Shown here: one piece after another, positions 1-57,200 of the stretch
How the letters are laid out: every line of letters begins with the position of its first letter
Position numbering within the stretch: the stretch's first letter is position 1
Origin: a virus
DNA: 57,200 bases
Reading direction: 5' to 3' (one strand)
IMG/VR virus record: IMGVR_UViG_3300032331_001209
Location: 1 to 57,200 of that record
The notes under the pieces: model-generated
Databases searched by the model: none
What the model saw: the letters and a program-made list of their open reading frames with translations, nothing else
What the model was told of the DNA's origin: nothing
Program-made: the position numbers and the translations under genes

Positions 1-156
1 CTCCGCACCTACAGCGGGACGTTCATCCACTCGGTGAGCAACCTCATCACCGCGAACCAGCTAGCCCGAGGGCTGGGCGTCAAGGTCAAGGTCTTCAAGC
101 GCACGCCCGAGGGCGAGGTGCTGATGTCCTTCAACGGCCCCAAGAACTGGGAATGA
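1..156 (+). CDS. Hypothetical protein, C-terminal part (runs off window)
   Basis: Frame 1 is open from the first base to a TGA at 154-156, giving the last 51 residues of a protein that starts outside the window. The end reads ...VFKRTPEGEVLMSFNGPKNWE. No family is recognised. The stop overlaps the start of the next gene (ATGATG at 153), the tight coupling used throughout this genome, so the two are probably co-transcribed. It is real because it is open to the edge and shares the overlap style, but its function is unknown. Confidence 0.6.
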   Translation, partial: LRTYSGTFIHSVSNLITANQLARGLGVKVKVFKRTPEGEVLMSFNGPKNWE

Positions 157-518
157 TGTCCGAGGAGCACACCTGTTCATGGGCGACTCCCGATGGTTGC
201 CGCGAAAGCTGGGTAGTGCCCCGCCTGTGGGAAGCGTCGAAGGGCCTCCCCGTGACCGAGGTCGAGCTCGACACCCTTGAAGAAGTCACCCTCTCCTACG
301 GGTGGTTACGTCACTGTCGGGATGACTCGCACCCGAGGGTCATAACCGAGATGGAGCGGGTGATCGACGCCGACCTCTCGTATCCCATCATCCTCCACCC
401 AGCCGGATGGCTGATGGACGGCTACCACCGTGTGGCGCGGGCGTTGCGGGAAGGGCGCAAGACCCTGCCCGCCGTGCGGTTCACCTACCGGACGTTGCCC
501 CCGCCGTCGAACGACTAG
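153..518 (+). CDS. Small ParB/sulfiredoxin-fold-like protein
   Basis: This encodes 121 residues. The second half contains IILHPAGWLMDGYHRVARA followed by GRKTLPAVRF, the DG.HR pattern of the ParB N-terminal / sulfiredoxin fold, which binds nucleotide in its better known members. The N-terminal half is not recognised. The start overlaps the preceding stop, and a second ATG at 156 is equally possible. The end overlaps the convergent nuclease gene by four bases. A role in DNA or nucleotide binding is an inference from the fold motif only; the protein lacks the rest of a ParB partition protein. Confidence 0.7.
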   Translation: MMSEEHTCSWATPDGCRESWVVPRLWEASKGLPVTEVELDTLEEVTLSYGWLRHCRDDSHPRVITEMERVIDADLSYPIILHPAGWLMDGYHRVARALREGRKTLPAVRFTYRTLPPPSND

Positions 519-910
519 ACGGGCTTCGCCCCGTTGCCGTCCCACGGCAGGGCGAACCCACCCGCGATCATCTTCTGGCTGACAGACACGGTATCGCCGG
601 GGAGGTAGATGTCCGCGAGCCACCGACCGTACTTGTCGGTCTTGTGTGACACTACTTGTAGTGCCTTCCCGACGATGAGGGCCTCCAGCGCCGCCTTGGA
701 CACGAGCCCACGAGGCTTCTGCGCCCCCTCAATCTCCGGGGCGTTGATCCCGTTCAGACGGAACGTGACTTCCGCCGTCTTGGTGAGGCTCATGGTGTCG
801 CGGACGTAGAAGCCGAAGTCCACGTCCTGCGTGAAGGTCTTGGCGAGGCGCAGCACCACCGTGTCGCCGTCGATCACTCGCACGCACGTCCCGTCATAGT
901 TGTAGTCCAC
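515..910 (-). CDS. Staphylococcal-nuclease-like (SNase/TNase) protein
   Basis: This is a 131-residue protein starting at GTG 910 with AGGTGAT just upstream. It shows the SNase core: CVRVIDGDTVVL (residues 9-20), FRLNGINAPEIEG (50-62) and TDKYGRWLADIYL (91-103). R51, E59 and R96 match the catalytic Arg-Glu-Arg set of staphylococcal nuclease, so it is predicted to be active on DNA or RNA. No signal peptide is visible, so it acts in the cytoplasm or inside the virion. It follows the structural gene at 922 in the same direction after about 12 bases. Possible roles are host DNA breakdown or nucleotide scavenging; the exact role is not shown by the sequence. Confidence 0.88.
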   Translation of the reverse strand: MDYNYDGTCVRVIDGDTVVLRLAKTFTQDVDFGFYVRDTMSLTKTAEVTFRLNGINAPEIEGAQKPRGLVSKAALEALIVGKALQVVSHKTDKYGRWLADIYLPGDTVSVSQKMIAGGFALPWDGNGAKPV

Positions 911-921
911 GGATCACCTGT

Positions 922-2286
922 TCAGTAGTCAATGTTCTCCCCCGTACCTGTACGGGAGCGAATCTGGATTCCGTTCGGCACGTTGTCCTTGTCGGTGGAC
1001 ATCGGGAACACGGCGTCGGGCGTGACGGGCCACGGAGCGCCATCTTGACGGTCGTAGGTCTCCCGGTACGGGCGGTACGGGTAGCGGGTCTGCGGCCACG
1101 GGAGATTGGGCGAGGCCAGCACGATCTCCACGGGCACGTCGTACCGAATGTCGTTCGGGTCGAGGTACTGGATGTTGAAATGCTGCTGCATCACGTTCCC
1201 ACGGTTTGTGGGGCGACGCACCGGGCCGACGGAGTACCGCTCGTTGTTCTGCTTGAGGATGAAGTCCCTCATCGAGATGATGGGCGAGAAGCTCATCCAC
1301 ACCTCGTAGCTGTGCTCCTTGCGGCGACCCGTGATCGTCTGGCTGATCTTCTTCTCGGCGTCGTCGGGCGCTACGAGAATGTCGTAGGGGCCTTCGTACC
1401 CGCCGATGAAGCCCGTCCCGTAGCACACCTTGCAGCGGTTGCTGGGCTGCTTGCTGTACGCCCGGGACTGCGGGTCGATTTCTCCCGAGCACGGACAGGG
1501 CATCCCGCTGACCTTCTGGACGAAGAGCTTCACACGCTCGCCGCCCTGCTCCAAGATCCAACGGTTCCGGCGCATGGCCTCCCGCCAGATGTAGTCTAGC
1601 TGCTCGATCTGCGTGTCGCTGGCGGGCATGGTCTGGTCGAGGGGCGTCTCGATGTACCCAGTGGTCGAGCCTTCACACACGGCTACCGTGGTCACCCGGT
1701 AGAACAGCTTGCGGTCGATCATCGTGTTCGGGAACAGGATGTTCCTCGCCGTGTAGTAGCTGACCACCACGGCGCTGTCCGGGCCGGGGAGCGGGGCCTC
1801 GACGTTGCGGTCGTTGCGGGGGTCGATGTCCACCTGCGTCTGGAGGGTGATTTCTCCCGTCTGGCCAAACACCGAGCCCACCCAAGCGGGCACGCCGTCG
1901 ATGGTGACCAGCACGTCCTCCGGGGAGTTCGCAGGCACCCCTTGCGACCGGGGCTTGAAGATCGGATGGCGGGTCTTGAACGTCCAGCGGGCCACGTTCG
2001 GCGCGTCGCCCCGGGACTGCCACCCGCCGTCCCACGGGATGACCTCGTTGGCTACCTGCGCGATGTCCGTGAAGTCCCGGTAGAACGTCCCCGACACCGG
2101 GTAGCTGTTGAGGCGCTTGAACGGCCCTCGGTCGCTCGCCTCCGAGCGGTAGACGTTGACGCCCACCACGTTGTAGGCCGTGTTCGCCCCGATGAGCGAG
2201 GGGTCGTCCCAGCGGATGTCGAAGACGCCCTTGCCGAAGGGCGACACGACCATCGTGTTCAGCGGCGGCTGCGGGTACAGGGACAT
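922..2286 (-). CDS. Putative virion structural protein with fibronectin-like N-terminus and CxC/CxxC cluster
   Basis: This 454-residue protein starts with MSLYPQPPLNTMVVSPFGKG. Residues 1-90 have the look of a fibronectin-type fold (FDIRWDDP, YNVVGVNVYRS). Later residues give two cysteine pairs, CPCSGEID and NRCKVCYGTGF, likely one zinc knuckle. The C-terminal third (DFILKQNNERYSVGPV...MQQHFNIQYLD) resembles interface regions of phage structural proteins. The start ATG at 2286 follows a late-type promoter motif at 2297-2314. Its place beside the tail block supports a virion role, but no named family was recognised. Confidence 0.65.
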   Translation of the reverse strand: MSLYPQPPLNTMVVSPFGKGVFDIRWDDPSLIGANTAYNVVGVNVYRSEASDRGPFKRLNSYPVSGTFYRDFTDIAQVANEVIPWDGGWQSRGDAPNVARWTFKTRHPIFKPRSQGVPANSPEDVLVTIDGVPAWVGSVFGQTGEITLQTQVDIDPRNDRNVEAPLPGPDSAVVVSYYTARNILFPNTMIDRKLFYRVTTVAVCEGSTTGYIETPLDQTMPASDTQIEQLDYIWREAMRRNRWILEQGGERVKLFVQKVSGMPCPCSGEIDPQSRAYSKQPSNRCKVCYGTGFIGGYEGPYDILVAPDDAEKKISQTITGRRKEHSYEVWMSFSPIISMRDFILKQNNERYSVGPVRRPTNRGNVMQQHFNIQYLDPNDIRYDVPVEIVLASPNLPWPQTRYPYRPYRETYDRQDGAPWPVTPDAVFPMSTDKDNVPNGIQIRSRTGTGENIDY

Positions 2287-2296
2287 ACCCTAGCGG

Positions 2297-2314
2297 GGGG
2301 ATAAGGCGGGAAAC
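2297..2314 (-). promoter_or_regulatory. Late-type promoter motif (TTT-N6-TTATC)
   Basis: On the minus strand this reads GTTTCCCGCCTTATCCCC, lying between the stop of the gene at 2321 and the start at 2286. It matches the recurrent bipartite element seen in front of many late-type genes here, with TTATC in place of CTATC. Promoter function is inferred from recurrence and orientation. Confidence 0.5.
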
Positions 2315-2320
2315 GGCGGG

Positions 2321-3043
2321 TCAGTGCCAGACGGAGAACTCGTACTTGTAGTTGATCTTGTTGGCCTTGAGCCAGTCGTCGAAGTCGTCCCAAGAGATGC
2401 CCTTCAGCGCGTCCGGGCTGGCCGTGAGCATCTGGTAGAACTTCCGAGCCGCCGTGGCGGACGACGACTTGATGATGGTGTAGTGCGGGTCCGACTGCTC
2501 AAAATCGCTGTTGGGCGAGTAGGACTTGAACTCCAGCCACTCGGCCTTCACCGAGAAGTTCTTGCCGTACACCGTGATGGGCTCGACGTTCTCGGGCACC
2601 ACCGAGAGGTAGTTCACGAGGTCGTCGTACCACTTCACGCCAGAGAGGTCTCGCATCGGGTCGTACCCCGGCGTGGCGTGGGCTCGCACGTCGGCAAGCA
2701 CCTTCTCGCTGGTCATCGCGCCGAAGATCTTGTCCTTGATCGTGTCGAACGAGTCCATCGCGGAAATCTTGCCGTAGTGGCGGATGAGGTTGATGGGCAT
2801 CCACGCATCGAACTTCGTGGAGAAGTAGGGGTTCCGCAACTCGGACACGCGGAGCTTGCGCTTCCCCTTGGCCGGGAGCTCCTCCAGCTTGAACTCGTAG
2901 GGGTTCCACGTCAGACGCCACCCGTCACCGACGAAGACACCTTCCGTGGCCCCCGCCGTCTTCTTGAGGATGGGCAGGAGGTGAGGGCGAAGGGCGGGCT
3001 GCTGATGGGCCAGACGGATCAGCTTGGAACGGAGTGTTGACAT
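2321..3043 (-). CDS. Leader-bearing protein of unknown function (240 aa)
   Basis: The chosen start is ATG 3043, preceded by GAGAGG eight bases upstream, giving 240 residues. It opens with the conserved leader TLRSKLIRLAHQQPALR then HLLPILKKTAG (residues 3-32), shared with the genes at 4981, 14325 and 28048. The rest (for example NPYFSTKFDAWMPINLIRHYG and ISWDDFDDWLKANK) is soluble, mixed alpha/beta and not recognised. The leader suggests it is sorted to the same place as the other three proteins, perhaps the phage head interior. Upstream, TTTATATC at about 3065 may be its promoter. Confidence 0.8.
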   Translation of the reverse strand: MSTLRSKLIRLAHQQPALRPHLLPILKKTAGATEGVFVGDGWRLTWNPYEFKLEELPAKGKRKLRVSELRNPYFSTKFDAWMPINLIRHYGKISAMDSFDTIKDKIFGAMTSEKVLADVRAHATPGYDPMRDLSGVKWYDDLVNYLSVVPENVEPITVYGKNFSVKAEWLEFKSYSPNSDFEQSDPHYTIIKSSSATAARKFYQMLTASPDALKGISWDDFDDWLKANKINYKYEFSVWH

Positions 3044-3086
3044 GGGCATTCCTCTCACATCCCGCAGATATAAAGGGACCAACGAC

Positions 3087-3695
3087 GTGTGGCATGTCTA
3101 CGTCCTCACCAGCACCGTTCGGGCTGTCACCTACGTCGGCTGCACCAATGACGTGGAGCGCCGGGTGCGGCAGCACAACGGAGAACTTTCTGGGGGTGCC
3201 CGGTTCACCCAGCGGTGGCGACCGTGGGAGCTTGGGGCGGTGTACGGGCCGTTTGACGGGAGGGGTGATGCCCAGCGGGCCGAGAGGCTGGTGAAGCGCC
3301 TACGAGGCCGGGAGAGACTGTCAGCGAAGGCCAGCGCGCTCGTCCGCCCGCTCACGCTCCGCGAGGTCGCGATCCCAAGCCGCCCAAGAGGGAGCACCGT
3401 AGGCGGGCTCGATCTCCCGCCAGTGACGGCGACCATTGGGGTTGATCCCCGAGGCTTCGATGCGGGCGAGGAGACCCGCAAACACGTCGGGCACTTCGCT
3501 CCAAGCGGTGACCTCCGTGTAGTCGTGGGCGAAGCGCCGCCCCGTCGCCGTCTCCTCCGCGATCACGAACCAGAGGTGGCCGACCCGCTCGTCGCCATCC
3601 TCCGTGAGGCCGATGGAAACGAGGTTGTCGCGAAGGGCGAAGGTGAAAGAGGGAGCGTTCATGCCCTTCCCACGGAGCCGGGGCGACGGTCGTAA
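3087..3695 (+). CDS. GIY-YIG nuclease domain protein
   Basis: From GTG 3087 (AAAGGGA upstream) the protein reads VWHVYVLTSTVRAVTYVG, then CTNDVERRVRQHNG, GGARFTQRWRPWEL and a later AERLVKRL. This is the GIY-YIG core (VYVL...TYVG, arginine, QHNG, conserved Glu) of the small UPF0213/Slx1-like type. An ATG in frame at 3042 is an alternative start. The domain is complete by about residue 80, but the frame stays open to 3695. From 3321 it lies antisense to a convincing gene, so its last ~125 codons may be read-through with no selected function. It could be a free-standing mobile nuclease; no partner is visible. Confidence 0.72.
   Translation: MWHVYVLTSTVRAVTYVGCTNDVERRVRQHNGELSGGARFTQRWRPWELGAVYGPFDGRGDAQRAERLVKRLRGRERLSAKASALVRPLTLREVAIPSRPRGSTVGGLDLPPVTATIGVDPRGFDAGEETRKHVGHFAPSGDLRVVVGEAPPRRRLLRDHEPEVADPLVAILREADGNEVVAKGEGERGSVHALPTEPGRRS
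3321..3662 (-). CDS. Conserved-looking hypothetical protein (113 aa)
   Basis: The start is taken as ATG 3662, preceded by GGGAAGGGC, giving MNAPSFTFALRDNLVSIGLT and then LWFVIAEETATGRRFAHDYTE. Composition and hydrophobic pattern look like a folded alpha/beta protein, and the C-terminus is charged (DRDLAERERADERAGLR). It resembles small hypothetical proteins common in large phages, but no family was named. It is antisense to the 3' half of the GIY-YIG frame. This strand is favoured as coding because its residues look natural while the opposite frame is arginine- and proline-rich. Confidence 0.7.
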   Translation of the reverse strand: MNAPSFTFALRDNLVSIGLTEDGDERVGHLWFVIAEETATGRRFAHDYTEVTAWSEVPDVFAGLLARIEASGINPNGRRHWREIEPAYGAPSWAAWDRDLAERERADERAGLR

Positions 3696-3740
3696 CCAAG
3701 ATTCGTCGCGCCTCGTGGAAAACCCGATTTCTCGTGGGGG

Positions 3741-3759
3741 TGCGGGCGTAAGGCTGGGC
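3741..3759 (+). promoter_or_regulatory. GGGCGTAA-type promoter/operator motif
   Basis: The sequence TGCGGGCGTAAGGCTGGGC lies directly before the ATG at 3760. The GGGCGTAA core recurs before replication-type genes on the other strand. The distance from the core to the ATG is eight bases and no Shine-Dalgarno fits in it, so a leaderless transcript is possible. Function is inferred from recurrence. Confidence 0.5.
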
Positions 3760-3810
3760 ATGACGATCCCCGGTTACACCGTGACCCTCGCCTCCGTGGT
3801 GCGGTCATGA
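3760..3810 (+). CDS. Possible 16-residue leader peptide upstream of the AcrVA2-like gene
   Basis: This short frame MTIPGYTVTLASVVRS starts eight bases after a GGGCGTAA element and ends in TGA overlapping the ATG of the next gene (TCATGACC). The next gene has no obvious Shine-Dalgarno of its own, so translation of the small frame could deliver ribosomes to it. It may instead be an untranslated leader; only its position and overlap support it. Confidence 0.4.
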   Translation: MTIPGYTVTLASVVRS

Positions 3811-4991
3811 CCGCCGCCCTCCCCCGCCCCGTCGTCCACTACGAGATGATCCGGCGCGACCCGCGCAACCCGCTGCGGGTGTTCCCCGAGGACCTGAAGT
3901 CGAAGATCCTCCACGATCCCTTCAACGAGCGGGGCGACAACCCCCTGCCCGCGCAGACGGTGAGTGCGTACAGCACCACCTACAACATGATGCGTTCGGC
4001 CATCGCCTACGAACGCACGGGCCAACAAGTGGTGGTGCTGGGTCCCCGGATGCAGGAGGCGTTCGCCAACACCTCGTTGTCCGAGGTGAGCCCGGAGCAC
4101 GTTCGGTTCCCGCACTCCTGCTTCTACCTCGCCACGCCGGGAAGCAAGATCAAGCTCTGGGGCGGTAGTGACACGGGCTGGCACCGGGTCGAGGGTGCCT
4201 ACATCATGGAGGAACCCACGGAGCCGGGGGTGCTCTCCATGCTCATCTGGGGCGCGGCCAACGAACGGTCGAAGGCCCCCACGGATGATGCGACGTTCTG
4301 GTTCGCCATGAAGATCGGCAGCGGCGCGACGGTCAACCTCGACAGCGACCTTGAAAGCCGCCTCGACGACAACGAGCTCCGCGAGGGCACCCTGCGGAAC
4401 ATCGAACTGGAATCCGCCGTCACCCGCATGGACCTCGACGCGCGGGTGAACGGGGTTCTGGACAACCGCCACGCGAACATCAGCGACCGGCTCGCGAACA
4501 TCCCTCAATCCGAAGAGCTCGCGCGGGAGGTGAAGGGTCAGGTCAAGGCGTTCCTGCGGATCGCCATCAACACCCTGCTCTACATCAACAGCACATCTTG
4601 CGAGACCAAGACCTCCGACAACGAGGCCCAGCGCAAGGAGCTTGAGCAAGCCCTCGCCCGCAAGAAGCACAAGAACGGCAAGGACGCCAAGAAGCTAGGG
4701 CGCGACCTCGACAACCTGCCCAAGTACCGGGTGACGTGGATCGGCCCCACCATCGAAACAAGCGCGGGAAGTGAAACCGACCTCACGGGCACGCGCTCCG
4801 TGAAGGGCCACGTTCGCCGGGGCCATTGGCACACCTACCGGGTGGGGCCGCGAAAGACCGAGGCTGGCGAGAAGATCGACGCCGCGCTGCGGAAGTCGTC
4901 GCTGAAGTGGATCGCCCCCGTGTGGGTCGGGAGCGGTGCGCCCGAGGACAAGCCCCGTGTCTACGGGGTGAGGGAACCCGTCAGCCCGTGA
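3807..4991 (+). CDS. AcrVA2-like protein
   Basis: This 394-residue protein's C-terminal section carries SVKGHVRRGHWHTYRVGPRK, then SSLKWIAPVWVG. That is the RAHWH.Y..G...L.WI.P pattern I associate with the AcrVA2 family. The preceding hydrophobic stretch LRIAINTLLYINSTSCE followed by a lysine-rich segment also fits that family. The best known member, from Moraxella mobile elements, blocks Cas12a by acting on its nascent N-terminus and mRNA; most distant relatives have no tested activity. Here the gene stands alone on the plus strand behind a GGGCGTAA element, which suggests early expression. It is somewhat longer than the founding member. Anti-CRISPR activity is inference. Confidence 0.68.
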   Translation: MTAALPRPVVHYEMIRRDPRNPLRVFPEDLKSKILHDPFNERGDNPLPAQTVSAYSTTYNMMRSAIAYERTGQQVVVLGPRMQEAFANTSLSEVSPEHVRFPHSCFYLATPGSKIKLWGGSDTGWHRVEGAYIMEEPTEPGVLSMLIWGAANERSKAPTDDATFWFAMKIGSGATVNLDSDLESRLDDNELREGTLRNIELESAVTRMDLDARVNGVLDNRHANISDRLANIPQSEELAREVKGQVKAFLRIAINTLLYINSTSCETKTSDNEAQRKELEQALARKKHKNGKDAKKLGRDLDNLPKYRVTWIGPTIETSAGSETDLTGTRSVKGHVRRGHWHTYRVGPRKTEAGEKIDAALRKSSLKWIAPVWVGSGAPEDKPRVYGVREPVSP

Positions 4992-5385
4992 GCTTCGACA
5001 GGAGGGTGGGCTTGAAGTACAAGTCGCGCTCGACCAGCGGGAGCCCGCGACGGTTCGCGTTCTCCAGTTCCGACAGGGAGATGTAGCCGAGCTCACCACC
5101 ACCGTGGCCGAGGTCCGCCCAGCCAAACATCTCGTCCGCCCCGTCCCACTCGGTGATGTACCAAGTCGCCCCGCTGTACGGGGAGAAGAGCTTGACGTAG
5201 GCGATGGGGTCCGCGACGTTCTCCTGCGCCCGCATCCGAGGGACCTTCACGCCCTTGGGCATGAGGGTGTGCTTCCGCACCCGGTCGAGGGGCGACGCCG
5301 CTTCCTTCAGCAGCGGAAGAAGGTGGGAGCGCAGCCCGGGCGTCTCGTGGGCGAGACGGATCAGCTTGGTGCGAAGGGTGGTCAC
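4981..5385 (-). CDS. Leader-bearing DUF2958 protein
   Basis: The start is GTG 5385 with TAGGAGA eight bases upstream, giving 134 residues. It begins with TTLRTKLIRLAHETPGLR then HLLPLLKEAAS, the shared leader. From about residue 55 it has the DUF2958 pattern: ADPIAYVKLFSPYSGATWYI, ELGYISLSELE and LVERDLYFKPTLLSKL. DUF2958 is widespread on plasmids and conjugative elements with no known reaction. A leader joined to a plasmid-type domain suggests a domain recruited to the sorting system. The 3' end overlaps the convergent AcrVA2-like gene by 11 bases. A late-type promoter lies at 5411-5430. Confidence 0.85.
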   Translation of the reverse strand: MTTLRTKLIRLAHETPGLRSHLLPLLKEAASPLDRVRKHTLMPKGVKVPRMRAQENVADPIAYVKLFSPYSGATWYITEWDGADEMFGWADLGHGGGELGYISLSELENANRRGLPLVERDLYFKPTLLSKLTG

Positions 5386-5410
5386 GGTGAGGTCTCCTAC
5401 GTCTTTCCTT

Positions 5411-5430
5411 TGATAGACCCGGTAGCGGTC
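5411..5430 (-). promoter_or_regulatory. Late-type promoter motif (CTA-N6-CTATC)
   Basis: The minus strand reads CCGCTACCGGGTCTATCAAA about 30 bases before the GTG start at 5385, just after the stop of the gene at 5429. It matches the recurrent bipartite element. Confidence 0.55.
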
Positions 5431-8400
5431 ACGGGTTGATGTCGATGCCGACGAGGCCACGGCACAAGCTCGTCGCGAACGTCGCGGAGACGTTCGCGAA
5501 GTTCAGCGCCTTGCCCGTCACGTTGACCTTGATGATGATCTTCACCAGCACGGGGCACTTGCCCTCGCCGTTGATGAACAGGGCGGCGGGCGACAGGTTC
5601 ACCGTGATGTCCGTGTAATGGATCTGCGACGCGGTGTCGGTACCCGTGGCAGAAGTCACCAAGCACCCGGCACCGTCGAGGGCGAGGTCTTGCTTGGACG
5701 GGCCAGCACCGTCGGGGCGTCCCGCGTCCATCCACGTCGTGAGCCCCGGCACCTTGACCATCACGGCCATGCCCGTGGCTCCCGGCGCGGTGGGGGGCGT
5801 GTACTGGAAGTCGAGGATGTCCACGCCCCACAGGCGGAAGTTCACCGTGGAGGCACCTGCGTTGCCCGCACCCGCGTCGAACGCCCGGTTGTAAGCCCGG
5901 TCATTCACGCACACCGAGTAGTTTAGTCCCGCCGGGGCGTACCCAACAGCATAGTTCGTCTGCGGGTAGATGAGCACCCCGCGCGACGGGAACGGAGAAG
6001 TCAGTCCCTCCGTGTACTCCGGGTTGCGCGGGGGGAGGCCAGCGACTTGGAGCTCGTTGACGGTGACCGTGGCGAGGTTCACCATGTTGACACCTTGGAA
6101 GTACCAGCCGGGATAGTTGGGGTCGCCATTCACGGGCCTCACGGGGACCGAGATGGGCGCGGGACCACTGGGCAGTCCCGGCCCTTGCAGTTGCAAGTTG
6201 TCTGGGAGGCCCAGCGGGAACCAGTTCACCGGGTAGCGGTAGACCTCGTCCAAGAACCGCTCCGATACGTCCTTGGGGGCATTGAGCGTGGCCCGAGTTA
6301 CGTCGTCGGGATTGCCATACGGCACCAGCGCCGCCGTGTTGTCCTCCCGCATTGAGTGGAACAACACCGCCTTGCCCGTGGTATTGGCGAGGGTGAAGCC
6401 TCGCGCGGGAACACCCGTGCCACCAGAGTAGGGGAGGGGATAGCCCGTGGTGCCATCTACGTCGAGGAGCCGCCGCACGAACAGCCGCGCCTTCGCGTCC
6501 GTGGTGAATGCCGGGGTGACCGCATCTCCCGAGAATCGAATCGAGTTCAGCACGTTTCCAGCCGCACTGAAGGTGTACCGAAGGGGGTCGGGACTGGCGG
6601 GTGCAAAGGGGTCGAGGGAGTTCCCAGCTACGTCGGCGTAGCCAAACTCAATCCTCTGGCGGCGGTACTCGCCAAGTCCACCAAAAAACACGGGAAGAGC
6701 CGAGGAGATGCCTCCAGCAGCAGGGTTCTCCGTGCCCTCGTAGCTGAACGGGGAGAGGGACAGGAAGGCCAAGTTCTGATTGAGTGCGTACTTCCGCGAG
6801 TCACCTGCGAGCGTCCCCCCCGTGGGAATCACATCGTGGGTTCGGTAGCTGTCCGCGAAGACGTTGGTCACCTCAAGGTCGAGCACGTCGATCCCGAAAT
6901 TCGGGTCGTTCGCCGTCGTGCGGTCGATGGGAACGTAGTACCCGATGCCCGAGTAGAAGGTCAGTTGACCACCGTTGACGTAGGTCACGTCCAAGGTGAC
7001 GCTGGTGGGGGTGACCATGCCGCTGTTGTCTTCGATGACCTCCGAGCGGTTGACCGGGCTCGCCACCGAGGCCGTGGGCAGGGTAGTGATCTCGACGAGG
7101 TTCTGGAGCACGTCGTAGTTGGGGGTCACGCCCGTCCACTTGACGAGGTTGACCGAGTACACTTGGTCGTTCGTGGGGACTACCCCGTTGACGGCAAAGT
7201 TCTCGAAGTACGCTTCCTTCTTGAAGTGAACGAGGGCGTAGCTGTCGTCGGTGCGAGTGATTGCCGCCCCCGTCGCCAGCACGAAGCGGTGACGGTAGCG
7301 GGCAAGTTGGAAGCCCCAGAAGTCCGCCGCGAAGTCGTCGTAGTCGCCCGCCGGGTCAAGGAAGGGTACGCTGGCGGGTGCGATGGGGCTCGTGAACCGG
7401 GACTTCTCCGTCGCCGGGGTGTAGACCAGCCCCGAAGCCGCCGAGTAGTCCTTGAGGTACGGCAGTCGGTACGCGAGGAAGTTGCCCGCCGTGCCCCCGC
7501 CCCCGGTGCTGAACGAAAATCCCGGCAGGGAGGTGGCCGTTCCGATGGCGTTGTCGGTCGCGCCGAGGATGGGGAGTCCGCCCAAAGTCGTGGCGGGAGA
7601 GAACGTCACCGCCGCCGGGTCCGTGAGGAGCCGCACCTGTCCCGCTGCGGGGTTGAAGAACGGGTCTTCACCTGTCGTGGTCGAGAGCCCCGTGTGGATC
7701 TCATCGAGGTTGTATTGCCCCGCCGCACGGCCCGCGAAGTTGTACGGGCTCGCAGGAGCATCCGTGCCGCCCGCCCCATTCACAATGGTGAAGTCGCCCG
7801 GTGCAGTCCCGAGGTCGAGGAGGCTGATGCTGTTGCCGACGGTCCCCGTCGCGACGGGGATGATCTTCACGGTGCCGCCGCCCGTGGGCAGTGCCGCGAT
7901 GAGGGCCGGGAAGTACAGGTTGTTGAGGGCGAGGGCGAAGCTCTCCGAGGTCAAGATGTTCGACCCGAGAACTTGGAACTCGTAGGCGTTCGTCGGAGCA
8001 ACCGCCGTCGCCGTGAACGTCACGGGCGCGGCAGGCCCGCCCGGGAGTCCCGACAGGTCCACGAGAATCTGGTACGGGGCAGCGGGGTTGGTGTTGTTCG
8101 TGATGAACGCCGAGGCGCGAGTGCCGCCCGAGACCTCCGTGAAGATCCCCCCCGGCTCGCCGTCGCACCCGTTGTCGAGAATTCCCTTGCCGAGCAGGAC
8201 CGCCGCGACAACGACGTTCTGCACGTCGGCCACGCTCGCCGCCGCCGAGGGCTGCGGGTTCTCGCCCGAGGGCCACTTCACGAGGGCGAGGACTCCACGG
8301 TCAGCGGGAGACACGATCCCCGAGACGACCGCTGCGGGGTCTGCCACGGCGGACATGATGTTCCACGACGGGAATCCAATGGTGGACCCTCCCACGCTGA

Positions 8401-8935
8401 TCGTCGCGAAGCCCGCGTGGGTCTTGCCGTCACCGCCGCCCGTGTACACACCGTCGAGCACGTTGAACGTGGGGTCCGTGGCCGCGTCCACGCCCGTCCC
8501 CGAGATGCCCGCGCCCGTGGCGTTGACGGGTGCCCGGTAGTAGTAGGGGTAGACGGCGCGGGCGTCCGCCGCTGGGTTGCCCGTGAAAGGGAGGATGCCG
8601 TCCCAGAGCTTGAGGATGCCCCAGTCGGGCACGCCCGAGTTGGTGCTCCCGAGCCACGCGACACCCGAGCTCCCCACACCACCCATCGGAGGCGGGATGA
8701 GCGCGGCGAGGTCGTCGAGGGACACTTGGACGTTCATCCCCGTGTACCTGTCGTACAGGTCCACGGTCGAGATGGCCGTCGCCGGGTGCGCCCCCGAGGG
8801 GTTGTCAACGTGCGCCGCCAGAGAACTCGACGCTGGACCCACCTCGCCGGGAGTGAAGGACGAGGGGCTGACCGAGCCGGGAGAGGCGAGGCCACCGCCC
8901 GTGAGGATGCCGAGGGGGTCATTGGTACGGGGCAT
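5429..8935 (-). CDS. Large tail fibre / virion structural protein (1168 aa)
   Basis: This acidic, Gly/Thr/Pro/Val-rich protein has few lysines or cysteines, typical of beta-rich tail proteins. The N-terminus includes LAAHVDNPSGAHPATAIS and MNVQVSLDDLAALIPP, the hinge-like pattern common in tail fibres. A segment near 7750-8040 (APVTFTATA...SFALALNNLYFPALIAAL) looks like a copy of a small domain also found in the proteins at 8938, 14735 and 51185. The gene starts at ATG 8935, three bases after the previous stop, with AGGGAA upstream, so it is translated with the gene at 8938. Its exact place in the tail is not known. Confidence 0.75.
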   Translation of the reverse strand: MPRTNDPLGILTGGGLASPGSVSPSSFTPGEVGPASSSLAAHVDNPSGAHPATAISTVDLYDRYTGMNVQVSLDDLAALIPPPMGGVGSSGVAWLGSTNSGVPDWGILKLWDGILPFTGNPAADARAVYPYYYRAPVNATGAGISGTGVDAATDPTFNVLDGVYTGGGDGKTHAGFATISVGGSTIGFPSWNIMSAVADPAAVVSGIVSPADRGVLALVKWPSGENPQPSAAASVADVQNVVVAAVLLGKGILDNGCDGEPGGIFTEVSGGTRASAFITNNTNPAAPYQILVDLSGLPGGPAAPVTFTATAVAPTNAYEFQVLGSNILTSESFALALNNLYFPALIAALPTGGGTVKIIPVATGTVGNSISLLDLGTAPGDFTIVNGAGGTDAPASPYNFAGRAAGQYNLDEIHTGLSTTTGEDPFFNPAAGQVRLLTDPAAVTFSPATTLGGLPILGATDNAIGTATSLPGFSFSTGGGGTAGNFLAYRLPYLKDYSAASGLVYTPATEKSRFTSPIAPASVPFLDPAGDYDDFAADFWGFQLARYRHRFVLATGAAITRTDDSYALVHFKKEAYFENFAVNGVVPTNDQVYSVNLVKWTGVTPNYDVLQNLVEITTLPTASVASPVNRSEVIEDNSGMVTPTSVTLDVTYVNGGQLTFYSGIGYYVPIDRTTANDPNFGIDVLDLEVTNVFADSYRTHDVIPTGGTLAGDSRKYALNQNLAFLSLSPFSYEGTENPAAGGISSALPVFFGGLGEYRRQRIEFGYADVAGNSLDPFAPASPDPLRYTFSAAGNVLNSIRFSGDAVTPAFTTDAKARLFVRRLLDVDGTTGYPLPYSGGTGVPARGFTLANTTGKAVLFHSMREDNTAALVPYGNPDDVTRATLNAPKDVSERFLDEVYRYPVNWFPLGLPDNLQLQGPGLPSGPAPISVPVRPVNGDPNYPGWYFQGVNMVNLATVTVNELQVAGLPPRNPEYTEGLTSPFPSRGVLIYPQTNYAVGYAPAGLNYSVCVNDRAYNRAFDAGAGNAGASTVNFRLWGVDILDFQYTPPTAPGATGMAVMVKVPGLTTWMDAGRPDGAGPSKQDLALDGAGCLVTSATGTDTASQIHYTDITVNLSPAALFINGEGKCPVLVKIIIKVNVTGKALNFANVSATFATSLCRGLVGIDINP

Positions 8936-8937
8936 GG

Positions 8938-11900
8938 TCAGTTCCCTGCGGAGAGAAGGAGGTTCTTGGTACGAAACACCCCGACCACCGAGACAGGTGG
9001 GCCGATCAAGGGGTCTGCCACGGCCACCTTGTTGTCGGGGTCGAGGGCCGCGAAACGAGAGAACACCACGAGCACGAGCTCGCCGGGGCGGAACAAGAGG
9101 CTCGTCACGCCTGTGGAAGGCACACGGGCCAGCATGGTCGTGAAGGTCTTGTGCCTCACTGCCCCGGAGAGCGGCTGCGTCATCGCCGTCGGCTTGTAAC
9201 CGAGGTGGTTGGCGTAGTCGTAGAACGCCCGGAACTCGGCGTCGATGGCCGTCCCTCGACCCGCCACGGCGCTGCCAAGGGTCACGAGGTCCGACCCGTC
9301 CATCGGGACCATCGAGTGCAAGGTGAGCGACCCGGTGTCGGCGCTGAAGTCACTCACCGAGACCGTCGCCGTCGCCGCGAAGTACCACTCCTGCGGGAAC
9401 ACCAAGCCCACGTTGGGCGTAGGGATGGGGTCGAGGGGCACCGCGTAGGGGAAGGCGAGTTCTGCACTGCCCGCCCCCGTCTGGGCCGTCCAGAGATGGT
9501 TCGACACCGACAGGGGCTCCAGCACCAGCCCTTCCGGCAGGAGGCTCGTGGGCACCGCCCCTGTCTGGACGCCGCATGTCTGCGGCGCAGTCGTCTGGTA
9601 GTACACGTCGAGGCGGTACCCCGTGCCCGCGTCGGGAATCGGGTCTTGCGGGACGTAGTTCACCACCACGGGGACTTGGGCACCCGCCGCCGGGTTGCTG
9701 GTGATCTTCCGCTCCGAGCTCCCGAGAGTGACACTCACTGGAGGGTTGCCATCCACGGTGAGTCCCGTGAGCGTCTGGATGCGGCGCGGGGTTATCACGA
9801 TGCTGGCGAACATGCCGGTGGACCGGGTGACGAGGGTGTCCGTGATGCTGTTGGACTTCTGCTCCAGCAGCACCTCGCGGAACGGAACCCGGAACTTGGG
9901 CCGGGGCACCCACACCGGGTCCATCTCCGTCGGCCTCTGCGCCGCGTCGTACTGGACGATGGCCCCGCCGTCATACGGCGCGTAACCCGTGCCCGTGTCG
10001 GGGGTGAGCGCAGCACGGGGCGTGCGAGTGAGCCCCGCGCCCGTGGGGTAGGTGACCTCAAGCTCAAGGAAGACGCGCCGCCGCGAGCCGTTGCCCCCCG
10101 GTGCCACGTCCACCAACACGGTGCCCGAGCCCGGTACGTTCACGGTCTGGAGGTTGGCGTCGAGGGTCACGGTGACGACGTTCGTCCCTACCCCGGTCAC
10201 GCTGGAGAACTGCACCTCTTGGTTGACCGGGACGGTGCTGTGCCCGTCGTCGTGGTAGCTCACCAGTACGTCGGTCACGCGGGTGCCCACGGGCCAACTC
10301 CCTGCCACCGTGTTCGGTGCGGGTGCCACGGTCCAATCTTGGAGGGACGAGGTGAGGAGCGCCCCGAAGTCGAGGGCGATGGTGTCGCCCTCCGTCCAGC
10401 CCGTGAGTGAGGCATTGACGACCGTGAATCCCGTGGGGTACGGACCAGCGTTCGGGAGCACCTCAAACACCACCCGCTCGACGACGGGCTGTGACCCGAA
10501 GCGCCGCGCGATGTGGTCGAAGCCCCGGATGCGCTTGCCGAAGACGTTGGCGTTCGGGTCTCCGAAGCGGGCGACCTCGTCGCACACCATTGGGGTGGTG
10601 GACTGACCTCCCGAGCCGCTCCCGATGGTCCCCATGTCCGAGGCGTCCACCTGCCAAGTGAGGTTGGTGGCGTCGAGGAGAGACTGCGTCTGGGCCTTGA
10701 GCTCCGAGGCGTAGTCGTACCCCGGCGGGGTGACGTGGCGACGGAGGTCGAGGATGTCCACCGCACTGATGAGGTCGTGGAACAGACCGTCCGGGCGATC
10801 TGACTTGGTCGCCACGATGGCCACTGGACCCGCGCTGTCGAGGTGCGTGTTGTTGAACCCGAGGTGCGAGGCAGAAATGCCCCCGTTCACGTTCGTCGTC
10901 GGGTTGAACCCACCCGTGAGGGAGGCATCATTGCGTCGGAACACGAAGCAGACCGGGATCGCGTACACGAACCCGTCCGCCGTCCCGAGCGCCGTGGCCG
11001 CACCAGAACTCCCGTCCCCGGCGATGTACAGACCGTTGTCCACGAAGCCGTAGGCCGAGGCGTCCGAGTTGAGGTTGATGGTGCTACCGTCCGCAGGCAC
11101 GAACGGATAGCCCGCCACGGGAGCCCCTTGGGTGCCCTGCGCGAGGACGCTGATGTTGCTGAACCCGTCGGGCTGCGTTTTCGGGCTTACACCCAAGAGC
11201 ACGTCTCCGTAGACACGGAGACGGTACTGGACCTGCACCCGCTGGGTGCTCTCTTGGTTCAGCGCCGGGTCCACCAAGTTGTCCGCGAGGTCCACACCCG
11301 AGGGGGACTCCACGTTGCCGTGACGGTAGATGGTGTCCTGCGTCGGCTTGTTCGGACGGTCCGCGCCACCCGTGAGGTTCGGCCCCGACAGGACGATGGA
11401 GCCCAAGACCGCTTCCGCCCTCGCGAGGGTGACGCCGTTGCCCACGGCCCCGCCCGCCCCTGCCGTGATCTGCACGATGCTGGAACTGTGGGCGTTCGCC
11501 ACGGCGAAGTTCGGGTACAGCGCACTGGCATCGATTGCCGCCGCGAGGTTGATCCCCGTCACGTCCGCGTTCGCGCCGATCTGGAACTGGTTCGCCCCCG
11601 GCACACCCACGACCGCTGTGAAGGTCACGGTGGGGCCACCAATCGCGCCCGTGTTGAGGGTGACGGTGTCCCCCGCAGAAATCGAGAACGGGGCGTTGGC
11701 GATCTGGACATACCCGTAGGCGCGGGGCGACGGTGCCACCTGTGCGCGCCACACCTCCAAGAACACGAAGTCCGTGCGCTTGATGTCCGGGGGCAGACCC
11801 GAGGAAGGGTCTGCCGGGGGGAGCGTGATGAGGTTCTGTCCCGCCGTCGTGGTGTTGGTGTACTCGACCACCACGGGCATCCCCGCCACGTTGGCGAGGA

Positions 11901-12186
11901 GGCGGGAGAGGGCGAAGGTGTCAGCAGGAAACGCAGGGCTGAATCCGTAGTCCCCAAGCGCCGAGGTGATCCCCTGCCTACGGATGAACCCCGAGGGGAG
12001 CACCGAGCCCGAGAGAAGCACCCGGTTGTACTCGCTGGCGTCCTGCGAGAGGTTGAGCTCCGCGTCGAGGATCGGACGCCCCGCTTGGTACACCACCGCG
12101 TCCCACGAGTAATCGGCGGGCGTCAAGTCGCGGGATACCGACGAAGGGACGGCGGGGAGATTGAGATAGCGGTTGAATAGGGGCAT
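8938..12186 (-). CDS. Large tail/baseplate structural protein, paralogue of the gene at 51185 (1082 aa)
   Basis: The N-terminus carries YSWDAVVYQAGRPILDAELNL, then KRTDFVFLEVW, QRVQVQYRLRV, GFVYAIPVCFVFRRN and VDILDLRRHV. The same blocks in the same order occur in the 1819-residue protein at 51185. Between them, at about 11390-11680, sits an extra small domain (AGDTVTLNTGAI, FQIGANADVTGINLAAAIDAS) that also occurs elsewhere in the tail block. Composition is beta-rich with no enzyme motif. A strong late-type motif lies upstream at 12211-12233. It is probably a trimeric fibre or baseplate-attached component. Confidence 0.75.
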   Translation of the reverse strand: MPLFNRYLNLPAVPSSVSRDLTPADYSWDAVVYQAGRPILDAELNLSQDASEYNRVLLSGSVLPSGFIRRQGITSALGDYGFSPAFPADTFALSRLLANVAGMPVVVEYTNTTTAGQNLITLPPADPSSGLPPDIKRTDFVFLEVWRAQVAPSPRAYGYVQIANAPFSISAGDTVTLNTGAIGGPTVTFTAVVGVPGANQFQIGANADVTGINLAAAIDASALYPNFAVANAHSSSIVQITAGAGGAVGNGVTLARAEAVLGSIVLSGPNLTGGADRPNKPTQDTIYRHGNVESPSGVDLADNLVDPALNQESTQRVQVQYRLRVYGDVLLGVSPKTQPDGFSNISVLAQGTQGAPVAGYPFVPADGSTINLNSDASAYGFVDNGLYIAGDGSSGAATALGTADGFVYAIPVCFVFRRNDASLTGGFNPTTNVNGGISASHLGFNNTHLDSAGPVAIVATKSDRPDGLFHDLISAVDILDLRRHVTPPGYDYASELKAQTQSLLDATNLTWQVDASDMGTIGSGSGGQSTTPMVCDEVARFGDPNANVFGKRIRGFDHIARRFGSQPVVERVVFEVLPNAGPYPTGFTVVNASLTGWTEGDTIALDFGALLTSSLQDWTVAPAPNTVAGSWPVGTRVTDVLVSYHDDGHSTVPVNQEVQFSSVTGVGTNVVTVTLDANLQTVNVPGSGTVLVDVAPGGNGSRRRVFLELEVTYPTGAGLTRTPRAALTPDTGTGYAPYDGGAIVQYDAAQRPTEMDPVWVPRPKFRVPFREVLLEQKSNSITDTLVTRSTGMFASIVITPRRIQTLTGLTVDGNPPVSVTLGSSERKITSNPAAGAQVPVVVNYVPQDPIPDAGTGYRLDVYYQTTAPQTCGVQTGAVPTSLLPEGLVLEPLSVSNHLWTAQTGAGSAELAFPYAVPLDPIPTPNVGLVFPQEWYFAATATVSVSDFSADTGSLTLHSMVPMDGSDLVTLGSAVAGRGTAIDAEFRAFYDYANHLGYKPTAMTQPLSGAVRHKTFTTMLARVPSTGVTSLLFRPGELVLVVFSRFAALDPDNKVAVADPLIGPPVSVVGVFRTKNLLLSAGN

Positions 12187-12210
12187 TTCTCGTCGCCTTC
12201 GCCTAGCCGG

Positions 12211-12233
12211 GGGGGATAGGCTTTCTAGCCGTC
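12211..12233 (-). promoter_or_regulatory. Late-type promoter motif (CTA-N6-CTATC)
   Basis: The minus strand contains GGCTAGAAAGCCTATCCCCC in the gap between the PhoH stop and the start at 12186. It matches the recurrent element; GGCT/AGCC could also pair in a small hairpin. Confidence 0.55.
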
Positions 12234-12240
12234 CACGACA

Positions 12241-13575
12241 CTACATCAGCTTCGCCGCGAGGTCCGCGAGCGGGCTACGGACACCCTCCCCGAGGTAGAC
12301 GGCCCCCGCGAGGGGGCTCTCCCGAGTGGCTTTGGCGGCATGGACCAACCCGTTGCTGAAAGCGTCCAAGAACGGGTCGTCGATCTGCGAGGGGTCACCG
12401 CACAGCACCACCTTGGTGCCCGTCGCGGCACGACTCACCACGGTCTTGACCTCGTGGGGCGTGGCATTCTGAATCTCGTCGAAGAGCATGAACGCGCGGG
12501 GGATCGACCGCCCACGGATCGAGTGCATGGGTTGGATTTCCACCTGCCCCGACTGCACCAGTTGCTCCCAGTTCTTCTCCTTGACGCCCTTGCGGGCGTT
12601 GTCCTTCTTGTCCGTGGCGAACAGTTGGTCGAGGTTGTCGAAGAAGGACATCATCCACGGGTGGAGCTTCTCGGCCTCGCTCCCCGGGAGAAATCCAAGA
12701 TCGCGCCCCATCGGCACCACGGGCTTGGACAGGATGATCTTGTCGTACTGGCGGTCTAGCTGGGAGACCCCCGCCATGAGAGCCATGAGCGTTTTGCCCG
12801 TGCCCGCTGCGCCGAGCAGCACCACCAAGCTGACCTTGGGGTCCATGAGCAGGTCGAGGGCCATGCGCTGCCCGTCGTTCCGGGCGTCGAACTTCAACCG
12901 CCACTTCCCGATGGTACGAAGGGCCGAGCCCGTCCAGCGGAACAGGCGGTGAGACCCGTCCACTTCCGAGAACTTGATGAACTCGTTGGGCCGCACCCCG
13001 GCGAGGTTCACTCCGTCGATTACATCCGGCGGGTCGGCTCCGTAGAAGGGCTGAAGAGCATCCGGGTCCGTGAGCACCCGCTCATGGACGCCCGAGGGAA
13101 CGTCGTTCGGGTCCACCCGGTCTTTCCGGTAGTCCTCTGCCTTCACCCCCTTGGCAGCAGCGAGGATGCGGAGGTTCACGTCCTTGGTGACCAGCACCAC
13201 CACCTTGTCCTTGAACCGCTCTTGGAGGACGAGGGCGCTCCCGAGGATGAGCAAGTCCATCTTGCGAGACAAGGTGGTGTTTTGCAGGCTCTCGAAGTGC
13301 TCGTCCTGCCCGACGACGTAGAACGTGCTCCCGGTCTTGGCCTCCGCGATGCCATCCGGGCTGTTCACGTCACCCTGCGCGATGATGCTGGCGATGCGGC
13401 GAGACGCCACGCGGGCCGAGCTCGCTACCTCCCGGCGCTGACTCACCTTGAGGTCGTCGAGCTCCATCACCACGAAGATTGGGATGGCGACGGAGGTGTC
13501 GCGGAACGCTCGTAGTGACTCTGGGTCGTGGACGAGGACGGACGTGTCGAGGACGTATAGCTTGTTGTTCTTCAC
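12241..13575 (-). CDS. phoH: PIN-PhoH family ATPase
   Basis: This 444-residue protein has two domains. Residues 1-150 form a PIN ribonuclease domain: YVLDTSVLVHD with D10, VVMELDDLK with E39, and VTKDVNLRILA with D132. Residues 230-440 are a PhoH ATPase with Walker A GAAGTGKT (255-262), ILSKPVVPMGRDLGFLPG (281-298), Walker B LFDEIQN (364-370) and LCGDPSQID (391-399). Full-length bacterial PIN-PhoH proteins have this layout and couple RNA unwinding to cleavage. It sits between two tail genes rather than in the replication block. GGAG lies a few bases before the ATG. Many phages carry PhoH, with an uncertain role in infection. Confidence 0.93.
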   Translation of the reverse strand: MKNNKLYVLDTSVLVHDPESLRAFRDTSVAIPIFVVMELDDLKVSQRREVASSARVASRRIASIIAQGDVNSPDGIAEAKTGSTFYVVGQDEHFESLQNTTLSRKMDLLILGSALVLQERFKDKVVVLVTKDVNLRILAAAKGVKAEDYRKDRVDPNDVPSGVHERVLTDPDALQPFYGADPPDVIDGVNLAGVRPNEFIKFSEVDGSHRLFRWTGSALRTIGKWRLKFDARNDGQRMALDLLMDPKVSLVVLLGAAGTGKTLMALMAGVSQLDRQYDKIILSKPVVPMGRDLGFLPGSEAEKLHPWMMSFFDNLDQLFATDKKDNARKGVKEKNWEQLVQSGQVEIQPMHSIRGRSIPRAFMLFDEIQNATPHEVKTVVSRAATGTKVVLCGDPSQIDDPFLDAFSNGLVHAAKATRESPLAGAVYLGEGVRSPLADLAAKLM

Positions 13576-13618
13576 ATGGCTCCCGAGCGTTTGAGGGTGT
13601 GGGAAGAGACCCTCAAGC

Positions 13619-14278
13619 TCACGTCGTGAGCCTCCATGTGATCGTGAGCAGCGAGTTCGCGGGCTTTCCCACGATTTGAAAGGTCGTGTAGTTCGCCAAG
13701 ATGTCCAGCGGTGCAGCGGGGGCCGGGTTGAGGGGGATCGTCGGATCGTAGGTCGGGAATACCGCCGGGACCGGGTTGGTCACCAGCGGGTTCGTGGACC
13801 CGGCGCGGATGAGCCCCATCTCGTTGAGCGGACCCACAGCCTCGCTGGCCCCGAATGTCGCCGTGAAGTCCACCACGTTCGTCGGGTAGCTAACCGCCGC
13901 ACCCGTAGAGCTACGGAACTGCGGCGGCGAGAACGGCTTACGGGCGAGCTCGCTGTTGAGCCGCCGTTGCCGGGGGTCGGGCGCGTCCGGGTTGAGCAGC
14001 GGTCCCGTGGCTCCCGTGCCCACGGCGAGCATCGTCAGCCCGCCTTGGTACAGGGGGGTGGGAGACGCGCCCGACGCGAGGAGAATCGCGACGAGGATGC
14101 CACCGTCCAGCGTGACGATGTTCGACTTCTCGCGGTGGTCCAGCACCTCGCCCGTGTCGGCGTCCGTGAGCTCGATGATGTACGTCCCGCGAAGGGAAAT
14201 CACTCCGTCCGTGTGGCCGAAGCTGAAGCCCGACTTGAGGGCCTCCCGGGGCGTGTTGAAATTGTCCTCGTGACGCAT
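13619..14278 (-). CDS. Putative tail structural protein (219 aa)
   Basis: ATG 14278 is preferred because AGAGG lies five bases upstream; a GTG at 14284 is an alternative. The protein reads MRHEDNFNTPREALKSGFSF, then YIIELTDADTGEVLDHREKSN and GGLTMLAVGTGATGP, ending in YTTFQIVGKPANSLLTITWRL. The pattern (an early beta strand, a flexible Gly/Pro core, an LNEMGL motif and a closing strand) is typical of phage tail-associated proteins. The gene has its own late-type promoter and precedes phoH by about 40 bases. No named family was recognised. Confidence 0.65.
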   Translation of the reverse strand: MRHEDNFNTPREALKSGFSFGHTDGVISLRGTYIIELTDADTGEVLDHREKSNIVTLDGGILVAILLASGASPTPLYQGGLTMLAVGTGATGPLLNPDAPDPRQRRLNSELARKPFSPPQFRSSTGAAVSYPTNVVDFTATFGASEAVGPLNEMGLIRAGSTNPLVTNPVPAVFPTYDPTIPLNPAPAAPLDILANYTTFQIVGKPANSLLTITWRLTT

Positions 14279-14291
14279 ACCCACCTCTGGT

Positions 14292-14314
14292 TATAGGCGG
14301 GATACGCTACCGGG
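14292..14314 (-). promoter_or_regulatory. Late-type promoter motif (GTA-N6-CTATA)
   Basis: The minus strand contains GCGTATCCCGCCTATAACC, ending about 14 bases before the ATG at 14278. It is a CTATA variant of the recurrent element. Confidence 0.5.
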
Positions 14315-14324
14315 GGAGCGCCCG

Positions 14325-14696
14325 TCACCTTGGGGTCATGCCACTGGGAACTTCCCAGCCTCGCACGAAGTCCTCCCAGTAACCGGGTTGCCACCGAGCG
14401 ATGTAAGGCAGAGCTTTCGTGACGAGCTCCTTCCGTGCGTCCGCCTCTGAGGCAAACAGAACGGGGGTGTCGTCTCTCGAAAAATCCATCGAGTGCTTCC
14501 AGCCATCCCCCGTCCAGAGAGTCTCCCCCTTCCGAGTGACCAGCTTGATCGCGTAGGTGCGGTCAGCCTTCGACCACAGGGAGACGCTGGGGTTGGTCGT
14601 GACTGCCGCCGTCTTGAGGAGGGGTAGGAGATGTGGACGGAGAGCCGGATTGGCATGGGCCAACCGGATGACCTTGGATCGAAGATTGTCGCTCAC
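14325..14696 (-). CDS. Leader-bearing protein of unknown function (123 aa)
   Basis: Starting at GTG 14696 with GAGG five bases upstream, it opens with LRSKVIRLAHANPALR then HLLPLLKTAAV, the shared leader. The remaining ~85 residues (AIKLVTRKGETLWTGDGWKH, RKELVTKALPYIARWQPGYW) are unrecognised. It lies in the tail operon with a late-type promoter at 14714-14736 and another late promoter immediately downstream, so it is a self-contained late cassette. Packaging with the virion is inferred from the leader. Confidence 0.8.
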   Translation of the reverse strand: MSDNLRSKVIRLAHANPALRPHLLPLLKTAAVTTNPSVSLWSKADRTYAIKLVTRKGETLWTGDGWKHSMDFSRDDTPVLFASEADARKELVTKALPYIARWQPGYWEDFVRGWEVPSGMTPR

Positions 14697-14713
14697 GGTG
14701 CCTCAATGGCGTG

Positions 14714-14736
14714 AGGGGATAGACCATCTAGCGGTC
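14714..14736 (-). promoter_or_regulatory. Late-type promoter motif (CTA-N6-CTATC)
   Basis: The minus strand contains GACCGCTAGATGGTCTATCC between the stop of the 1887-residue gene and the GTG at 14696. It is one of the best matches to the recurrent element. Confidence 0.6.
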
Positions 14737-17700
14737 AGCCCCACACCTGTTGCTGGCTCCCGTCCACCCAGACGGTGACCACTCCCGGTGCCGCGCCCGT
14801 TCGCAGGACGAAGAGGGTCTCGCGGAAAGCGGTCCCGTTGTCGGTGCCGCGCACCACGCCCTCCGAGGGACCGACGGCGTAGAGCATCCGAGGTTCGGCA
14901 GTCGTCGTCGGAGACACCTGTCCCGAGAACGGCGCGACCACGCCCGTGACCGGGTTGGTGAACGAGTAGGTGCCGAGCACGCCGCCGTTGAAACCGTTGC
15001 CCGACGCGAACAGGGCGTAGCGGTAGGAGCCGGGACGGACGCCCACGGGAGGGCGGATCATCCCCGAGTAGTTGTCGTTGAGGTAGCTGCCCGCGAAGGT
15101 GAACTCCGTCGTGCCCCACGTCCCGTCCGGGCCGGGGCCACCCTCGCAGTAGGCCGAGAGACGCCCGCTCTGCCCGCCGTTCCCGATCTGGAAGAACTCC
15201 AAGCGTTCGTACAGGTACTCCGGGTCGTCGTCGAAGCGGCGCACGAGGTACTGGTCTCGGAAGCCGTAGTCGGGGTCGAGCGGGACGGCAGTCCCCACCG
15301 GGGCGGGGAGGGCTGGCGTCGGGCCACCGTCTCCCGAGGCCGTCGAGGCGATGTCCGTGGGGATCGTCAGCGTGGGGGTCGTGGTGCCCGTCTGGGACTG
15401 CTGGAACGTCGGCGTCCCCTCGTTCAGAATCGTCTGCGACTCTGGGAACGGTTGCGTCTGGAGGTAGGTGTTGGTGACGGGCCGCGCCGGGGCGAACACC
15501 ACGTTCACCGGGTGGTTCCGGGTCGGCAGGGCCACCGAGAGCGTGATCTCTTGGCTGTCCTTGTTGAACCGCCAGAGGTTCTGCGGGAGGGTCACACCGT
15601 CCACACGCACGGCGAACACCCGGTCCGCGAAGATGTGGCACGGTCGGAGCGACACCCGGAACAGGGTGACGCTGGACACCACCACTTCTTGAGGCGTCGT
15701 GTCCTTGAGGTAGTCCCCCGAGGTGATGACGTTCCAGCGGTTGAGGACCATCCCCTGCGGCGCGCTGTAGTCCACCGAGGTGTTGGTGAACACCCGGTAC
15801 CGCACGTCGTCCCACGTCGAGAGCACCGAGCCCGAGGGATTGAGGGCACCGAAGCGTGCCGCCCCAAACTTCTCCGTGGGGGTCACCCTCGGGAGCTTGG
15901 GATACTCCAGCCGCACCCACCCGGCACTTGGGTCCATTGACTGCGTGGCGAAGTCCCCCGTGTACCCGGGAGGAGCCGTGAGGTCGGGACGGATGAGCGC
16001 CGCGCCGAAGGTCGGGTCGAGGAACACCCGCACCCAGCACCGGGCCGTCCAGTCCATCGAGGTGATAGTCGAGGCGGGGTCGCTGTTCGGGACGTTCATC
16101 CCGTCCGTGCGAGGCAGCACCCAGTTGTCGATGTCTCCCTCGTCGCCCCCGGCGTGAAGGCCCATCGTGCGGTAGAGGTCGGGAATCCCCTCGTCGGTGC
16201 CGCCGTAGCAGACGCTCCGAAGAGAGGCGTTGAACGTCCCGCCTGCCGGGGCGTCGTAGAGAACTTCGACTTGGCCCCCGCCGCCACCGAAGGCGGTGAC
16301 GAGCACCGTGGCTTGGAGCGTCCCCTCGATGAACAGGTCAATCGTGCCCGCCGCCACGTTGTGGACGAGTCGGTAGGTCCGAGCCTCACCATCCTCCCAC
16401 GGGATTGTTACGACGACGACTGCGCCTCCGTTGGGGGCAGGAGAGAGGACAACACCCGTGGCCCGGAAGTCGAGGTACACGGCGTTGCCGCCGAAGGTGC
16501 CAGCGAAGGCGAAGCCACACCGCCCAGACCCATCGAAGGTGTAGCTCGTGATGGCGACGCGGAACTCCAAGAACCGCCCGACGCACGGTGAGTAGTGGGG
16601 CACCAGCGTGCGTTGGAACGACCAAGCGTTCGCCCCGTCCCCCACGAGGAGCATCTCCGGGCCGTTCGGGAAGGCGTTCCCCGCGCTGCCACTCCACCCC
16701 TGTTGGTAGTACGGGATGGAGCCCACCAAGGATACCGTGTCGAGGCGGTAGATGAGCTTCCCGAGGACGCCACGGTCTTGGTACCGAAGGGTCGCCACTC
16801 GCGCCTCGCGGTGCGTGTCCCGAAGCACGAGGGTCGCACCTCCCACGCCCGCTGTGTCTCGCTCCACGGCGAACTTGCCGTCGAGCGCGGAGACGCGCCG
16901 CCCATTGAGGAACGGGTCCGTGTACCCGTAGCCGTAGGAAGTGCCGAGCCCTGCATCCGCCGGGGTGCTGGTGATCGCTACGGTGTCTCCCGATGCCCGG
17001 GTGTCTCCGAAGGGCGTGGCGAGGTACCAATCCCCGTACTCCGGGTCCGTGGCCGTCCCCGTGAAGCCCGAGGGCACCAAGCGTCCGCCGCTGACCGACG
17101 TGACCGTGATGTTGCCACCGGGAGAACCACTGGCGTTCGTCGCAAGAGTGACGATGGACGCCGCGCTCGTGGCCGACAGGTAGTTGGGGGCGAGGATGCT
17201 GGCGTTGATCGCCGCTGCCAAGTTCTCGGTGGTCTCGGCCACCGACGCCCCGATGGCGAAGTTGGTCCCCGCCGTGAGCGTGACCACCGGGCCAAACAAC
17301 GGTGCCGCCGAGGCGTCGATGGTGACGGTGTCCCCGGGAAGGGGCACGGAGACCCTCACCGTGGCCTTGGCCCACTGGGCGTCCACCACCGTCCCGCGAG
17401 AGTAGGTGTACGCGCCGTCGGGCTGGCTCGCCCCACGGACGAAGTCCCACACGGTCCCGTTGACCGCCGCCCGGTCGATGCTCCCCCATACCATGCGGCC
17501 ATAGCCCTCTGGGAGGATGTCCGGGCCGAGGTAGGCGGGGGAGGCCACGATGCTCGTCCCTACCGAGGTGGTCGAGCCGGATTTGCCGCCGAAGACCACG
17601 GAGACTGACTGACTGCGGGTGTTCGCGTACATGCGCCACGTCGAGAGACCCGTGTCCCAAGCCGTGTCGAAGTAGAGGGTCACGTCCCGGTTGCCGAGCA

Positions 17701-20398
17701 GTTCGGGGTTCGCCGGGAACATGGGGGAGACCACCAAGTAGGTGATGCCCTTGGAGGACTGGTAGTAGTCCTCGACCGTGTAGACACCCGTCTGCGTGCC
17801 CGTGAGAACTTGGAACTTGTCGCCCACGGACAAGAGCGTCGGGAGGCTGGACGTGGGAGCGGTCACCACGCCCTGCGTCGCACCAAACTCCGGGGGCTGG
17901 ACCTGTCCTTCGACGGACGGCCCCACCTTCCACGAACCCACGTCGGAAAGCTCACCCGGTCGGAGGAGAATCCCGATGTGACGGAGCACTTCGCCCGTCA
18001 GCGGATTCGGCACCCGCAGTGCGCCCGTGAAGAACAGCCGTTGGTTGTTGTGGAAGCCGAAGCCCACGCCCGTGAACACGCCGTCGGGCGTGTCGGTCAG
18101 CACTTGGAGACGCGCGGCCATCGAGATGTTCGTGCTGGTCGCCAGCGGGAAGTCCCGCTTCCAGTACGCCACCGTCGGGCCATTGTCGTTGAGGGTGTAG
18201 TAGCCGTCCGCCGAGACGAAGCTCTGGACGTTGCCCACGGCCACCCACGGGTACGGAGGGAACGTGTCGCCCTCAAAGCGGATGCTCTGCGGGGATACGT
18301 CGGCCACGGCGTAGGGGACCGAGGTCCGCCCCGGCGCTTGGTTGAGCAGCAGCGTCGTCGGGGAGTTGAGCCCTGCCGTGTAGCCCTTCTCAAAACCGAT
18401 GAACCGATGGGCGATTTGGAGCGCAGGGGGGCGACGGTTGAACCGCCCGAGGGTCACGCCCATCTGGAAGCGTGTCGAGGGGAGGCCCCCGTACAGGCCC
18501 GAGGACGGCTCCAGCACCGTGGTGGTCGCGTTCCGGCCACGGCGCAGGGACCACTTGTTGAGCGTGAGCCCCTTGGTGTTGAGGCCCTTCAGTCCCTCTA
18601 CGGGGCTGGGGAACCAGTTGTAAGAAACATTCACCGTGTGCGCCAACGGAGCGAAGCTCGTGATGGGCGCGGCGAGGGTGATGACTCCCGTGTACGGGTT
18701 GACGGCGCTCACCGCGACGGGTGACCCGTCGTACAGCACCGTCACGTCCGCCACTTCTGCCGGGGTGCCATCGCCCCAAGGCTTCACCAGCGGGCCGAGG
18801 GACGTGGACAGGGAGTCGAAGGTCAGCACCCCGTCCCCGTAGAACTGGATGCTCACGTCCTCGTTGGACACCGGGATGGGCACCCGCACGCCGAGGCGAT
18901 CCACCTCGACGGTGTAGGAGATGCCCGTGCCGGGGGTCATGATGCGAGGGAGCACCCGGAGGTAGGACGGCGAAGGTCGCACGGACGTGCTGGGTCCGAG
19001 GGGCAGGAGCCCGCCCGTGAAGCCCACCGGGCCACCGTTGAGGCCGAGGAGCGTTTCCAAGAGGTACGTCCCGGCGTTCGGCCCAGCCGTCATCGTGAGG
19101 GTCTCGCCCTCGACGCACAGGGCGAAGTTCTGGGAAGTGTCCGTGAACGCCCCGGCGCTCACCGTGGCGTAGCCCGTCAAGCCCGTGGGAAACGTGGTGT
19201 ATGCACGCGGCACCGGGTCGTCGCCGTAGGGGAAGGCCCGCACCGCTGTCACCCGGTAGCGGTTCTCGCGGGGGAGGTGCGAGGACGGGGCCGGGGTCGG
19301 CACCACCGGGATGACGAGCTCCGCGCCCACTCGCACCGAGCGAAACGAGAGGGTCGGGTCGTGGAACAGGTAGCGGTCGGCCCCCACCTCGCCGTTCGTG
19401 CTGGTGAGGGAGCGAATGCCCGAGCAGTCGTGCCGAAAGTCCTCGTAGTAGTACGAGGCCATGTCCATCGAGAGCAACTGGTCGGTGATGAGCCCCCGGA
19501 GGTTCTCGCGGAACAGGTTGCGATACTCGTACAGGGTCGCTGCCGGATCGAGGGCTTGCAGGACGAGGGCGACGTTGCGCTGGAGGACGATGGGGAGGTC
19601 GGGGAACGCCGACAGGAGGTCGTGCGTGTGCGGAGCTTGGCCCGTGCCCGCCGCGTCGATGACCACGAAGTCCACGATGCTGTGGTAGTGGGCGGGGCCA
19701 CTCCCCGAGGCGTACACCGGGTCCACCGTCTGACCGTTGCCGAGCGCGTTGACGTAGACGGTGTGGTAGTGCTCCGTGACGGAGATCGCCGTCGTCGAGA
19801 GGGTGCGGTTGTACTTCTCGACGCTCACCTCAAAGGTGAACTGGTCGGCCATCGTCCAGAGCACCCCCGGCTCCGAGAGGAAGTTGACCTTCTGGAGCAG
19901 GGTGATGTTGGCGTCCGTGAGGGCTTCTAGGCCCCGCACCAGCGTCACGGCCTTGCTCCCTTGGAGGAGCAGGGCGACCATGCGCTTCAAGAACTCGCGG
20001 TAGCTGATGTCCCCGTCAATCTGGGGCAGTCCCTCGTTGGCCGAGTCGGGGAACACCAACGTGGCGAGGAACTGAAAGAGTACTTCCGGGCGGGTGAAAT
20101 CGTAGTCGTTGTCCTCGTAGGCGTCGGCCAAGAGAACTTGGATCTTGGCGAGCTCCTCCGCGACGGCTTGGAACTGCTGGACGTAGTACGGACCCTTCGC
20201 CTGCGCGACGTAGTTGCTGGGCAGCGAATTGAGAAACACCCGCACGATCTGGTCGGCCAGCGTCCGCACGCGGTCGAGGTCGATCTGCCCGTGGAGGTTG
20301 AACGGCGCGGGGTTCTGCGGTTCCGGCCCGTAGGCGAACGGCGGGAAGAACCTATACAGGCCGAGGATGCTGGGCTGCGCCGGGAGCTTCACGGTCAT
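14735..20398 (-). CDS. Giant baseplate/tail protein (1887 aa)
   Basis: This is the longest gene in the window. The first ~400 residues are helical and non-repetitive (IVRVFLNSLPSNYVAQAKGP, YREFLKRMVALLLQG, YYYEDFRHDCSGI). That resembles the tail-protein-I / baseplate wedge type that follows baseplate J in many myoviruses, and here the gene does follow the J gene after seven bases. The long remainder is beta-rich with lectin/LamG-like stretches (YRLVHNVAAGTIDLFIEGTL). It also holds a copy of the small repeated domain at about 17080-17350 (GDTVTIDASAAP, TENLAAAINASIL). The C-terminus is likely a peripheral sensor or fibre. The start ATG 20398 has AGGTGAG upstream. Confidence 0.75.
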   Translation of the reverse strand: MTVKLPAQPSILGLYRFFPPFAYGPEPQNPAPFNLHGQIDLDRVRTLADQIVRVFLNSLPSNYVAQAKGPYYVQQFQAVAEELAKIQVLLADAYEDNDYDFTRPEVLFQFLATLVFPDSANEGLPQIDGDISYREFLKRMVALLLQGSKAVTLVRGLEALTDANITLLQKVNFLSEPGVLWTMADQFTFEVSVEKYNRTLSTTAISVTEHYHTVYVNALGNGQTVDPVYASGSGPAHYHSIVDFVVIDAAGTGQAPHTHDLLSAFPDLPIVLQRNVALVLQALDPAATLYEYRNLFRENLRGLITDQLLSMDMASYYYEDFRHDCSGIRSLTSTNGEVGADRYLFHDPTLSFRSVRVGAELVIPVVPTPAPSSHLPRENRYRVTAVRAFPYGDDPVPRAYTTFPTGLTGYATVSAGAFTDTSQNFALCVEGETLTMTAGPNAGTYLLETLLGLNGGPVGFTGGLLPLGPSTSVRPSPSYLRVLPRIMTPGTGISYTVEVDRLGVRVPIPVSNEDVSIQFYGDGVLTFDSLSTSLGPLVKPWGDGTPAEVADVTVLYDGSPVAVSAVNPYTGVITLAAPITSFAPLAHTVNVSYNWFPSPVEGLKGLNTKGLTLNKWSLRRGRNATTTVLEPSSGLYGGLPSTRFQMGVTLGRFNRRPPALQIAHRFIGFEKGYTAGLNSPTTLLLNQAPGRTSVPYAVADVSPQSIRFEGDTFPPYPWVAVGNVQSFVSADGYYTLNDNGPTVAYWKRDFPLATSTNISMAARLQVLTDTPDGVFTGVGFGFHNNQRLFFTGALRVPNPLTGEVLRHIGILLRPGELSDVGSWKVGPSVEGQVQPPEFGATQGVVTAPTSSLPTLLSVGDKFQVLTGTQTGVYTVEDYYQSSKGITYLVVSPMFPANPELLGNRDVTLYFDTAWDTGLSTWRMYANTRSQSVSVVFGGKSGSTTSVGTSIVASPAYLGPDILPEGYGRMVWGSIDRAAVNGTVWDFVRGASQPDGAYTYSRGTVVDAQWAKATVRVSVPLPGDTVTIDASAAPLFGPVVTLTAGTNFAIGASVAETTENLAAAINASILAPNYLSATSAASIVTLATNASGSPGGNITVTSVSGGRLVPSGFTGTATDPEYGDWYLATPFGDTRASGDTVAITSTPADAGLGTSYGYGYTDPFLNGRRVSALDGKFAVERDTAGVGGATLVLRDTHREARVATLRYQDRGVLGKLIYRLDTVSLVGSIPYYQQGWSGSAGNAFPNGPEMLLVGDGANAWSFQRTLVPHYSPCVGRFLEFRVAITSYTFDGSGRCGFAFAGTFGGNAVYLDFRATGVVLSPAPNGGAVVVVTIPWEDGEARTYRLVHNVAAGTIDLFIEGTLQATVLVTAFGGGGGQVEVLYDAPAGGTFNASLRSVCYGGTDEGIPDLYRTMGLHAGGDEGDIDNWVLPRTDGMNVPNSDPASTITSMDWTARCWVRVFLDPTFGAALIRPDLTAPPGYTGDFATQSMDPSAGWVRLEYPKLPRVTPTEKFGAARFGALNPSGSVLSTWDDVRYRVFTNTSVDYSAPQGMVLNRWNVITSGDYLKDTTPQEVVVSSVTLFRVSLRPCHIFADRVFAVRVDGVTLPQNLWRFNKDSQEITLSVALPTRNHPVNVVFAPARPVTNTYLQTQPFPESQTILNEGTPTFQQSQTGTTTPTLTIPTDIASTASGDGGPTPALPAPVGTAVPLDPDYGFRDQYLVRRFDDDPEYLYERLEFFQIGNGGQSGRLSAYCEGGPGPDGTWGTTEFTFAGSYLNDNYSGMIRPPVGVRPGSYRYALFASGNGFNGGVLGTYSFTNPVTGVVAPFSGQVSPTTTAEPRMLYAVGPSEGVVRGTDNGTAFRETLFVLRTGAAPGVVTVWVDGSQQQVWG

Positions 20399-20405
20399 TG
20401 GGGTC

Positions 20406-23400
20406 TCACCTGTCGGTGTCGTAAGTGAAAGTCACGTCGTTCCAGACGAGATACTCCATCGAGTTGGGGTCGATGTCCTTGTCGCCCGAGTCGTCCGCCG
20501 TGACGTAGGTACACCAGTAGGCGTGGTTCGACGGGGCATCCCCCACCGGGAGGGACACCAGCACGCAGTTCTTCACGAGCCCGGTGCCCGTCCCGTACCC
20601 CGGGATCACCTGCCCGTCGTCGCCAATGATGTAGGCTTGGCCGTTCGCCAGCCCGAGGTTCTGCGGCGCTGTCAGTTGCAGGGTGAGTTGGGCGTCGTCT
20701 TGGAACACACCCCGGAACTCGTTCGTGGGGCCACCCCCCGTGGACGTAGGCGCGTCGAGCTCTTGGATAATCAGCCACACGGCGTACTTGGCGTTCGACC
20801 ATGCGTTGACCCGGAAGCAGTCACCGAAGGTCGCCGTGGCCAAGTCGTTGCGGACGATCTGGTAGCCCGTCGCCCGTACCATCTTGGTGAGCGGCACGAC
20901 GACGTAGGACACGCCCTCCGTCCCGTCGATCTCCGCGATCACGTCACTGCGCCGCAACGGGTCACCGAGCTTGAGGGTGCCCATGAGGTACTGGAGGTTG
21001 TTGCGGATGGCGATGTCTACGTTGGTGCGGTCGTAGCCCTTCTTGAGGATGACCGTCGCCGTGAGGTCCACGGGCGTCCGCACCGCTTGCTTCGCCACCA
21101 CGTCCGCCGTGGCGTGAGCCATGTCGTCGAGCTCCTGTTGGAGCACCGAGGTCACGAGGTTGGTCTGGTACGCGACCACGAAGTTCTCGTAGTAGCTGTA
21201 CGAGATGGTCACCGTGTCCCCGTCTAGGATGGCGCTGCTCTCCGTGCGACGGATGCCCGCCGCCACGGTGCTGGACCCCTCGATGATCGTGTAATCGGGC
21301 GACCCGCTGGGGTCATACGGCCCCTTGTAGGTCACGGCACCCGACTGGCTCTTCACCACGATGGAGAGGGTCTCCGCGCCGAGGTTGTACAAGAACTCGG
21401 TGTAGAAGCCCGTGACGACGTGGAGCTCGTCCACCACGGGGATGAGGTTGCCCGAGGGCGAGACCACCGTGGGGTCCGTGGACTGGTTGATCTGGAGGTA
21501 GTCGCCCGCCTTGGTCGAGTTCCCGAGGCCCAAGGGGCTGTCCGGGTGGACAAGGCTGTAGAGCGAGATGTCTACCGGGCCGATCACCTCGCCCGTCACG
21601 TTCAGCACCTCGTTCACGGGCTGGCGAGCGAAGACGTGCTTGTTGCCGAGGCGGAAGCGGAAGTCCCCGAGGACGATGTCCGTGAGGGTCACCGGGGGCT
21701 GGGCCAGCGTCACGTCTAGCTGGATGGTGTTGAAGTTGAGGTAGACGACGTTCGTGAGGTCGAACGTCTCGCCCGTTGTTACGTTCTTCAGCCCGAGTCC
21801 GTAGGAGGGGTAGTCGAGCATCTGGGCGAGCGGGTTGTCGGGGGTCACCTCGTCGCTCACCACCCGGAAGATGTAGTTGGTCGGGCTCCCGATCACCACG
21901 AACTGCACGTCGTTGCGACGCTCGTAGGTGAACGAGAACGTGTCGGTCACGGTCACGTTGCGGACGCCTCGCGCCCACACGTCCACCTTGCCGCCGAGGT
22001 GGCGCTTGAGGGTGGTGTCGTAGTCACGCTGCATCAGCGGGTCGCCCGCCCGGACCACGAGGTTCTGGAGGGTGCCCGGGACGCCCGCCGCCACTTGGCG
22101 GATGCCCTGCGTCGTGCCCGTGTCCACGGAGGCCAAGGCCGTCCGCGCCCTCGCCGCCAACTGCGCGTTGGTCTCCACGTTCGCGCCGCCGAAGGTGGCC
22201 GCGTCGTTGGTCACCGCCATCCCGTACACGTTGGAAGAAGTGAGTTGTCGCGGGCCGACGTTGGTGTTCGTGCCCACGGACAACGCCTTCACCGGGACCG
22301 TGATCGAGTATTCTCTCGTCGAGGGGTTGTAGTAGCTGGCGAGGGAGTTCACGTCCATCGACGCCGAGCGGGAGGTGCGGAACTGGATGCCGCCGCCGAC
22401 GACCACCGTGCCGAGCGGGACGTTGATCGTCTGGGTGGGGGGCGAAGAAGTGAAGAAGCGCACCTCGCCCACGGCTGCGGTCCCCGAGGATCGGACGACG
22501 CCGAAGTTCGCGGCGATCTTGTCGAACGATCCGTCGATGACGTTCTGCACGTCGTTGACGTTGGAGTAGAAGAAGGCCGCTGCGAGGGCCGTCTTGTACG
22601 CCGACGAGGCTGGCGGGGTGGACACGCCCGAGCCCGAGGGATCGTCCACGAGGAGCAGGGTGTCGAAGGAGCTCGCCCGGTAGGTGTAGTCGAGGACTAG
22701 GCGCAGCCGTTCGGACTCCGTCGTGAACGGGTCGAGGAAGATGTCCCGCACCACGGACCCGGGCTGCACCGCGATGTCCGGGTTCTGGCGGTAGATGGTC
22801 GCAATGGCACTCTCAAGGATCTGCTGGCGAGGCACCGCCGTGAGACCGTTGATCTGCTGGCGCACCTGCGCGGGAGCCCCCACCACCTCCGAGGAGAAGT
22901 AGGACTCGTACTCGACTTGGATGACCGGGTCGTAGTAGACCGCCGTGACGACGTAGTAGAGGAGCTCCGTCGCCGGGGTGCTCGCGAACGTCCCGTTGAA
23001 GATCGTCGCGGGGTTCGACAGGGCGTTGGCGTTGCGGACGTGCTTGAAGCTGTAGTAGGTGACGTTGGTCACCGAGGACACGGCGATGTCGGTGCGGATG
23101 GTCGTGAGGCCGCTGGGGAGCTCGATCCGAGAGTTGACATCCGTGGACAACACCACCGCGTCGCTGTCCTCTTGGTCGATCTTGGCCCGGTAGTAGAGGG
23201 GGGTGGCGCTCTGGGCCACGTTGTCCGACGACAGGAGGTAGAGCTCCGTGACGTTCTGGACATCCTCGCCCGTGGTGACCCGGTTCACGTTGAGGAGGCG
23301 GTAGCCCGCCACCCCGCCGCCCGACTCCGTCGAGGCGTAGAAGTTGTACCCGACGATGCGGCTGTCCGTGAGCTCCTCTGCCGTCACCTTCACCGCCCCG

Positions 23401-23777
23401 TCGAGGCGCTCGATGGTGATTGCCGAGGGCGGGAGGAACACGTCGGCCTCCTCCGAGGGGAGGAGGTGGACCACCACCGTCGCCGGGACGCTGCGCCCGC
23501 CCGCGAGGTTGACCGCCCGGATCTGGATCGTGTTGTCGCCCGAGAAGAGGTCCAGACCGTTGGGGAACGCCGCCGGGTTCGGGATGGTGAACCCGGTGCC
23601 CGAGAAGGAGGCCAGCGTGGGGTCGCTCGTGAACGGCTGGCCGTAGATCGACACCTCCACGTCCACGGTGTCGTCGGGGAGAACTCCCGTGAAGAACCGG
23701 GTGGTCTGCGTGGTCGAGAACGCCGAGGTCTGCCGAAGGACATCGTCGGGGCCAAGGAACTGAACGGAAGTAGCCAT
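20406..23777 (-). CDS. Baseplate J-like protein (1123 aa)
   Basis: An Ig-like N-terminal ~330 residues (VNLAGGRSVPATVVVHLLP) precedes the Baseplate_J region. That region has TIYRQNPDIAVQPGSVVRD, DPFTTESERLRLVLDYTYRA, TQTINVPLGTVVVGGGIQFRT, and ANVETNAQLAARARTAL then GTTQGIRQVAAGVPG. The last is the typical J core with the E...AR.R motif. Such proteins form the baseplate wedge ring around the hub in contractile tails (P2 gpJ, T4 gp6). The stop-start overlap TGATG with the gp25-like gene supports coordinated assembly. It is longer than P2 gpJ because of the added N-terminal and C-terminal beta domains. Confidence 0.9.
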   Translation of the reverse strand: MATSVQFLGPDDVLRQTSAFSTTQTTRFFTGVLPDDTVDVEVSIYGQPFTSDPTLASFSGTGFTIPNPAAFPNGLDLFSGDNTIQIRAVNLAGGRSVPATVVVHLLPSEEADVFLPPSAITIERLDGAVKVTAEELTDSRIVGYNFYASTESGGGVAGYRLLNVNRVTTGEDVQNVTELYLLSSDNVAQSATPLYYRAKIDQEDSDAVVLSTDVNSRIELPSGLTTIRTDIAVSSVTNVTYYSFKHVRNANALSNPATIFNGTFASTPATELLYYVVTAVYYDPVIQVEYESYFSSEVVGAPAQVRQQINGLTAVPRQQILESAIATIYRQNPDIAVQPGSVVRDIFLDPFTTESERLRLVLDYTYRASSFDTLLLVDDPSGSGVSTPPASSAYKTALAAAFFYSNVNDVQNVIDGSFDKIAANFGVVRSSGTAAVGEVRFFTSSPPTQTINVPLGTVVVGGGIQFRTSRSASMDVNSLASYYNPSTREYSITVPVKALSVGTNTNVGPRQLTSSNVYGMAVTNDAATFGGANVETNAQLAARARTALASVDTGTTQGIRQVAAGVPGTLQNLVVRAGDPLMQRDYDTTLKRHLGGKVDVWARGVRNVTVTDTFSFTYERRNDVQFVVIGSPTNYIFRVVSDEVTPDNPLAQMLDYPSYGLGLKNVTTGETFDLTNVVYLNFNTIQLDVTLAQPPVTLTDIVLGDFRFRLGNKHVFARQPVNEVLNVTGEVIGPVDISLYSLVHPDSPLGLGNSTKAGDYLQINQSTDPTVVSPSGNLIPVVDELHVVTGFYTEFLYNLGAETLSIVVKSQSGAVTYKGPYDPSGSPDYTIIEGSSTVAAGIRRTESSAILDGDTVTISYSYYENFVVAYQTNLVTSVLQQELDDMAHATADVVAKQAVRTPVDLTATVILKKGYDRTNVDIAIRNNLQYLMGTLKLGDPLRRSDVIAEIDGTEGVSYVVVPLTKMVRATGYQIVRNDLATATFGDCFRVNAWSNAKYAVWLIIQELDAPTSTGGGPTNEFRGVFQDDAQLTLQLTAPQNLGLANGQAYIIGDDGQVIPGYGTGTGLVKNCVLVSLPVGDAPSNHAYWCTYVTADDSGDKDIDPNSMEYLVWNDVTFTYDTDR

Positions 23778-24877
23778 CAGTAGTTCCCCAGAGACAGGCG
23801 GTTGGTTCCCGGCAACGCGAACGTCCCCGGGGCCGTGTACACGATGGAAATGGTCACGGGTTCAGACGAGTAGTTCCGCACGTCCACCTCGATGAGGAAG
23901 GTCGTGGGATCACTGGGAGATTGTGCCACGGCGATGTTGTCCACGGAGAAAAGACGCTCCTTGGCCGTGACCCGCTGGTACTTGGACTGGGCGTTCTGGA
24001 GGTTCTGGAGCGTCGTGAGGGCTTGGTTGACCGACTGCTTCAGCCCGATGGCCGTACCGCCCAGCACCTTGCTACCAATGCTGGCCGCGAGGTTCGACCC
24101 GTACCAAGGCTGGTAGATGTTCGACCCGAGCTCCGTGAGGATCATCTTGAGGCACATCTGGTAGAGGAGATTCTCGTCCTCGACCACCAGTGCCTCCCCC
24201 TGCGCGTCGAAACGGAAGTCGTTCTCGACCTCCGTGGTGAGGCATCGCAGGCACAGGTTCGGAGCCACGGGATACGACACCGTGAAGTACACACCCTGCT
24301 TGACAGGGGCGTTGAACCCGATGTAGTAGCCGAGGGAGTCCACGGCGTCTTCGGGGTTGACGACGCTGCGAGAGTAGAGCCTCCACGGGGGGATCACCGT
24401 TTTGCCACGGTCGCCGCTCTGCTGGTCGAAGCCCAGCGCCTCCAGCGCCGAGCCAGACAGTTGGACCTTGGAGGTCGGGCCGGGGTCCGCCGTGTCCGTG
24501 ATGACGAGGTACCCGTTGGGAGACGTGACCGTCACCAACCCCTTCACCGCCGACGTGATGGCAGCGGACACCTGCGCCGCCGACAGGTACCCCGGCGAGA
24601 AGTTCACCGCCGCCGTCCCAACCCCCGTGGTCACCACCAAGGTCCGCGTGGCGACGGTGACCTTGTAGGGCTCGCGGCGGTACGACTTCACCGAGGCAGG
24701 GGTGACCAGCCCCGTGTAGGGAGAGACAGGCGTGCCGTCGTTCGCCCGCACCACCACCAGCGTCGGTCCTGCGATGGGCTTGGACGTGTACAGCGTGCGT
24801 CGGTCATCCCCGAGGGTGACCCTCTCCTCACCGATGATGTGAGGGCAGGGATAAGCCAGACAAATATCACGAGACAC
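23777..24877 (-). CDS. gp25-like baseplate wedge protein with N-terminal extension
   Basis: The chosen start is GTG 24877, with AGGAGA seven bases upstream, giving 366 residues. About residues 215-345 show the GPW/gp25 pattern: VEDENLLYQMCLKMILTELG, NIYQPWYGSNLAASIG and late strands FLIEVDVRNY. gp25 starts sheath polymerisation from the baseplate in T4. The N-terminal ~200 residues are beta-rich and carry a segment, VSAAITSAVKGLVTV, that may be a distant copy of the small domain repeated in the tail proteins. Two cysteines in LCLRCL are unusual here. The gene directly precedes baseplate J and partly overlaps the homing endonuclease stop. Confidence 0.82.
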   Translation of the reverse strand: MSRDICLAYPCPHIIGEERVTLGDDRRTLYTSKPIAGPTLVVVRANDGTPVSPYTGLVTPASVKSYRREPYKVTVATRTLVVTTGVGTAAVNFSPGYLSAAQVSAAITSAVKGLVTVTSPNGYLVITDTADPGPTSKVQLSGSALEALGFDQQSGDRGKTVIPPWRLYSRSVVNPEDAVDSLGYYIGFNAPVKQGVYFTVSYPVAPNLCLRCLTTEVENDFRFDAQGEALVVEDENLLYQMCLKMILTELGSNIYQPWYGSNLAASIGSKVLGGTAIGLKQSVNQALTTLQNLQNAQSKYQRVTAKERLFSVDNIAVAQSPSDPTTFLIEVDVRNYSSEPVTISIVYTAPGTFALPGTNRLSLGNY

Positions 24878-25664
24878 GGGGTTTCTCCTGCGCCTTTCGC
24901 GCTTGGGCTTCCCGTCGATCCTGCGTCCACGGAACCCCTTTTCGGGCACGAGACATAGCGGCCTTGTGCTCGTCGGAGAGGGTTCGGCCCAGCATCTTGA
25001 TGCGTTGCTCCTCTGGGAAGGGCTTACCTTTCTTGGCGTTGCTAACTTTCAACCGCACGTCATCCGTGCGGGGCACCCCCCGTCGAGCCTCCGCAGCGGC
25101 AATACGGGCGGGTGATTGGGGCTTGCCTTTGAGGGCTTTGCTGATGGCCTCACGCTTTTCCGGGGGCATAGGCCCCCGGGGAATACCCTTCTGTGCCGCA
25201 CTGATCTTGGCCTTGGTTTCGCTTGAGTGAGGACCCCTTTTCTTGCCGAGGTGAGCCGCCTTCATCTTGGACAGAGTATCGGGGGAACGATTGCGAGACG
25301 CTTCACCGATTTTTCGACGGGCCTCCTCATCAGGCGTGTACCCGTGGAAGCTACCAGCCGTAGGGAGAGTGTTCAGCCCACGGGTCGCCGCTTGGAAAGT
25401 GTCGAGGTAATGCTGCTCCCTAGACTCTAGGTCGGAGGGGTCGGTGACCTCTTCCAGAACCTCAAACGAAAAATGGCACCCGCCGTACAGGTCCCATGCC
25501 TTCTGAAGTTTCGGAGGACCACTTCCCTCGCTCAACGATTTCAAGTGGTCGTACCACCTCCCCTTGATTCTCCTAGACTGACCGACGTACACACGTCCGT
25601 CAGCCTTGCATCGAATGATGTAAATGCCCATTTTCGGGGGGTTGGGATGGACCGTGGGGGACAT
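24867..25664 (-). CDS. GIY-YIG homing endonuclease with NUMOD3 repeats
   Basis: Residues 12-100 are a GIY-YIG catalytic domain: MGIYIIRCKADGRVYVGQS, then RWYDHLKSL and LESREQHYLDTF. Residues 105-260 hold repeated NUMOD3-type DNA-binding modules, with SPDTLSKMKAAHLGKKRG, SETKAKISAAQKG, PPEKREAISKALKGK and SDEHKAAMSRARKG. This is the classic Seg-like, free-standing homing endonuclease layout. It lies between a virion gene and the baseplate gp25-like gene, and its stop overlaps the start of the latter, so it is a mobile insert placed without breaking the operon. The start at 25664 is weak; ATG 25631 is the alternative. Confidence 0.92.
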   Translation of the reverse strand: MSPTVHPNPPKMGIYIIRCKADGRVYVGQSRRIKGRWYDHLKSLSEGSGPPKLQKAWDLYGGCHFSFEVLEEVTDPSDLESREQHYLDTFQAATRGLNTLPTAGSFHGYTPDEEARRKIGEASRNRSPDTLSKMKAAHLGKKRGPHSSETKAKISAAQKGIPRGPMPPEKREAISKALKGKPQSPARIAAAEARRGVPRTDDVRLKVSNAKKGKPFPEEQRIKMLGRTLSDEHKAAMSRARKGVPWTQDRREAQARKAQEKPRVS

Positions 25665-25702
25665 GGTTCACCGGGGGCGTGTGATAACGGCGAAACCGTT
25701 GT

Positions 25703-26599
25703 TCAACCGATTGCCGTCCAGTCTTCTTCGCCGTTCGGTGCGTCGTCGAGGAGCATGGGCTCCGTGGGATTCGGCCCGGTCTGGCGCGGCTGGTTGTAGT
25801 TCCGAGACCCGTCGTTCAGCGTGTTCGGGTAGAACACGGCGTCGATCCGATCCACGATGGCCGACACGTTGTGGCTGGCCGCGAACTCACCGTCGCTCGC
25901 CCACTGCAACCCGGCCACGGACCCGCCCACGGCTTGGGGGAGGAGCTCGTCGCGCTCGATCATGAGTTGCTCGCGGAGGTCCATGAGCTTGATGATCCGG
26001 GCCTCCAAGTCGTTCCGCAGCGTGCGGATTTCTTGAGCCACCCACCCGCGCGTGGCGTGAATCGTCCGGGTCATGTCCGCCGACTGCTGCGTGTAGCTCG
26101 TCGCGTTCCCGAAGCGTCTGGGTGGGTACCGCCACAGGGGGAGCCACCCGCCCGTGTAGGTGCCGCCTGCCAAGGGGTCCGCGCTGCCCGAGGCTGCGAT
26201 CCCCCCGTAGGGCTGCGTCTCTTGGAAGTTGGTCGCCGGGGTCGCTTGGGGGTTGCTGTCCGTGGTCTGGCTCTGGGTCGTGTCGTCCTCGATCATCGTC
26301 ACCGAGTTGGGCGACAAGAACATTGAGATGTCGAAGGGATTCCCGCCCATCGCGACGTAGGCCCGCAGCAACCTTTCGATGGACGTGTTGGGAGTCACGT
26401 CCAGCCCGATGCGCCGCTCCGTCATGCGCGTCGGGTTGCTGGCGTTGGCCTCGTAGAGAATTTGGACCTCCCCGATGCGGTCGAGCTCCGCGTTGATCGT
26501 CGTGAGCCGCGCCACCACGTCCCGGCGTTGGTTGAGAATGAACGTGCGGTAGGCCCGCCACGCGCCCGCACGGAAGAAGCCTGTCCAGCCGAAGCTCAT
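25703..26599 (-). CDS. Putative virion/baseplate structural protein (298 aa)
   Basis: It starts at ATG 26599 with TAGGTGA five bases upstream. The N-terminal third is helical (RTFILNQRRDVVARLTTINA), the middle is Ser/Thr/Gln-rich and flexible, and a second helical region with probable coiled coil (AQEIRTLRNDLEARIIKLMD, LREQLMIERDELL) follows. No family is recognised. Its position heading the gp25-J gene string and the SFGWTGFFRAG N-terminus fit a baseplate or tail-tube-associated part. It is divergent from the small gene at 26709. Confidence 0.6.
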   Translation of the reverse strand: MSFGWTGFFRAGAWRAYRTFILNQRRDVVARLTTINAELDRIGEVQILYEANASNPTRMTERRIGLDVTPNTSIERLLRAYVAMGGNPFDISMFLSPNSVTMIEDDTTQSQTTDSNPQATPATNFQETQPYGGIAASGSADPLAGGTYTGGWLPLWRYPPRRFGNATSYTQQSADMTRTIHATRGWVAQEIRTLRNDLEARIIKLMDLREQLMIERDELLPQAVGGSVAGLQWASDGEFAASHNVSAIVDRIDAVFYPNTLNDGSRNYNQPRQTGPNPTEPMLLDDAPNGEEDWTAIG

Positions 26600-26660
26600 G
26601 GTGTCACCTACCCTTGCGGACCATAGAGAAAGCCACGGGAGCCACCCACCCTACACCATG

Positions 26661-26672
26661 CGGGCGTAATGC
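26661..26672 (+). promoter_or_regulatory. GGGCGTAA-type promoter/operator motif
   Basis: CGGGCGTAATGC lies about 38 bases before the ATG at 26709 on the plus strand, and the gap holds a clear GGAG ribosome site. It is the same core as that in front of replication-type genes. Confidence 0.45.
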
Positions 26673-26708
26673 CTGTTACGGAAGCACCCAAGGCTCCGTT
26701 GGAGTGGC

Positions 26709-27137
26709 ATGGCGACGATCATCCCGACAGAGGGCGACCTTGTGGAGTCCCCGGCACCGGGCACCAGCGAGGAGGTGCAGACCGTTCTGGGCGCAATCGG
26801 GGTCCGTGCCCACGGAGCCCCGGACGGCTCGTCATGGTGGGTTCTCGAACCCCCTCTCGTGGGCGACACGGCCCGCAACGAGCGGGCCAGCCGCTTCTAC
26901 GCCTCCCGCACGGGCGGGGCACCTTTGACCCTGTACGGCAAGGTGCTGTACCTGTCGGCGGACGAGACCAAGGCACTCGCAGGGGTCGCGGAGGAGATGC
27001 TCCCGATCCGTGGCCGCACCTACGACGTGCGAGACAAGCTCAAGGCCATTGGGGCGCGTTGGTACGCCGCCGAGAAGGTCTGGAAGATCGCCAAGTCCAA
27101 GATGGCCGAGGCGGACGAGATCGTGAGGCGAGGTTGA
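26709..27137 (+). CDS. Small protein with DUF5710-like C-terminus (142 aa)
   Basis: ATG 26709 has GGAG four bases upstream. The C-terminal 40 residues, TYDVRDKLKAIGARWYAAEK then VWKIAKSK, match the short DUF5710-type motif (D.LKALGARWD...K.W). This motif is found in many mobile-element and DNA-primase-linked proteins and is thought to bind nucleic acid. The rest (SWWVLEPPLVGDTARNERAS) is unrecognised. The gene stands alone on the plus strand behind a GGGCGTAA element, which fits early or middle expression. Confidence 0.7.
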   Translation: MATIIPTEGDLVESPAPGTSEEVQTVLGAIGVRAHGAPDGSSWWVLEPPLVGDTARNERASRFYASRTGGAPLTLYGKVLYLSADETKALAGVAEEMLPIRGRTYDVRDKLKAIGARWYAAEKVWKIAKSKMAEADEIVRRG

Positions 27138-27279
27138 GGCGTCGGAAGCCCCCGGAACCACCGCTGCACCGTCTCCGTGGGGACATCGGTTGGGCAGGGT
27201 CGGTCACGAATCTGCTCATCCGATGGCCCTCCGAACAGAAGTCCACCGGGGTCGGACTACGGGTGACCCTGCCCTTCCG
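27138..27279. other. Convergent gap without recognised gene
   Basis: About 140 bases lie between the stops of the genes at 26709 and 27280. GGCAGGGTC near 27193 and GACCCTGCC near 27264 can pair across a ~60-base loop, which might end transcription from both sides. No coding frame here looks natural. Confidence 0.35.
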
Positions 27280-27456
27280 TCAGTCCCGAGGCTCGTCGGC
27301 ACCTCGCCGGAAGTAGCTGTAGAGGGCCTTCCCCAAGTCCTTGTCACAGGAGTAGCAACGGATGCCCTCGGCGGTGATCCGAAGGTGCTTGTGCTCGCAC
27401 TCGTCGTCGGGGTCGAGAACGCACCAGCGGTCCTCTGGCGGATGACGGTCTCTCAC
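27280..27456 (-). CDS. Small Cys-rich, zinc-finger-like protein (58 aa)
   Basis: The minus-strand frame from GTG 27456 to TGA 27280 reads VRDRHPPEDRWCVLDPDDEC, EHKHLRITAEGIRCYSC, DKDLGKALYSYFRRG. The pattern C..C...H.H...C.SC suggests one zinc site. A late-type CTATC element ends nine bases before the start, in the correct direction. No other credible gene covers this stretch. Function unknown. Confidence 0.6.
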   Translation of the reverse strand: MRDRHPPEDRWCVLDPDDECEHKHLRITAEGIRCYSCDKDLGKALYSYFRRGADEPRD

Positions 27457-27463
27457 ACGATAG

Positions 27464-27481
27464 GGGGGCGATAGGCGTACC
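27464..27481 (-). promoter_or_regulatory. Late-type promoter motif (CTATC)
   Basis: The minus strand contains GGTACGCCTATCGCCCCC, close to the start of the 58-residue gene. The upstream half (GTA) is shifted relative to the best examples. Confidence 0.4.
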
Positions 27482-27491
27482 GTAGGAACCT

Positions 27492-28046
27492 ATGCCACTC
27501 ACCGTTATCGTCGGTCCAATGTTCTCGGAAAAGTCCACCACCTTGCACCGTTACGTCTCGCGGGCGTTGCGGGCCAAGAAGCGCGTGGACGTGGTCGTGC
27601 CCGTGGTGGACACCCGCAGCAAGGGGCAGGTGGTCACCCACTCCGGGCTCACCTTGGAGTCACTGGGCGTCACACCCCGCACGGCGGCGAGCTCCGCAGA
27701 CCTGTACCGGGCGATGCCCTCCCCCGCCCCGGACCTCATGGTGATCGAGGAGGCCCAGTTCTTCGACATCGACCTCCCGCTGTGGGTCGGGAAGCTGGTC
27801 GAACAGGGCATCCACGTCGTCGCGGCGGGGCTCGATCTCACCAGCGAGGGCGGACCCTTCGGCCCGATGGGGCACCTCATGTGCCTCGCGGACCGGGTCG
27901 AGAAGCTCACGGCGATCTGCGCGTGCGGCGCGGAGGCCACCCGGACGAAGTGCCGGGTCAAGAAGGACGGGGATGTGCTGGTGGGGGGCGGCGGGGAGTA
28001 CGTCCCGGCGTGTTTGAAGTGCTGGCGGAAGCACCTCAAGCGATAG
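27492..28046 (+). CDS. tdk: Thymidine kinase (TK1 type)
   Basis: This 184-residue protein phosphorylates thymidine with ATP in the dTTP salvage pathway. It shows the TK1 layout: P-loop GPMFSEKST (residues 8-16), VVPVVDTRS (37-43), the catalytic glutamate in VIEEAQFFDID (84-94), AAGLDLTSEGGPFG, and a zinc-bound lasso with C143, C145, C174 and C177 ending in GGEYVPACLKCW. The P-loop has Glu at position 13 where the family has Gly (SGK(S/T)), an unusual change that may weaken ATP binding. AGGA lies before the ATG. The gene is on the opposite strand to its neighbours and converges with the gene at 28048. Confidence 0.93.
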   Translation: MPLTVIVGPMFSEKSTTLHRYVSRALRAKKRVDVVVPVVDTRSKGQVVTHSGLTLESLGVTPRTAASSADLYRAMPSPAPDLMVIEEAQFFDIDLPLWVGKLVEQGIHVVAAGLDLTSEGGPFGPMGHLMCLADRVEKLTAICACGAEATRTKCRVKKDGDVLVGGGGEYVPACLKCWRKHLKR

Positions 28047-28047
28047 A

Positions 28048-28527
28048 TCAGCTTCCAGCCAGATAATCGCGCAGCCGATCACCCACCAACTTGGCAATGT
28101 CCGCACCCAGTTTCGGGACGGACACATGAGACCAGTAGTTGTTGAAGTACTTCAGCGGGACTTTCACCGCGACGTTCTTCCCGCCACGCCCAAAAGTGTA
28201 CTCCACCGTGTAGTTCTCTGTGGTGTCAACATCGACCCAGATGTAGTCGTTGCCTTTGGGGTCGTCAGAGAAGTACCCCACGATCTCCAACTTCAGCGAG
28301 TTGGGGATGAGGTTCAGGGCGTCAAACCTGAGAACCCCCCTGAACCCTGCATCCAATTGGTTGAGGATGGCGTTGCCAAGGTCGCGGGTCAGATTCTTTT
28401 TGGCACCGTAGAGAGAATCGGCGTCGGGTGCTGCCGTCTTGGTGAGGAGGGGCATGAGGTGCGAACGGAGCTCCGGGTTGGTGTGAGCCAGCCGGATGAT
28501 CTTGGAACGGAGTGCTTGGTCGCTCAT
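28048..28527 (-). CDS. Leader-bearing protein of unknown function (159 aa)
   Basis: From ATG 28527 it opens with ALRSKIIRLAHTNPELR then HLMPLLTKTAA, the shared leader. The remainder (DADSLYGAKKNLTRDLGNAI, RFDALNLIPNSLKLEIVGYF, YFNNYWSHVSVPKLGADIAK) is a compact alpha/beta protein with no named family. A late-type promoter sits at 28555-28575. It is the fourth protein with the leader and directly follows the phosphatidylserine-decarboxylase-like gene, tying the leader to that group of enzymes. Confidence 0.8.
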   Translation of the reverse strand: MSDQALRSKIIRLAHTNPELRSHLMPLLTKTAAPDADSLYGAKKNLTRDLGNAILNQLDAGFRGVLRFDALNLIPNSLKLEIVGYFSDDPKGNDYIWVDVDTTENYTVEYTFGRGGKNVAVKVPLKYFNNYWSHVSVPKLGADIAKLVGDRLRDYLAGS

Positions 28528-28554
28528 TGAGATGGAACCTTTTCTTACGGGGTG

Positions 28555-28575
28555 GGGGGGATAGTCGGTCAAACG
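28555..28575 (-). promoter_or_regulatory. Late-type promoter motif (TTT-N6-CTATC)
   Basis: The minus strand contains CGTTTGACCGACTATCCCCC, overlapping the stop of the upstream gene and leading to the ATG at 28527. Confidence 0.55.
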
Positions 28576-31472
28576 AGGTTCGGCCAACCGTCGAGGGCGG
28601 CGAGGATCTTCTTGGCGGCGGTCTCCCCGTCCGTGACCTTCACGGGCTTGGCGGGGGCGTTCTCGTTCGTGCGGTCGATCACCGTGAGGTAGACCGAGGT
28701 ATCTCCCAGCGTGCTCTGGGTCAGCAAGAACTGCTGGTACTCGGGGAGGCCCGCCTCGACGTGCTCGGGCAGCGGGTACGCCGTGAGGTACACGTCGAAC
28801 ACCATCGCGTCCACGGTGCGGTCGCCCAGCTTGGCCGGGGCGAAGTGCGGGTGGACGGTGACCGACACGCTGTTCGGGTAGTTCAAGGCTCCTCGCACCG
28901 TCTCCCGCGCCTCGGTGGAGATCAGTCGGAGATCCTTGGGCATGATCTTCTGCGAGAGCGCCGAGAGCACCTCCCGCGCCTGTGCCCGGAACGCCTCAAA
29001 CCGCTCGTAGAGCATCTGGGCGTCCCGCAGGGCCATGCTGACCGTGGCGTCGCCGGGGTGCTGGACGAGGTAGGTGCGGCAGTGGGCGATGACGCGCTCG
29101 GCGTGTCGCATCCCATGCTCAGACTTGGCGAACACCTCCGTCTGCGAGTGCAGGGTGAGCGCCGCGATGCGCCCGACGATGGGCATCGGCACCGTCTCCG
29201 CGTAGGTGTCCAGCACCGCTTGGATGTCCGACGCCAGTGCCTCCAGCGTCTCCACGTCCCCGGCGATGACCTCCAGCGGATCGGGGGCCTTGGTGTGCTG
29301 GGCAACGACACGACGGACAGACGCAGTTCTCATGAGAGGCTCCTCGCAGGACGCAGGAGGCGGGTCTTGCCGCCCCTTCCAGAACACGGTGACGACTTCG
29401 ACGCGCCCGTTGTCCGTGGCGAATACCACCTTCAGCCGGGTCTTGGGGTCCACCCACTCGATCTTGTCCTGCGACAAGAGGGCCTCGTACTCACGAGGGT
29501 CTCGTTGCTGGAGCCCCTGCGCGTAGGCGATGAACGAGTTGAGGGCTCCCGCCACGTCCCTCACCGTGATGGACCTGTAGTCCATACGGAACTGGGCGTG
29601 GGGCAGGATCGTGAAGCTCTTGAAGCCAGAGCCCGATTCGGTGGTCAGCGGGTAGACCTTCCGGGCGTCTTGGTTCGTGAGGTCGCCCGTCTCGGCATCC
29701 TCGACGAGGTCTTCCCGCAGCCCCGGGTTGCGGATGGCGTTGTTGATGCGCTCCACCACCTTGCAAGGGCCACCGTTGACTCCCAAGGGAGGCGAGAGGT
29801 CCGCCGTCTTGCGTGCGGCGGCGAAGTCCGCCGATGCCTTCAAGAGAGACTCCGACAGGGGGCTGAACACGGGGGCGAACCCCGACTCGATCACTTCCAT
29901 GCGGAGCGCCCCGAGGACACCCGCAAGCCTCCTCGTGAAGGCGGACAGGTCCCCCTCTTGGTACGCATCCTCGGCCAGATCCAGCGCGTGGCCCGAAGCC
30001 GAGAACTTTCCGGGCTTGAGTTGCGGAGGGGAGAATGCGAGCGCGTCGTTGACCAGACCCCCGGCCCGCTGAAGCTCCCCCGGGGGCACCCCAAGGGACT
30101 TGGACAGGAACAGGAGCTCCTTGAGAAACCGTGTGAGGGCCGTGGCGAACTTGTCAGATGTCACTCGGGCCTTCTGTACGGCCAAGAAGTTCAGCGCGAG
30201 CGGTGAAAACTCTACTCCGACACTGGCCGTCTTCTTGGCCTTCTCGTCGGCGGTCTCCATCTGCTTCTTGACCTTCTCGGCCCACGCTCGTCCGGGGTCG
30301 CCACCCCAGATCAACCACGAGACGTTGCCCTTGTCGTTCCAAGGCTCGCCCTTGTGCTCGGGGGCGACGCCCTTGTTCTTCTCGTGGCGGGAGAAGAACG
30401 CCGTCATCTGCTTGATGGTGTCGGGCGAGATATTGTCCCGGTTCTTGAGGTTCACGGCCCGCTGGACGCCACTGCCGATGCCCTGCTTCGCGGCTTCCGC
30501 AGGGGTGAGCCCGCCCTTCTGCGAGGGCGATGCCTTCTCCCGGTACTCCAAGCCCTTCTCGGCGGCGTCAGCGACCGACTGTGGGGGCTTGAAGTCGATG
30601 TGCTTGTACTTCTCGGGCACGTCGGCGGTGACCCGTCTGGACGCCATTTTCACAGGTTCGACCCTCGGGTAGCGGAACTCCCAGTGACCGGGGTGATCCG
30701 GGTGGACTGCGATGGGGTCACCGATGAACACCGGGTGGTCGGTCTCGTCGAACACGAAGTCGAGGTCGGGCGGATAGACCACGAGGATCATCGACCCCCA
30801 CTCAAAACGGCCCACCTCGTCCACGGCCCGCACCGTGTCACCCACCGCGACGCTGCACTGGAAGTCTTGGATGGTCTTCTCACCGATGCAGCACAGGAAC
30901 ACCCGCCCGAAGCGCGTGCCAAGCTGGATGACCGTGACGTTGTTCCGCCCGAAAGGGTCCGTGTCCGAGGCGAAGCGGTAGACGCCCTGCACGACGCCAC
31001 CGATGGGTGCATAGACCCGGTGGCAGTCGTGGAGGTACAGGCTCATCTTGATGAACTTGTGCCCGCCGACGGACGGCTCCAAGAACTTCAGAGCCTCAAG
31101 GACGTTCGCCCTGCCCTGCTTCAGTTCGATCAGACCGTCGCCCACCCTTCCCGTGTACTCGATCTTGCCCTCGGCGGGAGAGCACAGGTCGGCGTGCTGG
31201 GCCATCTTCCTCGACGCCAGAAGCGTCTCCGGGGTGGGCGTCCGAAGGAACCAATCGTGGAAGGTGCGGTAGTCCGTGGGGAAGAACACGGAGCGCGGGA
31301 CGGTGTAGCCGCCCTTGGCGCTCATCCAATCCGCCAGACGGTTGAAGTCGATGCCCACGCTGTCCCGGCGAGCCCCCAAGTCACGGAGGTTGCGGAACAC
31401 CTCTTGGACGAGCTCGTGAGAGACGAGGTCCGGGTTCTGATACAGGGGCGTGAGCGGGTCGCGCATGGTCAC
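28569..31472 (-). CDS. Multidomain protein: phosphatidylserine-decarboxylase-like domain plus phage-specific and DUF4258-like domains
   Basis: This is a 967-residue protein from GTG 31472 (ATG 31466 also possible). Residues 60-235 match phosphatidylserine decarboxylase: SVFFPTDYRTFHDWFLR, CSPAEGKIEY, YLHDCHRVYAPIGGVVQGVY, DPFGRNNVTVIQL and GRFEWGSMILVVYP. The last holds the Gly-Ser self-cleavage pair (226-227) that makes the pyruvoyl cofactor. Two usual catalytic positions look altered: Asp is Glu101 in PAEG, and the second His of HRVH is Tyr154. Residues 330-400 (GIGSGVQRAVNLKN, MTAFFSRHEKNKG, WLIWGGDPGRAWAEKV) are a domain common in large-phage virion proteins. Residues 615-700 (ILPHAQFRMDYRSITVRDV, VVFATDNGRVEVVTVFW) resemble DUF4258/BrnT-type toxins. 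KTA/ASR junctions at 274-279, 413-418, 554-558 and 715-719 separate the domains. Confidence 0.78.
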   Translation of the reverse strand: MTMRDPLTPLYQNPDLVSHELVQEVFRNLRDLGARRDSVGIDFNRLADWMSAKGGYTVPRSVFFPTDYRTFHDWFLRTPTPETLLASRKMAQHADLCSPAEGKIEYTGRVGDGLIELKQGRANVLEALKFLEPSVGGHKFIKMSLYLHDCHRVYAPIGGVVQGVYRFASDTDPFGRNNVTVIQLGTRFGRVFLCCIGEKTIQDFQCSVAVGDTVRAVDEVGRFEWGSMILVVYPPDLDFVFDETDHPVFIGDPIAVHPDHPGHWEFRYPRVEPVKMASRRVTADVPEKYKHIDFKPPQSVADAAEKGLEYREKASPSQKGGLTPAEAAKQGIGSGVQRAVNLKNRDNISPDTIKQMTAFFSRHEKNKGVAPEHKGEPWNDKGNVSWLIWGGDPGRAWAEKVKKQMETADEKAKKTASVGVEFSPLALNFLAVQKARVTSDKFATALTRFLKELLFLSKSLGVPPGELQRAGGLVNDALAFSPPQLKPGKFSASGHALDLAEDAYQEGDLSAFTRRLAGVLGALRMEVIESGFAPVFSPLSESLLKASADFAAARKTADLSPPLGVNGGPCKVVERINNAIRNPGLREDLVEDAETGDLTNQDARKVYPLTTESGSGFKSFTILPHAQFRMDYRSITVRDVAGALNSFIAYAQGLQQRDPREYEALLSQDKIEWVDPKTRLKVVFATDNGRVEVVTVFWKGRQDPPPASCEEPLMRTASVRRVVAQHTKAPDPLEVIAGDVETLEALASDIQAVLDTYAETVPMPIVGRIAALTLHSQTEVFAKSEHGMRHAERVIAHCRTYLVQHPGDATVSMALRDAQMLYERFEAFRAQAREVLSALSQKIMPKDLRLISTEARETVRGALNYPNSVSVTVHPHFAPAKLGDRTVDAMVFDVYLTAYPLPEHVEAGLPEYQQFLLTQSTLGDTSVYLTVIDRTNENAPAKPVKVTDGETAAKKILAALDGWPNLV

Positions 31473-31543
31473 GTCTTGCCCACGGCGTCGATGAGCGCAC
31501 GGGCGGTCTCGGGAGTAGCACCGATGGAGGTGTAGATGGGCAT
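31469..31543 (-). CDS. 24-residue micro-ORF MPIYTSIGATPETARALIDAVGKT (N-terminal remnant of a spike gene?)
   Basis: An ATG at 31543 preceded by AGGAGAGGA opens a 24-codon frame whose TGA overlaps the GTG of the 967-residue gene (GTGACC). Its start, MPIYTSIGATPETA, resembles the N-terminus of the spike at 32882 (MPIFAAVGATEQTA). It may be a broken copy of that gene or a short translated leader coupling ribosomes to the big gene. A late-type promoter lies just upstream at 31565-31583. Confidence 0.55.
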   Translation of the reverse strand: MPIYTSIGATPETARALIDAVGKT

Positions 31544-31555
31544 GGAGTTCCTCTC

Positions 31556-32530
31556 CTAGTAGCGGCGCGATAGGCGGGCAAACTTCTGGGCGACGCGGGT
31601 TGGGTTGGGGGCGAGGTACCGGGAGGCCACTCGGGAGGCGAGCTTCACGGGCTCGACGCCCTTGCGGACGAGACCCGTCTTGGGGCTGACCTCGACCACT
31701 TCCTTGCCGCCGTTGCGGTAGCTGAACACCCGCACGGCGATCTTGGGCTTGTAGCCCTCGGGCAGGCGGTCCTCCAGCCCCCCGTAGTCCATCTTGCCGG
31801 GGATGACGTAGAAGTCCAACTCTCGGTCGGTGAGGTTCATCACCATCTGCGAGGTCGTCGCCATCGTGTCCACGTCCCGCACAGGGTCATTTTGCGTGCG
31901 CGGCCCCTCGGAGCGGTTCTTCATGAGGTCCGGGCCAAGGTCCGTGGGAGCCTTGCTCTGACGGAGGATCTGGGTGGCCTTCTCCTTCCGCGCCGCCGAG
32001 GACAGGTAGCCCTCACCGTCGGTGTAGCCCGTCCCGCCCGTGTCGCGCCCGTGGTTGGTGCGGACGTGAATCTCGCTCCCGTCCAAAGGCTTGATGATGC
32101 AGTCGCCGTTGATGAGCTCGACGGAGAACGCCCGGTTGGGGTCGCTCACGAACGAGTGACCTTCCAGCCCACCAAGGTGGGAGCACAGCGAGTCGATGGC
32201 TTCCTTGACCGTCTCGCACGCGAGAGCCTTGAGGATGCGTGCCCCGTCGAGGGACTTGCCCTTCTTGCCCTTCTTGTCCTCGACGGCCTTGCCCATGCCC
32301 TCGGCCTCGTCGAGGCCCACGGCGAGCGCCGCGTTGGCGATCCCGATGCCGTACTCGTTGATGCCCTCGCACCAGCCCGTGACGCTGTCGCGCATGTACG
32401 CGACCTCGACACCGTCGAGAAGTTCTCGGACGATGGTCACCCTCGGGATGTACTTGCGGTCGCGGTTCTTGAGAAGCGACCGCTTCCCGTCCCACACACC
32501 AGCAGCAATGACGCAAGCGAGTCTGTCCAT
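31556..32530 (-). CDS. Ntn-hydrolase, acyl-CoA:6-APA acyltransferase / C45-like
   Basis: From ATG 32530 it has 324 residues. The N-terminus MDRLACVIAAGVWDGKRSLL then KNRDRKY has the Ntn-hydrolase pattern of a near-N-terminal Cys (C6), an open strand and N-R-(D/N). Then come GWCEGINEYGIGIANAAL (typical GxNExGL.v.N) and VRTNHGRD, the TNH motif of acyltransferase/C45-type members. Such enzymes become active when the bond before the Cys is cleaved and hydrolyse or transfer acyl-amide groups. The C-terminus PVKLASRVASRYLAPN is a short motif also hinted at in its neighbours. It sits in the group of probably virion-linked enzymes. The substrate is unknown; action on a cell-envelope amide is a guess. 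Confidence 0.72.
   Translation of the reverse strand: MDRLACVIAAGVWDGKRSLLKNRDRKYIPRVTIVRELLDGVEVAYMRDSVTGWCEGINEYGIGIANAALAVGLDEAEGMGKAVEDKKGKKGKSLDGARILKALACETVKEAIDSLCSHLGGLEGHSFVSDPNRAFSVELINGDCIIKPLDGSEIHVRTNHGRDTGGTGYTDGEGYLSSAARKEKATQILRQSKAPTDLGPDLMKNRSEGPRTQNDPVRDVDTMATTSQMVMNLTDRELDFYVIPGKMDYGGLEDRLPEGYKPKIAVRVFSYRNGGKEVVEVSPKTGLVRKGVEPVKLASRVASRYLAPNPTRVAQKFARLSRRY
31565..31583 (-). promoter_or_regulatory. Late-type promoter motif (TTT-N6-CTATC) inside the 3' end of the Ntn-hydrolase gene
   Basis: The minus strand contains GTTTGCCCGCCTATCGCGC. It overlaps the codons for FARLSRR at the end of the upstream gene and precedes the micro-ORF and the 967-residue gene. Confidence 0.5.
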
Positions 32531-32556
32531 AGGGGGATTGGTCCTACGGGCGCGGA

Positions 32557-32575
32557 GTGATAGAACGGGAAACGC
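32557..32575 (-). promoter_or_regulatory. Late-type promoter motif (TTT-N6-CTATC)
   Basis: The minus strand contains GCGTTTCCCGTTCTATCAC about 27 bases before the ATG at 32530. Its upstream TTT lies within the right arm of the terminator at 32569-32606. Confidence 0.55.
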
Positions 32576-32606
32576 CCCAGACGGGGTGACCCATCCGGGG
32601 CGTTTC
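32569..32606 (-). terminator. Terminator-like hairpin after the gene at 32629
   Basis: GAAACGCCCC and GGGGCGTTTC form a perfect 10-bp stem with an 18-base loop that can itself partly pair. It lies in the 99-base gap between two minus-strand genes. A weak run (TTTCCCGTTC) follows instead of a U-tract, so it may be a terminator, a processing site, or both. It overlaps a promoter motif, so transcription could stop and restart here. Confidence 0.6.
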
Positions 32607-32628
32607 TCACGGGCACGGGGATGTTGGA

Positions 32629-32862
32629 TCAGCCCTCGTAGCCAGCGGGCTTGGCCTTCGCGGCGGCGAGGCTCGCGTCGCGCGCGGCTTGATCCTTCGT
32701 GACGGTCTTGCCCTTGACCGCCGGGGTCTCCTGTCCCCACTCCGACACGAACACCAGAACGGTGCCCACGGGCTGGGTCTTGGGGTCCACGGGGGTCTTG
32801 GCGGCGTCGCCCATCACATAGACGAACGGGGTGGCCTTCTCACGGGGGGTGCGGGTAGTCAT
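32629..32862 (-). CDS. Small Ala/Lys-rich protein (77 aa)
   Basis: The ATG at 32862 gives MTTRTPREKATPFVYVMGDA, then VGTVLVFVSEWGQETPAVKG and a basic Ala-rich tail (AARDASLAAAKAKPAGYEG). It follows the spike gene after 20 bases and ends before a strong hairpin. Size and place suggest a small virion decoration or accessory protein, but no family is known. Confidence 0.6.
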   Translation of the reverse strand: MTTRTPREKATPFVYVMGDAAKTPVDPKTQPVGTVLVFVSEWGQETPAVKGKTVTKDQAARDASLAAAKAKPAGYEG

Positions 32863-32881
32863 GGTCGGGGGTCTCCTTGGA

Positions 32882-33982
32882 TCAGGGGGTGTGCCCGCCC
32901 GCGACACACGCGGCGGCGAGGCGGTCGAGGGCTTCGTGGACGCTCATCTGGGTGCTGCCGCCCCAATCCGACGAGTTGTCCGGGTAGTAGGTGGTGAAGC
33001 TCTGGTACTGGTCCCACTCCCACACATCTTGGTTCTCACGGACGTAGGTGCCGGGGGCCGGGAACGTGGCGAGGTAGCCGGGGCCGAAGAACGTGTCGTT
33101 GCCGATCCAGCAGGGCGACCCGTCCGTCTGCACGACGGCGCTGCCAAACACGAAGAAGGCGTACCAGCGGATCGACGTGCCGTTCTTCAGACGCAGGTAC
33201 AGGGTGGCGTTCGCGTAAACCGCGAAGCTACCAAACTCGTAGTTGCCGAAGCGGAAGTCACAGTTGTCGAGCGTGAAGGTCGTGTCCGTGCCCTCGTAGG
33301 TGCGGCACTGGAACACCGACGTGTCGAGGACCACGTCCTGCTCGTCGCTAATCGGGTCACCGGGCGCGGCGTTCCCGTCCCAGCCCAGATTGCGAATCGT
33401 GAGGGTCGAAGTCTCGGCGGACACCGAGTCGATCTCGAACGCGCCCGCGTTGTCGATGATGACGAGCACGCCCGCGACGAAGCCGTTGACGAAGTTGTCC
33501 ACGGTCACGGTGGCGGTATCGCCCACGTTGGGCATCGTGAAGGCGGACGTTGTGTACGTCGCCGTCCCGCTTCCTTGCCCGCGGAAGAAAATGTTCTTGA
33601 GGCCCGCGCACCCGTAGATGTGGCACGGCCACTCGTAGCCGCCGTCCGCTTCAAGGTACTGGAGGTACTGGTAGGGGCGGAAGCTGTAGTCGTAGTCGTC
33701 CCACCCGTAGGACACGCCCACGATGGTGGTGTTGTTGAGGTGCCACTCACCCGGTGGGAGGTAGATGTCTTCCTGCGACGGGTTGAAGATGTAGATGCTG
33801 GTCTCGGGTGCGGAGCTCGATTGCACCGCCGCCACGGCCTCGCCCCACGTCGCCACCGCCCCGGTGGGGAGGGGATCGCTGAAGGGAGCCCACACGATGG
33901 TGGGGACAGAGCGGTTCGGGGCCGCGCCGACTTGGTTGAGCGCCGTCTGTTCGGTCGCTCCGACTGCTGCGAAGATGGGCAT
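32882..33982 (-). CDS. Putative tail spike / beta-helix virion protein (366 aa)
   Basis: The sequence is rich in aromatic residues, Asn and short beta strands (SIYIFNPSQEDIYLPPGEWH, FVAGVLVIIDNAGAFEIDSV, TLYLRLKNGTSIRWYAFFVF), as in right-handed beta-helix spikes. One stretch, AFTMPNVGDTATVTVDNFV then LGWDGNAAPGDPI, is a small module common in phage tail proteins. The start ATG 33982 has AGGAGAA upstream. No catalytic residues of a lyase or hydrolase can be assigned. Its N-terminus resembles the 24-residue frame at 31469. Confidence 0.68.
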   Translation of the reverse strand: MPIFAAVGATEQTALNQVGAAPNRSVPTIVWAPFSDPLPTGAVATWGEAVAAVQSSSAPETSIYIFNPSQEDIYLPPGEWHLNNTTIVGVSYGWDDYDYSFRPYQYLQYLEADGGYEWPCHIYGCAGLKNIFFRGQGSGTATYTTSAFTMPNVGDTATVTVDNFVNGFVAGVLVIIDNAGAFEIDSVSAETSTLTIRNLGWDGNAAPGDPISDEQDVVLDTSVFQCRTYEGTDTTFTLDNCDFRFGNYEFGSFAVYANATLYLRLKNGTSIRWYAFFVFGSAVVQTDGSPCWIGNDTFFGPGYLATFPAPGTYVRENQDVWEWDQYQSFTTYYPDNSSDWGGSTQMSVHEALDRLAAACVAGGHTP

Positions 33983-34104
33983 GAAGTTCTCCTGCGGTTG
34001 TCTGGCGACCTAACGCCGAGGTTGAAAGCTAACGCTTGGCCGGGGCACAACCCCGGACAGGGCCGACCTACCTAGCTAGAGACGCCGCTATAGGCGGGAA
34101 ACCG
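33983..34104 (-). promoter_or_regulatory. Long 5' leader of the spike gene with promoter motif and hairpin
   Basis: This 122-base gap carries a late-type element at 34087-34104 (minus strand GCGGTTTCCCGCCTATAGC), then about 80 bases containing a 6-bp GC hairpin (CCGGGG...CCCCGG at 34040-34056) and finally AGGAGAA before the ATG at 33982. The leader is longer than those of other late genes, so the hairpin may protect the message or tune translation. Confidence 0.5.
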
Positions 34105-35802
34105 CTAGTCCCCGTCGTCCTTGAACGTCGGCGTGTTCACGGGCTTCTTGCCCTTGGGGGCTTTCTCCTGCACCTTCATCTTCTCGCGGGCCTTGTCGGC
34201 GCGCTCCTTCTTGTCCATGTCGTGAGCCTTTGGCCGCGCCATGCACTTGAAGGGGGTCTTGCCGCCCCGGGTGAGGTCTTTCCATTCGGGGTCATCCGTG
34301 AGCGCCCCGCACGGGCCGAGGATGTCACCGGGCTGGTAGGTCTTCTTGGTGCCGTCCTCGCGGGTGATCGTGCGCTTCACGGGTGAGATCGCCACCCAAT
34401 CTCCCCACTGCGCCTCACCCGGTGCCTTGGACGCGCCCTGACCGTGGCCGCTGAACCACTCGTCTAGGCCCCCGTGCCCCACGTCTTTCTTGGCCTTGCC
34501 CTTGGCGGACAGGTAGAGGGAGGCCACGCGCACGGCACTCGCGAAACGGCCCCGGTCCTTCTTGGCGAGGAACGCCTTGAACCGCTCGATCTGATCGCGA
34601 GTCATGTCCCGGCCTAGAACGAAGTGCGCGAACACCTCCGCGAAGTCCTCCTCCGTGGTCGTACCCCCGTACTCCGACACGGCGGCGACTTCTTTGTAGA
34701 AGCTGTCGAATCGGGCGCGGTCCCCCGCATCCATGAACTTGAAGTAGTAGCGATGACCTAGCTCGTGGATGAGGAGCTCCACCATGAAAGGCTTGGGCTC
34801 CAAGTACACCACGACGTGGTCGGGACCGATCATGTAGTGAGCGCCAACGCCAAAGTGTTTGCCCAGCGGATTCTCCCCGCCGCACTTCGGGCATCCGACG
34901 AAGATCGGGCCGTACCAGAGGTCACCAAAGCCCTTCTGGTCGAGCAGCGCCTTGGCCTTCTGGAAGTAGGGGATGTAGTCGGACAGACCCCGGGGGTCAC
35001 CGGGATCGGGACGGTTGATGAGGTGTCGGTCAGGCTCGCCGTCGTACACGAGCTTGACCTTCCCGATGGTGTACTCCAGCAGGATCTCTTCGCTCTCAAA
35101 GGGCTGGTCGTCCGCGTACTTGCCCAGAAACGCCGTGATCGCCCGCAGGAGCTTGCCCGACAGGGTGTCCTCGACCTTGGCGAGCGTTTCCTTCGCTACG
35201 TCCTCGTAGCCCTTCAGCGCCGCGCCGAATGGGTCGGCGGGATTGACCCGCTCGTAGAAGCCCAGCACGGACCACTGTGGACCTAGCCGCGCGTCCATGT
35301 CGTAGGTCCGCGTGCCCGGTGTCATCGCGTCCAGTGTGTGCTGGAACTTCGACAGGTCGTCGTCGAGGAGTTCTCGCGCGGCCTTGAGCTCGTCGCGGAC
35401 CTTGACCTTCAGTCTCTCGATGATGCTGCCTTCGTACCCCTCACCGCGAGGCAGGAGCCCCTTCGTGAAGAACAGGTACTCCCAGAAACGATTGAGGTCT
35501 TTGTCGCGCAGGGTCTTGAAATGCGCGATGAGGTCTGCCAGCGAGGCGTAGCGGGGCTTGGGCGCGAAGGTCTTCTTGACCCATGCCCGTAGCCCCTTCA
35601 CCAGTGCGGGGTCGATCTGGGTGGTATTCCCGGCTGTCTTCTCCCACCCGCCGCCTTCGTCCTTGTAGAGGGCGAGGGCGTGCCCGACCGCGTAGGCAGA
35701 CGGCCACTTGGTGTAGCGAGACTTCGCTACATCTTGGCACTTCTCCCAGAGCTTGGGATTCGTGGGCTCGTTGTCGCCGTCTGCTAGGCGGGGGTTCATC
35801 AC
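34105..35802 (-). CDS. HELGH zinc metalloprotease-like protein with DUF6321-type C-terminus (565 aa)
   Basis: Residues 14-50 (NPKLWEKCQDVAKSRYTKWP, AYAVGHALALYK) are a small helical module frequent in large-phage proteins. WEKTAGN follows at 53-59. Residues 305-400 contain CPKCGGEN and the zincin site LLIHELGHRYYF (HELGH 346-350), with a likely third ligand in TTTEEDFAEVFAHF (E384 or E385). AVRVASLYLSAKG (423-435) precedes a C-terminal domain with GGLDEWFSGHG, QWGDWVAISPVKRTI and CGALTDDPEWK, which I place in DUF6321. A basic lysine-rich tail ends the protein. Candidate roles are virion protein maturation or attack on host proteins. The start is GTG 35802 or ATG 35799. Confidence 0.75.
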   Translation of the reverse strand: MMNPRLADGDNEPTNPKLWEKCQDVAKSRYTKWPSAYAVGHALALYKDEGGGWEKTAGNTTQIDPALVKGLRAWVKKTFAPKPRYASLADLIAHFKTLRDKDLNRFWEYLFFTKGLLPRGEGYEGSIIERLKVKVRDELKAARELLDDDLSKFQHTLDAMTPGTRTYDMDARLGPQWSVLGFYERVNPADPFGAALKGYEDVAKETLAKVEDTLSGKLLRAITAFLGKYADDQPFESEEILLEYTIGKVKLVYDGEPDRHLINRPDPGDPRGLSDYIPYFQKAKALLDQKGFGDLWYGPIFVGCPKCGGENPLGKHFGVGAHYMIGPDHVVVYLEPKPFMVELLIHELGHRYYFKFMDAGDRARFDSFYKEVAAVSEYGGTTTEEDFAEVFAHFVLGRDMTRDQIERFKAFLAKKDRGRFASAVRVASLYLSAKGKAKKDVGHGGLDEWFSGHGQGASKAPGEAQWGDWVAISPVKRTITREDGTKKTYQPGDILGPCGALTDDPEWKDLTRGGKTPFKCMARPKAHDMDKKERADKAREKMKVQEKAPKGKKPVNTPTFKDDGD

Positions 35803-35817
35803 CCCGTGCGGGGTGAT
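35798..35817 (-). promoter_or_regulatory. Perfect hairpin covering the start of the metalloprotease gene
   Basis: ATCACCCC-GCAC-GGGGTGAT forms an 8-bp stem with a 4-base loop. Its right arm contains the GGGG and the GTG/ATG start codons, so folding would hide the ribosome site. The CTATC of the promoter motif overlaps the left arm. Confidence 0.6.
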
Positions 35818-35831
35818 AGATGGTCTAGTTG
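35813..35831 (-). promoter_or_regulatory. Late-type promoter motif (CTA-N6-CTATC)
   Basis: The minus strand contains AACTAGACCATCTATCACC, spanning the last codons of the upstream gene (stop at 35825) and preceding the metalloprotease start. Confidence 0.55.
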
Positions 35832-36382
35832 ACCTTGGCGTCGCGCTCGGCTCGGACGTTGGCCTCGCCCTCGCGGACGATCTTGATGAGCTTCCGCTGC
35901 TCCGCGTCGAGCTTCATGTTCCCGGTGAGGGTGAGGGCCCCGGTGTCCTTGTCGAACGCCCGGGAGGTCAGCCCCACGGCCCCCGGCATGAACGCCTTGA
36001 TGAGCTTGGGGTCCATCGCCCGGATGCCGATGTGCCACACCATGTCGATGCGGGTGCCGCTGCCCACGAGGATGGGCTTCCCGTCGTACTCACACGGCTG
36101 CTTCTCGCGGTACAGGGACAGGCCCGCTCCCGTGAGAAGTTCCAGATCGAAGTGATGGACCGGGATGGGGGTCTCGGGGCGGTCGAACTGGAGCGTGAGC
36201 GGGATGACCACTTGGAGGTCTCCCAGCATCACCTTGGGGTTGGGCACGATGCCCCAGCCGTGGACTCGTACCTGTAGGTCGCCCGACTCGATCAGTCGGT
36301 TCACGAACTCCTGCTCCGTCTCGCTCATCGGGACGTACAGGCCGTTGGGGTTCTTGCCGCCGAAAGGGTTTCGCTCGTTCAT
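35825..36382 (-). CDS. Hypothetical protein (185 aa)
   Basis: The start ATG 36382 overlaps the previous stop (ATGA). It reads MNERNPFGGKNPNGLYVPMS, ETEQEFVNRLIESGDLQVRV, PKVMLGDLQVVIPLTLQFDR and ends with a charged helix (LDAEQRKLIKIVREGEANVR). No family is recognised. It is the last gene of the replication-side operon before the late-type promoter of the metalloprotease. Confidence 0.65.
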   Translation of the reverse strand: MNERNPFGGKNPNGLYVPMSETEQEFVNRLIESGDLQVRVHGWGIVPNPKVMLGDLQVVIPLTLQFDRPETPIPVHHFDLELLTGAGLSLYREKQPCEYDGKPILVGSGTRIDMVWHIGIRAMDPKLIKAFMPGAVGLTSRAFDKDTGALTLTGNMKLDAEQRKLIKIVREGEANVRAERDAKVN

Positions 36383-36789
36383 GTCAGCACCGCCACATAA
36401 CAGGCCCTCGGGCTCTTGCCGGGGGTCGGGTTCTCCGTCGTGTAGAAGTCTACCTTGGCACCCACGGCGGGCACCACGCCACCGAGCACTTCGGACTTGT
36501 GCAGGTAGCACTGGCCCCCGTCGGCGGTCTGGATGAACCCGTAGCCCTTCACCGGGTCGTAGCTCTTGACCGAGCCGGAACGATGCGCCGGGACCACCAA
36601 GCGGATGACCCCATCGGCACGGGTGCCCTCGCCCAGCGTGTACTCGACGCGCTCGCCCGTGATCGGAGGCGGTCCGTCGCCCCCGTCGAACACGGACAGG
36701 TGGAAGAACACCTCGGAGCCATCCCCGCCATCGGGGAGGATGAAACCGAAACGCTTGTCCGTGATGTATCGACGAATGACCCCGTTCAC
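36379..36789 (-). CDS. Protein of two tandem cold-shock domains
   Basis: This 136-residue protein from GTG 36789 overlaps the preceding stop (GTGA). Domain 1, residues 1-65, has NGVIRRYITDKRFGFILPDG and SEVFFHLSVF, the RNP1 (RFGFI) and RNP2 (VFFHLS) strands of cold-shock proteins. Domain 2, residues 71-136, repeats GSVKSYDPVKGYGFIQTADG, QCYLHKSEV and VGAKVDFYT. In domain 2 one RNP2 aromatic is replaced (CYLHKS). Such proteins bind single-stranded RNA or DNA and melt secondary structure. Two fused copies are unusual in a phage and would bind a longer stretch, fitting a role in phage mRNA or replication intermediates. Confidence 0.85.
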   Translation of the reverse strand: MNGVIRRYITDKRFGFILPDGGDGSEVFFHLSVFDGGDGPPPITGERVEYTLGEGTRADGVIRLVVPAHRSGSVKSYDPVKGYGFIQTADGGQCYLHKSEVLGGVVPAVGAKVDFYTTENPTPGKSPRACYVAVLT

Positions 36790-37142
36790 AGCAGTCCTCC
36801 TAGAGCGTCCTTCAACAGAGCCTCGCCCACGGCCTTGATCGCCATGAGCACCTCGTGGAGGAAGTCCCGGGACCGCTCCAACTGGTCAGCTTCAGAGTTC
36901 TGCATCGCGGCGAGGAGGTCACTGGCCTCCCGCAGCGTGAGGTCCGCCCCGTTCATCCTCGCAGTCACCCGGTCCGGGTGGTCATGCAGATCCGCGAGCA
37001 GCCCCTCAAGGTAGGACACGCCCGCCGTCCCCAAGCGTGACGAGAGGGACAGGGACAGGTCCACGATGGCCTTCTGCCACGGCTCCTTGGAAGCCTCCCG
37101 CAGCGCCGCCACCTTGGCGAAAGCGCGATCACTCTCCTTCAT
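36786..37142 (-). CDS. Helical hypothetical protein (118 aa)
   Basis: It starts at ATG 37142, overlapping the previous stop (ATGA), and reads MKESDRAFAKVAALREASKE, PWQKAIVDLSLSLSSRLG, then LTLREASDLLAAMQNSEAD and SRDFLHEVLMAIKAVGEALL. It is predicted to be almost all alpha-helical. No family is known. It lies between a lipoprotein gene and the cold-shock protein in one operon. Confidence 0.65.
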   Translation of the reverse strand: MKESDRAFAKVAALREASKEPWQKAIVDLSLSLSSRLGTAGVSYLEGLLADLHDHPDRVTARMNGADLTLREASDLLAAMQNSEADQLERSRDFLHEVLMAIKAVGEALLKDALGGLL

Positions 37143-37501
37143 GGGACCGGGGGGAGCGTGCAGGACAGGGGAGGGACTCCCGGGGTCGGACCCGGGCGCG
37201 TGCCCTCGATCCGGGCGTTGAACCGGGACATTTGGCGATGCCATGCCCATCGGGACGTATAGACGGCCCACCACTCCGCGTAGTTCCGGCACGTCGGGTC
37301 CGAGAGGTCGCCGCTGGCGTACCACGCCCCGTTGGCGCAGGTGCATTGTCGAACGAGGTACTCGCGGACGGCAGGTGCGCCCCCACGGACCAGACGCTCC
37401 GTGAACGCCATCTCTGACAGGTATACATCCCGGTCTCGGATCACCAAGCCCCGGCACCCAAGAAGCCACAGGGAGAGAACGGCTACCGCCCTCCTCACCA
37501 T
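37139..37501 (-). CDS. Putative phage lipoprotein (120 aa)
   Basis: The N-terminus MVRRAVAVLSLWLLGCRG is a short signal peptide ending in a lipobox (LLGC), so C16 would be lipid-modified and the protein anchored to a membrane. The mature part has several Cys (QCTCANG, DPTCRNY), a Trp-rich stretch (YAEWWAVYTSRWAWHRQ) and a proline-rich end (PGPTPGVPPLSCTLPPVP). Phage lipoproteins act as o-spanins (Rz1) or in superinfection exclusion. The proline-rich tail fits Rz1, but no i-spanin partner is seen next to it. It overlaps both neighbours. Confidence 0.7.
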   Translation of the reverse strand: MVRRAVAVLSLWLLGCRGLVIRDRDVYLSEMAFTERLVRGGAPAVREYLVRQCTCANGAWYASGDLSDPTCRNYAEWWAVYTSRWAWHRQMSRFNARIEGTRPGPTPGVPPLSCTLPPVP

Positions 37502-37818
37502 TGCTTCTTCCTACGGTTGTTCGGGTCATGCACCCCCGGCACGTTCTGCGACCGCATGAAGCGGTCATCGACCTCTTGGTCGTTGAACGGGAACGGCTGG
37601 AGCGTGAGCGGGTTCCGGGCGACGAGGCAGTTCAACCGCGCCTGCTCCGCAGGGAGCATCGTCGGCACGATCTTCTCAAAATCTTCCTTCGCGACGGGGA
37701 TGCTGATGAGGAGATCGACGATGACGTGATCGGGCAACACCGCCGGGTTGCACGAGTCACCCGGAATCCCCGCGAGGTTGTTGCGCCCTTGATTGTCGAA
37801 CCACCAGTTGCCTGCCAT
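37495..37818 (-). CDS. Hypothetical protein (107 aa)
   Basis: ATG 37818 is followed by AGNWWFDNQGRNNLAGIPGD, then VIVDLLISIPVAKEDFEKIV and PTMLPAEQARLNCLVARN, with a basic end (DPNNRRKKQW). No family was recognised. Upstream on the minus strand is GGTAACGTAGGGT, a weaker version of the GGGCGTAACGT element, shared with the divergent gene at 37849. It is the first gene of the string running down to 35825. Confidence 0.65.
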   Translation of the reverse strand: MAGNWWFDNQGRNNLAGIPGDSCNPAVLPDHVIVDLLISIPVAKEDFEKIVPTMLPAEQARLNCLVARNPLTLQPFPFNDQEVDDRFMRSQNVPGVHDPNNRRKKQW

Positions 37819-37819
37819 A

Positions 37820-37840
37820 CCCTACGTTACCTATCGGCGT
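37820..37840 (+). promoter_or_regulatory. Divergent promoter region with CTATC on plus and TAACGT on minus
   Basis: The 30-base gap between the starts at 37818 (minus) and 37849 (plus) contains CCTACGTTACCTATCGGCG. Read forward it offers CTATC as in the late-type motif; read in reverse it offers GGTAACGTAGGG as in the replication-type motif. Both assignments are tentative. Confidence 0.4.
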
Positions 37841-37848
37841 TCTAGGGC

Positions 37849-38076
37849 ATGGACGACGAACTCCCAGAGGTCGAGAGCCTTGAGCTCCAAGAAGGGGACG
37901 TGTCGGTGGTGATCCGGGCCGACGGAGAGATCGAGTTCTTGACGGCCTACGACGACGAAAATAGCGCCGAGCACGCCACGGCACTCAAGATCATCCACTT
38001 CCTCGCCTTCGCACTGGAGAGCGAGGAGTGCAGGGCCTTGTTTGAGAAGTCTCTCGACAAGCTCGCCCTCAACTGA
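37849..38076 (+). CDS. Small acidic protein (75 aa)
   Basis: It reads MDDELPEVESLELQEGDVSV, VIRADGEIEFLTAYDDENSA and ends with helices (ALKIIHFLAFALESEEC, RALFEKSLDKLALN). Strongly acidic, small and single on the plus strand, it could be a DNA-mimic or host-takeover protein, but no family supports that. It converges with the gene at 38069 and overlaps it by eight bases. Confidence 0.65.
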   Translation: MDDELPEVESLELQEGDVSVVIRADGEIEFLTAYDDENSAEHATALKIIHFLAFALESEECRALFEKSLDKLALN

Positions 38077-38386
38077 TCTCCGTGTAGACGGCGTTCGCCT
38101 TGAGCGACCACGCCCGCAGTGACGCTTCCTCGGCGCGGGTCGCACTCCCCCAGCCCGACAGGTACAGGCTGAACTCCTCGGTCACCGTGTCGGGCGACGC
38201 GGACGGGGTGAGCACCGTGACGAGGTGCCCGTTGGGCATCCTCGCCGTGCGCCCAGCGTTCTGCTCGTACAGCCCCGCCAGTACCTTGAGCGTGAGGGGA
38301 TACTCGGCCTCGGGGACGAGGAGCACCGCACGGCAGTTCCGCTCGCGGGCTTGTCGGAGAATGGTCAGCACGGACTGGATCATCAC
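38069..38386 (-). CDS. Hypothetical protein (105 aa)
   Basis: It starts at GTG 38386 or ATG 38383, overlapping the previous stop. MIQSVLTILRQARERNCRAV, LLVPEAEYPLTLKVLAGLYE, and TEEFSLYLSGWGSATRAEE suggest a compact alpha/beta fold. It is the last gene of the string starting with DNA polymerase. Function unknown. Confidence 0.6.
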   Translation of the reverse strand: MMIQSVLTILRQARERNCRAVLLVPEAEYPLTLKVLAGLYEQNAGRTARMPNGHLVTVLTPSASPDTVTEEFSLYLSGWGSATRAEEASLRAWSLKANAVYTEIS

Positions 38387-39036
38387 TCACCCATCTTGAT
38401 CTTGGCCCCTCGGGCCACGACGTTGACCTTGGGCTTGGGTGCCCAAGGGTCTTCCGGCGCACGAGACGCCCCCGGCGACGGGACCGTCCCGCCACCGAGC
38501 ATCACTCCCTCCTCGGGGAAGTCCGTGTTGACCGCAGGCATCACGGGAGCCTTCACCGGGGCCTTCGGGGCAACCGGGGGAGGAGGGGCCTCGACCGTGG
38601 GAAGTTCTTGCTTCACCACGGGCTCCTCCACCTCGACGGAGACGGAGGTCGGTACGGGAGGCTTACGCCCGCGCGCCTCGGCCAGCCGGGAGACGGCTTC
38701 CTCGACCACCTGTGCCTTGGCCGTCTCCGGGTCTGGTTCCGCGAGGTGAACCCCCGGCCCCGCCCACGGGTCGGCCCGCCGCGCGAGAGAGAGGGCCGCA
38801 GCCACCTCCACGAAGTTCATCGCCCGGATCGGATCGAACCGGGTGTCCTCGGGACGGGCGAGACGAGGGTTGATGAGAAGTCGATCTACCTGTGTGCGGA
38901 CCCGCTCGTCGAACGTGGCGCTCGCCCACCCGGCGTTGACGCACTCTTGGTTGCGGCACCGCTGGCAGAAAATCCCCTTGAACTCGGCAGGGGGGATCTT
39001 CTGGTCGTTGCACCCGTCGAACAGGTCACGCTTCAT
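38383..39036 (-). CDS. Cys-cluster and proline-rich hypothetical protein (217 aa)
   Basis: The N-terminal 60 residues (RDLFDGCNDQKIPPAEFKGI, FCQRCRNQECVNAGW) hold four Cys likely to bind one metal, followed by FDERVRTQVDRLLINPRLA. Residues 115-200 are a Pro/Val/Glu-rich linker (VEEPVVKQELPTVEAPPPPV). The C-terminus is basic. The FCQRC.N.EC pattern recurs in my memory of large-phage hypothetical proteins, with no known function. It overlaps the genes on both sides. Confidence 0.65.
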   Translation of the reverse strand: MKRDLFDGCNDQKIPPAEFKGIFCQRCRNQECVNAGWASATFDERVRTQVDRLLINPRLARPEDTRFDPIRAMNFVEVAAALSLARRADPWAGPGVHLAEPDPETAKAQVVEEAVSRLAEARGRKPPVPTSVSVEVEEPVVKQELPTVEAPPPPVAPKAPVKAPVMPAVNTDFPEEGVMLGGGTVPSPGASRAPEDPWAPKPKVNVVARGAKIKMGE

Positions 39037-39406
39037 CGCCCACTCCCAGTTGCAGGGAGGTTCGGTAGAGCTCTCGCAGCCGTGTCACCTCGGCCTTGAG
39101 GGCCTCGACCTTCTGGGCAGCGGTCTCCCCGTCCTTCTCGGTGAGCTCATCCTTCGCCGCCTGCATCGCGTGGTGGAGCTCCACCAGCATCGTCGCCACG
39201 TCCCACGGGAGCGTCGGCAGACGACCCACCCGCGTGAGCTCGTCCAGCACGAAACACATCCGCAGGGTGTCGTCCGCCACGGCAGAGCACACCTCCACCA
39301 AGTTCTGCACCCGCCGCTCGACCTCGGTGAGGCGGCTCTCCAGCCCCCCCACGCCCGTCTCCACGGCATCCATGCGAGTCTCCAGCTTCGTGATTCGGAC
39401 CGTCAT
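39026..39406 (-). CDS. Coiled-coil protein (126 aa)
   Basis: MTVRITKLETRMDAVETGVG, GLESRLTEVERRVQNLVEVC and later AAQKVEALKAEVTRLRELYR give two heptad regions, so a dimeric or hairpin coiled coil is expected. The ATG at 39406 overlaps the stop of the polymerase gene (ATGA), suggesting coordinated synthesis. It may bind the polymerase, but nothing in the sequence proves that. Confidence 0.68.
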   Translation of the reverse strand: MTVRITKLETRMDAVETGVGGLESRLTEVERRVQNLVEVCSAVADDTLRMCFVLDELTRVGRLPTLPWDVATMLVELHHAMQAAKDELTEKDGETAAQKVEALKAEVTRLRELYRTSLQLGVGDEA

Positions 39407-42063
39407 ACATCACCTACCATCGGGAGCCTACCTCCCCAGACCGTCGAAATCGCCCCGGTGAGGTCTTCACCGTTCGGACCCTCCACCTTCAGCTTCGCGG
39501 TCGGGCACTTGTCACCCGCCGCGATCATCCGCGCCAGAGGCTCGATCTCGCCCAAGGTAAAGGTCTTTACCTTGTAGGTGAGGGTCGGCATTTCCGGCTT
39601 CTTTTCAACGGGTTGTGCCTCGCCCTTGGGCTTGTCGGTCTTCGGGCCGATGCCCTTGAAACACCCGTCGAGCTCCTTCGGGCACTCGCCCTTCTTGCGG
39701 ATCTTCTTGAGGTCCCACGGCACGGTCCAGTCTGGACCCATCTCCACGTCGGACGTGAGCGGGACACGCCAGCCCAGCTTGAGGAGGGCGTCGTTGCGGC
39801 ACATGATCCCCACGAACAGGTCGATGGCCTCCTCCAGAATGTCCTTGTCGATCTCAAACACGAGCTCGTCGTGCATCGTGATGAGCATGTGGACCTTCTC
39901 CAACCACCCGCGCTTCTTGCACTCTTTGTAGATGAGCGCCATTGCGATCTTGGTGATGTCGGCGCTCGTGCCTTGGATCGGGCCGTTCACGGCGTTGCGT
40001 TCGGCCTTGGCCCGGAACCCGCCCAGTTCGTGGTCGATGTCGGGCAGCGGGTAGCGCCGTCCGAAAGCCGTCGTGACGAACTTGTGCTCCTTGGCGTACA
40101 GGGCTTGGCTCTTCCACCAGCCCGACAGGACATTGTAGGTCTTGTCGAACTGCTCCTTGATGCGCCAGCCTTCGTTCTTGTCGCACCCCGTCGCCGTCAC
40201 CACGGCGTTGCCAGACCCGCCGTAGCACAAGGCGAAGTTGCACGCCTTGGCGAAGCCACGAAGCTGCTTCCACTCGGGCTTCTTCGGCGCGTCCTCCCCG
40301 TAGATGGACAGGGCCGTGAGAGTGTGGAGGTCACCGATCTTGTCGCTCCCGCAGTCCGGGCAGAACGGCGGCGGGGCCACGGGCACGGGGTTGGCCACCG
40401 TGGGCATGTCGAACATCTTGTCGCAGCCCGAGCAGTGGAAGAACTCGGTGAGCCACTTGGGATCGCCAGAGATGTTGGTCACGATGCGGAGCTCGACGCC
40501 GCTGAAGTCGATGGCGGTGAGTACCTTCCCCGGTCGGGCGATGATGCACTCCCTCACCCGGGCGAGGCACTCGGGACGGTTGGGGTCGTAGGTCGCGGGC
40601 GTCCCGTGGAACGGAAACCGGGTGCCCCCGTCCATCGACGGGTCTTTGCTGGACGGCGCGTTGAAGCGCCCCGTCTCGATGCTGTGGGCGTTGAAGTACG
40701 CGCGGAGGGTGCCGTCCGGGTGTGCGTCCTCGACGATGGGCAGGAGGTACGTCGAGAGAGCCTTGCTCACCTCACGGAACCGCTTGATCTTGGCGGCGAA
40801 GGGGAACTTGTCGCCCACCTTCTCCAGCACCTCCTCCAGCACGTCCTTCGACGTGTCCACCTGCCCGGACTTCTCCGTGGCGACGAGCCCCGGCACCTTG
40901 CACTCGCGGAGGAGCTTGCCAAGCTGCTGCGCCGACAACACGTCGTAGACCACCGGGAACTCCACGTCCTCGGTCGCCCCCTTGGCGGTGATCGACGCCA
41001 CCCGCTTGGAAACCGTCGCCACCTTGCCCTTCTCCCGCATGGGGTCGAGCTTGGCCTTCGTCGCAGCCGTCCGTGTCACGTCGATGCGGTCGGTGTAGCT
41101 GGGGGTCACCACCTCGGGATCGAACCGCAGCGACTCCATCCCCTCTACGGAGCCCCGGAGCAACCTGTAATAGCCGGGGCGAATGTCCCGGCCCACGAGG
41201 GCCGACGAGCTCTCGTACACCTCCTCCAGCGCCGCGATCCACTCCCGCTGGCCGATGCGGATGAGCTCCTTGGTCTTCTCTTGGTCCGTGTAGATGCGCG
41301 CCCGCTCCATCCACCGGGTGCTCGCCACGCAGAGCTTCTCGATGGTGTAGACGGTGCCCTGCCCCAGCACGCCCATGCTTGGTTGCAGCACCTCCGGGGC
41401 GAGCTTCTGGTACAGGTTCCATGTGCAGATGGCGTCGCTGGCCCCGTACCACGTCACGGGCTCCCACGACGGGTCGAGCTCCGAGAAGTCCAGCCCGCCT
41501 TTGCGCTTGTCCTCGGGGAAGAGCTCGTCGAGCTCGATCATCTCCATGCCGAGCTCGGTCTTGGCGAGGTGCTTCAGCCCCTTGGACTTCGACCGGGTGT
41601 CCCGCAGGTAGGCGAGGATCAGCGTGTCGTCCCACTTCTTGGGCTCGTCCCACTCACCGATGGGCTCGCCGCCGCAGTTTTGCAGGAACTCTTGGTCGAA
41701 CTTCCCGTTGTGGAACACGGCCACGGCGGGGCTGTTCACCAACCTCTGCATCTCCCGCTTCCACAGCGACCACGACACGTTCTCGCCCGTCTTGTGGCGC
41801 AGCGGGATGTAGTACCCTCGCTTGCCGTCGGGAGACAGGCAGCACCCGACGATCTTCGACATCGTCTCACCGTCGTAGACGCAGGAGTTCAGCCCGGAGG
41901 TCTCAAGGTCGAGGGCGTAACGCCCGCCCGCGATGCAGGCGTCGATGATCCCGGGGAGGGTCTCGTTCGTGGCGCGGGCGAGGGTGTACTCGCCCCCCTG
42001 CATCCACGACTTCGGCTCGACCTTGAGGGTGTTGGAGTCTTGGAGGAACGTGAACAGGTCCAT
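39403..42063 (-). CDS. polA: Family A DNA polymerase with proofreading exonuclease and zinc-ribbon insertion
   Basis: From ATG 42063 it is 886 residues and replicates phage DNA. The 3'-5' exonuclease has LDLETSG (51-57), HNGKFDQEFL (118-127) and YGASDAICTW (206-215). The polymerase has TGRFNAPSSKD (464-474), motif A AIDFSGVELRI (517-527, D519), motif B RGFAKACNFALCYG (602-615) and motif C TMHDELVFEI (729-738). Between motifs A and B sits an insertion with C544-x2-C547 and C568-x2-C571, a probable zinc ribbon, which standard Pol I lacks. A C-terminal ~90-residue extension (LTYKVKTFTLGEIEPLAR) is also extra. A GGGCGTAACGT element precedes the ATG by ten bases with no Shine-Dalgarno; a GTG at 42072 is an alternative start. 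Confidence 0.93.
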   Translation of the reverse strand: MDLFTFLQDSNTLKVEPKSWMQGGEYTLARATNETLPGIIDACIAGGRYALDLETSGLNSCVYDGETMSKIVGCCLSPDGKRGYYIPLRHKTGENVSWSLWKREMQRLVNSPAVAVFHNGKFDQEFLQNCGGEPIGEWDEPKKWDDTLILAYLRDTRSKSKGLKHLAKTELGMEMIELDELFPEDKRKGGLDFSELDPSWEPVTWYGASDAICTWNLYQKLAPEVLQPSMGVLGQGTVYTIEKLCVASTRWMERARIYTDQEKTKELIRIGQREWIAALEEVYESSSALVGRDIRPGYYRLLRGSVEGMESLRFDPEVVTPSYTDRIDVTRTAATKAKLDPMREKGKVATVSKRVASITAKGATEDVEFPVVYDVLSAQQLGKLLRECKVPGLVATEKSGQVDTSKDVLEEVLEKVGDKFPFAAKIKRFREVSKALSTYLLPIVEDAHPDGTLRAYFNAHSIETGRFNAPSSKDPSMDGGTRFPFHGTPATYDPNRPECLARVRECIIARPGKVLTAIDFSGVELRIVTNISGDPKWLTEFFHCSGCDKMFDMPTVANPVPVAPPPFCPDCGSDKIGDLHTLTALSIYGEDAPKKPEWKQLRGFAKACNFALCYGGSGNAVVTATGCDKNEGWRIKEQFDKTYNVLSGWWKSQALYAKEHKFVTTAFGRRYPLPDIDHELGGFRAKAERNAVNGPIQGTSADITKIAMALIYKECKKRGWLEKVHMLITMHDELVFEIDKDILEEAIDLFVGIMCRNDALLKLGWRVPLTSDVEMGPDWTVPWDLKKIRKKGECPKELDGCFKGIGPKTDKPKGEAQPVEKKPEMPTLTYKVKTFTLGEIEPLARMIAAGDKCPTAKLKVEGPNGEDLTGAISTVWGGRLPMVGDV

Positions 42064-42070
42064 CGTGGGC

Positions 42071-42084
42071 ACGTTACGCCCGTG
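42071..42084 (-). promoter_or_regulatory. GGGCGTAA-type promoter/operator before polA
   Basis: The minus strand reads CACGGGCGTAACGT, with the ATG of polA 7 bases beyond. This distance leaves no room for a normal ribosome site. Confidence 0.55.
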
Positions 42085-42631
42085 ATGGCCCCGTCTGGTA
42101 CACGACGGCCTCGGACCAGTCAGAACTCACTTGACCGTTCAACGGGCACTGTTGCACGACGCACTCGTACTTGCCGCCCCGGTACTGGGCGTGCTCGTCC
42201 GCAGCGTTCTTCGCCGCCTCCAGCGTGTCGTACACGCCGACGACGTAGCTATGCTGCTCCCGGTCGCCCCATCGCAGGGCTTCCACGACGTAGAGGATTT
42301 TCGATTCCCTAGACTCAAGCTCCGCGAGTTTGGCCCCCAAATTGGGAATCTGTTGAATGACGGGTTCTGCGGGAATGTCGATGAGTTGCACATCAAGCCG
42401 CTTCACCGGGTATTTCGCCGCACGTTCCTCGATGGGTGACGGGGGCGGGGTGACTACCGCACCCGTCTCCACGGTGCCCATCTTCGGGCACCACTCGGGC
42501 GTGTACCCGGTGGGCGGGACCAAGTTGTCCCTCGGTGCGTCGGAGTGTTCGCAGCGCATCTCGTCCGACAACGGTCGCTCCCAGAGGTAGTAGCACCCGC
42601 CGCACAGGACGATGTTCAGCCGGGTCGTCAT
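42074..42631 (-). CDS. Hypothetical protein with N-terminal Cys motif (185 aa)
   Basis: ATG 42631 overlaps the previous stop (ATGA). The N-terminus TTRLNIVLCGGCYYLWERPL, MRCEHSD then EWCPKMG gives four Cys/His ligands of a probable zinc site. The second half (ALRWGDREQHSYVVGVYDTL, EAAKNAADEHAQY) looks like a small alpha/beta domain that takes up a repetitive ligand. Function unknown. Confidence 0.62.
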   Translation of the reverse strand: MTTRLNIVLCGGCYYLWERPLSDEMRCEHSDAPRDNLVPPTGYTPEWCPKMGTVETGAVVTPPPSPIEERAAKYPVKRLDVQLIDIPAEPVIQQIPNLGAKLAELESRESKILYVVEALRWGDREQHSYVVGVYDTLEAAKNAADEHAQYRGGKYECVVQQCPLNGQVSSDWSEAVVYQTGPSRA

Positions 42632-42852
42632 CGCTTCCTCACCCAAGCGACAATCCCCTTGACGGGGTGATCACCGATGACGGAGTAACCCCCCACATGG
42701 ACGTGCAAGGGCGGGTTGACGAGGGGGTCACCGATGACCTCTCGCCGCAGATGTTCGGTGGCGATTTCTACGGCGTCGAAGTCGGGCGTCGCCACCTCGT
42801 AGGAAACGGTGGCGCTGCCTAGCTCAAGCTGAACTTCATACAGGGGCATCAT
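42628..42852 (-). CDS. Small hypothetical protein (74 aa)
   Basis: ATG 42852 (or 42849) overlaps the previous stop. MMPLYEVQLELGSATVSYEV, ATPDFDAVEIATEHLRREVI and a basic end IVAWVRKR suggest a ferredoxin-like alpha/beta fold of about 70 residues. No family known. Confidence 0.6.
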   Translation of the reverse strand: MMPLYEVQLELGSATVSYEVATPDFDAVEIATEHLRREVIGDPLVNPPLHVHVGGYSVIGDHPVKGIVAWVRKR

Positions 42853-43055
42853 TGCTTCACCGCCGTTCGGAACCCGCACCGGGCGCACGGGCTACAACAC
42901 GCCTTGTCGTGAAGGATCGGTTCGGTGTGACACCGACACTCGCACTCGTCGGGAGCGACGTGGACACAGGCGGGATGCCACTGGTCGCGGCGCACGGGGC
43001 TACCTGTGCCGCCGCACACCAGCGGGAAGTCTGGAACCCAAACGCGGACCGTCAC
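42849..43055 (-). CDS. Cys-rich small zinc-binding protein (68 aa)
   Basis: From GTG 43055, overlapping the previous stop (GTGA), it reads VTVRVWVPDFPLVCGGTGSP, then HPACVHVAPDECECRCH and KACCSPCARCGFRTAVKQ. Nine Cys and several His indicate two zinc sites. Function unknown; it is one of several zinc-ribbon proteins in this operon. Confidence 0.6.
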   Translation of the reverse strand: MTVRVWVPDFPLVCGGTGSPVRRDQWHPACVHVAPDECECRCHTEPILHDKACCSPCARCGFRTAVKQ

Positions 43056-43786
43056 GGGTTCCCTCCCGGCCAAGGGCAACGGGTGCAGCCGTAGGCGATC
43101 CCCTCGTCTGGGGGCGTCAGCGGGGTAGTTTGGACATCGGCCCCGCATCGGGGGCAGTCGGTGAGCTTCAAGAGCTCCCCCTTCATGGCGTTGAGGATGC
43201 GCTCGTCCTCGGCTTCGCGGATGGACTCCCAGCCGACGTTCGCGGCCACGGCGTCGAGGGCCGCGTGAACCTTCGCGTCTTCGTCTGCTTGAACTTGGGT
43301 GAGCTCCCGGTCGTAGATGGGCACAGCACCCTCGGGGATGGGTTCGACTTGGATCATCGACCGCCCAAGGTAGCCCGACACGGAGTCACGGTACTCGCAC
43401 TTGGTACACCGCACGCTTCCCGCCCACGGGGACATCAGCATCAGACCCGTCGTGCGCTCCATCCCCGCCTTGCACCGGGGGCAGGAGAACTCCGGGGCGC
43501 ACGGCTTCCACGAAATGGCGAACAGGTTGGTGACTTGCAGCGGGATGTGGGGGTTGAGGGCTTCCCGCGCCTCACGGATGACCCGCTCACGCTCCTCGTC
43601 GGGCATGACGTAGCGGGCCTCGTTTTCCAGCAGGGCTTGGACGAGCTTCGCGGTGTCGTACGGGCGCTTCTTCAAGCACCAGCCGCACGTCACTTCGTCC
43701 CACTCTGTGGTCTTGTTGGCGACGGCGTTCGGGACGCGACCGCAGGTAGGCGGGGCGTCGGGACCGGGCATGTGGTGAACCTTCAT
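43052..43786 (-). CDS. Multi-zinc-ribbon protein (244 aa)
   Basis: ATG 43786 (AACGTCGGGC upstream) begins MKVHHMPGPDAPPTCGRVPN, then VTCGWCLKKRP. Two further ribbons follow: FSCPRCKAGMERTTG with VRCTKCEYRD, and TDCPRCGADVQTTPL with YGCTRCPWPG. A helical part (ALLENEARYVMPDEERERVI) separates them. Such ribbons usually contact nucleic acid or act as structural clamps. A GGGCGTAACGT element lies eight bases before the ATG. No known family. Confidence 0.7.
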   Translation of the reverse strand: MKVHHMPGPDAPPTCGRVPNAVANKTTEWDEVTCGWCLKKRPYDTAKLVQALLENEARYVMPDEERERVIREAREALNPHIPLQVTNLFAISWKPCAPEFSCPRCKAGMERTTGLMLMSPWAGSVRCTKCEYRDSVSGYLGRSMIQVEPIPEGAVPIYDRELTQVQADEDAKVHAALDAVAANVGWESIREAEDERILNAMKGELLKLTDCPRCGADVQTTPLTPPDEGIAYGCTRCPWPGGNP

Positions 43787-43804
43787 GCCCGACGTTACGC
43801 CCTC
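43787..43804 (-). promoter_or_regulatory. GGGCGTAA-type promoter/operator
   Basis: The minus strand reads TGAGGGCGTAACGTCGGGC directly before the ATG at 43786. It is an exact GGGCGTAACGT match. Confidence 0.55.
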
Positions 43805-43817
43805 AACCCACCTGAGT

Positions 43818-44255
43818 TCACGTTTTGGCGTCGGGCTCCTCGACCACGACCACCACGCCGTCCCGCCAGTAGCGCACGACAAGGTTGACGAGGGTCGCCT
43901 CCTCGCCCGTGAACGTGGTGGGCTCCCAGCAGTCGGGGAGCTTCGGTCCCGGCACGCAGTTCGGGGTGGCGTTGAGGCACGAGCGTCGCTGGGCGCAGGG
44001 TGTCTCCACCACGGGGAGTCTCTTGACCAGCGCCTTGGGTGGTGGTCCTAGCACCTTCATCAACGGGGTGGCGTGGCCGCGCAGGGCTTGGTCGAGCACC
44101 AGCTTCGGGATCACCGAGAACAGCGGCTCCCAATCCGTCCCGACGAGGAAGTGCAAAGCGCCCCACGGGCCACCCGTCTCCGTGGGGATCACCCGCGCGA
44201 TGGTAGGCTCACCCCACCGGAGGTCGGGGAGCTTGGCGGTGACGATGCCCTTCAC
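43818..44255 (-). CDS. Hypothetical protein (145 aa), donor of the duplicated N-terminus
   Basis: From GTG 44255, overlapping the methyltransferase stop (GTGA), it reads MKGIVTAKLPDLRWGEPTIA, RVIPTETGGPWGALHFLVG and later CAQRRSCLNATPNC. The first 26 residues are nearly identical to the start of the 46-residue gene at 45302, both in protein and DNA, so one copy arose from the other. Function unknown. Confidence 0.65.
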   Translation of the reverse strand: MKGIVTAKLPDLRWGEPTIARVIPTETGGPWGALHFLVGTDWEPLFSVIPKLVLDQALRGHATPLMKVLGPPPKALVKRLPVVETPCAQRRSCLNATPNCVPGPKLPDCWEPTTFTGEEATLVNLVVRYWRDGVVVVVEEPDAKT

Positions 44256-45292
44256 AGCATATCGAGGATCGACGACGGCCCACCCTCTTCAGTGGCGGTG
44301 GCATCACCCGTCTCGGGTGGGTCCATGCCCGTCAATCGGGCTTCCGCCAGCGGGAGGTAGTCGAGGTTGAGATCCGTGCCGACGTAGTGGCGACCGAGAC
44401 GGTTGGCGACGTAGCCCGTCGTCCCAGAACCACTGAAGGGGTCGAGAACGATGTCGCCGGGACGGGTGCCCGCCTTGATGCACACTTCTGCGAGTGCCGG
44501 TGGCATCGTGGCGAAGTGATCCCCCTTGTACGGGCGGGGATTGATGGTCCAAACAGAGCGGCGGTTGCGCGTCGTGGAACCCTCAAAGATGCTTCCGGGG
44601 GAATGGTGCGTCTCGTCGCCCTTGTTGCCACCGATTTTGTCGGCACGCACACGGTCTGCTTGAACGGCCCCTTCCCTCACTGCATCGGCGTCGTAGAAGT
44701 ACCTAGCGTTCTTCGTCAGCAAGAACACATACTCGTGTGAGCGGGTGGGTCTGTCCGTGACGCTCTCGGGCATACAAGAACCCTTGGCCCAAATCACGTC
44801 ACTCCGCAGGTACCAGCCGTCTGCCCGGAGAGCAAACGCCACCATCCACGGGATGCCAACCAAGTCCTTGGGCTTGAGACCGATGTCACTGGCCCTTTGA
44901 CCCTCACGGGTATCGACGTTCGCCAAGGTATTCCAAGCCTTGGCCGTCGCCCCCGGTTTGGTCACAGGGCCACCGTCGCGAGCAAATCTGTCCCCGAGGT
45001 TCAGCCACAGGACACCGTCGTCACGGAGAACCCGGCGCACCTCACGAAACACGTCCACCATCGCGGTGGCATAGCTTTCAGGTGTGGGTTCTGCCCCGAT
45101 CTCACTTCCCTTCAGCGAGTCACCTTCGCCCAAGTAAGATCGCAGCCCCCAATAGGGCGGGCTGGTCACGACGCACTGGACCGACTGTGGTTCCAACAAC
45201 CGCAACGACTCCCGCACGTCGGCCCCGTAGTAGAGGGTGGACGTGAAGGAGCGGTCGCCGTGCGGGTGGGTAATGATCTTCGGGTCTACCAT
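44252..45292 (-). CDS. DNA (cytosine-N4 or adenine-N6) methyltransferase, beta class
   Basis: This 346-residue protein carries TSPPYWGL (43-50, catalytic motif IV, SPPY type) before VLDPFSGSGTTGYVANRLGR then YVGTDLN, the SAM-binding motif I. That order defines the beta group. SPPY is most often cytosine-N4 but adenine-N6 members exist. A middle stretch (LKPKDLVGIPWMVAFALRAD, GWYLRSDVIWAKGSCMPESV) is typical of the target-recognition region. No restriction enzyme is adjacent, so it is an orphan enzyme, perhaps protecting phage DNA. It lies inside a cassette flanked by duplicated sequence, with its own GGGCGTAA element before the ATG. Confidence 0.92.
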   Translation of the reverse strand: MVDPKIITHPHGDRSFTSTLYYGADVRESLRLLEPQSVQCVVTSPPYWGLRSYLGEGDSLKGSEIGAEPTPESYATAMVDVFREVRRVLRDDGVLWLNLGDRFARDGGPVTKPGATAKAWNTLANVDTREGQRASDIGLKPKDLVGIPWMVAFALRADGWYLRSDVIWAKGSCMPESVTDRPTRSHEYVFLLTKNARYFYDADAVREGAVQADRVRADKIGGNKGDETHHSPGSIFEGSTTRNRRSVWTINPRPYKGDHFATMPPALAEVCIKAGTRPGDIVLDPFSGSGTTGYVANRLGRHYVGTDLNLDYLPLAEARLTGMDPPETGDATATEEGGPSSILDML

Positions 45293-45298
45293 AGGGCT

Positions 45299-45312
45299 AC
45301 TTTACGCCCGTG
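45299..45312 (-). promoter_or_regulatory. GGGCGTAA-type promoter/operator before the methyltransferase
   Basis: The minus strand reads CACGGGCGTAAAGT six bases before the ATG at 45292, overlapping the stop of the 46-residue gene. TACGCCC-GT-GGGCGTA at 45303-45318 is a perfect inverted repeat, so it could also be an operator. Confidence 0.55.
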
Positions 45313-45442
45313 GGCGTAGCAAGGCCGTCAGCAAGGACCGCATCGGGCCTTCATCCCCGCCGTCCTCCGTGGGGATCACCCGCGCAATAGTGGGCTCACC
45401 CCACGCTGCGTCGGGGAGCTTGGCGGTGACGATGCCCTTCAT
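45302..45442 (-). CDS. Chimeric 46-residue ORF made of two duplicated gene fragments
   Basis: The frame MKGIVTAKLPDAAWGEPTIA, RVIPTEDGGDEGPMRSLL, TALLRPRA joins two foreign ends. Residues 1-28 match the start of the gene at 43818 (26 of the first 28 alike). Residues 29-46 match the last residues of the primase at 45669 (GPMRSLLTALLRPRA identical). The reading frame is intact and its ATG overlaps the previous stop. It is most likely a recombination scar flanking the methyltransferase cassette rather than a working gene, although it should be expressed. Confidence 0.7.
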   Translation of the reverse strand: MKGIVTAKLPDAAWGEPTIARVIPTEDGGDEGPMRSLLTALLRPRA

Positions 45443-45651
45443 CTGTTTTGGTATCTGGCGCGGAGCTCGTTGATGGGCTCGCTCAGAGGGTGCCCCGCTG
45501 CTTGAAGGCACTCCAAGATGCGCCCGTCCTCGTACGGGTCGTCGGACATCCCCAACACGGATTCGATCTTGTCTGCCTCGGACATCTCGCCCCAGCATTG
45601 AGCACAGGGATCGTAGAAGCCGTCTTCCCGGGTGTGATTGAACGAAGGCAT
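45439..45651 (-). CDS. Small acidic hypothetical protein (70 aa)
   Basis: ATG 45651 has GAGGTG upstream. It reads MPSFNHTREDGFYDPCAQCW, GEMSEADKIESVLGMSDDPY and LECLQAAGHPLSEPINELRA. CAQC may bind metal with other residues. A GGGCGTAA element lies 17 bases before the ATG. It sits between the primase and the chimeric frame, possibly part of the inserted cassette. Confidence 0.62.
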   Translation of the reverse strand: MPSFNHTREDGFYDPCAQCWGEMSEADKIESVLGMSDDPYEDGRILECLQAAGHPLSEPINELRARYQNR

Positions 45652-45668
45652 AGGCACCTCGGCGTAGA

Positions 45669-46223
45669 TTACGCCCGGGGCCGCAGCAGGGCCGTCAGCA
45701 AAGATCGCATCGGACCCGTGTCACCTTGGTCCTCCAGCACCCGCGCCCGGTCGAACGCCTCCCACAGCTTCAACACCCGTGGCAGGGGCTCGGTGCGCTC
45801 GGTGGTGAGGGCGCGAAGCACCCGTTCGGTGCGAGCCCGCACGGGGTCCGTGCGTGGGGCGTCCAGCACCTCGGCCACGGGGTCAACGGGGGCTGTTTCG
45901 TCGTCCCCGTCCTCCCAAGGGAGGGCCGGGAGCCCGTGGTCCCGTTCCAGCTTCTCCAGCGCCGCGTGGAAGGACAACCCCTCCTTCTCACGCACCGTGG
46001 CAATGGCGTCCCGGGACCGCGAGCACGCCCAGCAGTACCATTGGTTGGTGCTCGGGTAGACGCGGGCAGACGGCTTGCTGTCACTACCGTCGCCGTGGAG
46101 GTCGCACGAGAACTGTTGCTCCCTGTCAACGTCCTGCACCCGGTAGCCATAGGCTTCGAGTACCCGCGTGATCGGGATGTCCGTGCGGATGCGGGCGGCG
46201 CGGCGTTCAGCCCTTGTCGCCAC
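45669..46223 (-). CDS. CHC2 zinc-finger primase-like protein (184 aa)
   Basis: Residues 18-90 form a CHC2 zinc finger: FSCDLHGDGSDSKPSARVYP and QWYCWACSRSRDAIATVRE, as in the N-terminus of DnaG primases that read the template. After it come helices (GLSFHAALEKLERDHGLPAL) but no TOPRIM or catalytic core, so it is a template-reading half without a polymerase. It may work with the DnaB-like helicase or with an enzyme encoded elsewhere. GTG 46223 overlaps the previous gene by 17 bases. Its 3' end has a duplicated copy at 45302-45349. Confidence 0.85.
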   Translation of the reverse strand: MATRAERRAARIRTDIPITRVLEAYGYRVQDVDREQQFSCDLHGDGSDSKPSARVYPSTNQWYCWACSRSRDAIATVREKEGLSFHAALEKLERDHGLPALPWEDGDDETAPVDPVAEVLDAPRTDPVRARTERVLRALTTERTEPLPRVLKLWEAFDRARVLEDQGDTGPMRSLLTALLRPRA

Positions 46224-46818
46224 CCCACACCTCCAGCACGGCGAGGATGCGGTTCAGCCACTTGATCTCTTGATCGGTGAGCACCTTCTCAATGGCCTTC
46301 TTGCGGAGGCGAAGGCATCGGTCGCTACAGATCTTGGAGCAATACGGGCTGTTCCGGCGAGACACCTTCCGGCACTTCGGGCCGGGGCACAGATGCGCCT
46401 TGGACTTCTCCGTGACGGGGATATCCTTCGGGCGCTTGGTGACCTCTGGGGCGGGGGCTATCTCGACGGGCTGGGGTTCTTCGTCTTGAATGGCCTTATC
46501 GAGGAGCTCGATCCCGCGCTTGACAGGTTCGGAAACTTCCGGTTCCTCGATGCCCGGTTCCTCGTCGAGCTCGGGCTCTGGGCCTTCCTCCCACGTCACC
46601 ACCGGGGGCTCGGGCTCCACCGGGGGAGGTGGCGGGGAGACCACCCGCACCACGGGCTTGGGCTCCTCCGGGTTCATCGGCGGGCGGTACGCCTCGTCGG
46701 GCCGAGGGAATCCGCAGGCGACGCACTTGGCGATGATGGCGGGGTACATCTTCGACGTGGGGATGTGCCTTTCACACCGCCACATGAAGTAACTGGTCCA
46801 AGACGATGAAGTTCTCAC
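46207..46818 (-). CDS. Zinc-binding, Pro/Glu-rich linker protein (203 aa)
   Basis: The N-terminus (FMWRCERHIPTSKMYPAIIA, KCVACGFPRP) and the C-terminus (CPGPKCRKVSRRNSPYCSKI, CSDRCLRLRKK) each hold four Cys/His for zinc. Between them lies a ~70-residue acidic, proline-rich linker (EPEPPVVTWEEGPEPELDEE). Such an arrangement suits a tether joining two partners, for example helicase and primase, which are its neighbours. GTG 46818 overlaps the helicase stop (GTGA). No known family. Confidence 0.68.
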   Translation of the reverse strand: MRTSSSWTSYFMWRCERHIPTSKMYPAIIAKCVACGFPRPDEAYRPPMNPEEPKPVVRVVSPPPPPVEPEPPVVTWEEGPEPELDEEPGIEEPEVSEPVKRGIELLDKAIQDEEPQPVEIAPAPEVTKRPKDIPVTEKSKAHLCPGPKCRKVSRRNSPYCSKICSDRCLRLRKKAIEKVLTDQEIKWLNRILAVLEVWGGDKG

Positions 46819-48362
46819 GGCACACCTTCAAGGATTTCGTTGAGCGCGGCCTGCGTCTGGGCCTCGTCTCGCTTGCCAGTCACCATAGGCACTTCCTGCG
46901 ATGTCATGATCCTGCGACACGCCCATTCCACCCTCGCGAAGTAGTTCTGGAAGGGCGCTTGGTCACGGGACTTGAGGCACTGGAACAGCACCTTGTTCTG
47001 GGACCGTAGGTCGTTGTCAACGTAGCTGGCCGTCACGATGTCGGAGCTACGCTCGCACTCGTTCGCGTAGGACAGGTGCGTGAGGTTGTACGGGCCGTTC
47101 GTGTAGTTGCCACCATTGGCGCTGGCCTTCTCTGCCGCCTTCTCCGCAGCCTTGTAGCCCTCGCGGCTGATCTGGAAGAGGTTGACCACCGCCATACCCG
47201 CGCCACGATTGAAGTTCATGGCGAGGCGCTTCAAGTCGCGGAGCACTTCATTCAACCGTTCGGTGGTGCTCGGCACCCACTGCCTCGGGGCGAGCAGACC
47301 CGCGTGGTCCACGAACAGGAGGTTGAACGGTGACTTGCTGTAGATGAGCTCGGCCTTCGCCCGGAGGTCGGCCACGTTGAAGTCGTTCTTGTCCGGGTCG
47401 GACACCTCGATGTGGATCTTGCCGTACAGCCCGCTGTTGAAGTCGGGGATGACGTAGTTGACGAGGAACTCCTTCTCGTGGGCGGCGAGCTTGCCGTCGC
47501 GGATCTTCCCGTAGTCCAGCCCGACGTTCGGGCCGGGAGACTTCTGCACCCCAAGCTGGATGCGGATGTCTCGGAACTTCCCGTGCAGCGAGTGCATCGC
47601 GTAGAGAATCCTACGGCACTGGGAGTAGGGCATCTCCAGCGAGAAGATGAGCCCGTCGTACTTGTAGTAGACGGCTTGGTTGTAGAGCCAGTTGAGGGCG
47701 AGCGTGGACTTCAGACCGCCCGTGAACGCGGCGTGCGTCCAGAGCTCAAACTTCTTGGCCCCGCCAAGGGCTTCGTCCATCTGGGTGATGCCCGTGTACT
47801 GACCGATACCCGCCGTCGGGTCGCTCTCGACCTTCTCGTACTCGCGCTTGAAGTCCTCGCCGTCGAGGGTGATCTCGCCCGACAGTCTCGCGCCCGTCGT
47901 GGGCATCACGATGTCGTGCGACTTGTTGACCATGTAGCGGACGGCGTCCATCGGCCCACGGAGGTGCCGGGACTTCTTGCCCTCCTTCACCTCGACGCCC
48001 GTCTGGAGAATCTGCGACGCCTCGCGGAGGATGTCTCCCACCATGCGAGAGCGCCGTTCCTCGGCACGCTCCTCCAGACGCTTGATGAAGTCGCCCCGGA
48101 ACACGGGCTTCAGCGGAGCGAGCACCTCCAAGCGGTCGCCCGCCTCGGGGTTCTTGACGTTCTCAAAATGGGAACGGATGGTGCGAACGTCTGGGACGTG
48201 GTTGTGCGTCTGTGCGAAGTCCCGCACGAACTCCCACAACACCGTGTCCTCGGGCACGTCGAAGCCCAGCCCGCTGTCGGAGAGGGCGAGGTAGTTACGG
48301 AACGCGAGCTCCTTGTCGTCGGAGGGCAGCGCGATAAAGCACGAGCGTAGGAGGAATCTCAC
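46815..48362 (-). CDS. dnaB: DnaB-like replicative helicase
   Basis: This 515-residue protein starts at GTG 48362, overlapping the previous stop (GTGA). Residues 185-480 match the RecA-like DnaB C-terminal domain: ITQMDEALGGAKKFELWTHA, Walker A AFTGGLKST (212-220), LIFSLEMPYSQCRRILYAMH, Walker B NLLFVDHAGLLAPR and a C-terminal nucleotide-sensing strand (MAVVNLFQISREGYKAAEKA). The P-loop reads GGLKST rather than the common G.GKS/T, a variant. Residues 1-170 are a helical N-terminus of the type that binds primase. It unwinds DNA at the phage fork, with the zinc-finger primase and loader-like protein encoded beside it. Confidence 0.9.
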   Translation of the reverse strand: MRFLLRSCFIALPSDDKELAFRNYLALSDSGLGFDVPEDTVLWEFVRDFAQTHNHVPDVRTIRSHFENVKNPEAGDRLEVLAPLKPVFRGDFIKRLEERAEERRSRMVGDILREASQILQTGVEVKEGKKSRHLRGPMDAVRYMVNKSHDIVMPTTGARLSGEITLDGEDFKREYEKVESDPTAGIGQYTGITQMDEALGGAKKFELWTHAAFTGGLKSTLALNWLYNQAVYYKYDGLIFSLEMPYSQCRRILYAMHSLHGKFRDIRIQLGVQKSPGPNVGLDYGKIRDGKLAAHEKEFLVNYVIPDFNSGLYGKIHIEVSDPDKNDFNVADLRAKAELIYSKSPFNLLFVDHAGLLAPRQWVPSTTERLNEVLRDLKRLAMNFNRGAGMAVVNLFQISREGYKAAEKAAEKASANGGNYTNGPYNLTHLSYANECERSSDIVTASYVDNDLRSQNKVLFQCLKSRDQAPFQNYFARVEWACRRIMTSQEVPMVTGKRDEAQTQAALNEILEGVP

Positions 48363-49162
48363 TTACCAAACCCCTTCGCGTTACGCCTCTTGGGTGTAGG
48401 CTCGGGACGCTCGATGCGCGTCGTGGTTCCCGTGGAAGCACCGGGCGACGAGTACCCGGCGGACAGTGTGAGCGGGTTGCCCGTCGAGACAGGAGCCCTC
48501 TGGGTGCTACCCACCATCTCGATGGTGAGCCCGGGTTGGAGGTCGTCCAGCACCAGCCGCTCCCATTGGGAGACGTGGTGCAGCCCGTCCTTGCTGAATG
48601 CGAGGTGCGAGGGGTCGAAGCGCCGGGTGGGTTGGTCCACCACCCACGTCGGCTTGCCGACGTGCGCCCGGTGGTACAGGGCCTCCAAGAGAACTTCCGG
48701 GGTGGCGACGTTCCGCGCCGACTTGACGCCCAGACGGATCACCAAGAGCTCGGGCGGGTCCACGAGGTCCACCAACGTGGCCTTCTCGGTGGAGACCGTG
48801 GCCGCGTCGGGGTCGAGAATCTCCTTGCCGACGAGCCCGATGGGCGAAAGCCACGCGGTCATGAGGTCACTGTCCGTGACCACCTTGAAGCCCCAGTACG
48901 GGCCAGCCCGCAGGGCGACGTGACGGAGGTGCGCTCGGAGAGAGTCGTCCGTCGCCGTGACGTACAGGTTGGTGCCCGTGTGGTCCGAGAGAGGCGACTT
49001 CTCGATCTTGGGGGCCGACGAGAGCCCAGCCCACCCACGGTTGACGTTCCGCACCGTGTCCCGTGCAATCTGGCACGCGCACGGCTTCGTGAGAGGGATG
49101 CCCCGCGCGTCGGTGCCCGCGTCGAGGTACCCCGTGCCGTAGCACTTGTCGCAACCCGTCAT
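48359..49162 (-). CDS. Helicase-loader-like protein lacking ATPase motifs (267 aa)
   Basis: From ATG 49162 it begins MTGCDKCYGTGYLDAGTDAR, then CACQ, a DnaJ-like zinc knuckle often at the start of phage helicase loaders. The middle has PPELLVIRLGVKSARNVATP, EVLLEALYHRAHVGKPTWVV, matching the DnaC/IstB pattern (LLVIDDLG.E....VL..L...R...KPT). The acidic Walker B residues are missing (VIRLGV) and no GxxGxGKT is present upstream. It is therefore probably a loader relative that has lost ATP binding and acts as an adaptor. It ends with GTGA overlap into the DnaB-like gene, as loaders do. Confidence 0.6.
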   Translation of the reverse strand: MTGCDKCYGTGYLDAGTDARGIPLTKPCACQIARDTVRNVNRGWAGLSSAPKIEKSPLSDHTGTNLYVTATDDSLRAHLRHVALRAGPYWGFKVVTDSDLMTAWLSPIGLVGKEILDPDAATVSTEKATLVDLVDPPELLVIRLGVKSARNVATPEVLLEALYHRAHVGKPTWVVDQPTRRFDPSHLAFSKDGLHHVSQWERLVLDDLQPGLTIEMVGSTQRAPVSTGNPLTLSAGYSSPGASTGTTTRIERPEPTPKRRNAKGFGK

Positions 49163-49368
49163 CACTTCGCCTCCGGGGTATTCCCGCACACGACGCAATA
49201 CCCGTCCCATCCACGAACGCAGTCCATCCGCACCTCGATGCACCGCTCGTACTGGCGGACGAGCCCGCACCGTAGGCAGCACAATGCCTTACGCCCCGCG
49301 TCCATGTTCTGGCATGGCTTCGGGTTCGCCGGGTCGGAACCCCGGCACGCCTCGTCCAGCGGGGTCAC
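49162..49368 (-). CDS. Small Cys-rich zinc-finger protein (68 aa)
   Basis: GTG 49368 overlaps the preceding stop. KALCCLRCGLVRQYERCIEV and DGYCVVCGNTPEAK supply six Cys, enough for one or two zinc sites. The first 20 residues are polar. It is a typical small accessory protein of this operon, with function unknown. Confidence 0.6.
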   Translation of the reverse strand: MTPLDEACRGSDPANPKPCQNMDAGRKALCCLRCGLVRQYERCIEVRMDCVRGWDGYCVVCGNTPEAK

Positions 49369-49481
49369 GGCTCTTCCTTCTCCCTCGACAACTCCCGCAG
49401 AACTTCAAGGAGTCGGGACATCCGGCGCAACCACTCGCACCACCCCTCCCGGTCGCGGGCGTCCCGCTTGGCCCCCCTCAC
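49365..49481 (-). CDS. Short basic helical protein (38 aa)
   Basis: GTG 49481 overlaps the helicase stop (GTGA) and its TGA overlaps the next GTG. It reads VRGAKRDARDREGWCEWLRR, MSRLLEVLRELSREKEEP, a basic start and a helix. The double overlap fits this operon and makes real translation likely. Function unknown. Confidence 0.5.
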   Translation of the reverse strand: MRGAKRDARDREGWCEWLRRMSRLLEVLRELSREKEEP

Positions 49482-51121
49482 TTGTGCCTCGCGCGGGCGT
49501 CGGAGACGAGCTCCGCGAACAGGTCGGACAGGTCGTTGGTGGCGTCCACGGTCACTCCCGTGTCGGTCTCACCCTTGATGCGCTTGCCGAGAACGCTCTC
49601 GACCAGCCCCATCTTCTTGGTGAGCACCTTCACCACCCGGTCGTCGATGGTCCCCTCGGCCACGAGGTGAATGGCGTAGCAGCGGTCGTGCGTGCTCCCG
49701 ATACGGATCATGCGCCCGAGGATCTGGAGGTAGTCCCCGGCAGACCACGGGGTGTCGTAGAAGATGAGGGCCTTGGCGGCTTGGAGGTTGATGGCCTCGG
49801 CAGCGGCGGTCGTGATGGCGCACACCCTCGCGTCGCTCTTGGGGTCTTGGAAGGCGTCCTGCGAGGTCTTGCGCTCCCGCTCGTCCTCCTCGCCCGTGAT
49901 CCGCACCGCCCGCACCCCTTTCTTCTTGAGGGCCGGGACGATGATGTCCACCATCTTGCGAAACCGGGTGAACACGATGACCTTCTCGCCGTCGAGCTCT
50001 CCGTCCGTGATGAGCTCCAACAGGGCATCCAGCTTCTCGCTCTCTCCATCTACCCCGATGAGCTCCGGGTGGTTCACGATCTGCTGGCAGTAGGTGACGG
50101 CGGTGAGCTTGGTGACCTCTTTCTCTTCGGTCTGCCCGGTCTTCTCACCGACGAGGAGCAGCCCCTCCAGCGCCTCTTGGTACTTGGCCTCCTGCAACTT
50201 GGTCATGCCCACTTTGACGTGGCGCGTCACGAGGGGCGGGAGCTCACTCGCCACCTCAAACTTGGGACGCCCGAGAAAGTACGGGTCGATCTTCTTGCGG
50301 AACTCCTCGATGTCCCTCTGTCGGTACCCGACGATCACGGGCACCTGCCTACGAGTACCCGGAAGCACCTGCATCCGGGTGATGCAGTACTCGTTGAGGA
50401 AATGGTTGCGAGAGCCAAACAGCCCCGGCACCACCACTCCGTACACGCCCCAGCCCTCGATGAGGTTGTTCTTGATGAGGGTGGCGGTCAGCGCCCACGT
50501 TCGGTCGGCCTTCGACGACAGGTACTTGCAGACTTGGTGAACCTGCGTCTCGTGGTTCTTGTACGCCGCAGCTTCATCCGTGATGAGGACGTACCCATCG
50601 TAGTCCTGTAGGTCCGCGAAGTCCTGCACCGCCGTGCGGTAGCCCATGACCAGCACGGTCGGTCCCTTCGCCGCCCAGAAGGCGTCGCGGATCTTCTGGC
50701 GCTGCGTGGGAGACCCACGGCCCACGAACGGGGTGACGCCCACGGTGAACTTGCGGAACTCCCCCGCCCATTGTTCCACCGATGACTTGCTGGTGAGAAT
50801 CAGCACCTTCAAGTCAGGCGTGCGCTCCCACAGGTAGCACAGGGCCGAAATCGACTGGAGGGTCTTCCCGAGCCCGGTGTCGTCACCAAGCAGGAACCGC
50901 TTCATGGCAAGGAGGTGCATCACCCCCTGCACTTGGTAGTAGCGGAGCTTGAGGGGGCGGGACACACCGTCGAAGCCCGTGAAGCTCTCTCGGAGCAGCG
51001 GGCTGTGCCGCGCCTCCAAGTCCGTGCGCTCACGGATCTTCTTGAGCTTCTCGTAGGCGGGGTTGGGAGGGAGGGCGTCGGCGGGTGTTTCGTCGGTGGG
51101 GAGCAAGTCGTCGGTGGACAT
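49478..51121 (-). CDS. SNF2/DEAD-type superfamily II helicase
   Basis: This 547-residue protein has the SNF2 layout: LRYYQVQGVMHLLAMKRFLL (Q-motif-like), motif I GDDTGLGKT (79-87), VLILTSKSSVEQW (Ia), motif II ITDEAAAYKN (DEAA instead of DEAH), motif III WALTATLIKNN, then the second RecA-like half with VIVFTRFRKMVD, INLQAAKALIFYDTPWSAGD and motif VI ILGRMIRIGSTHDR. Such proteins move along or remodel DNA and in phages assist replication, recombination or host takeover. It starts the long minus-strand operon behind a GGGCGTAACGT element; GGAG lies just before the ATG. Confidence 0.92.
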   Translation of the reverse strand: MSTDDLLPTDETPADALPPNPAYEKLKKIRERTDLEARHSPLLRESFTGFDGVSRPLKLRYYQVQGVMHLLAMKRFLLGDDTGLGKTLQSISALCYLWERTPDLKVLILTSKSSVEQWAGEFRKFTVGVTPFVGRGSPTQRQKIRDAFWAAKGPTVLVMGYRTAVQDFADLQDYDGYVLITDEAAAYKNHETQVHQVCKYLSSKADRTWALTATLIKNNLIEGWGVYGVVVPGLFGSRNHFLNEYCITRMQVLPGTRRQVPVIVGYRQRDIEEFRKKIDPYFLGRPKFEVASELPPLVTRHVKVGMTKLQEAKYQEALEGLLLVGEKTGQTEEKEVTKLTAVTYCQQIVNHPELIGVDGESEKLDALLELITDGELDGEKVIVFTRFRKMVDIIVPALKKKGVRAVRITGEEDERERKTSQDAFQDPKSDARVCAITTAAAEAINLQAAKALIFYDTPWSAGDYLQILGRMIRIGSTHDRCYAIHLVAEGTIDDRVVKVLTKKMGLVESVLGKRIKGETDTGVTVDATNDLSDLFAELVSDARARHK

Positions 51122-51128
51122 GGCTCCA

Positions 51129-51143
51129 GACGTTACGCCCGCC
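51129..51143 (-). promoter_or_regulatory. GGGCGTAA-type promoter/operator before the SNF2 helicase operon
   Basis: The minus strand reads GGCGGGCGTAACGTC, with CTGGAGCC and then the ATG at 51121. It heads the replication block. Confidence 0.55.
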
Positions 51144-51184
51144 CATCGGACCCAATCGAAATTCGCCCCGAGAGGGGCTGGTTC

Positions 51185-54100
51185 TCACGGGTTGTACGGG
51201 GCAGGCTTGGTGGCCGGGTCACGGGTCGAGCGGGTGCGCCCTCGGTCCATCGGGAGCCCGGGGAGGCGGTAGCGATCCACCGCCGAGTAGCCCTCACCGT
51301 AGCCCGTGGGAGAGTTGAGGCCCGTGAGGGTCACCCCGTCTATGGTCGTGACGGGCGTCCCGTAGACGGCTTGGGTGAACACGAGCATCTGGATCTCGTC
51401 GCCCTCGGTGCGGGTCGTGGCCGAAGCCTCCTCAAAGTAGTTCCGCACGAGCACCGCTTTGCACGCCAGCACCGCCCCCTTGAGGACGGGTTGCGCCGCC
51501 GCGCCGAAGGAGTCCACCGCCCACGTCACGGGTCCGCCCGGGGCCACCCCCGAGAGGACGAAGCCCGCGCCGCCACCACGGTAGATGCGGAACACCTTGG
51601 AGCCCGACGGACCCGTGGTGTACGGGACGTACTGGAGGATCGCCCCGTCGGTCATCGAGAGCACCGTCCCGGGCTCGCCCAAGAATCGGCTGTACTCCGT
51701 GCCGCCGCTGGTGAGGGGGAGGGTCTCGTACACGGCCCGGAGGCTCCCTTGGTACGACCGCAGGGAGGTCGCCCCGTCGCCCAAGATGTTCTCCGCGAGG
51801 AAGTCCGAGTCCGACACCAAGATCCCCAGCGGCAACCGCTCCGTCATCCCCGTGAGAGAAATGATCGAGTTGCCGTTCCCGGCATTCGCGGGGATGTTGC
51901 GACCACCCACGAAGAACGCCGCCGTGCGCGGCGGGGAGTTCCCGCTCTGGACGAAGGCCGTGGAGGCGATGTCCCCCGTGAACAACGTGGTGAACTGGAT
52001 GTTGATACTGGCGAGGACGTTGCCCGGAATCCGAAGGGTGACGCCCACCACCGCCCCGTTGGCCGACGCCGAGAAGTAGGGCGACAGGTTTGAGTCACCA
52101 TTGATGAGAGAGGCAAGCTCCGAGGCGTAATCGGCGTTGTCTACCGCCGACGCTACGGCGACCGTCACGGCCACGGGCATCCCTTCCGCGTACAGGGTCA
52201 CCGAGAGGCCGTTCGCCAAGGCGACCGCGTAGTCGAGAACTTGAAACGTCGCCGCGCCGAAGGTGCGAAGCTCGGCGTAGGGGTCGGTCGCCAAGCCCGT
52301 GTTCTGACCCGCCGTGAACGCACGGGGCAGCACCCTCCACGGAAGCTGAAGAGGGTCGTTGGGGATGCGGGACTTGCCTTGAAGGTTGCGAGCGTTCGGG
52401 TCGATGTACCCACAGTCGAGGGCCGTGTTGGTGTACATCTGCCCGCCGATCTTGCCCGTGCCCAGCGTCGTGTAGAAGTCCATCGTCGCCAGCACCTCGA
52501 TGGCGCGGGGGTTCGGCGTCTGGATGAGGCTCTGATTGATAGGCACCCCGACGTTGTAGGCGTCGCTCTGCGGGATCTGCCCGTAGCGGGAGCCGTAGTC
52601 GCCGGGTTGCAGCGGCCCCGATGCGGTCGTCTGGTACGGGTTGCCTTGGTACACCGTGCGCCCGTACACCTCGTAGGGCGTCGAGCCCGAGGGCGGGGCG
52701 AACGGGAGGATCATCTTGACCCCACCCGAGAGCTCCCTGTTGGTGGTCGTCGTGACCGTGGACCCGTTCCCGGCGTGCGCCCGAGCGAGCACCCAGTTGT
52801 TCTTGTTGATGAAGCCCTCGCCAAACCCGAAGACCACGCACTCGACGACGTAGTCGAAGTCGTCGAAGGTGTTGCCCGCGACGTAGGTGGGGATGCGCGT
52901 GATGTCGAAGGCCGTGTCGGGGACGATGTATGTGTGCGAGTCGCTCTGGTTCGTGAAGGTGTTGGCCCCACCTTGCCGGATGAAGAGGGTCTGCTTGGTG
53001 GCGTCCTCGCGGAGGAGGTTGACCGGGGGGTTCACGATGGGCGTGATGCGGTCAGAGTTCAGAAACGCTCCGACGTTGGTGTTTCCGGCCATCTTGGTGA
53101 CGAAGTCGTTGTACTCGTACACACCATAGACGCGGGCGATGCCGAGGTACGGAGGTAGCTCCACGCCCTTGAGCCCCGTGCCGAGGTCAGAACTCACCAC
53201 GTCGGTGAGGGTGACCTTCCGTGCTGCGTAGCCGCTATGGTCGGTGGTCACCACGCTGACGTTGGTGCCGTAGTCGTTCGGGTTGAGCGTCGAGGGCCGG
53301 GTGACCATGAGGACCGACAGGACGCCCGGTGCCGTGCCGTTGTCCAACCCACCGACGATGTAGAACACGTCGTCGGTCGGCGTCGGGCCGTCCGCGAACA
53401 GGTGGTTGATCCCCGGGTACACGGGGTCCGTCGTGCCCGTGCGGGTGTGGTACGGGATGTCCTGCCGTCCGAAGCGAGGCATGAACTCCGGGGGCACCGC
53501 GTAGGCGGCGGTCAGCGCCGACTGGAAAATGTTGAGCGCGTTCTTGTGGTTGCTGTTCGGGTAGTTGGCAAGGCCGACGAGCGTGGGTCCGGGCACCGAG
53601 TCTGGGACGTTGAACCCCTTCATGATCGAGGTCAACGCCGTGAACGGGCGGAAGATCACGGTCTTGCTGCCGAGGTCCACGAAGAGTTCTGCCTCGCGGT
53701 CCTGCTCCGTGAGGCCCACCACCTCGCCGCCGAAGTCCGTCGTCCACGGGGCGGCGATGCCCCGGTTCGGGAGTCGGTTCCAGAGTTGAACCTGCGTGGG
53801 CTCGTACACGGGCGTCCCGTCCGGGTAGCCCGTGTCCGTGATGAACTGCGAGTCCGTCACGGAAGCCGGGGTCCGCACGAACTCCGCAGGGGCGTTGGCC
53901 ACGGCGAAGCGAGTGATTCGGTCGGGCACGCGAGGAGACGACCCGTGGTTCGGAGCCCAGAGGAGGTCCATCGTGAGGGTGGCCTTGGAAGCCACAGGGA
54001 CGAGCTTGGCCGGGGATGAACCGTCTTCCTCCAGCGGTTGGGAAACATCCCCCCACGGGGTCGTGTTGCTGTACCGAGTGGTGTTGGTGCCTTGGAGGTC

Positions 54101-56644
54101 GGTGAGCACCACGGCGATGCCGTGCGGCGGGTTGGTCAGACCGTTGTCGTCCTCGGCGTTGATCACCATCGAACGGAACTCGATGGTGATCGTGTTCGTG
54201 GACACAACAAAATCATCGAAGTCCGACGAGAGCGGGCGGACGACGACGCTGGTCGAGTTGCTGGCGAGGTTCTGTGTGTATGCACCCCCCGTAGCTGCAC
54301 TCGTGCCCGCACCGATCACTTGGAACGCCCCGTTGTTGTCCCGGTTGTCCTTGTCGCCGTAGACGACGACGTACATCCGTGACGAGGCACCCGTGAAGTC
54401 CGCGTAGTCGTCCGAGAGATACCCCCGAAGGTTCCCGTCGCGGCCAAGCTGGAGCGCGAAGGTGTTCCAGTCGATGGTCCCGGTGTCGATCTCAAACACC
54501 CCACCATTGTTCACCAGCGTCCCGGTGACGACGAGCCCCGTGAGCCGCAGCGCCGGGTTGAGCACCCCGCCGAGAACGATGAACGGACGCTCAAAGTTCG
54601 ACGAGGCCAGCGGGAACATCGGGCCGGGGTTGTTGCTGTAGGTGGGTGTCCCGTACCCGCTGTTGGGCGTGGTCATGTACCCAGCACGGTAGGCGTTCGT
54701 ATCCTCCGTGGGGCCACCCGTGGGGAGGTTGCCACTCACGCCACCGATGAAGCGCAGCGCCCAAGGGTGGTGCGAAGAGAACTCGTTGTCCCCGGCTCGC
54801 CACGTCTCCTTGGGAGACAGGAACCGCACGGCCTGCTGGTTGTTGAGGATGCCTCCCCGAGCGCCTTGAAGACCGTTCGCCCCGCCGATGTCCACGAAGA
54901 TCACCGAGCCGTTGGCCCAGCCCTTGGCCGCACCACCGAAGTTCATGAACCCGTTGGGCTGGAACCCCGCCCCGACGGTCCACTGCGCGGCGATGTCCGC
55001 GTCGAAGGTCGTGGTCGTGATGTGCGTGTTGGTGTTGAGGGCCGCTTGGTCGTTGAGGATGACCGTCACGTCGCTCTGGAGGGCGGCGCTGTCGCTCCAC
55101 ACGGTGCGGATGCCGTTCGCCCCGTCCACTTGGGCGACGTGGTTCGGGGGCGTAGCCGTCGCGCTGAAGTAGCTGACCTCCGTGGTCACCGGGCCGATGG
55201 TGTCGCCCCCCGTGCCCGACTCCTTGAACGCCGTGCGGAGGTTGTTCTGGATGAGGGCCGAGATGCCCTTCTGGAGAAGTCGGGTGTAGTCCCAGTCCCC
55301 GAAGTTGACCGAGCGCCTCATGTCGAGGATGTCGGTCGGAGCGATCTGGTCGGCGTACAGGTTGTCGGGACGGCTGTTGTAGAGGGACACCGTGGTCCCT
55401 GCCGGGTGTTGCCGAGCCATCGTGCCGCCGCGCCCGCGCCCCGCGAGGTCGATGAAGATGTCGTTCGGGTGAGCACCGTGAGCACCGGGGGCGGTGTTGA
55501 GGTTGATGGCGATGATCTCTTGGTCGAGCCCCGAGCCCAGCACGAGGTAGCGGCGCAGGGTGCCTACCGGGAACAGGTTGGGGTCACCGAGGGCCGAGGC
55601 GGCGTAGTTCGTGAGAGTGACCCACTGCGTGGTCGTCTCCGACAGGTCGTTGGCAAGCGTGGCTTGGGCGAGGAGCGTCGCGCCCGTGCGGGGGTCCACG
55701 AGCCCGTGCGAGCTTGGGGTGCGCTCGTCCGCGCCGTTCTGGTTCGGGTTGCCGCCCGAGGTGACCGCCGTGAACGCTCCCGTGTTGCGCCGGAACACCC
55801 CGCAGATCGGGATGGCGTAGACGTAGCCGTCCACGGTGCCGAGGGCATTGGCGGGATCGCCGTCGCCAGCACGCCAGAGGGAGGGGTCACCAAGCTGATC
55901 CCTCATGTTGGCGAAGGTGAAGCCACCCACGGGGCTCCCAGCCGTGCCCTGTCCGAGAACTTGGGGGTCCGTCAGCCCGTCCGGGTAGTTGAGGAGGTCG
56001 ATGGAGACGCCCGCCGTGTCACCGCTGCCCACCACCCGGATGCGGTACTGAAGCTGGACGCGCTTGGTGGTCTCAAACCCGATGGCCGGGTCTTCCATCT
56101 GGTCGGGGACGTTGAAGCCGTTGTACTGCGTGTTGCCGTACTTCCAGAGTTCCGTGGACGAGGGCTTGTTGGTGGTAGAGGGCGTGGGCGACACCAACGT
56201 CTGCCACACCTCAAGGAACACGAAGTCCGTGCGGGCGTCCGACGTGGGCGGCGGGTACAGGCGGATGCGGTTGGCCGTGGTGTCGAAGCCACCACCTTCC
56301 GGCATGTCCGTGCCCGCCACGGGGATCACCCAGCCGTTGACCACCGCGTACATGGGCGAGGCGTCCTCGACGTTGCCGAGCACGTCCAGCGGAGGCGAGA
56401 GGATGAACTGGTTCGCGTTCAGCGGGTCCGTGATGTAGTCGGCCTCGCAGCGGGTCGGGTCGAGATAGAAGCCCGAGTGAACCTGTGCCCGCACCATCTG
56501 GGCGAGGTTCTCCCACTCCACCTGCGACATGAGGTTGAGCTCGCTGTCGAGCGGGGGCTTGTCAGCCTGCCAGACGACCGCCGAGAACTGCCTCGCAAGG
56601 GCAGAGAGGGTACGCGAAACTCCCGGTCCAAAACTCTCGGGCAT
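51185..56644 (-). CDS. Giant tail fibre/virion protein (1819 aa), paralogue of the gene at 8938
   Basis: The N-terminal ~500 residues share ordered blocks with the 1082-residue protein: FSAVVWQADKPPLDSELNL, ARTDFVFLEVW, KRVQLQYRIRV, GYVYAIPICGVFRRN and TDILDMRRSV. The remaining 1300 residues are beta-rich with Asn/Thr/Gly-rich segments and a copy of the small repeated domain near 51960-52230 (YASELASLINGDSNLSPYF). The length suggests a long fibre or central spike. Its likely promoter is the late-type element at 56751-56771, inside the preceding gene. The ATG 56644 follows the previous stop by ten bases. Confidence 0.75.
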   Translation of the reverse strand: MPESFGPGVSRTLSALARQFSAVVWQADKPPLDSELNLMSQVEWENLAQMVRAQVHSGFYLDPTRCEADYITDPLNANQFILSPPLDVLGNVEDASPMYAVVNGWVIPVAGTDMPEGGGFDTTANRIRLYPPPTSDARTDFVFLEVWQTLVSPTPSTTNKPSSTELWKYGNTQYNGFNVPDQMEDPAIGFETTKRVQLQYRIRVVGSGDTAGVSIDLLNYPDGLTDPQVLGQGTAGSPVGGFTFANMRDQLGDPSLWRAGDGDPANALGTVDGYVYAIPICGVFRRNTGAFTAVTSGGNPNQNGADERTPSSHGLVDPRTGATLLAQATLANDLSETTTQWVTLTNYAASALGDPNLFPVGTLRRYLVLGSGLDQEIIAINLNTAPGAHGAHPNDIFIDLAGRGRGGTMARQHPAGTTVSLYNSRPDNLYADQIAPTDILDMRRSVNFGDWDYTRLLQKGISALIQNNLRTAFKESGTGGDTIGPVTTEVSYFSATATPPNHVAQVDGANGIRTVWSDSAALQSDVTVILNDQAALNTNTHITTTTFDADIAAQWTVGAGFQPNGFMNFGGAAKGWANGSVIFVDIGGANGLQGARGGILNNQQAVRFLSPKETWRAGDNEFSSHHPWALRFIGGVSGNLPTGGPTEDTNAYRAGYMTTPNSGYGTPTYSNNPGPMFPLASSNFERPFIVLGGVLNPALRLTGLVVTGTLVNNGGVFEIDTGTIDWNTFALQLGRDGNLRGYLSDDYADFTGASSRMYVVVYGDKDNRDNNGAFQVIGAGTSAATGGAYTQNLASNSTSVVVRPLSSDFDDFVVSTNTITIEFRSMVINAEDDNGLTNPPHGIAVVLTDLQGTNTTRYSNTTPWGDVSQPLEEDGSSPAKLVPVASKATLTMDLLWAPNHGSSPRVPDRITRFAVANAPAEFVRTPASVTDSQFITDTGYPDGTPVYEPTQVQLWNRLPNRGIAAPWTTDFGGEVVGLTEQDREAELFVDLGSKTVIFRPFTALTSIMKGFNVPDSVPGPTLVGLANYPNSNHKNALNIFQSALTAAYAVPPEFMPRFGRQDIPYHTRTGTTDPVYPGINHLFADGPTPTDDVFYIVGGLDNGTAPGVLSVLMVTRPSTLNPNDYGTNVSVVTTDHSGYAARKVTLTDVVSSDLGTGLKGVELPPYLGIARVYGVYEYNDFVTKMAGNTNVGAFLNSDRITPIVNPPVNLLREDATKQTLFIRQGGANTFTNQSDSHTYIVPDTAFDITRIPTYVAGNTFDDFDYVVECVVFGFGEGFINKNNWVLARAHAGNGSTVTTTTNRELSGGVKMILPFAPPSGSTPYEVYGRTVYQGNPYQTTASGPLQPGDYGSRYGQIPQSDAYNVGVPINQSLIQTPNPRAIEVLATMDFYTTLGTGKIGGQMYTNTALDCGYIDPNARNLQGKSRIPNDPLQLPWRVLPRAFTAGQNTGLATDPYAELRTFGAATFQVLDYAVALANGLSVTLYAEGMPVAVTVAVASAVDNADYASELASLINGDSNLSPYFSASANGAVVGVTLRIPGNVLASINIQFTTLFTGDIASTAFVQSGNSPPRTAAFFVGGRNIPANAGNGNSIISLTGMTERLPLGILVSDSDFLAENILGDGATSLRSYQGSLRAVYETLPLTSGGTEYSRFLGEPGTVLSMTDGAILQYVPYTTGPSGSKVFRIYRGGGAGFVLSGVAPGGPVTWAVDSFGAAAQPVLKGAVLACKAVLVRNYFEEASATTRTEGDEIQMLVFTQAVYGTPVTTIDGVTLTGLNSPTGYGEGYSAVDRYRLPGLPMDRGRTRSTRDPATKPAPYNP

Positions 56645-56654
56645 GGGACACCTT

Positions 56655-57200
56655 TCAGAACATCACCGCATAGGCGGCGAGGTAGACCTTGAACGGGTTG
56701 TGATTCACGAACGCCAACCGAATCAGCGTCCCGGGGTCACACGTTACACAGGGGGATAGACGGGTTACGGGAGTGTAGCCCGCGCCGTCGTTGACCGAGA
56801 GAAAGCACTCGATCATCGTCTGGTCCATCTCGACCAAGTTCTTGATGGCGGAAGTGTTCTCCCCGGTGGAGTAGTTCATCACGTCGTCGCTCACCGACAT
56901 CTGGTACACCTTCCAGTACACCAAGAAGCTCTTGGCTCCGAGCCCCCCGGTGAGCGGGCCGATGTCGATGGTGTCCGTGACGATGAGCCCCGGCTTGGGC
57001 GCGAAGGCGTACAGGTTCGCGGGCAGCAGGGCCACGGAGCCGGGGGCTACTCCAGAGCCACCTCCCGTCTGGAACCGCACGGGCCACGACTGCGCCGGGG
57101 GTCCGGGGTCGAACGGGAACGTCGCCGTGGCGTCGAGGAGGGCGATGTCCGTCGAGGTGAGCAGGGCGTTGTAGACGGTGTGTCGGTAACCCGGGAAAGC
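56655..57200 (-). CDS. Virion protein, C-terminal part (runs off window)
   Basis: The frame is open from the window edge to a stop at 56655, about 181 residues. It reads AFPGYRHTVYNALLTSTDIA at the edge, then VALLPANLYAFAPKPGLIVT, KSFLVYWKVYQMSVSDDVMN and ends GTLIRLAFVNHNPFKVYLAA. A GTG at 57080 is unlikely to be the true start because the frame continues upstream in the same style. It is beta-rich and next to the giant fibre, so it is probably structural. Its beginning is not in the window. Confidence 0.62.
   Translation of the reverse strand, partial: AFPGYRHTVYNALLTSTDIALLDATATFPFDPGPPAQSWPVRFQTGGGSGVAPGSVALLPANLYAFAPKPGLIVTDTIDIGPLTGGLGAKSFLVYWKVYQMSVSDDVMNYSTGENTSAIKNLVEMDQTMIECFLSVNDGAGYTPVTRLSPCVTCDPGTLIRLAFVNHNPFKVYLAAYAVMF
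56751..56771 (-). promoter_or_regulatory. Late-type promoter motif (GTA-N6-CTATC) inside the upstream gene
   Basis: The minus strand contains CCGTAACCCGTCTATCCCCC within codons for PVTRLSP, about 110 bases before the ATG at 56644. Confidence 0.5.

Follow-up and report, generated by a model that had tools for sequence, protein, structure and literature searches.

An AcrVA2/FinQ-superfamily protein in a large-phage lineage and a proposed role in gene silencing

The window (the whole 57,200-base virus record that was analysed) carried a gene whose product belongs, with very little room for doubt, to the AcrVA2/FinQ superfamily. As judged from sequence comparison, the protein represents a deep separate clade of six phage copies and is not an orthologue of AcrVA2. 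On the same kind of evidence, FinQ, with which IncI1 plasmids inhibit the transfer genes of F, is a homologue of AcrVA2. The FinQ relationship is new here; a literature search, with preprints outside its scope, found no paper naming both FinQ and AcrVA2, nor one naming FinQ together with anti-CRISPR. By analogy with the studied members, we suggest that the phage protein may silence a target other than Cas12a in a peptide-directed, translation-coupled manner, a reading to which we give about even chances.

The gene and its surroundings

The 57,200-base record is probably a fragment. Its genes include a family A DNA polymerase (PolA), an N6/N4 methylase, an SNF2-type helicase, PhoH, a thymidine kinase, a DnaB-like helicase and a baseplate wedge protein. 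The nearest polymerase in the phage collection, at 64% identity, was from LR745208.1, an unannotated metagenomic phage of 485 kb. Together, the gene content and this polymerase match indicate a large-phage lineage.

The AcrVA2-like ORF was as the earlier note described it in position, strand and length (Table 1). Its G+C content by codon position (0.62/0.46/0.89) followed the same pattern as the other window genes. Copies with 84% identity (L002 and L003) were found at the matching place of two IMG/VR contigs (266 kb and 105 kb), where they sit between homologous neighbouring genes. Compared with these two copies, the gene had dN/dS values of 0.25 and 0.28 and is, by this measure, under purifying selection. 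Remoter copies in L004, L008 and L010 had 41-42% and 28% identity, and each of six records held one superfamily copy. Three additional loci (L006, L007 and L009) were dropped as repeats of L002, L003 and L004.

The gene stands alone on the plus strand only in a loose sense. A GIY-YIG endonuclease ORF lies upstream on the same strand, a 16-aa plus-strand ORF separates the GGGCGTAA element from the gene, and an extra third plus-strand gene is found between in two close relatives. The GIY-YIG ORF overlaps a plausible minus-strand ORF (3321-3761), and its tail past approximately residue 97 was unlike the relatives. The GIY-YIG protein of L002 and L003 ends after about 97 aa and is followed by a 165-aa plus-strand gene. 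The overlap between the 16-aa ORF and the AcrVA2-like gene suggests possible translational coupling of the two. No such ORF was seen before the gene in L002 or L003.

Table 1. Positions of the gene, its neighbours and associated sequence elements in the window
Feature	Position	Strand	Remarks
Left neighbour	2321..3046	-	same N-terminal tag as 4981..5385
GIY-YIG endonuclease ORF	3042..3695	+	upstream of the AcrVA2-like gene; domain at residues 17-90
GGGCGTAA start-proximal element	3744..3751	+	55 nt before gene ATG; conserved ahead of the L002 and L003 copies
16-aa upstream ORF MTIPGYTVTLASVVRS	3760..3810	+	starts 8 nt past the element; stop overlaps AcrVA2-like gene start (ATGA)
AcrVA2/FinQ-superfamily gene	3807..4991	+	394 aa; ATG to TGA; ORF, profile and fold (predicted) evidence
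HVRRGHWH signature	4809..4832	+	codons 335-342; HxRRGHWH superfamily-wide
Convergent neighbour	4981..5385	-	LRTKLIRLAHETPGLRSHLLPLL N-terminal tag
N-terminal tag LRxKLIRLAHxxPxLRxHLLPLL	2960-3040, 5299-5382, 14607-14687, 28441-28515	all -	

The window contained 10 occurrences of GGGCGTAA, where 1.05 were expected, and 0 of 100 shuffles reached this count. Seven of the 10 sites had an ATG within 20 nt, compared with 16% of positions. The pattern GGGCGTAA-N5-18-ATG was counted 7 times in the window, 36 times in the 266-kb record and 12 times in the 105-kb record, whereas its reverse was counted 0, 3 and 2 times. It was found once each in the remoter records G003 and G004 (reversed pattern 0 and 1). 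Of the seven window instances, the one at 41913 runs antisense within the polymerase gene and is probably a spurious match. The genes for the methylase, polymerase and SNF2 helicase, and two further replication-region genes, also have the element at their starts. Three of the 10 sites were without an assigned gene start; one site lies 39 nt before a 142-aa gene. Variants precede the AcrVA2-like gene in L004 (GGCGTAAG) and in L008 (AGCGTAAG). The element was observed lineage-wide (G001 and G002; sites 5423 and 5985 of L002), often as GGGCGTAACGTC-N-CATG and mostly 8-12 nt before the ATG. Its placement fits expression with the replication genes, and it is a putative promoter or translation signal. 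The earlier claim of an early-type promoter is half supported, in that the element is conserved before the gene in relatives and also precedes replication-type genes, while a role as an early promoter is putative.

Homology to AcrVA2 and FinQ

Searched alone against PDB sequences with phmmer, the window protein had no match at E values up to 10, and nothing relevant was found in Pfam, NCBIfam or PADLOC. A match to NorR (NCBIfam, E 0.0082) was far below the cut-off and was set aside. Five superfamily members, FinQ included, likewise reached no model in Pfam or NCBIfam. The sole PHROG family matched was phrog_6160 (E 1.3e-9, residues 211-379); the match was confined to the C-terminal half, whereas a gut-phage member matched it along its whole length (3e-58). 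A gut-phage relative in MT835573, with 32% identity to the window protein over residues 239-385, matched AcrVA2 (7ci1) at E 8.7e-9.

A profile of 13 rows (the window protein and 12 IMG/VR relatives) had 7ci1 as its sole match in all of PDB (E 1.2e-23, in two stretches). The E value to 7ci1 was 0.0013 with a five-row profile and 0.55 with the six rows of the window clade alone, for which 7ci1 was still the sole PDB match. Using hhalign, the window clade aligned with AcrVA2/FinQ-type rows at E 5.7e-23 over 303 columns, and a profile-profile comparison with seven other viral relatives gave E 1e-22 over 246 columns. Residues 1-300 alone aligned with the AcrVA2/FinQ-type rows at E 5.6e-9 (best of 30 column shuffles 0.036), and thus the link to AcrVA2 is not confined to the C-terminal motif; homology at profile level runs along the chain. 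Against three rows (the AcrVA2 orthologue, Y11 and FinQ), the C-terminal third was significant alone (E 8.2e-11) and residues 1-300 were not (E 0.021). The profile search, on which the earlier note had staked its assignment, does link the protein to AcrVA2.

The C-terminal residues HWHTYRVGPRK...LKWIAPVWVG are present as that note quoted them. The window protein bears the superfamily signature HxR(R/K)xH(W)H ... G ... W..P, which is common to 24 superfamily rows. Invariant across these rows were P102, G130, G313, H335, R337, H340 and G347, with H342 in 23 and W341 in 22 of the 24.

The predicted fold agrees with this assignment. The window model (pLDDT 69, pTM 0.73), weakest at its C-terminal end with pLDDT 45 and below past residue 370, matched 7ci1 with a Foldseek E value of 6.4e-7 and, over 242 residues, with Z 14.7 and an rmsd of 4.0; the closest unrelated fold had Z 3.2. 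Since the alignment used for this model contained AcrVA2-near rows, the prediction was repeated with the window clade only. This second model was poor (pLDDT 47.8, pTM 0.50), and its match to 7ci1, again ranked first with Z 11.0 over 189 residues (8 to 318; next unrelated fold 3.0) and Foldseek E 3.9e-4, is therefore a control and not a structure. RNA-phage coat proteins, with Z about 3 to both models, were taken as noise. Structure prediction, a check that the earlier note had proposed, thus yielded a predicted fold that matches 7ci1.

A tree of 24 proteins united the six window-clade rows (100/100), with a stem as long as 2.45 changes per column, and placed Shewanella Y11 together with the AcrVA2 orthologue of Moraxella (Mcat4; E 1.9e-125 to 7ci1) in another group (100/100). 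The deep order in this tree was unresolved, with long branches for FinQ, Dickeya AD1 and two plasmid rows. The window protein had 13% identity to the AcrVA2 orthologue row and did not group with it as an orthologue. The term AcrVA2-like therefore holds for the profile link and the predicted fold, but the protein is in a separate deep clade and is not AcrVA2 itself. Like AcrVA2 (a Moraxella prophage anti-CRISPR; 7ci1, 7ci2), it is phage-borne, has the HxRRGHWH...G...W..P C-terminus and is predicted to share the fold over most of the chain. Unlike AcrVA2, it is 70 aa longer and is placed in its own clade on a long branch, without a Moraxella link, and the clade has many specific residues (GPRMQEAFANT, FYLATP, WGGxxTxWH). 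ORF43 of Shewanella phage vB_SbaS_Y11 is also a phage-borne superfamily member, named AcrVA2 without a functional test, but unlike the window clade it joins Moraxella AcrVA2.

Proteins of huge phages that cluster with AcrVA2 were noted in 2020 (PMC7162821); AcrVA2-like proteins in such phages are thus not new in kind. Many 260-kb phages of Erwinia and Dickeya (Alexandravirus-type jumbo phages) also had superfamily members, at a near-constant position of about 197-209 kb and in every case annotated as hypothetical. In Erwinia phage RisingSun (MF459646.1, 128293-129120), a superfamily match (H141, E 2e-4) lies under a “putative mycothiosynthase” gene, a label that is probably a mis-annotation. 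A window-clade scan of genome contigs detected no relative among 81 pattern matches.

FinQ (L019, on an IncI1 plasmid beside trbA) matched AcrVA2 7ci1 directly at E 3.8e-17, in two collinear stretches. A plasmid search with the relative L013 detected 664 records, 571 of them typed as conjugative, and 27 of 40 rows sampled across the plasmid ranking were annotated as FinQ. Superfamily matches were found in 70 phage records. FinQ shares with the window protein the superfamily and a RPHIRRGHWHTYWTG type C-terminus. It differs in its location on conjugative plasmids and in acting on the F tra operon, whereas the window gene belongs to a phage record, one with genes for PolA, a DnaB-like helicase and a baseplate. 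Sharing detectable between the window clade and the AcrVA2/Y11/FinQ rows was limited to the C-terminal third.

Proposed mode of action and alternatives

According to PMC13131331, AcrVA2 recognises the nascent N-terminus of Cas12a (LSKT) and triggers translation-dependent decay of cas12a mRNA, described there as the first documented prokaryotic inhibition of this type; it also binds an internal Cas12a peptide, 618-634 (7ci2). FinQ is reported to halt transcripts of the tra operon at several sites (PMC8744291), and reviews describe it as acting on transcription, Rho-independently, and not as an mRNA-decay factor. Because one phage gene (AcrVA2) and one plasmid gene (FinQ) of the superfamily each make specific transcripts disappear, we propose that the phage protein would work like AcrVA2, recognising a short peptide of a chosen protein during its synthesis. 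The invariant C-terminal HxRRGHWH module would then bring about loss of the mRNA, and one or a few genes would be silenced. The target is probably not Cas12a and may instead be a gene of the host or of a rival element. Expression would be from the start-proximal GGGCGTAA signal, and since this signal is common to the phage DNA-metabolism genes, the protein is probably made before the late structural genes.

More tentatively, and with the chances somewhat against it, AcrVA2 and FinQ may both belong to a single ancient class of mRNA silencers, peptide-directed and coupled to translation, that phages and conjugative plasmids use against hosts and rivals. The “multiple-site transcription termination” of FinQ would then be loss of translated tra mRNA, with Cas12a as just one target among many and the huge-phage clade as a third arm with a new target. 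As FinQ is in the same superfamily, the general role of the family can be tested through a second, independently studied member with a non-CRISPR target, in laboratory E. coli and F. If the proposal is true, mobile elements carry a wider class of programmable gene silencers, to which the phage gene points.

The protein may instead have kept the peptide-binding fold of the family and inhibit a host protein simply by binding to it, with no loss of mRNA. This would suit the binding of an internal Cas12a peptide by AcrVA2 (PMC13131331) and the weakness of the window model at its C-terminal end. However, conservation is strongest in the C-terminal HxRRGHWH module, and both studied members, AcrVA2 and FinQ, lower their target mRNA. 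We consider this alternative rather unlikely.

A genuine Cas12a anti-CRISPR, which would imply a host with type V-A CRISPR and would make the protein the AcrVA2 of this phage, is improbable. The predicted fold, the C-terminal signature and the huge-phage proteins reported to cluster with AcrVA2 (PMC7162821) are consistent with it, but the deep separation of the clade and the 13% identity are not, and neither is the distribution of Cas12a. Among sequenced genomes, 65 pattern matches yielded 54 loci with a superfamily member. For the Cas12a profile search, 50 of these loci were entered (L079, L081 and L082 were omitted, as was L051, which shares a contig with L047), and without L076 the search covered 49 genomes. 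Cas12a was detected in one of the 49, Moraxella lacunata. This count does not amount to a test for depletion, because Cas12a is generally rare and some of the genomes are metagenome drafts. The family thus does not depend on Cas12a for its presence, and the earlier statement that homologues occur where there is no Cas12a was borne out. Among phage records the count was 0 of 7, in a run with no control match, while the same profile did match Moraxella lacunata. Superfamily members are also found on plasmids of E. coli, a species not known to have type V CRISPR.

A role in regulating genes of the phage itself, such as timing or capping the production of tagged proteins through recognition of the N-terminal tag of the neighbours, seems very unlikely. 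Both minus-strand neighbours carry the tag, and tags were found in all six records with the gene (27 matches). However, LR745208.1 has 11 tag places and no superfamily member, and tagged genes thus do not need it; the tags also resemble a targeting leader. Least credible of all is that HxRRGHWH is a mobile RNA- or ribosome-binding domain joined to a chain otherwise unrelated to AcrVA2. Most direct matches do fall in the C-terminal third, but residues 1-300 align alone in hhalign and residues 8-318 of the clade-only model match 7ci1.

The tag itself is common to four otherwise different minus-strand proteins of the window, and two of its four copies flank the AcrVA2-like gene. It resembles a leader for targeting or packaging and may be compared with capsid-targeting sequences.

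Follow-up and report, generated by a model that had tools for sequence, protein, structure and literature searches.

What is a domain of the phosphatidylserine decarboxylase (PSD) family doing at the front of a long phage protein, and on which substrate, and in which cell, might it act? PSD makes the membrane lipid phosphatidylethanolamine. The window, by which is meant the whole stretch of DNA analysed here, is a 57.2-kb virus contig (IMGVR_UViG_3300032331_001209), and it encodes a 967-aa protein of five modules, with the PSD domain in its N-terminal third.

Phage setting and module joints

The gene and its immediate neighbours are arranged as follows.

31556..32740, minus strand: upstream gene, a C45/AAT-like autoproteolytic acyltransferase with VKLASRVASRYL at its C-terminus
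28569..31472, minus strand: gene of the 967-aa multi-module protein, a single ORF with GTG at 31472 as its first codon
28048..28587, minus strand: next gene, with the LRSKIIRLAHTNPELRSHLMPLLTKTAA tag, common to many proteins of these phages, at its N-terminus

Translation probably starts at the ATG at 31466 rather than at the GTG at 31472, because the sister genes have their start codon at the matching position. The sister genes lie in two virus contigs, G001 (105 kb) and G002 (266 kb), both of which may be fragments; they have their gene order in common with the window, and protein identity is mostly 60–90 % (86–88 % for the DNA polymerase). A sequence-only reading of the locus had called the domain phage-encoded, and this holds, because the phage genes around it keep their order in both sisters. 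The PSD segment also has phage-like codon use (CAI 0.725, the range for other genes being 0.55–0.81), and its GC content resembles that of the rest of the phage. Several other features of the neighbourhood can be recorded. In both sisters, the upstream acyltransferase is joined to a poly(A)-polymerase/CCA-adding module (L002 7793–11662; L003 7160–9277), but in the window it is not. A 24-aa ORF, MPIYTSIGATPETARALIDAVGKT (31470–31543, minus), is apparently what a deletion has left of a tail-collar-like gene, whose counterpart in L003 (9237–10004) is long. A gene for a GIY-YIG/NUMOD3 homing endonuclease (24867–25664, minus) neighbours baseplate genes; the opposite strand encodes a thymidine kinase (27492–28046, plus).

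Downstream of the PSD domain, the chain is divided as follows.

30639..30650, minus strand: KMAS joint (residues 275–278) in the linker EPVKMASR
30231..30626, minus strand: module of residues 283–414, matching phrog_2859
29805..30224, minus strand: module of residues ~417–556, absent from both sisters and bounded by KTAS (30222–30233) and KTAD (29799–29810)
29325..29804, minus strand: module of residues 557–716, with a sub-threshold DUF4258 match, conserved in the sisters
28572..29324, minus strand: C-terminal module of residues 717–967, following an RTAS joint, conserved in the sisters

The PSD profile PF02666 has no match in G001 or G002. Window and sister DNA both have GACGTGACCATG at the start codon; in the window the PSD domain then follows, while in both sisters the homologous module begins MNHRRTRTADVPKKYEHIDFKPP. 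Homology with the sisters resumes behind the PSD domain at the T of RVTADVPEKY (T282, base 30629), within a TAD peptide, such that the domain stands in frame directly after the start codon of a gene that exists without it in the sisters. Our reading of these three contigs is that the domain would have been gained in the window lineage rather than lost in the sisters. The second window-only module behaves similarly, in that sister homology ends at 30225 and restarts at 29810, at KTAS and KTAD, and the module fills the space between two KTA joints where the sisters have one. Modules are thus swapped at recurrent [KR][TM]A[SD] joints. The 967 aa contain four [KR][TM]A[ASGD] joints where 0.23 would be expected (Poisson 1e-4), for a motif that was picked after inspection; proteome-wide, [KR]TA is enriched 1.9-fold in G002 (28 versus 14.9 expected) and not enriched in G001 (5 versus 4.7). 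A peptide similar to the linker behind the PSD domain (EPVKMASR) occurs towards the end of the upstream acyltransferase, as EPVKLASR, and it is there that the sisters carry the poly(A)-polymerase/CCA-adding module. An assembly chimera, in which a bacterial PSD gene was joined to a phage gene, might be suspected in that the arrangement is found on one contig only, but it is highly improbable: the frame is open through the joint, codon use is phage-like, the start-codon context is conserved, and no high-identity bacterial gene was found.

Elsewhere in the window, the protein encoded at 34105–35802 (compared with L003 3782–4387) follows this pattern too: between its joints GGGWKKTA and RVASRYL lies a stretch of ~360 residues that is absent from G002 and gives weak metallopeptidase matches (HELGH). 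A 1.9-kb stretch (window 32626–34543; L003 3949–5866) has 95.8 % DNA identity, including 375 bp at 100 %, with flanks at 68–87 %, and is, judged from these identities, a recent exchange between phages.

Family, fold and catalytic residues

The sites discussed in this section are listed below.

30750..31259, minus strand: core of the PSD-family domain, residues 72–241, defined by the Pfam profile PF02666
31167..31178, minus strand: PAEG, residues 99–102, with E101 at the position of Escherichia coli D90
31011..31031, minus strand: HDCHRVY, residues 148–154, in which D149 (D142) and H151 (H144) are kept and Y154 stands at H147
30792..30797, minus strand: Gly226-Ser227, where self-cleavage is predicted and the pyruvoyl group would arise, corresponding to E. 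coli G253-S254

Residues ~66–260 of the protein belong to the PSD family. The Pfam scan placed the region in PF02666 with 56.8 bits (E=3.2e-15), the curated cut-off being 22, and E was 3.9e-18 when the window's own record was searched. The equivalog cut-offs of NCBIfam were missed widely, with NF003685 best at 29.4 bits versus 183 and TIGR00163 at 20.1 versus 111.75. An AlphaFold model of residues 1–274 (mean pLDDT 79, pTM 0.79) has the PSD fold on superposition: its best PDB match is E. coli PSD (Z 13.5 by VIA, 3.3 Å over 188 residues), followed by an Aspergillus arginine decarboxylase (9jer, Z 11.8) and PsiD (8zia, Z 11.7), and the top PDB matches of a Foldseek search (E 2.4e-5) are all PSDs or decarboxylases of the PSD fold. 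EIIA-glucose and M23 domains appear lower down, with part of the sandwich in common. The fold result depends in part on the profile result, because bacterial PSDs were in the model's alignment. Profile, alignment and predicted fold thus agree in placing the N-terminal ~240 residues where the sequence-only reading had placed them.

Individual residues were compared in an alignment of the phage protein to E. coli PSD together with 44 homologues from bacteria. The Gly-Ser pair, which lies within GRFEWGSM, is invariant in all 42 sequences of alignment A4. In E. coli numbering, D142, H144, R145, P149, G253 and S254 are kept, and the changes are D90E, Y143C, H147Y and T255M; in addition, the strand VGAxxV is altered to CIGEKTIQ. 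The substitutions in PAEG and CHRVY are therefore present as first described, as is the Gly-Ser pair, and the phrase 'altered catalytic positions' stands as a comparison with E. coli; the impairment that it implied is not supported, the changes falling at D90 and H147 with H144, D142 and S254 kept. In E. coli PSD, D142, H144, G253 and S254 form the autocleavage set, H144 being indispensable for decarboxylation and serving as the chief base in self-cleavage, whereas single mutants at H147 or D90 still process, and D90 and D142 are mutually redundant (PMC7952604). The dispensability of H147 is not universal, as the Plasmodium knowlesi enzyme is reported to use the equivalent residue (PMC7952604). 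The phage protein has both the essential His and a supporting Asp (D90 or D142), aligned as H151 and D149. Natural variation is also seen at the changed sites: a marine gammaproteobacterial PSD (L058) has an identical DCHRVY, and in PsiD-like relatives Glu occupies the D90 position and the H147 site holds Asn or His. Because E. coli single mutants still process and such variants exist, the changed residues sit at tolerant positions, and the idea that they mark a dead enzyme was ruled out on the same two grounds. The PSD domain is divergent yet apparently intact. A pseudoenzyme, its fold kept for binding or as a self-cleavage processing device without decarboxylation, would fit the shortened active-site loop, the altered VGAxxV strand and the want of close relatives; it is nevertheless improbable, since the residues most needed for self-cleavage and decarboxylation, H144 above all, are kept.

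Candidate substrates, partner module and proposed role

More telling than the substituted residues is the loss of two larger elements. A loop of roughly a dozen residues that bears S166 is absent in the phage, where the Y137 position is ambiguous, and the third N-terminal helix, hydrophobic in E. coli, is missing, with the N-terminal helices partly kept. Mean hydrophobicity of the phage N-terminal helices is -0.31 and -0.09, versus +0.42 for E. coli helix 3. In E. coli PSD, Y137 and S166 contact the phosphate; S166A alone does not lower activity, and Y137F keeps about half (PMC7952604). The substrate is therefore uncertain, with the phosphate-contact loop missing and the membrane-anchor region weak. 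Together these two features would point somewhat away from the standard substrate, yet phosphatidylserine stays a possible one in light of the two mutants. The sequence-only reading had offered two roles, editing of host membrane lipid or use of the fold to bind phosphatidylserine, and both would be candidates only.

Two rival explanations turn on this substrate. According to the first, the protein is a non-packaged auxiliary metabolic enzyme that converts host phosphatidylserine into phosphatidylethanolamine during infection. Family and fold, the kept equivalents of H144 and S254 and, by eye, the likeness of phage FNRLADWMSAK in the N-terminal helix region to the E. coli membrane helix LTRLAGWGASK all speak for it. 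The absent S166 loop and the unclear Y137 speak against it, albeit tempered by the harmless S166A (PMC7952604), as do the less hydrophobic N-terminal helices and the fusion itself, a plain metabolic gene not being expected to be joined to a head-associated module; overall, this is a possible though unlikely role. The second rival is a soluble amino acid or amine decarboxylase akin to PsiD (tryptophan) or the Aspergillus arginine decarboxylase, which might, for example, supply polyamine precursors. Those two enzymes, as 8zia and 9jer, give the third- and second-best folds, Glu at the D90 position is common to PsiD-like proteins, and, among phage pyruvoyl decarboxylases that have a different fold, a switch to arginine or ornithine is known (PMC9992855, PMC10407285). 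Set against this are D142, kept in the phage and not in PsiD-like sequences, and the lack of any recognised polyamine gene nearby, so that we hold it to be rather unlikely.

The module that follows the PSD domain suggests a further role. The phrog_2859 module is modelled as an all-helical unit (pLDDT 86), for which a fold search of the PDB gave a best Z of 3.7, a value that is not proof of a new fold. The module's fusion partners in other phages include the S78 prohead protease (L004 and L006) and other head proteases (L132 and L013, the latter of XkdF type). Among 32 long relatives from IMG/VR, S78 is present in 11, portal in five and a DUF2213 region, named head maturation protease in PHROGs, in one. 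Head genes are fused to the module or lie within 4 kb of it in at least 43 of 80 phrog_2859 loci, a raw count without a random-locus baseline. Chance would hardly account for the module being joined outright to head proteins of two different kinds. The 57.2-kb window contains no capsid/portal/protease head cluster, and in G002 the homologous gene is ~80 kb from one. That cluster comprises portal, a 2H-phosphoesterase/topoisomerase IB polyprotein, head maturation protease and major head protein, and thus long multi-enzyme proteins exist in the head region of these phages.

Three side observations concern the same cluster and contig. At L112 13334–16804, a 1156-aa protein with a 2H phosphoesterase and a eukaryote-type topoisomerase IB is encoded between the portal and head protease genes. 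Intein-like domains occur at L112 18071–20000 and elsewhere in G002, and one splits the putative head maturation protease gene. The peptide IKTAA (residue 20) of the G002 major capsid protein was considered as a KTA cleavage site and dropped, as it presumably belongs to the N-terminal helix that is normal for that family.

Sequence and model supply the family, the fold, the kept core residues, the modular insertion and the partner module's association with head genes. The reading that we favour, plausible though short of probable, is that the domain is a self-cleaving pyruvoyl decarboxylase, an exchangeable cargo of a head-associated chain that is carried in the virion and acts in the newly infected cell. 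The first ~270 residues, as a divergent PSD-family enzyme, would probably cut themselves at Gly226-Ser227, making the pyruvoyl cofactor; the phrog_2859 module would bring the chain into the growing head; the [KR][TM]A[SD] joints would be cut there by the prohead protease; and the decarboxylase would travel as virion cargo, be ejected and act on phosphatidylserine or another amino-acid-like substrate. The fullest form of this proposal, that the phage head-packs a self-activating decarboxylase as a swappable polyprotein cassette and ejects it, altering the membrane lipid or amine pool at the start of infection, is speculative and, taken as a whole, unlikely. A PSD domain coupled to a head-associated module would connect the chemistry of membrane lipids or amines with delivery by the particle, and the joint-and-cassette layout would offer a sequence-only route to packaged cargo enzymes in uncultured large phages.

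A second recurrent element, the tag LRxKxIRLAHxxPxLRxHLxPxL followed by a KTA-like peptide, is found on four unrelated window proteins.

2321–3082, minus strand: tagged protein
4981–5460, minus strand: tagged protein
14325–14696, minus strand: tagged protein
28048–28587, minus strand: tagged protein, the gene next to the PSD gene

In the form LRSKLIRLAHxxPxLRPHLLPLLKTAA, it occurs in 18 ORFs over the window and sisters, mostly at the N-terminus and in a few cases internally. The tag resembles a head-targeting or pro-peptide tag and fits the cargo model; it is absent from the PSD protein and present on the next gene.

Rarity among viruses and comparison with known systems

Searches of IMG/VR, INPHARED and ~85,000 species genomes (the last with query-specific patterns) returned no close relative of the PSD domain. 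A looser pattern retrieved ordinary proteobacterial PSDs only (20–28 % identity), and the best identity of any relative found was about 37 %, over short stretches, in 284 genomes of one phylum (the one to which a Myxococcales MAG belongs). When a bacterial PSD was the query against INPHARED, most of the matches seem to lie in bacterial contigs or in the flanks of prophages. Among 2.9 million viral contigs, query-specific and general-PSD patterns, both restrictive, found two cases only: L212, with a PSD of bacterial type close to the end of a contig, and L213. The latter (2539–3528 of IMGVR 3300005201_000160) has a PSD-family protein that stands alone (PF02666, E=2e-39); its contig is phage-type and unrelated, and the protein's gene is neighboured by glycosyltransferase, PAPS-reductase-like and ParB-like genes. 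From these searches, PSD-family genes in phages look very rare. In the open-licence papers searched, phage PSD appeared only as a Paenibacillus larvae prophage-list annotation, plus the algal viruses, and none of them described a PSD domain that is an exchangeable module joined to a head-associated one. PSD-family proteins were already known in cells, giant viruses and at least one other phage-type contig (L213).

E. coli Psd (7cnw, 6l06), at about 17–27 % identity by alignment, shares with the phage protein the fold over 188 residues, the YRTF segment, the D-x-H-R motif and the Gly-Ser pair. Unlike it, the phage protein has E for D90, Y for H147 and M for T255, lacks the S166 loop and the hydrophobic N-terminal helix, and forms one chain with phage modules. 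PsiD-type L-tryptophan decarboxylases (8x4q, 8zia) and the Aspergillus arginine decarboxylase (9jer) have the pyruvoyl fold in common with the phage, at about 13–18 % identity, and bacterial PsiD-like proteins also have Glu at the D90 position and no fixed H147; however, the phage retains D142. An N-terminal PF12588 domain is a feature of PsiD-type tryptophan decarboxylases, and the phage protein has no match to it in a Pfam scan with E up to 1. Giant viruses (Indivirus, Yasminevirus, Mimivirus LCMiAC02) encode PSD-family proteins too, although these are viruses of eukaryotes and identity is 11–12 % by structural alignment. We know of no head-module fusion among giant or algal virus PSDs. The algal PSDs likewise come from contigs of viruses of eukaryotes (PMC11633385). 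L213 resembles the phage PSD in having PF02666 among phage-type genes and differs in being a single-domain protein of 329 aa with canonical D90 and H147, at about 20 % identity. For the proposed packaging, the T4 internal proteins and Alt and the SPN3US ejection proteins, head-delivered cargo with a removable tag trimmed by the prohead protease (PMC7411985), serve as a working model only, as tag, joint sequence and cargo differ in the present phage. The association with head-assembly modules that characterizes head-packaged ejection proteins is seen for the phage chain through the phrog_2859 fusions of other phages.
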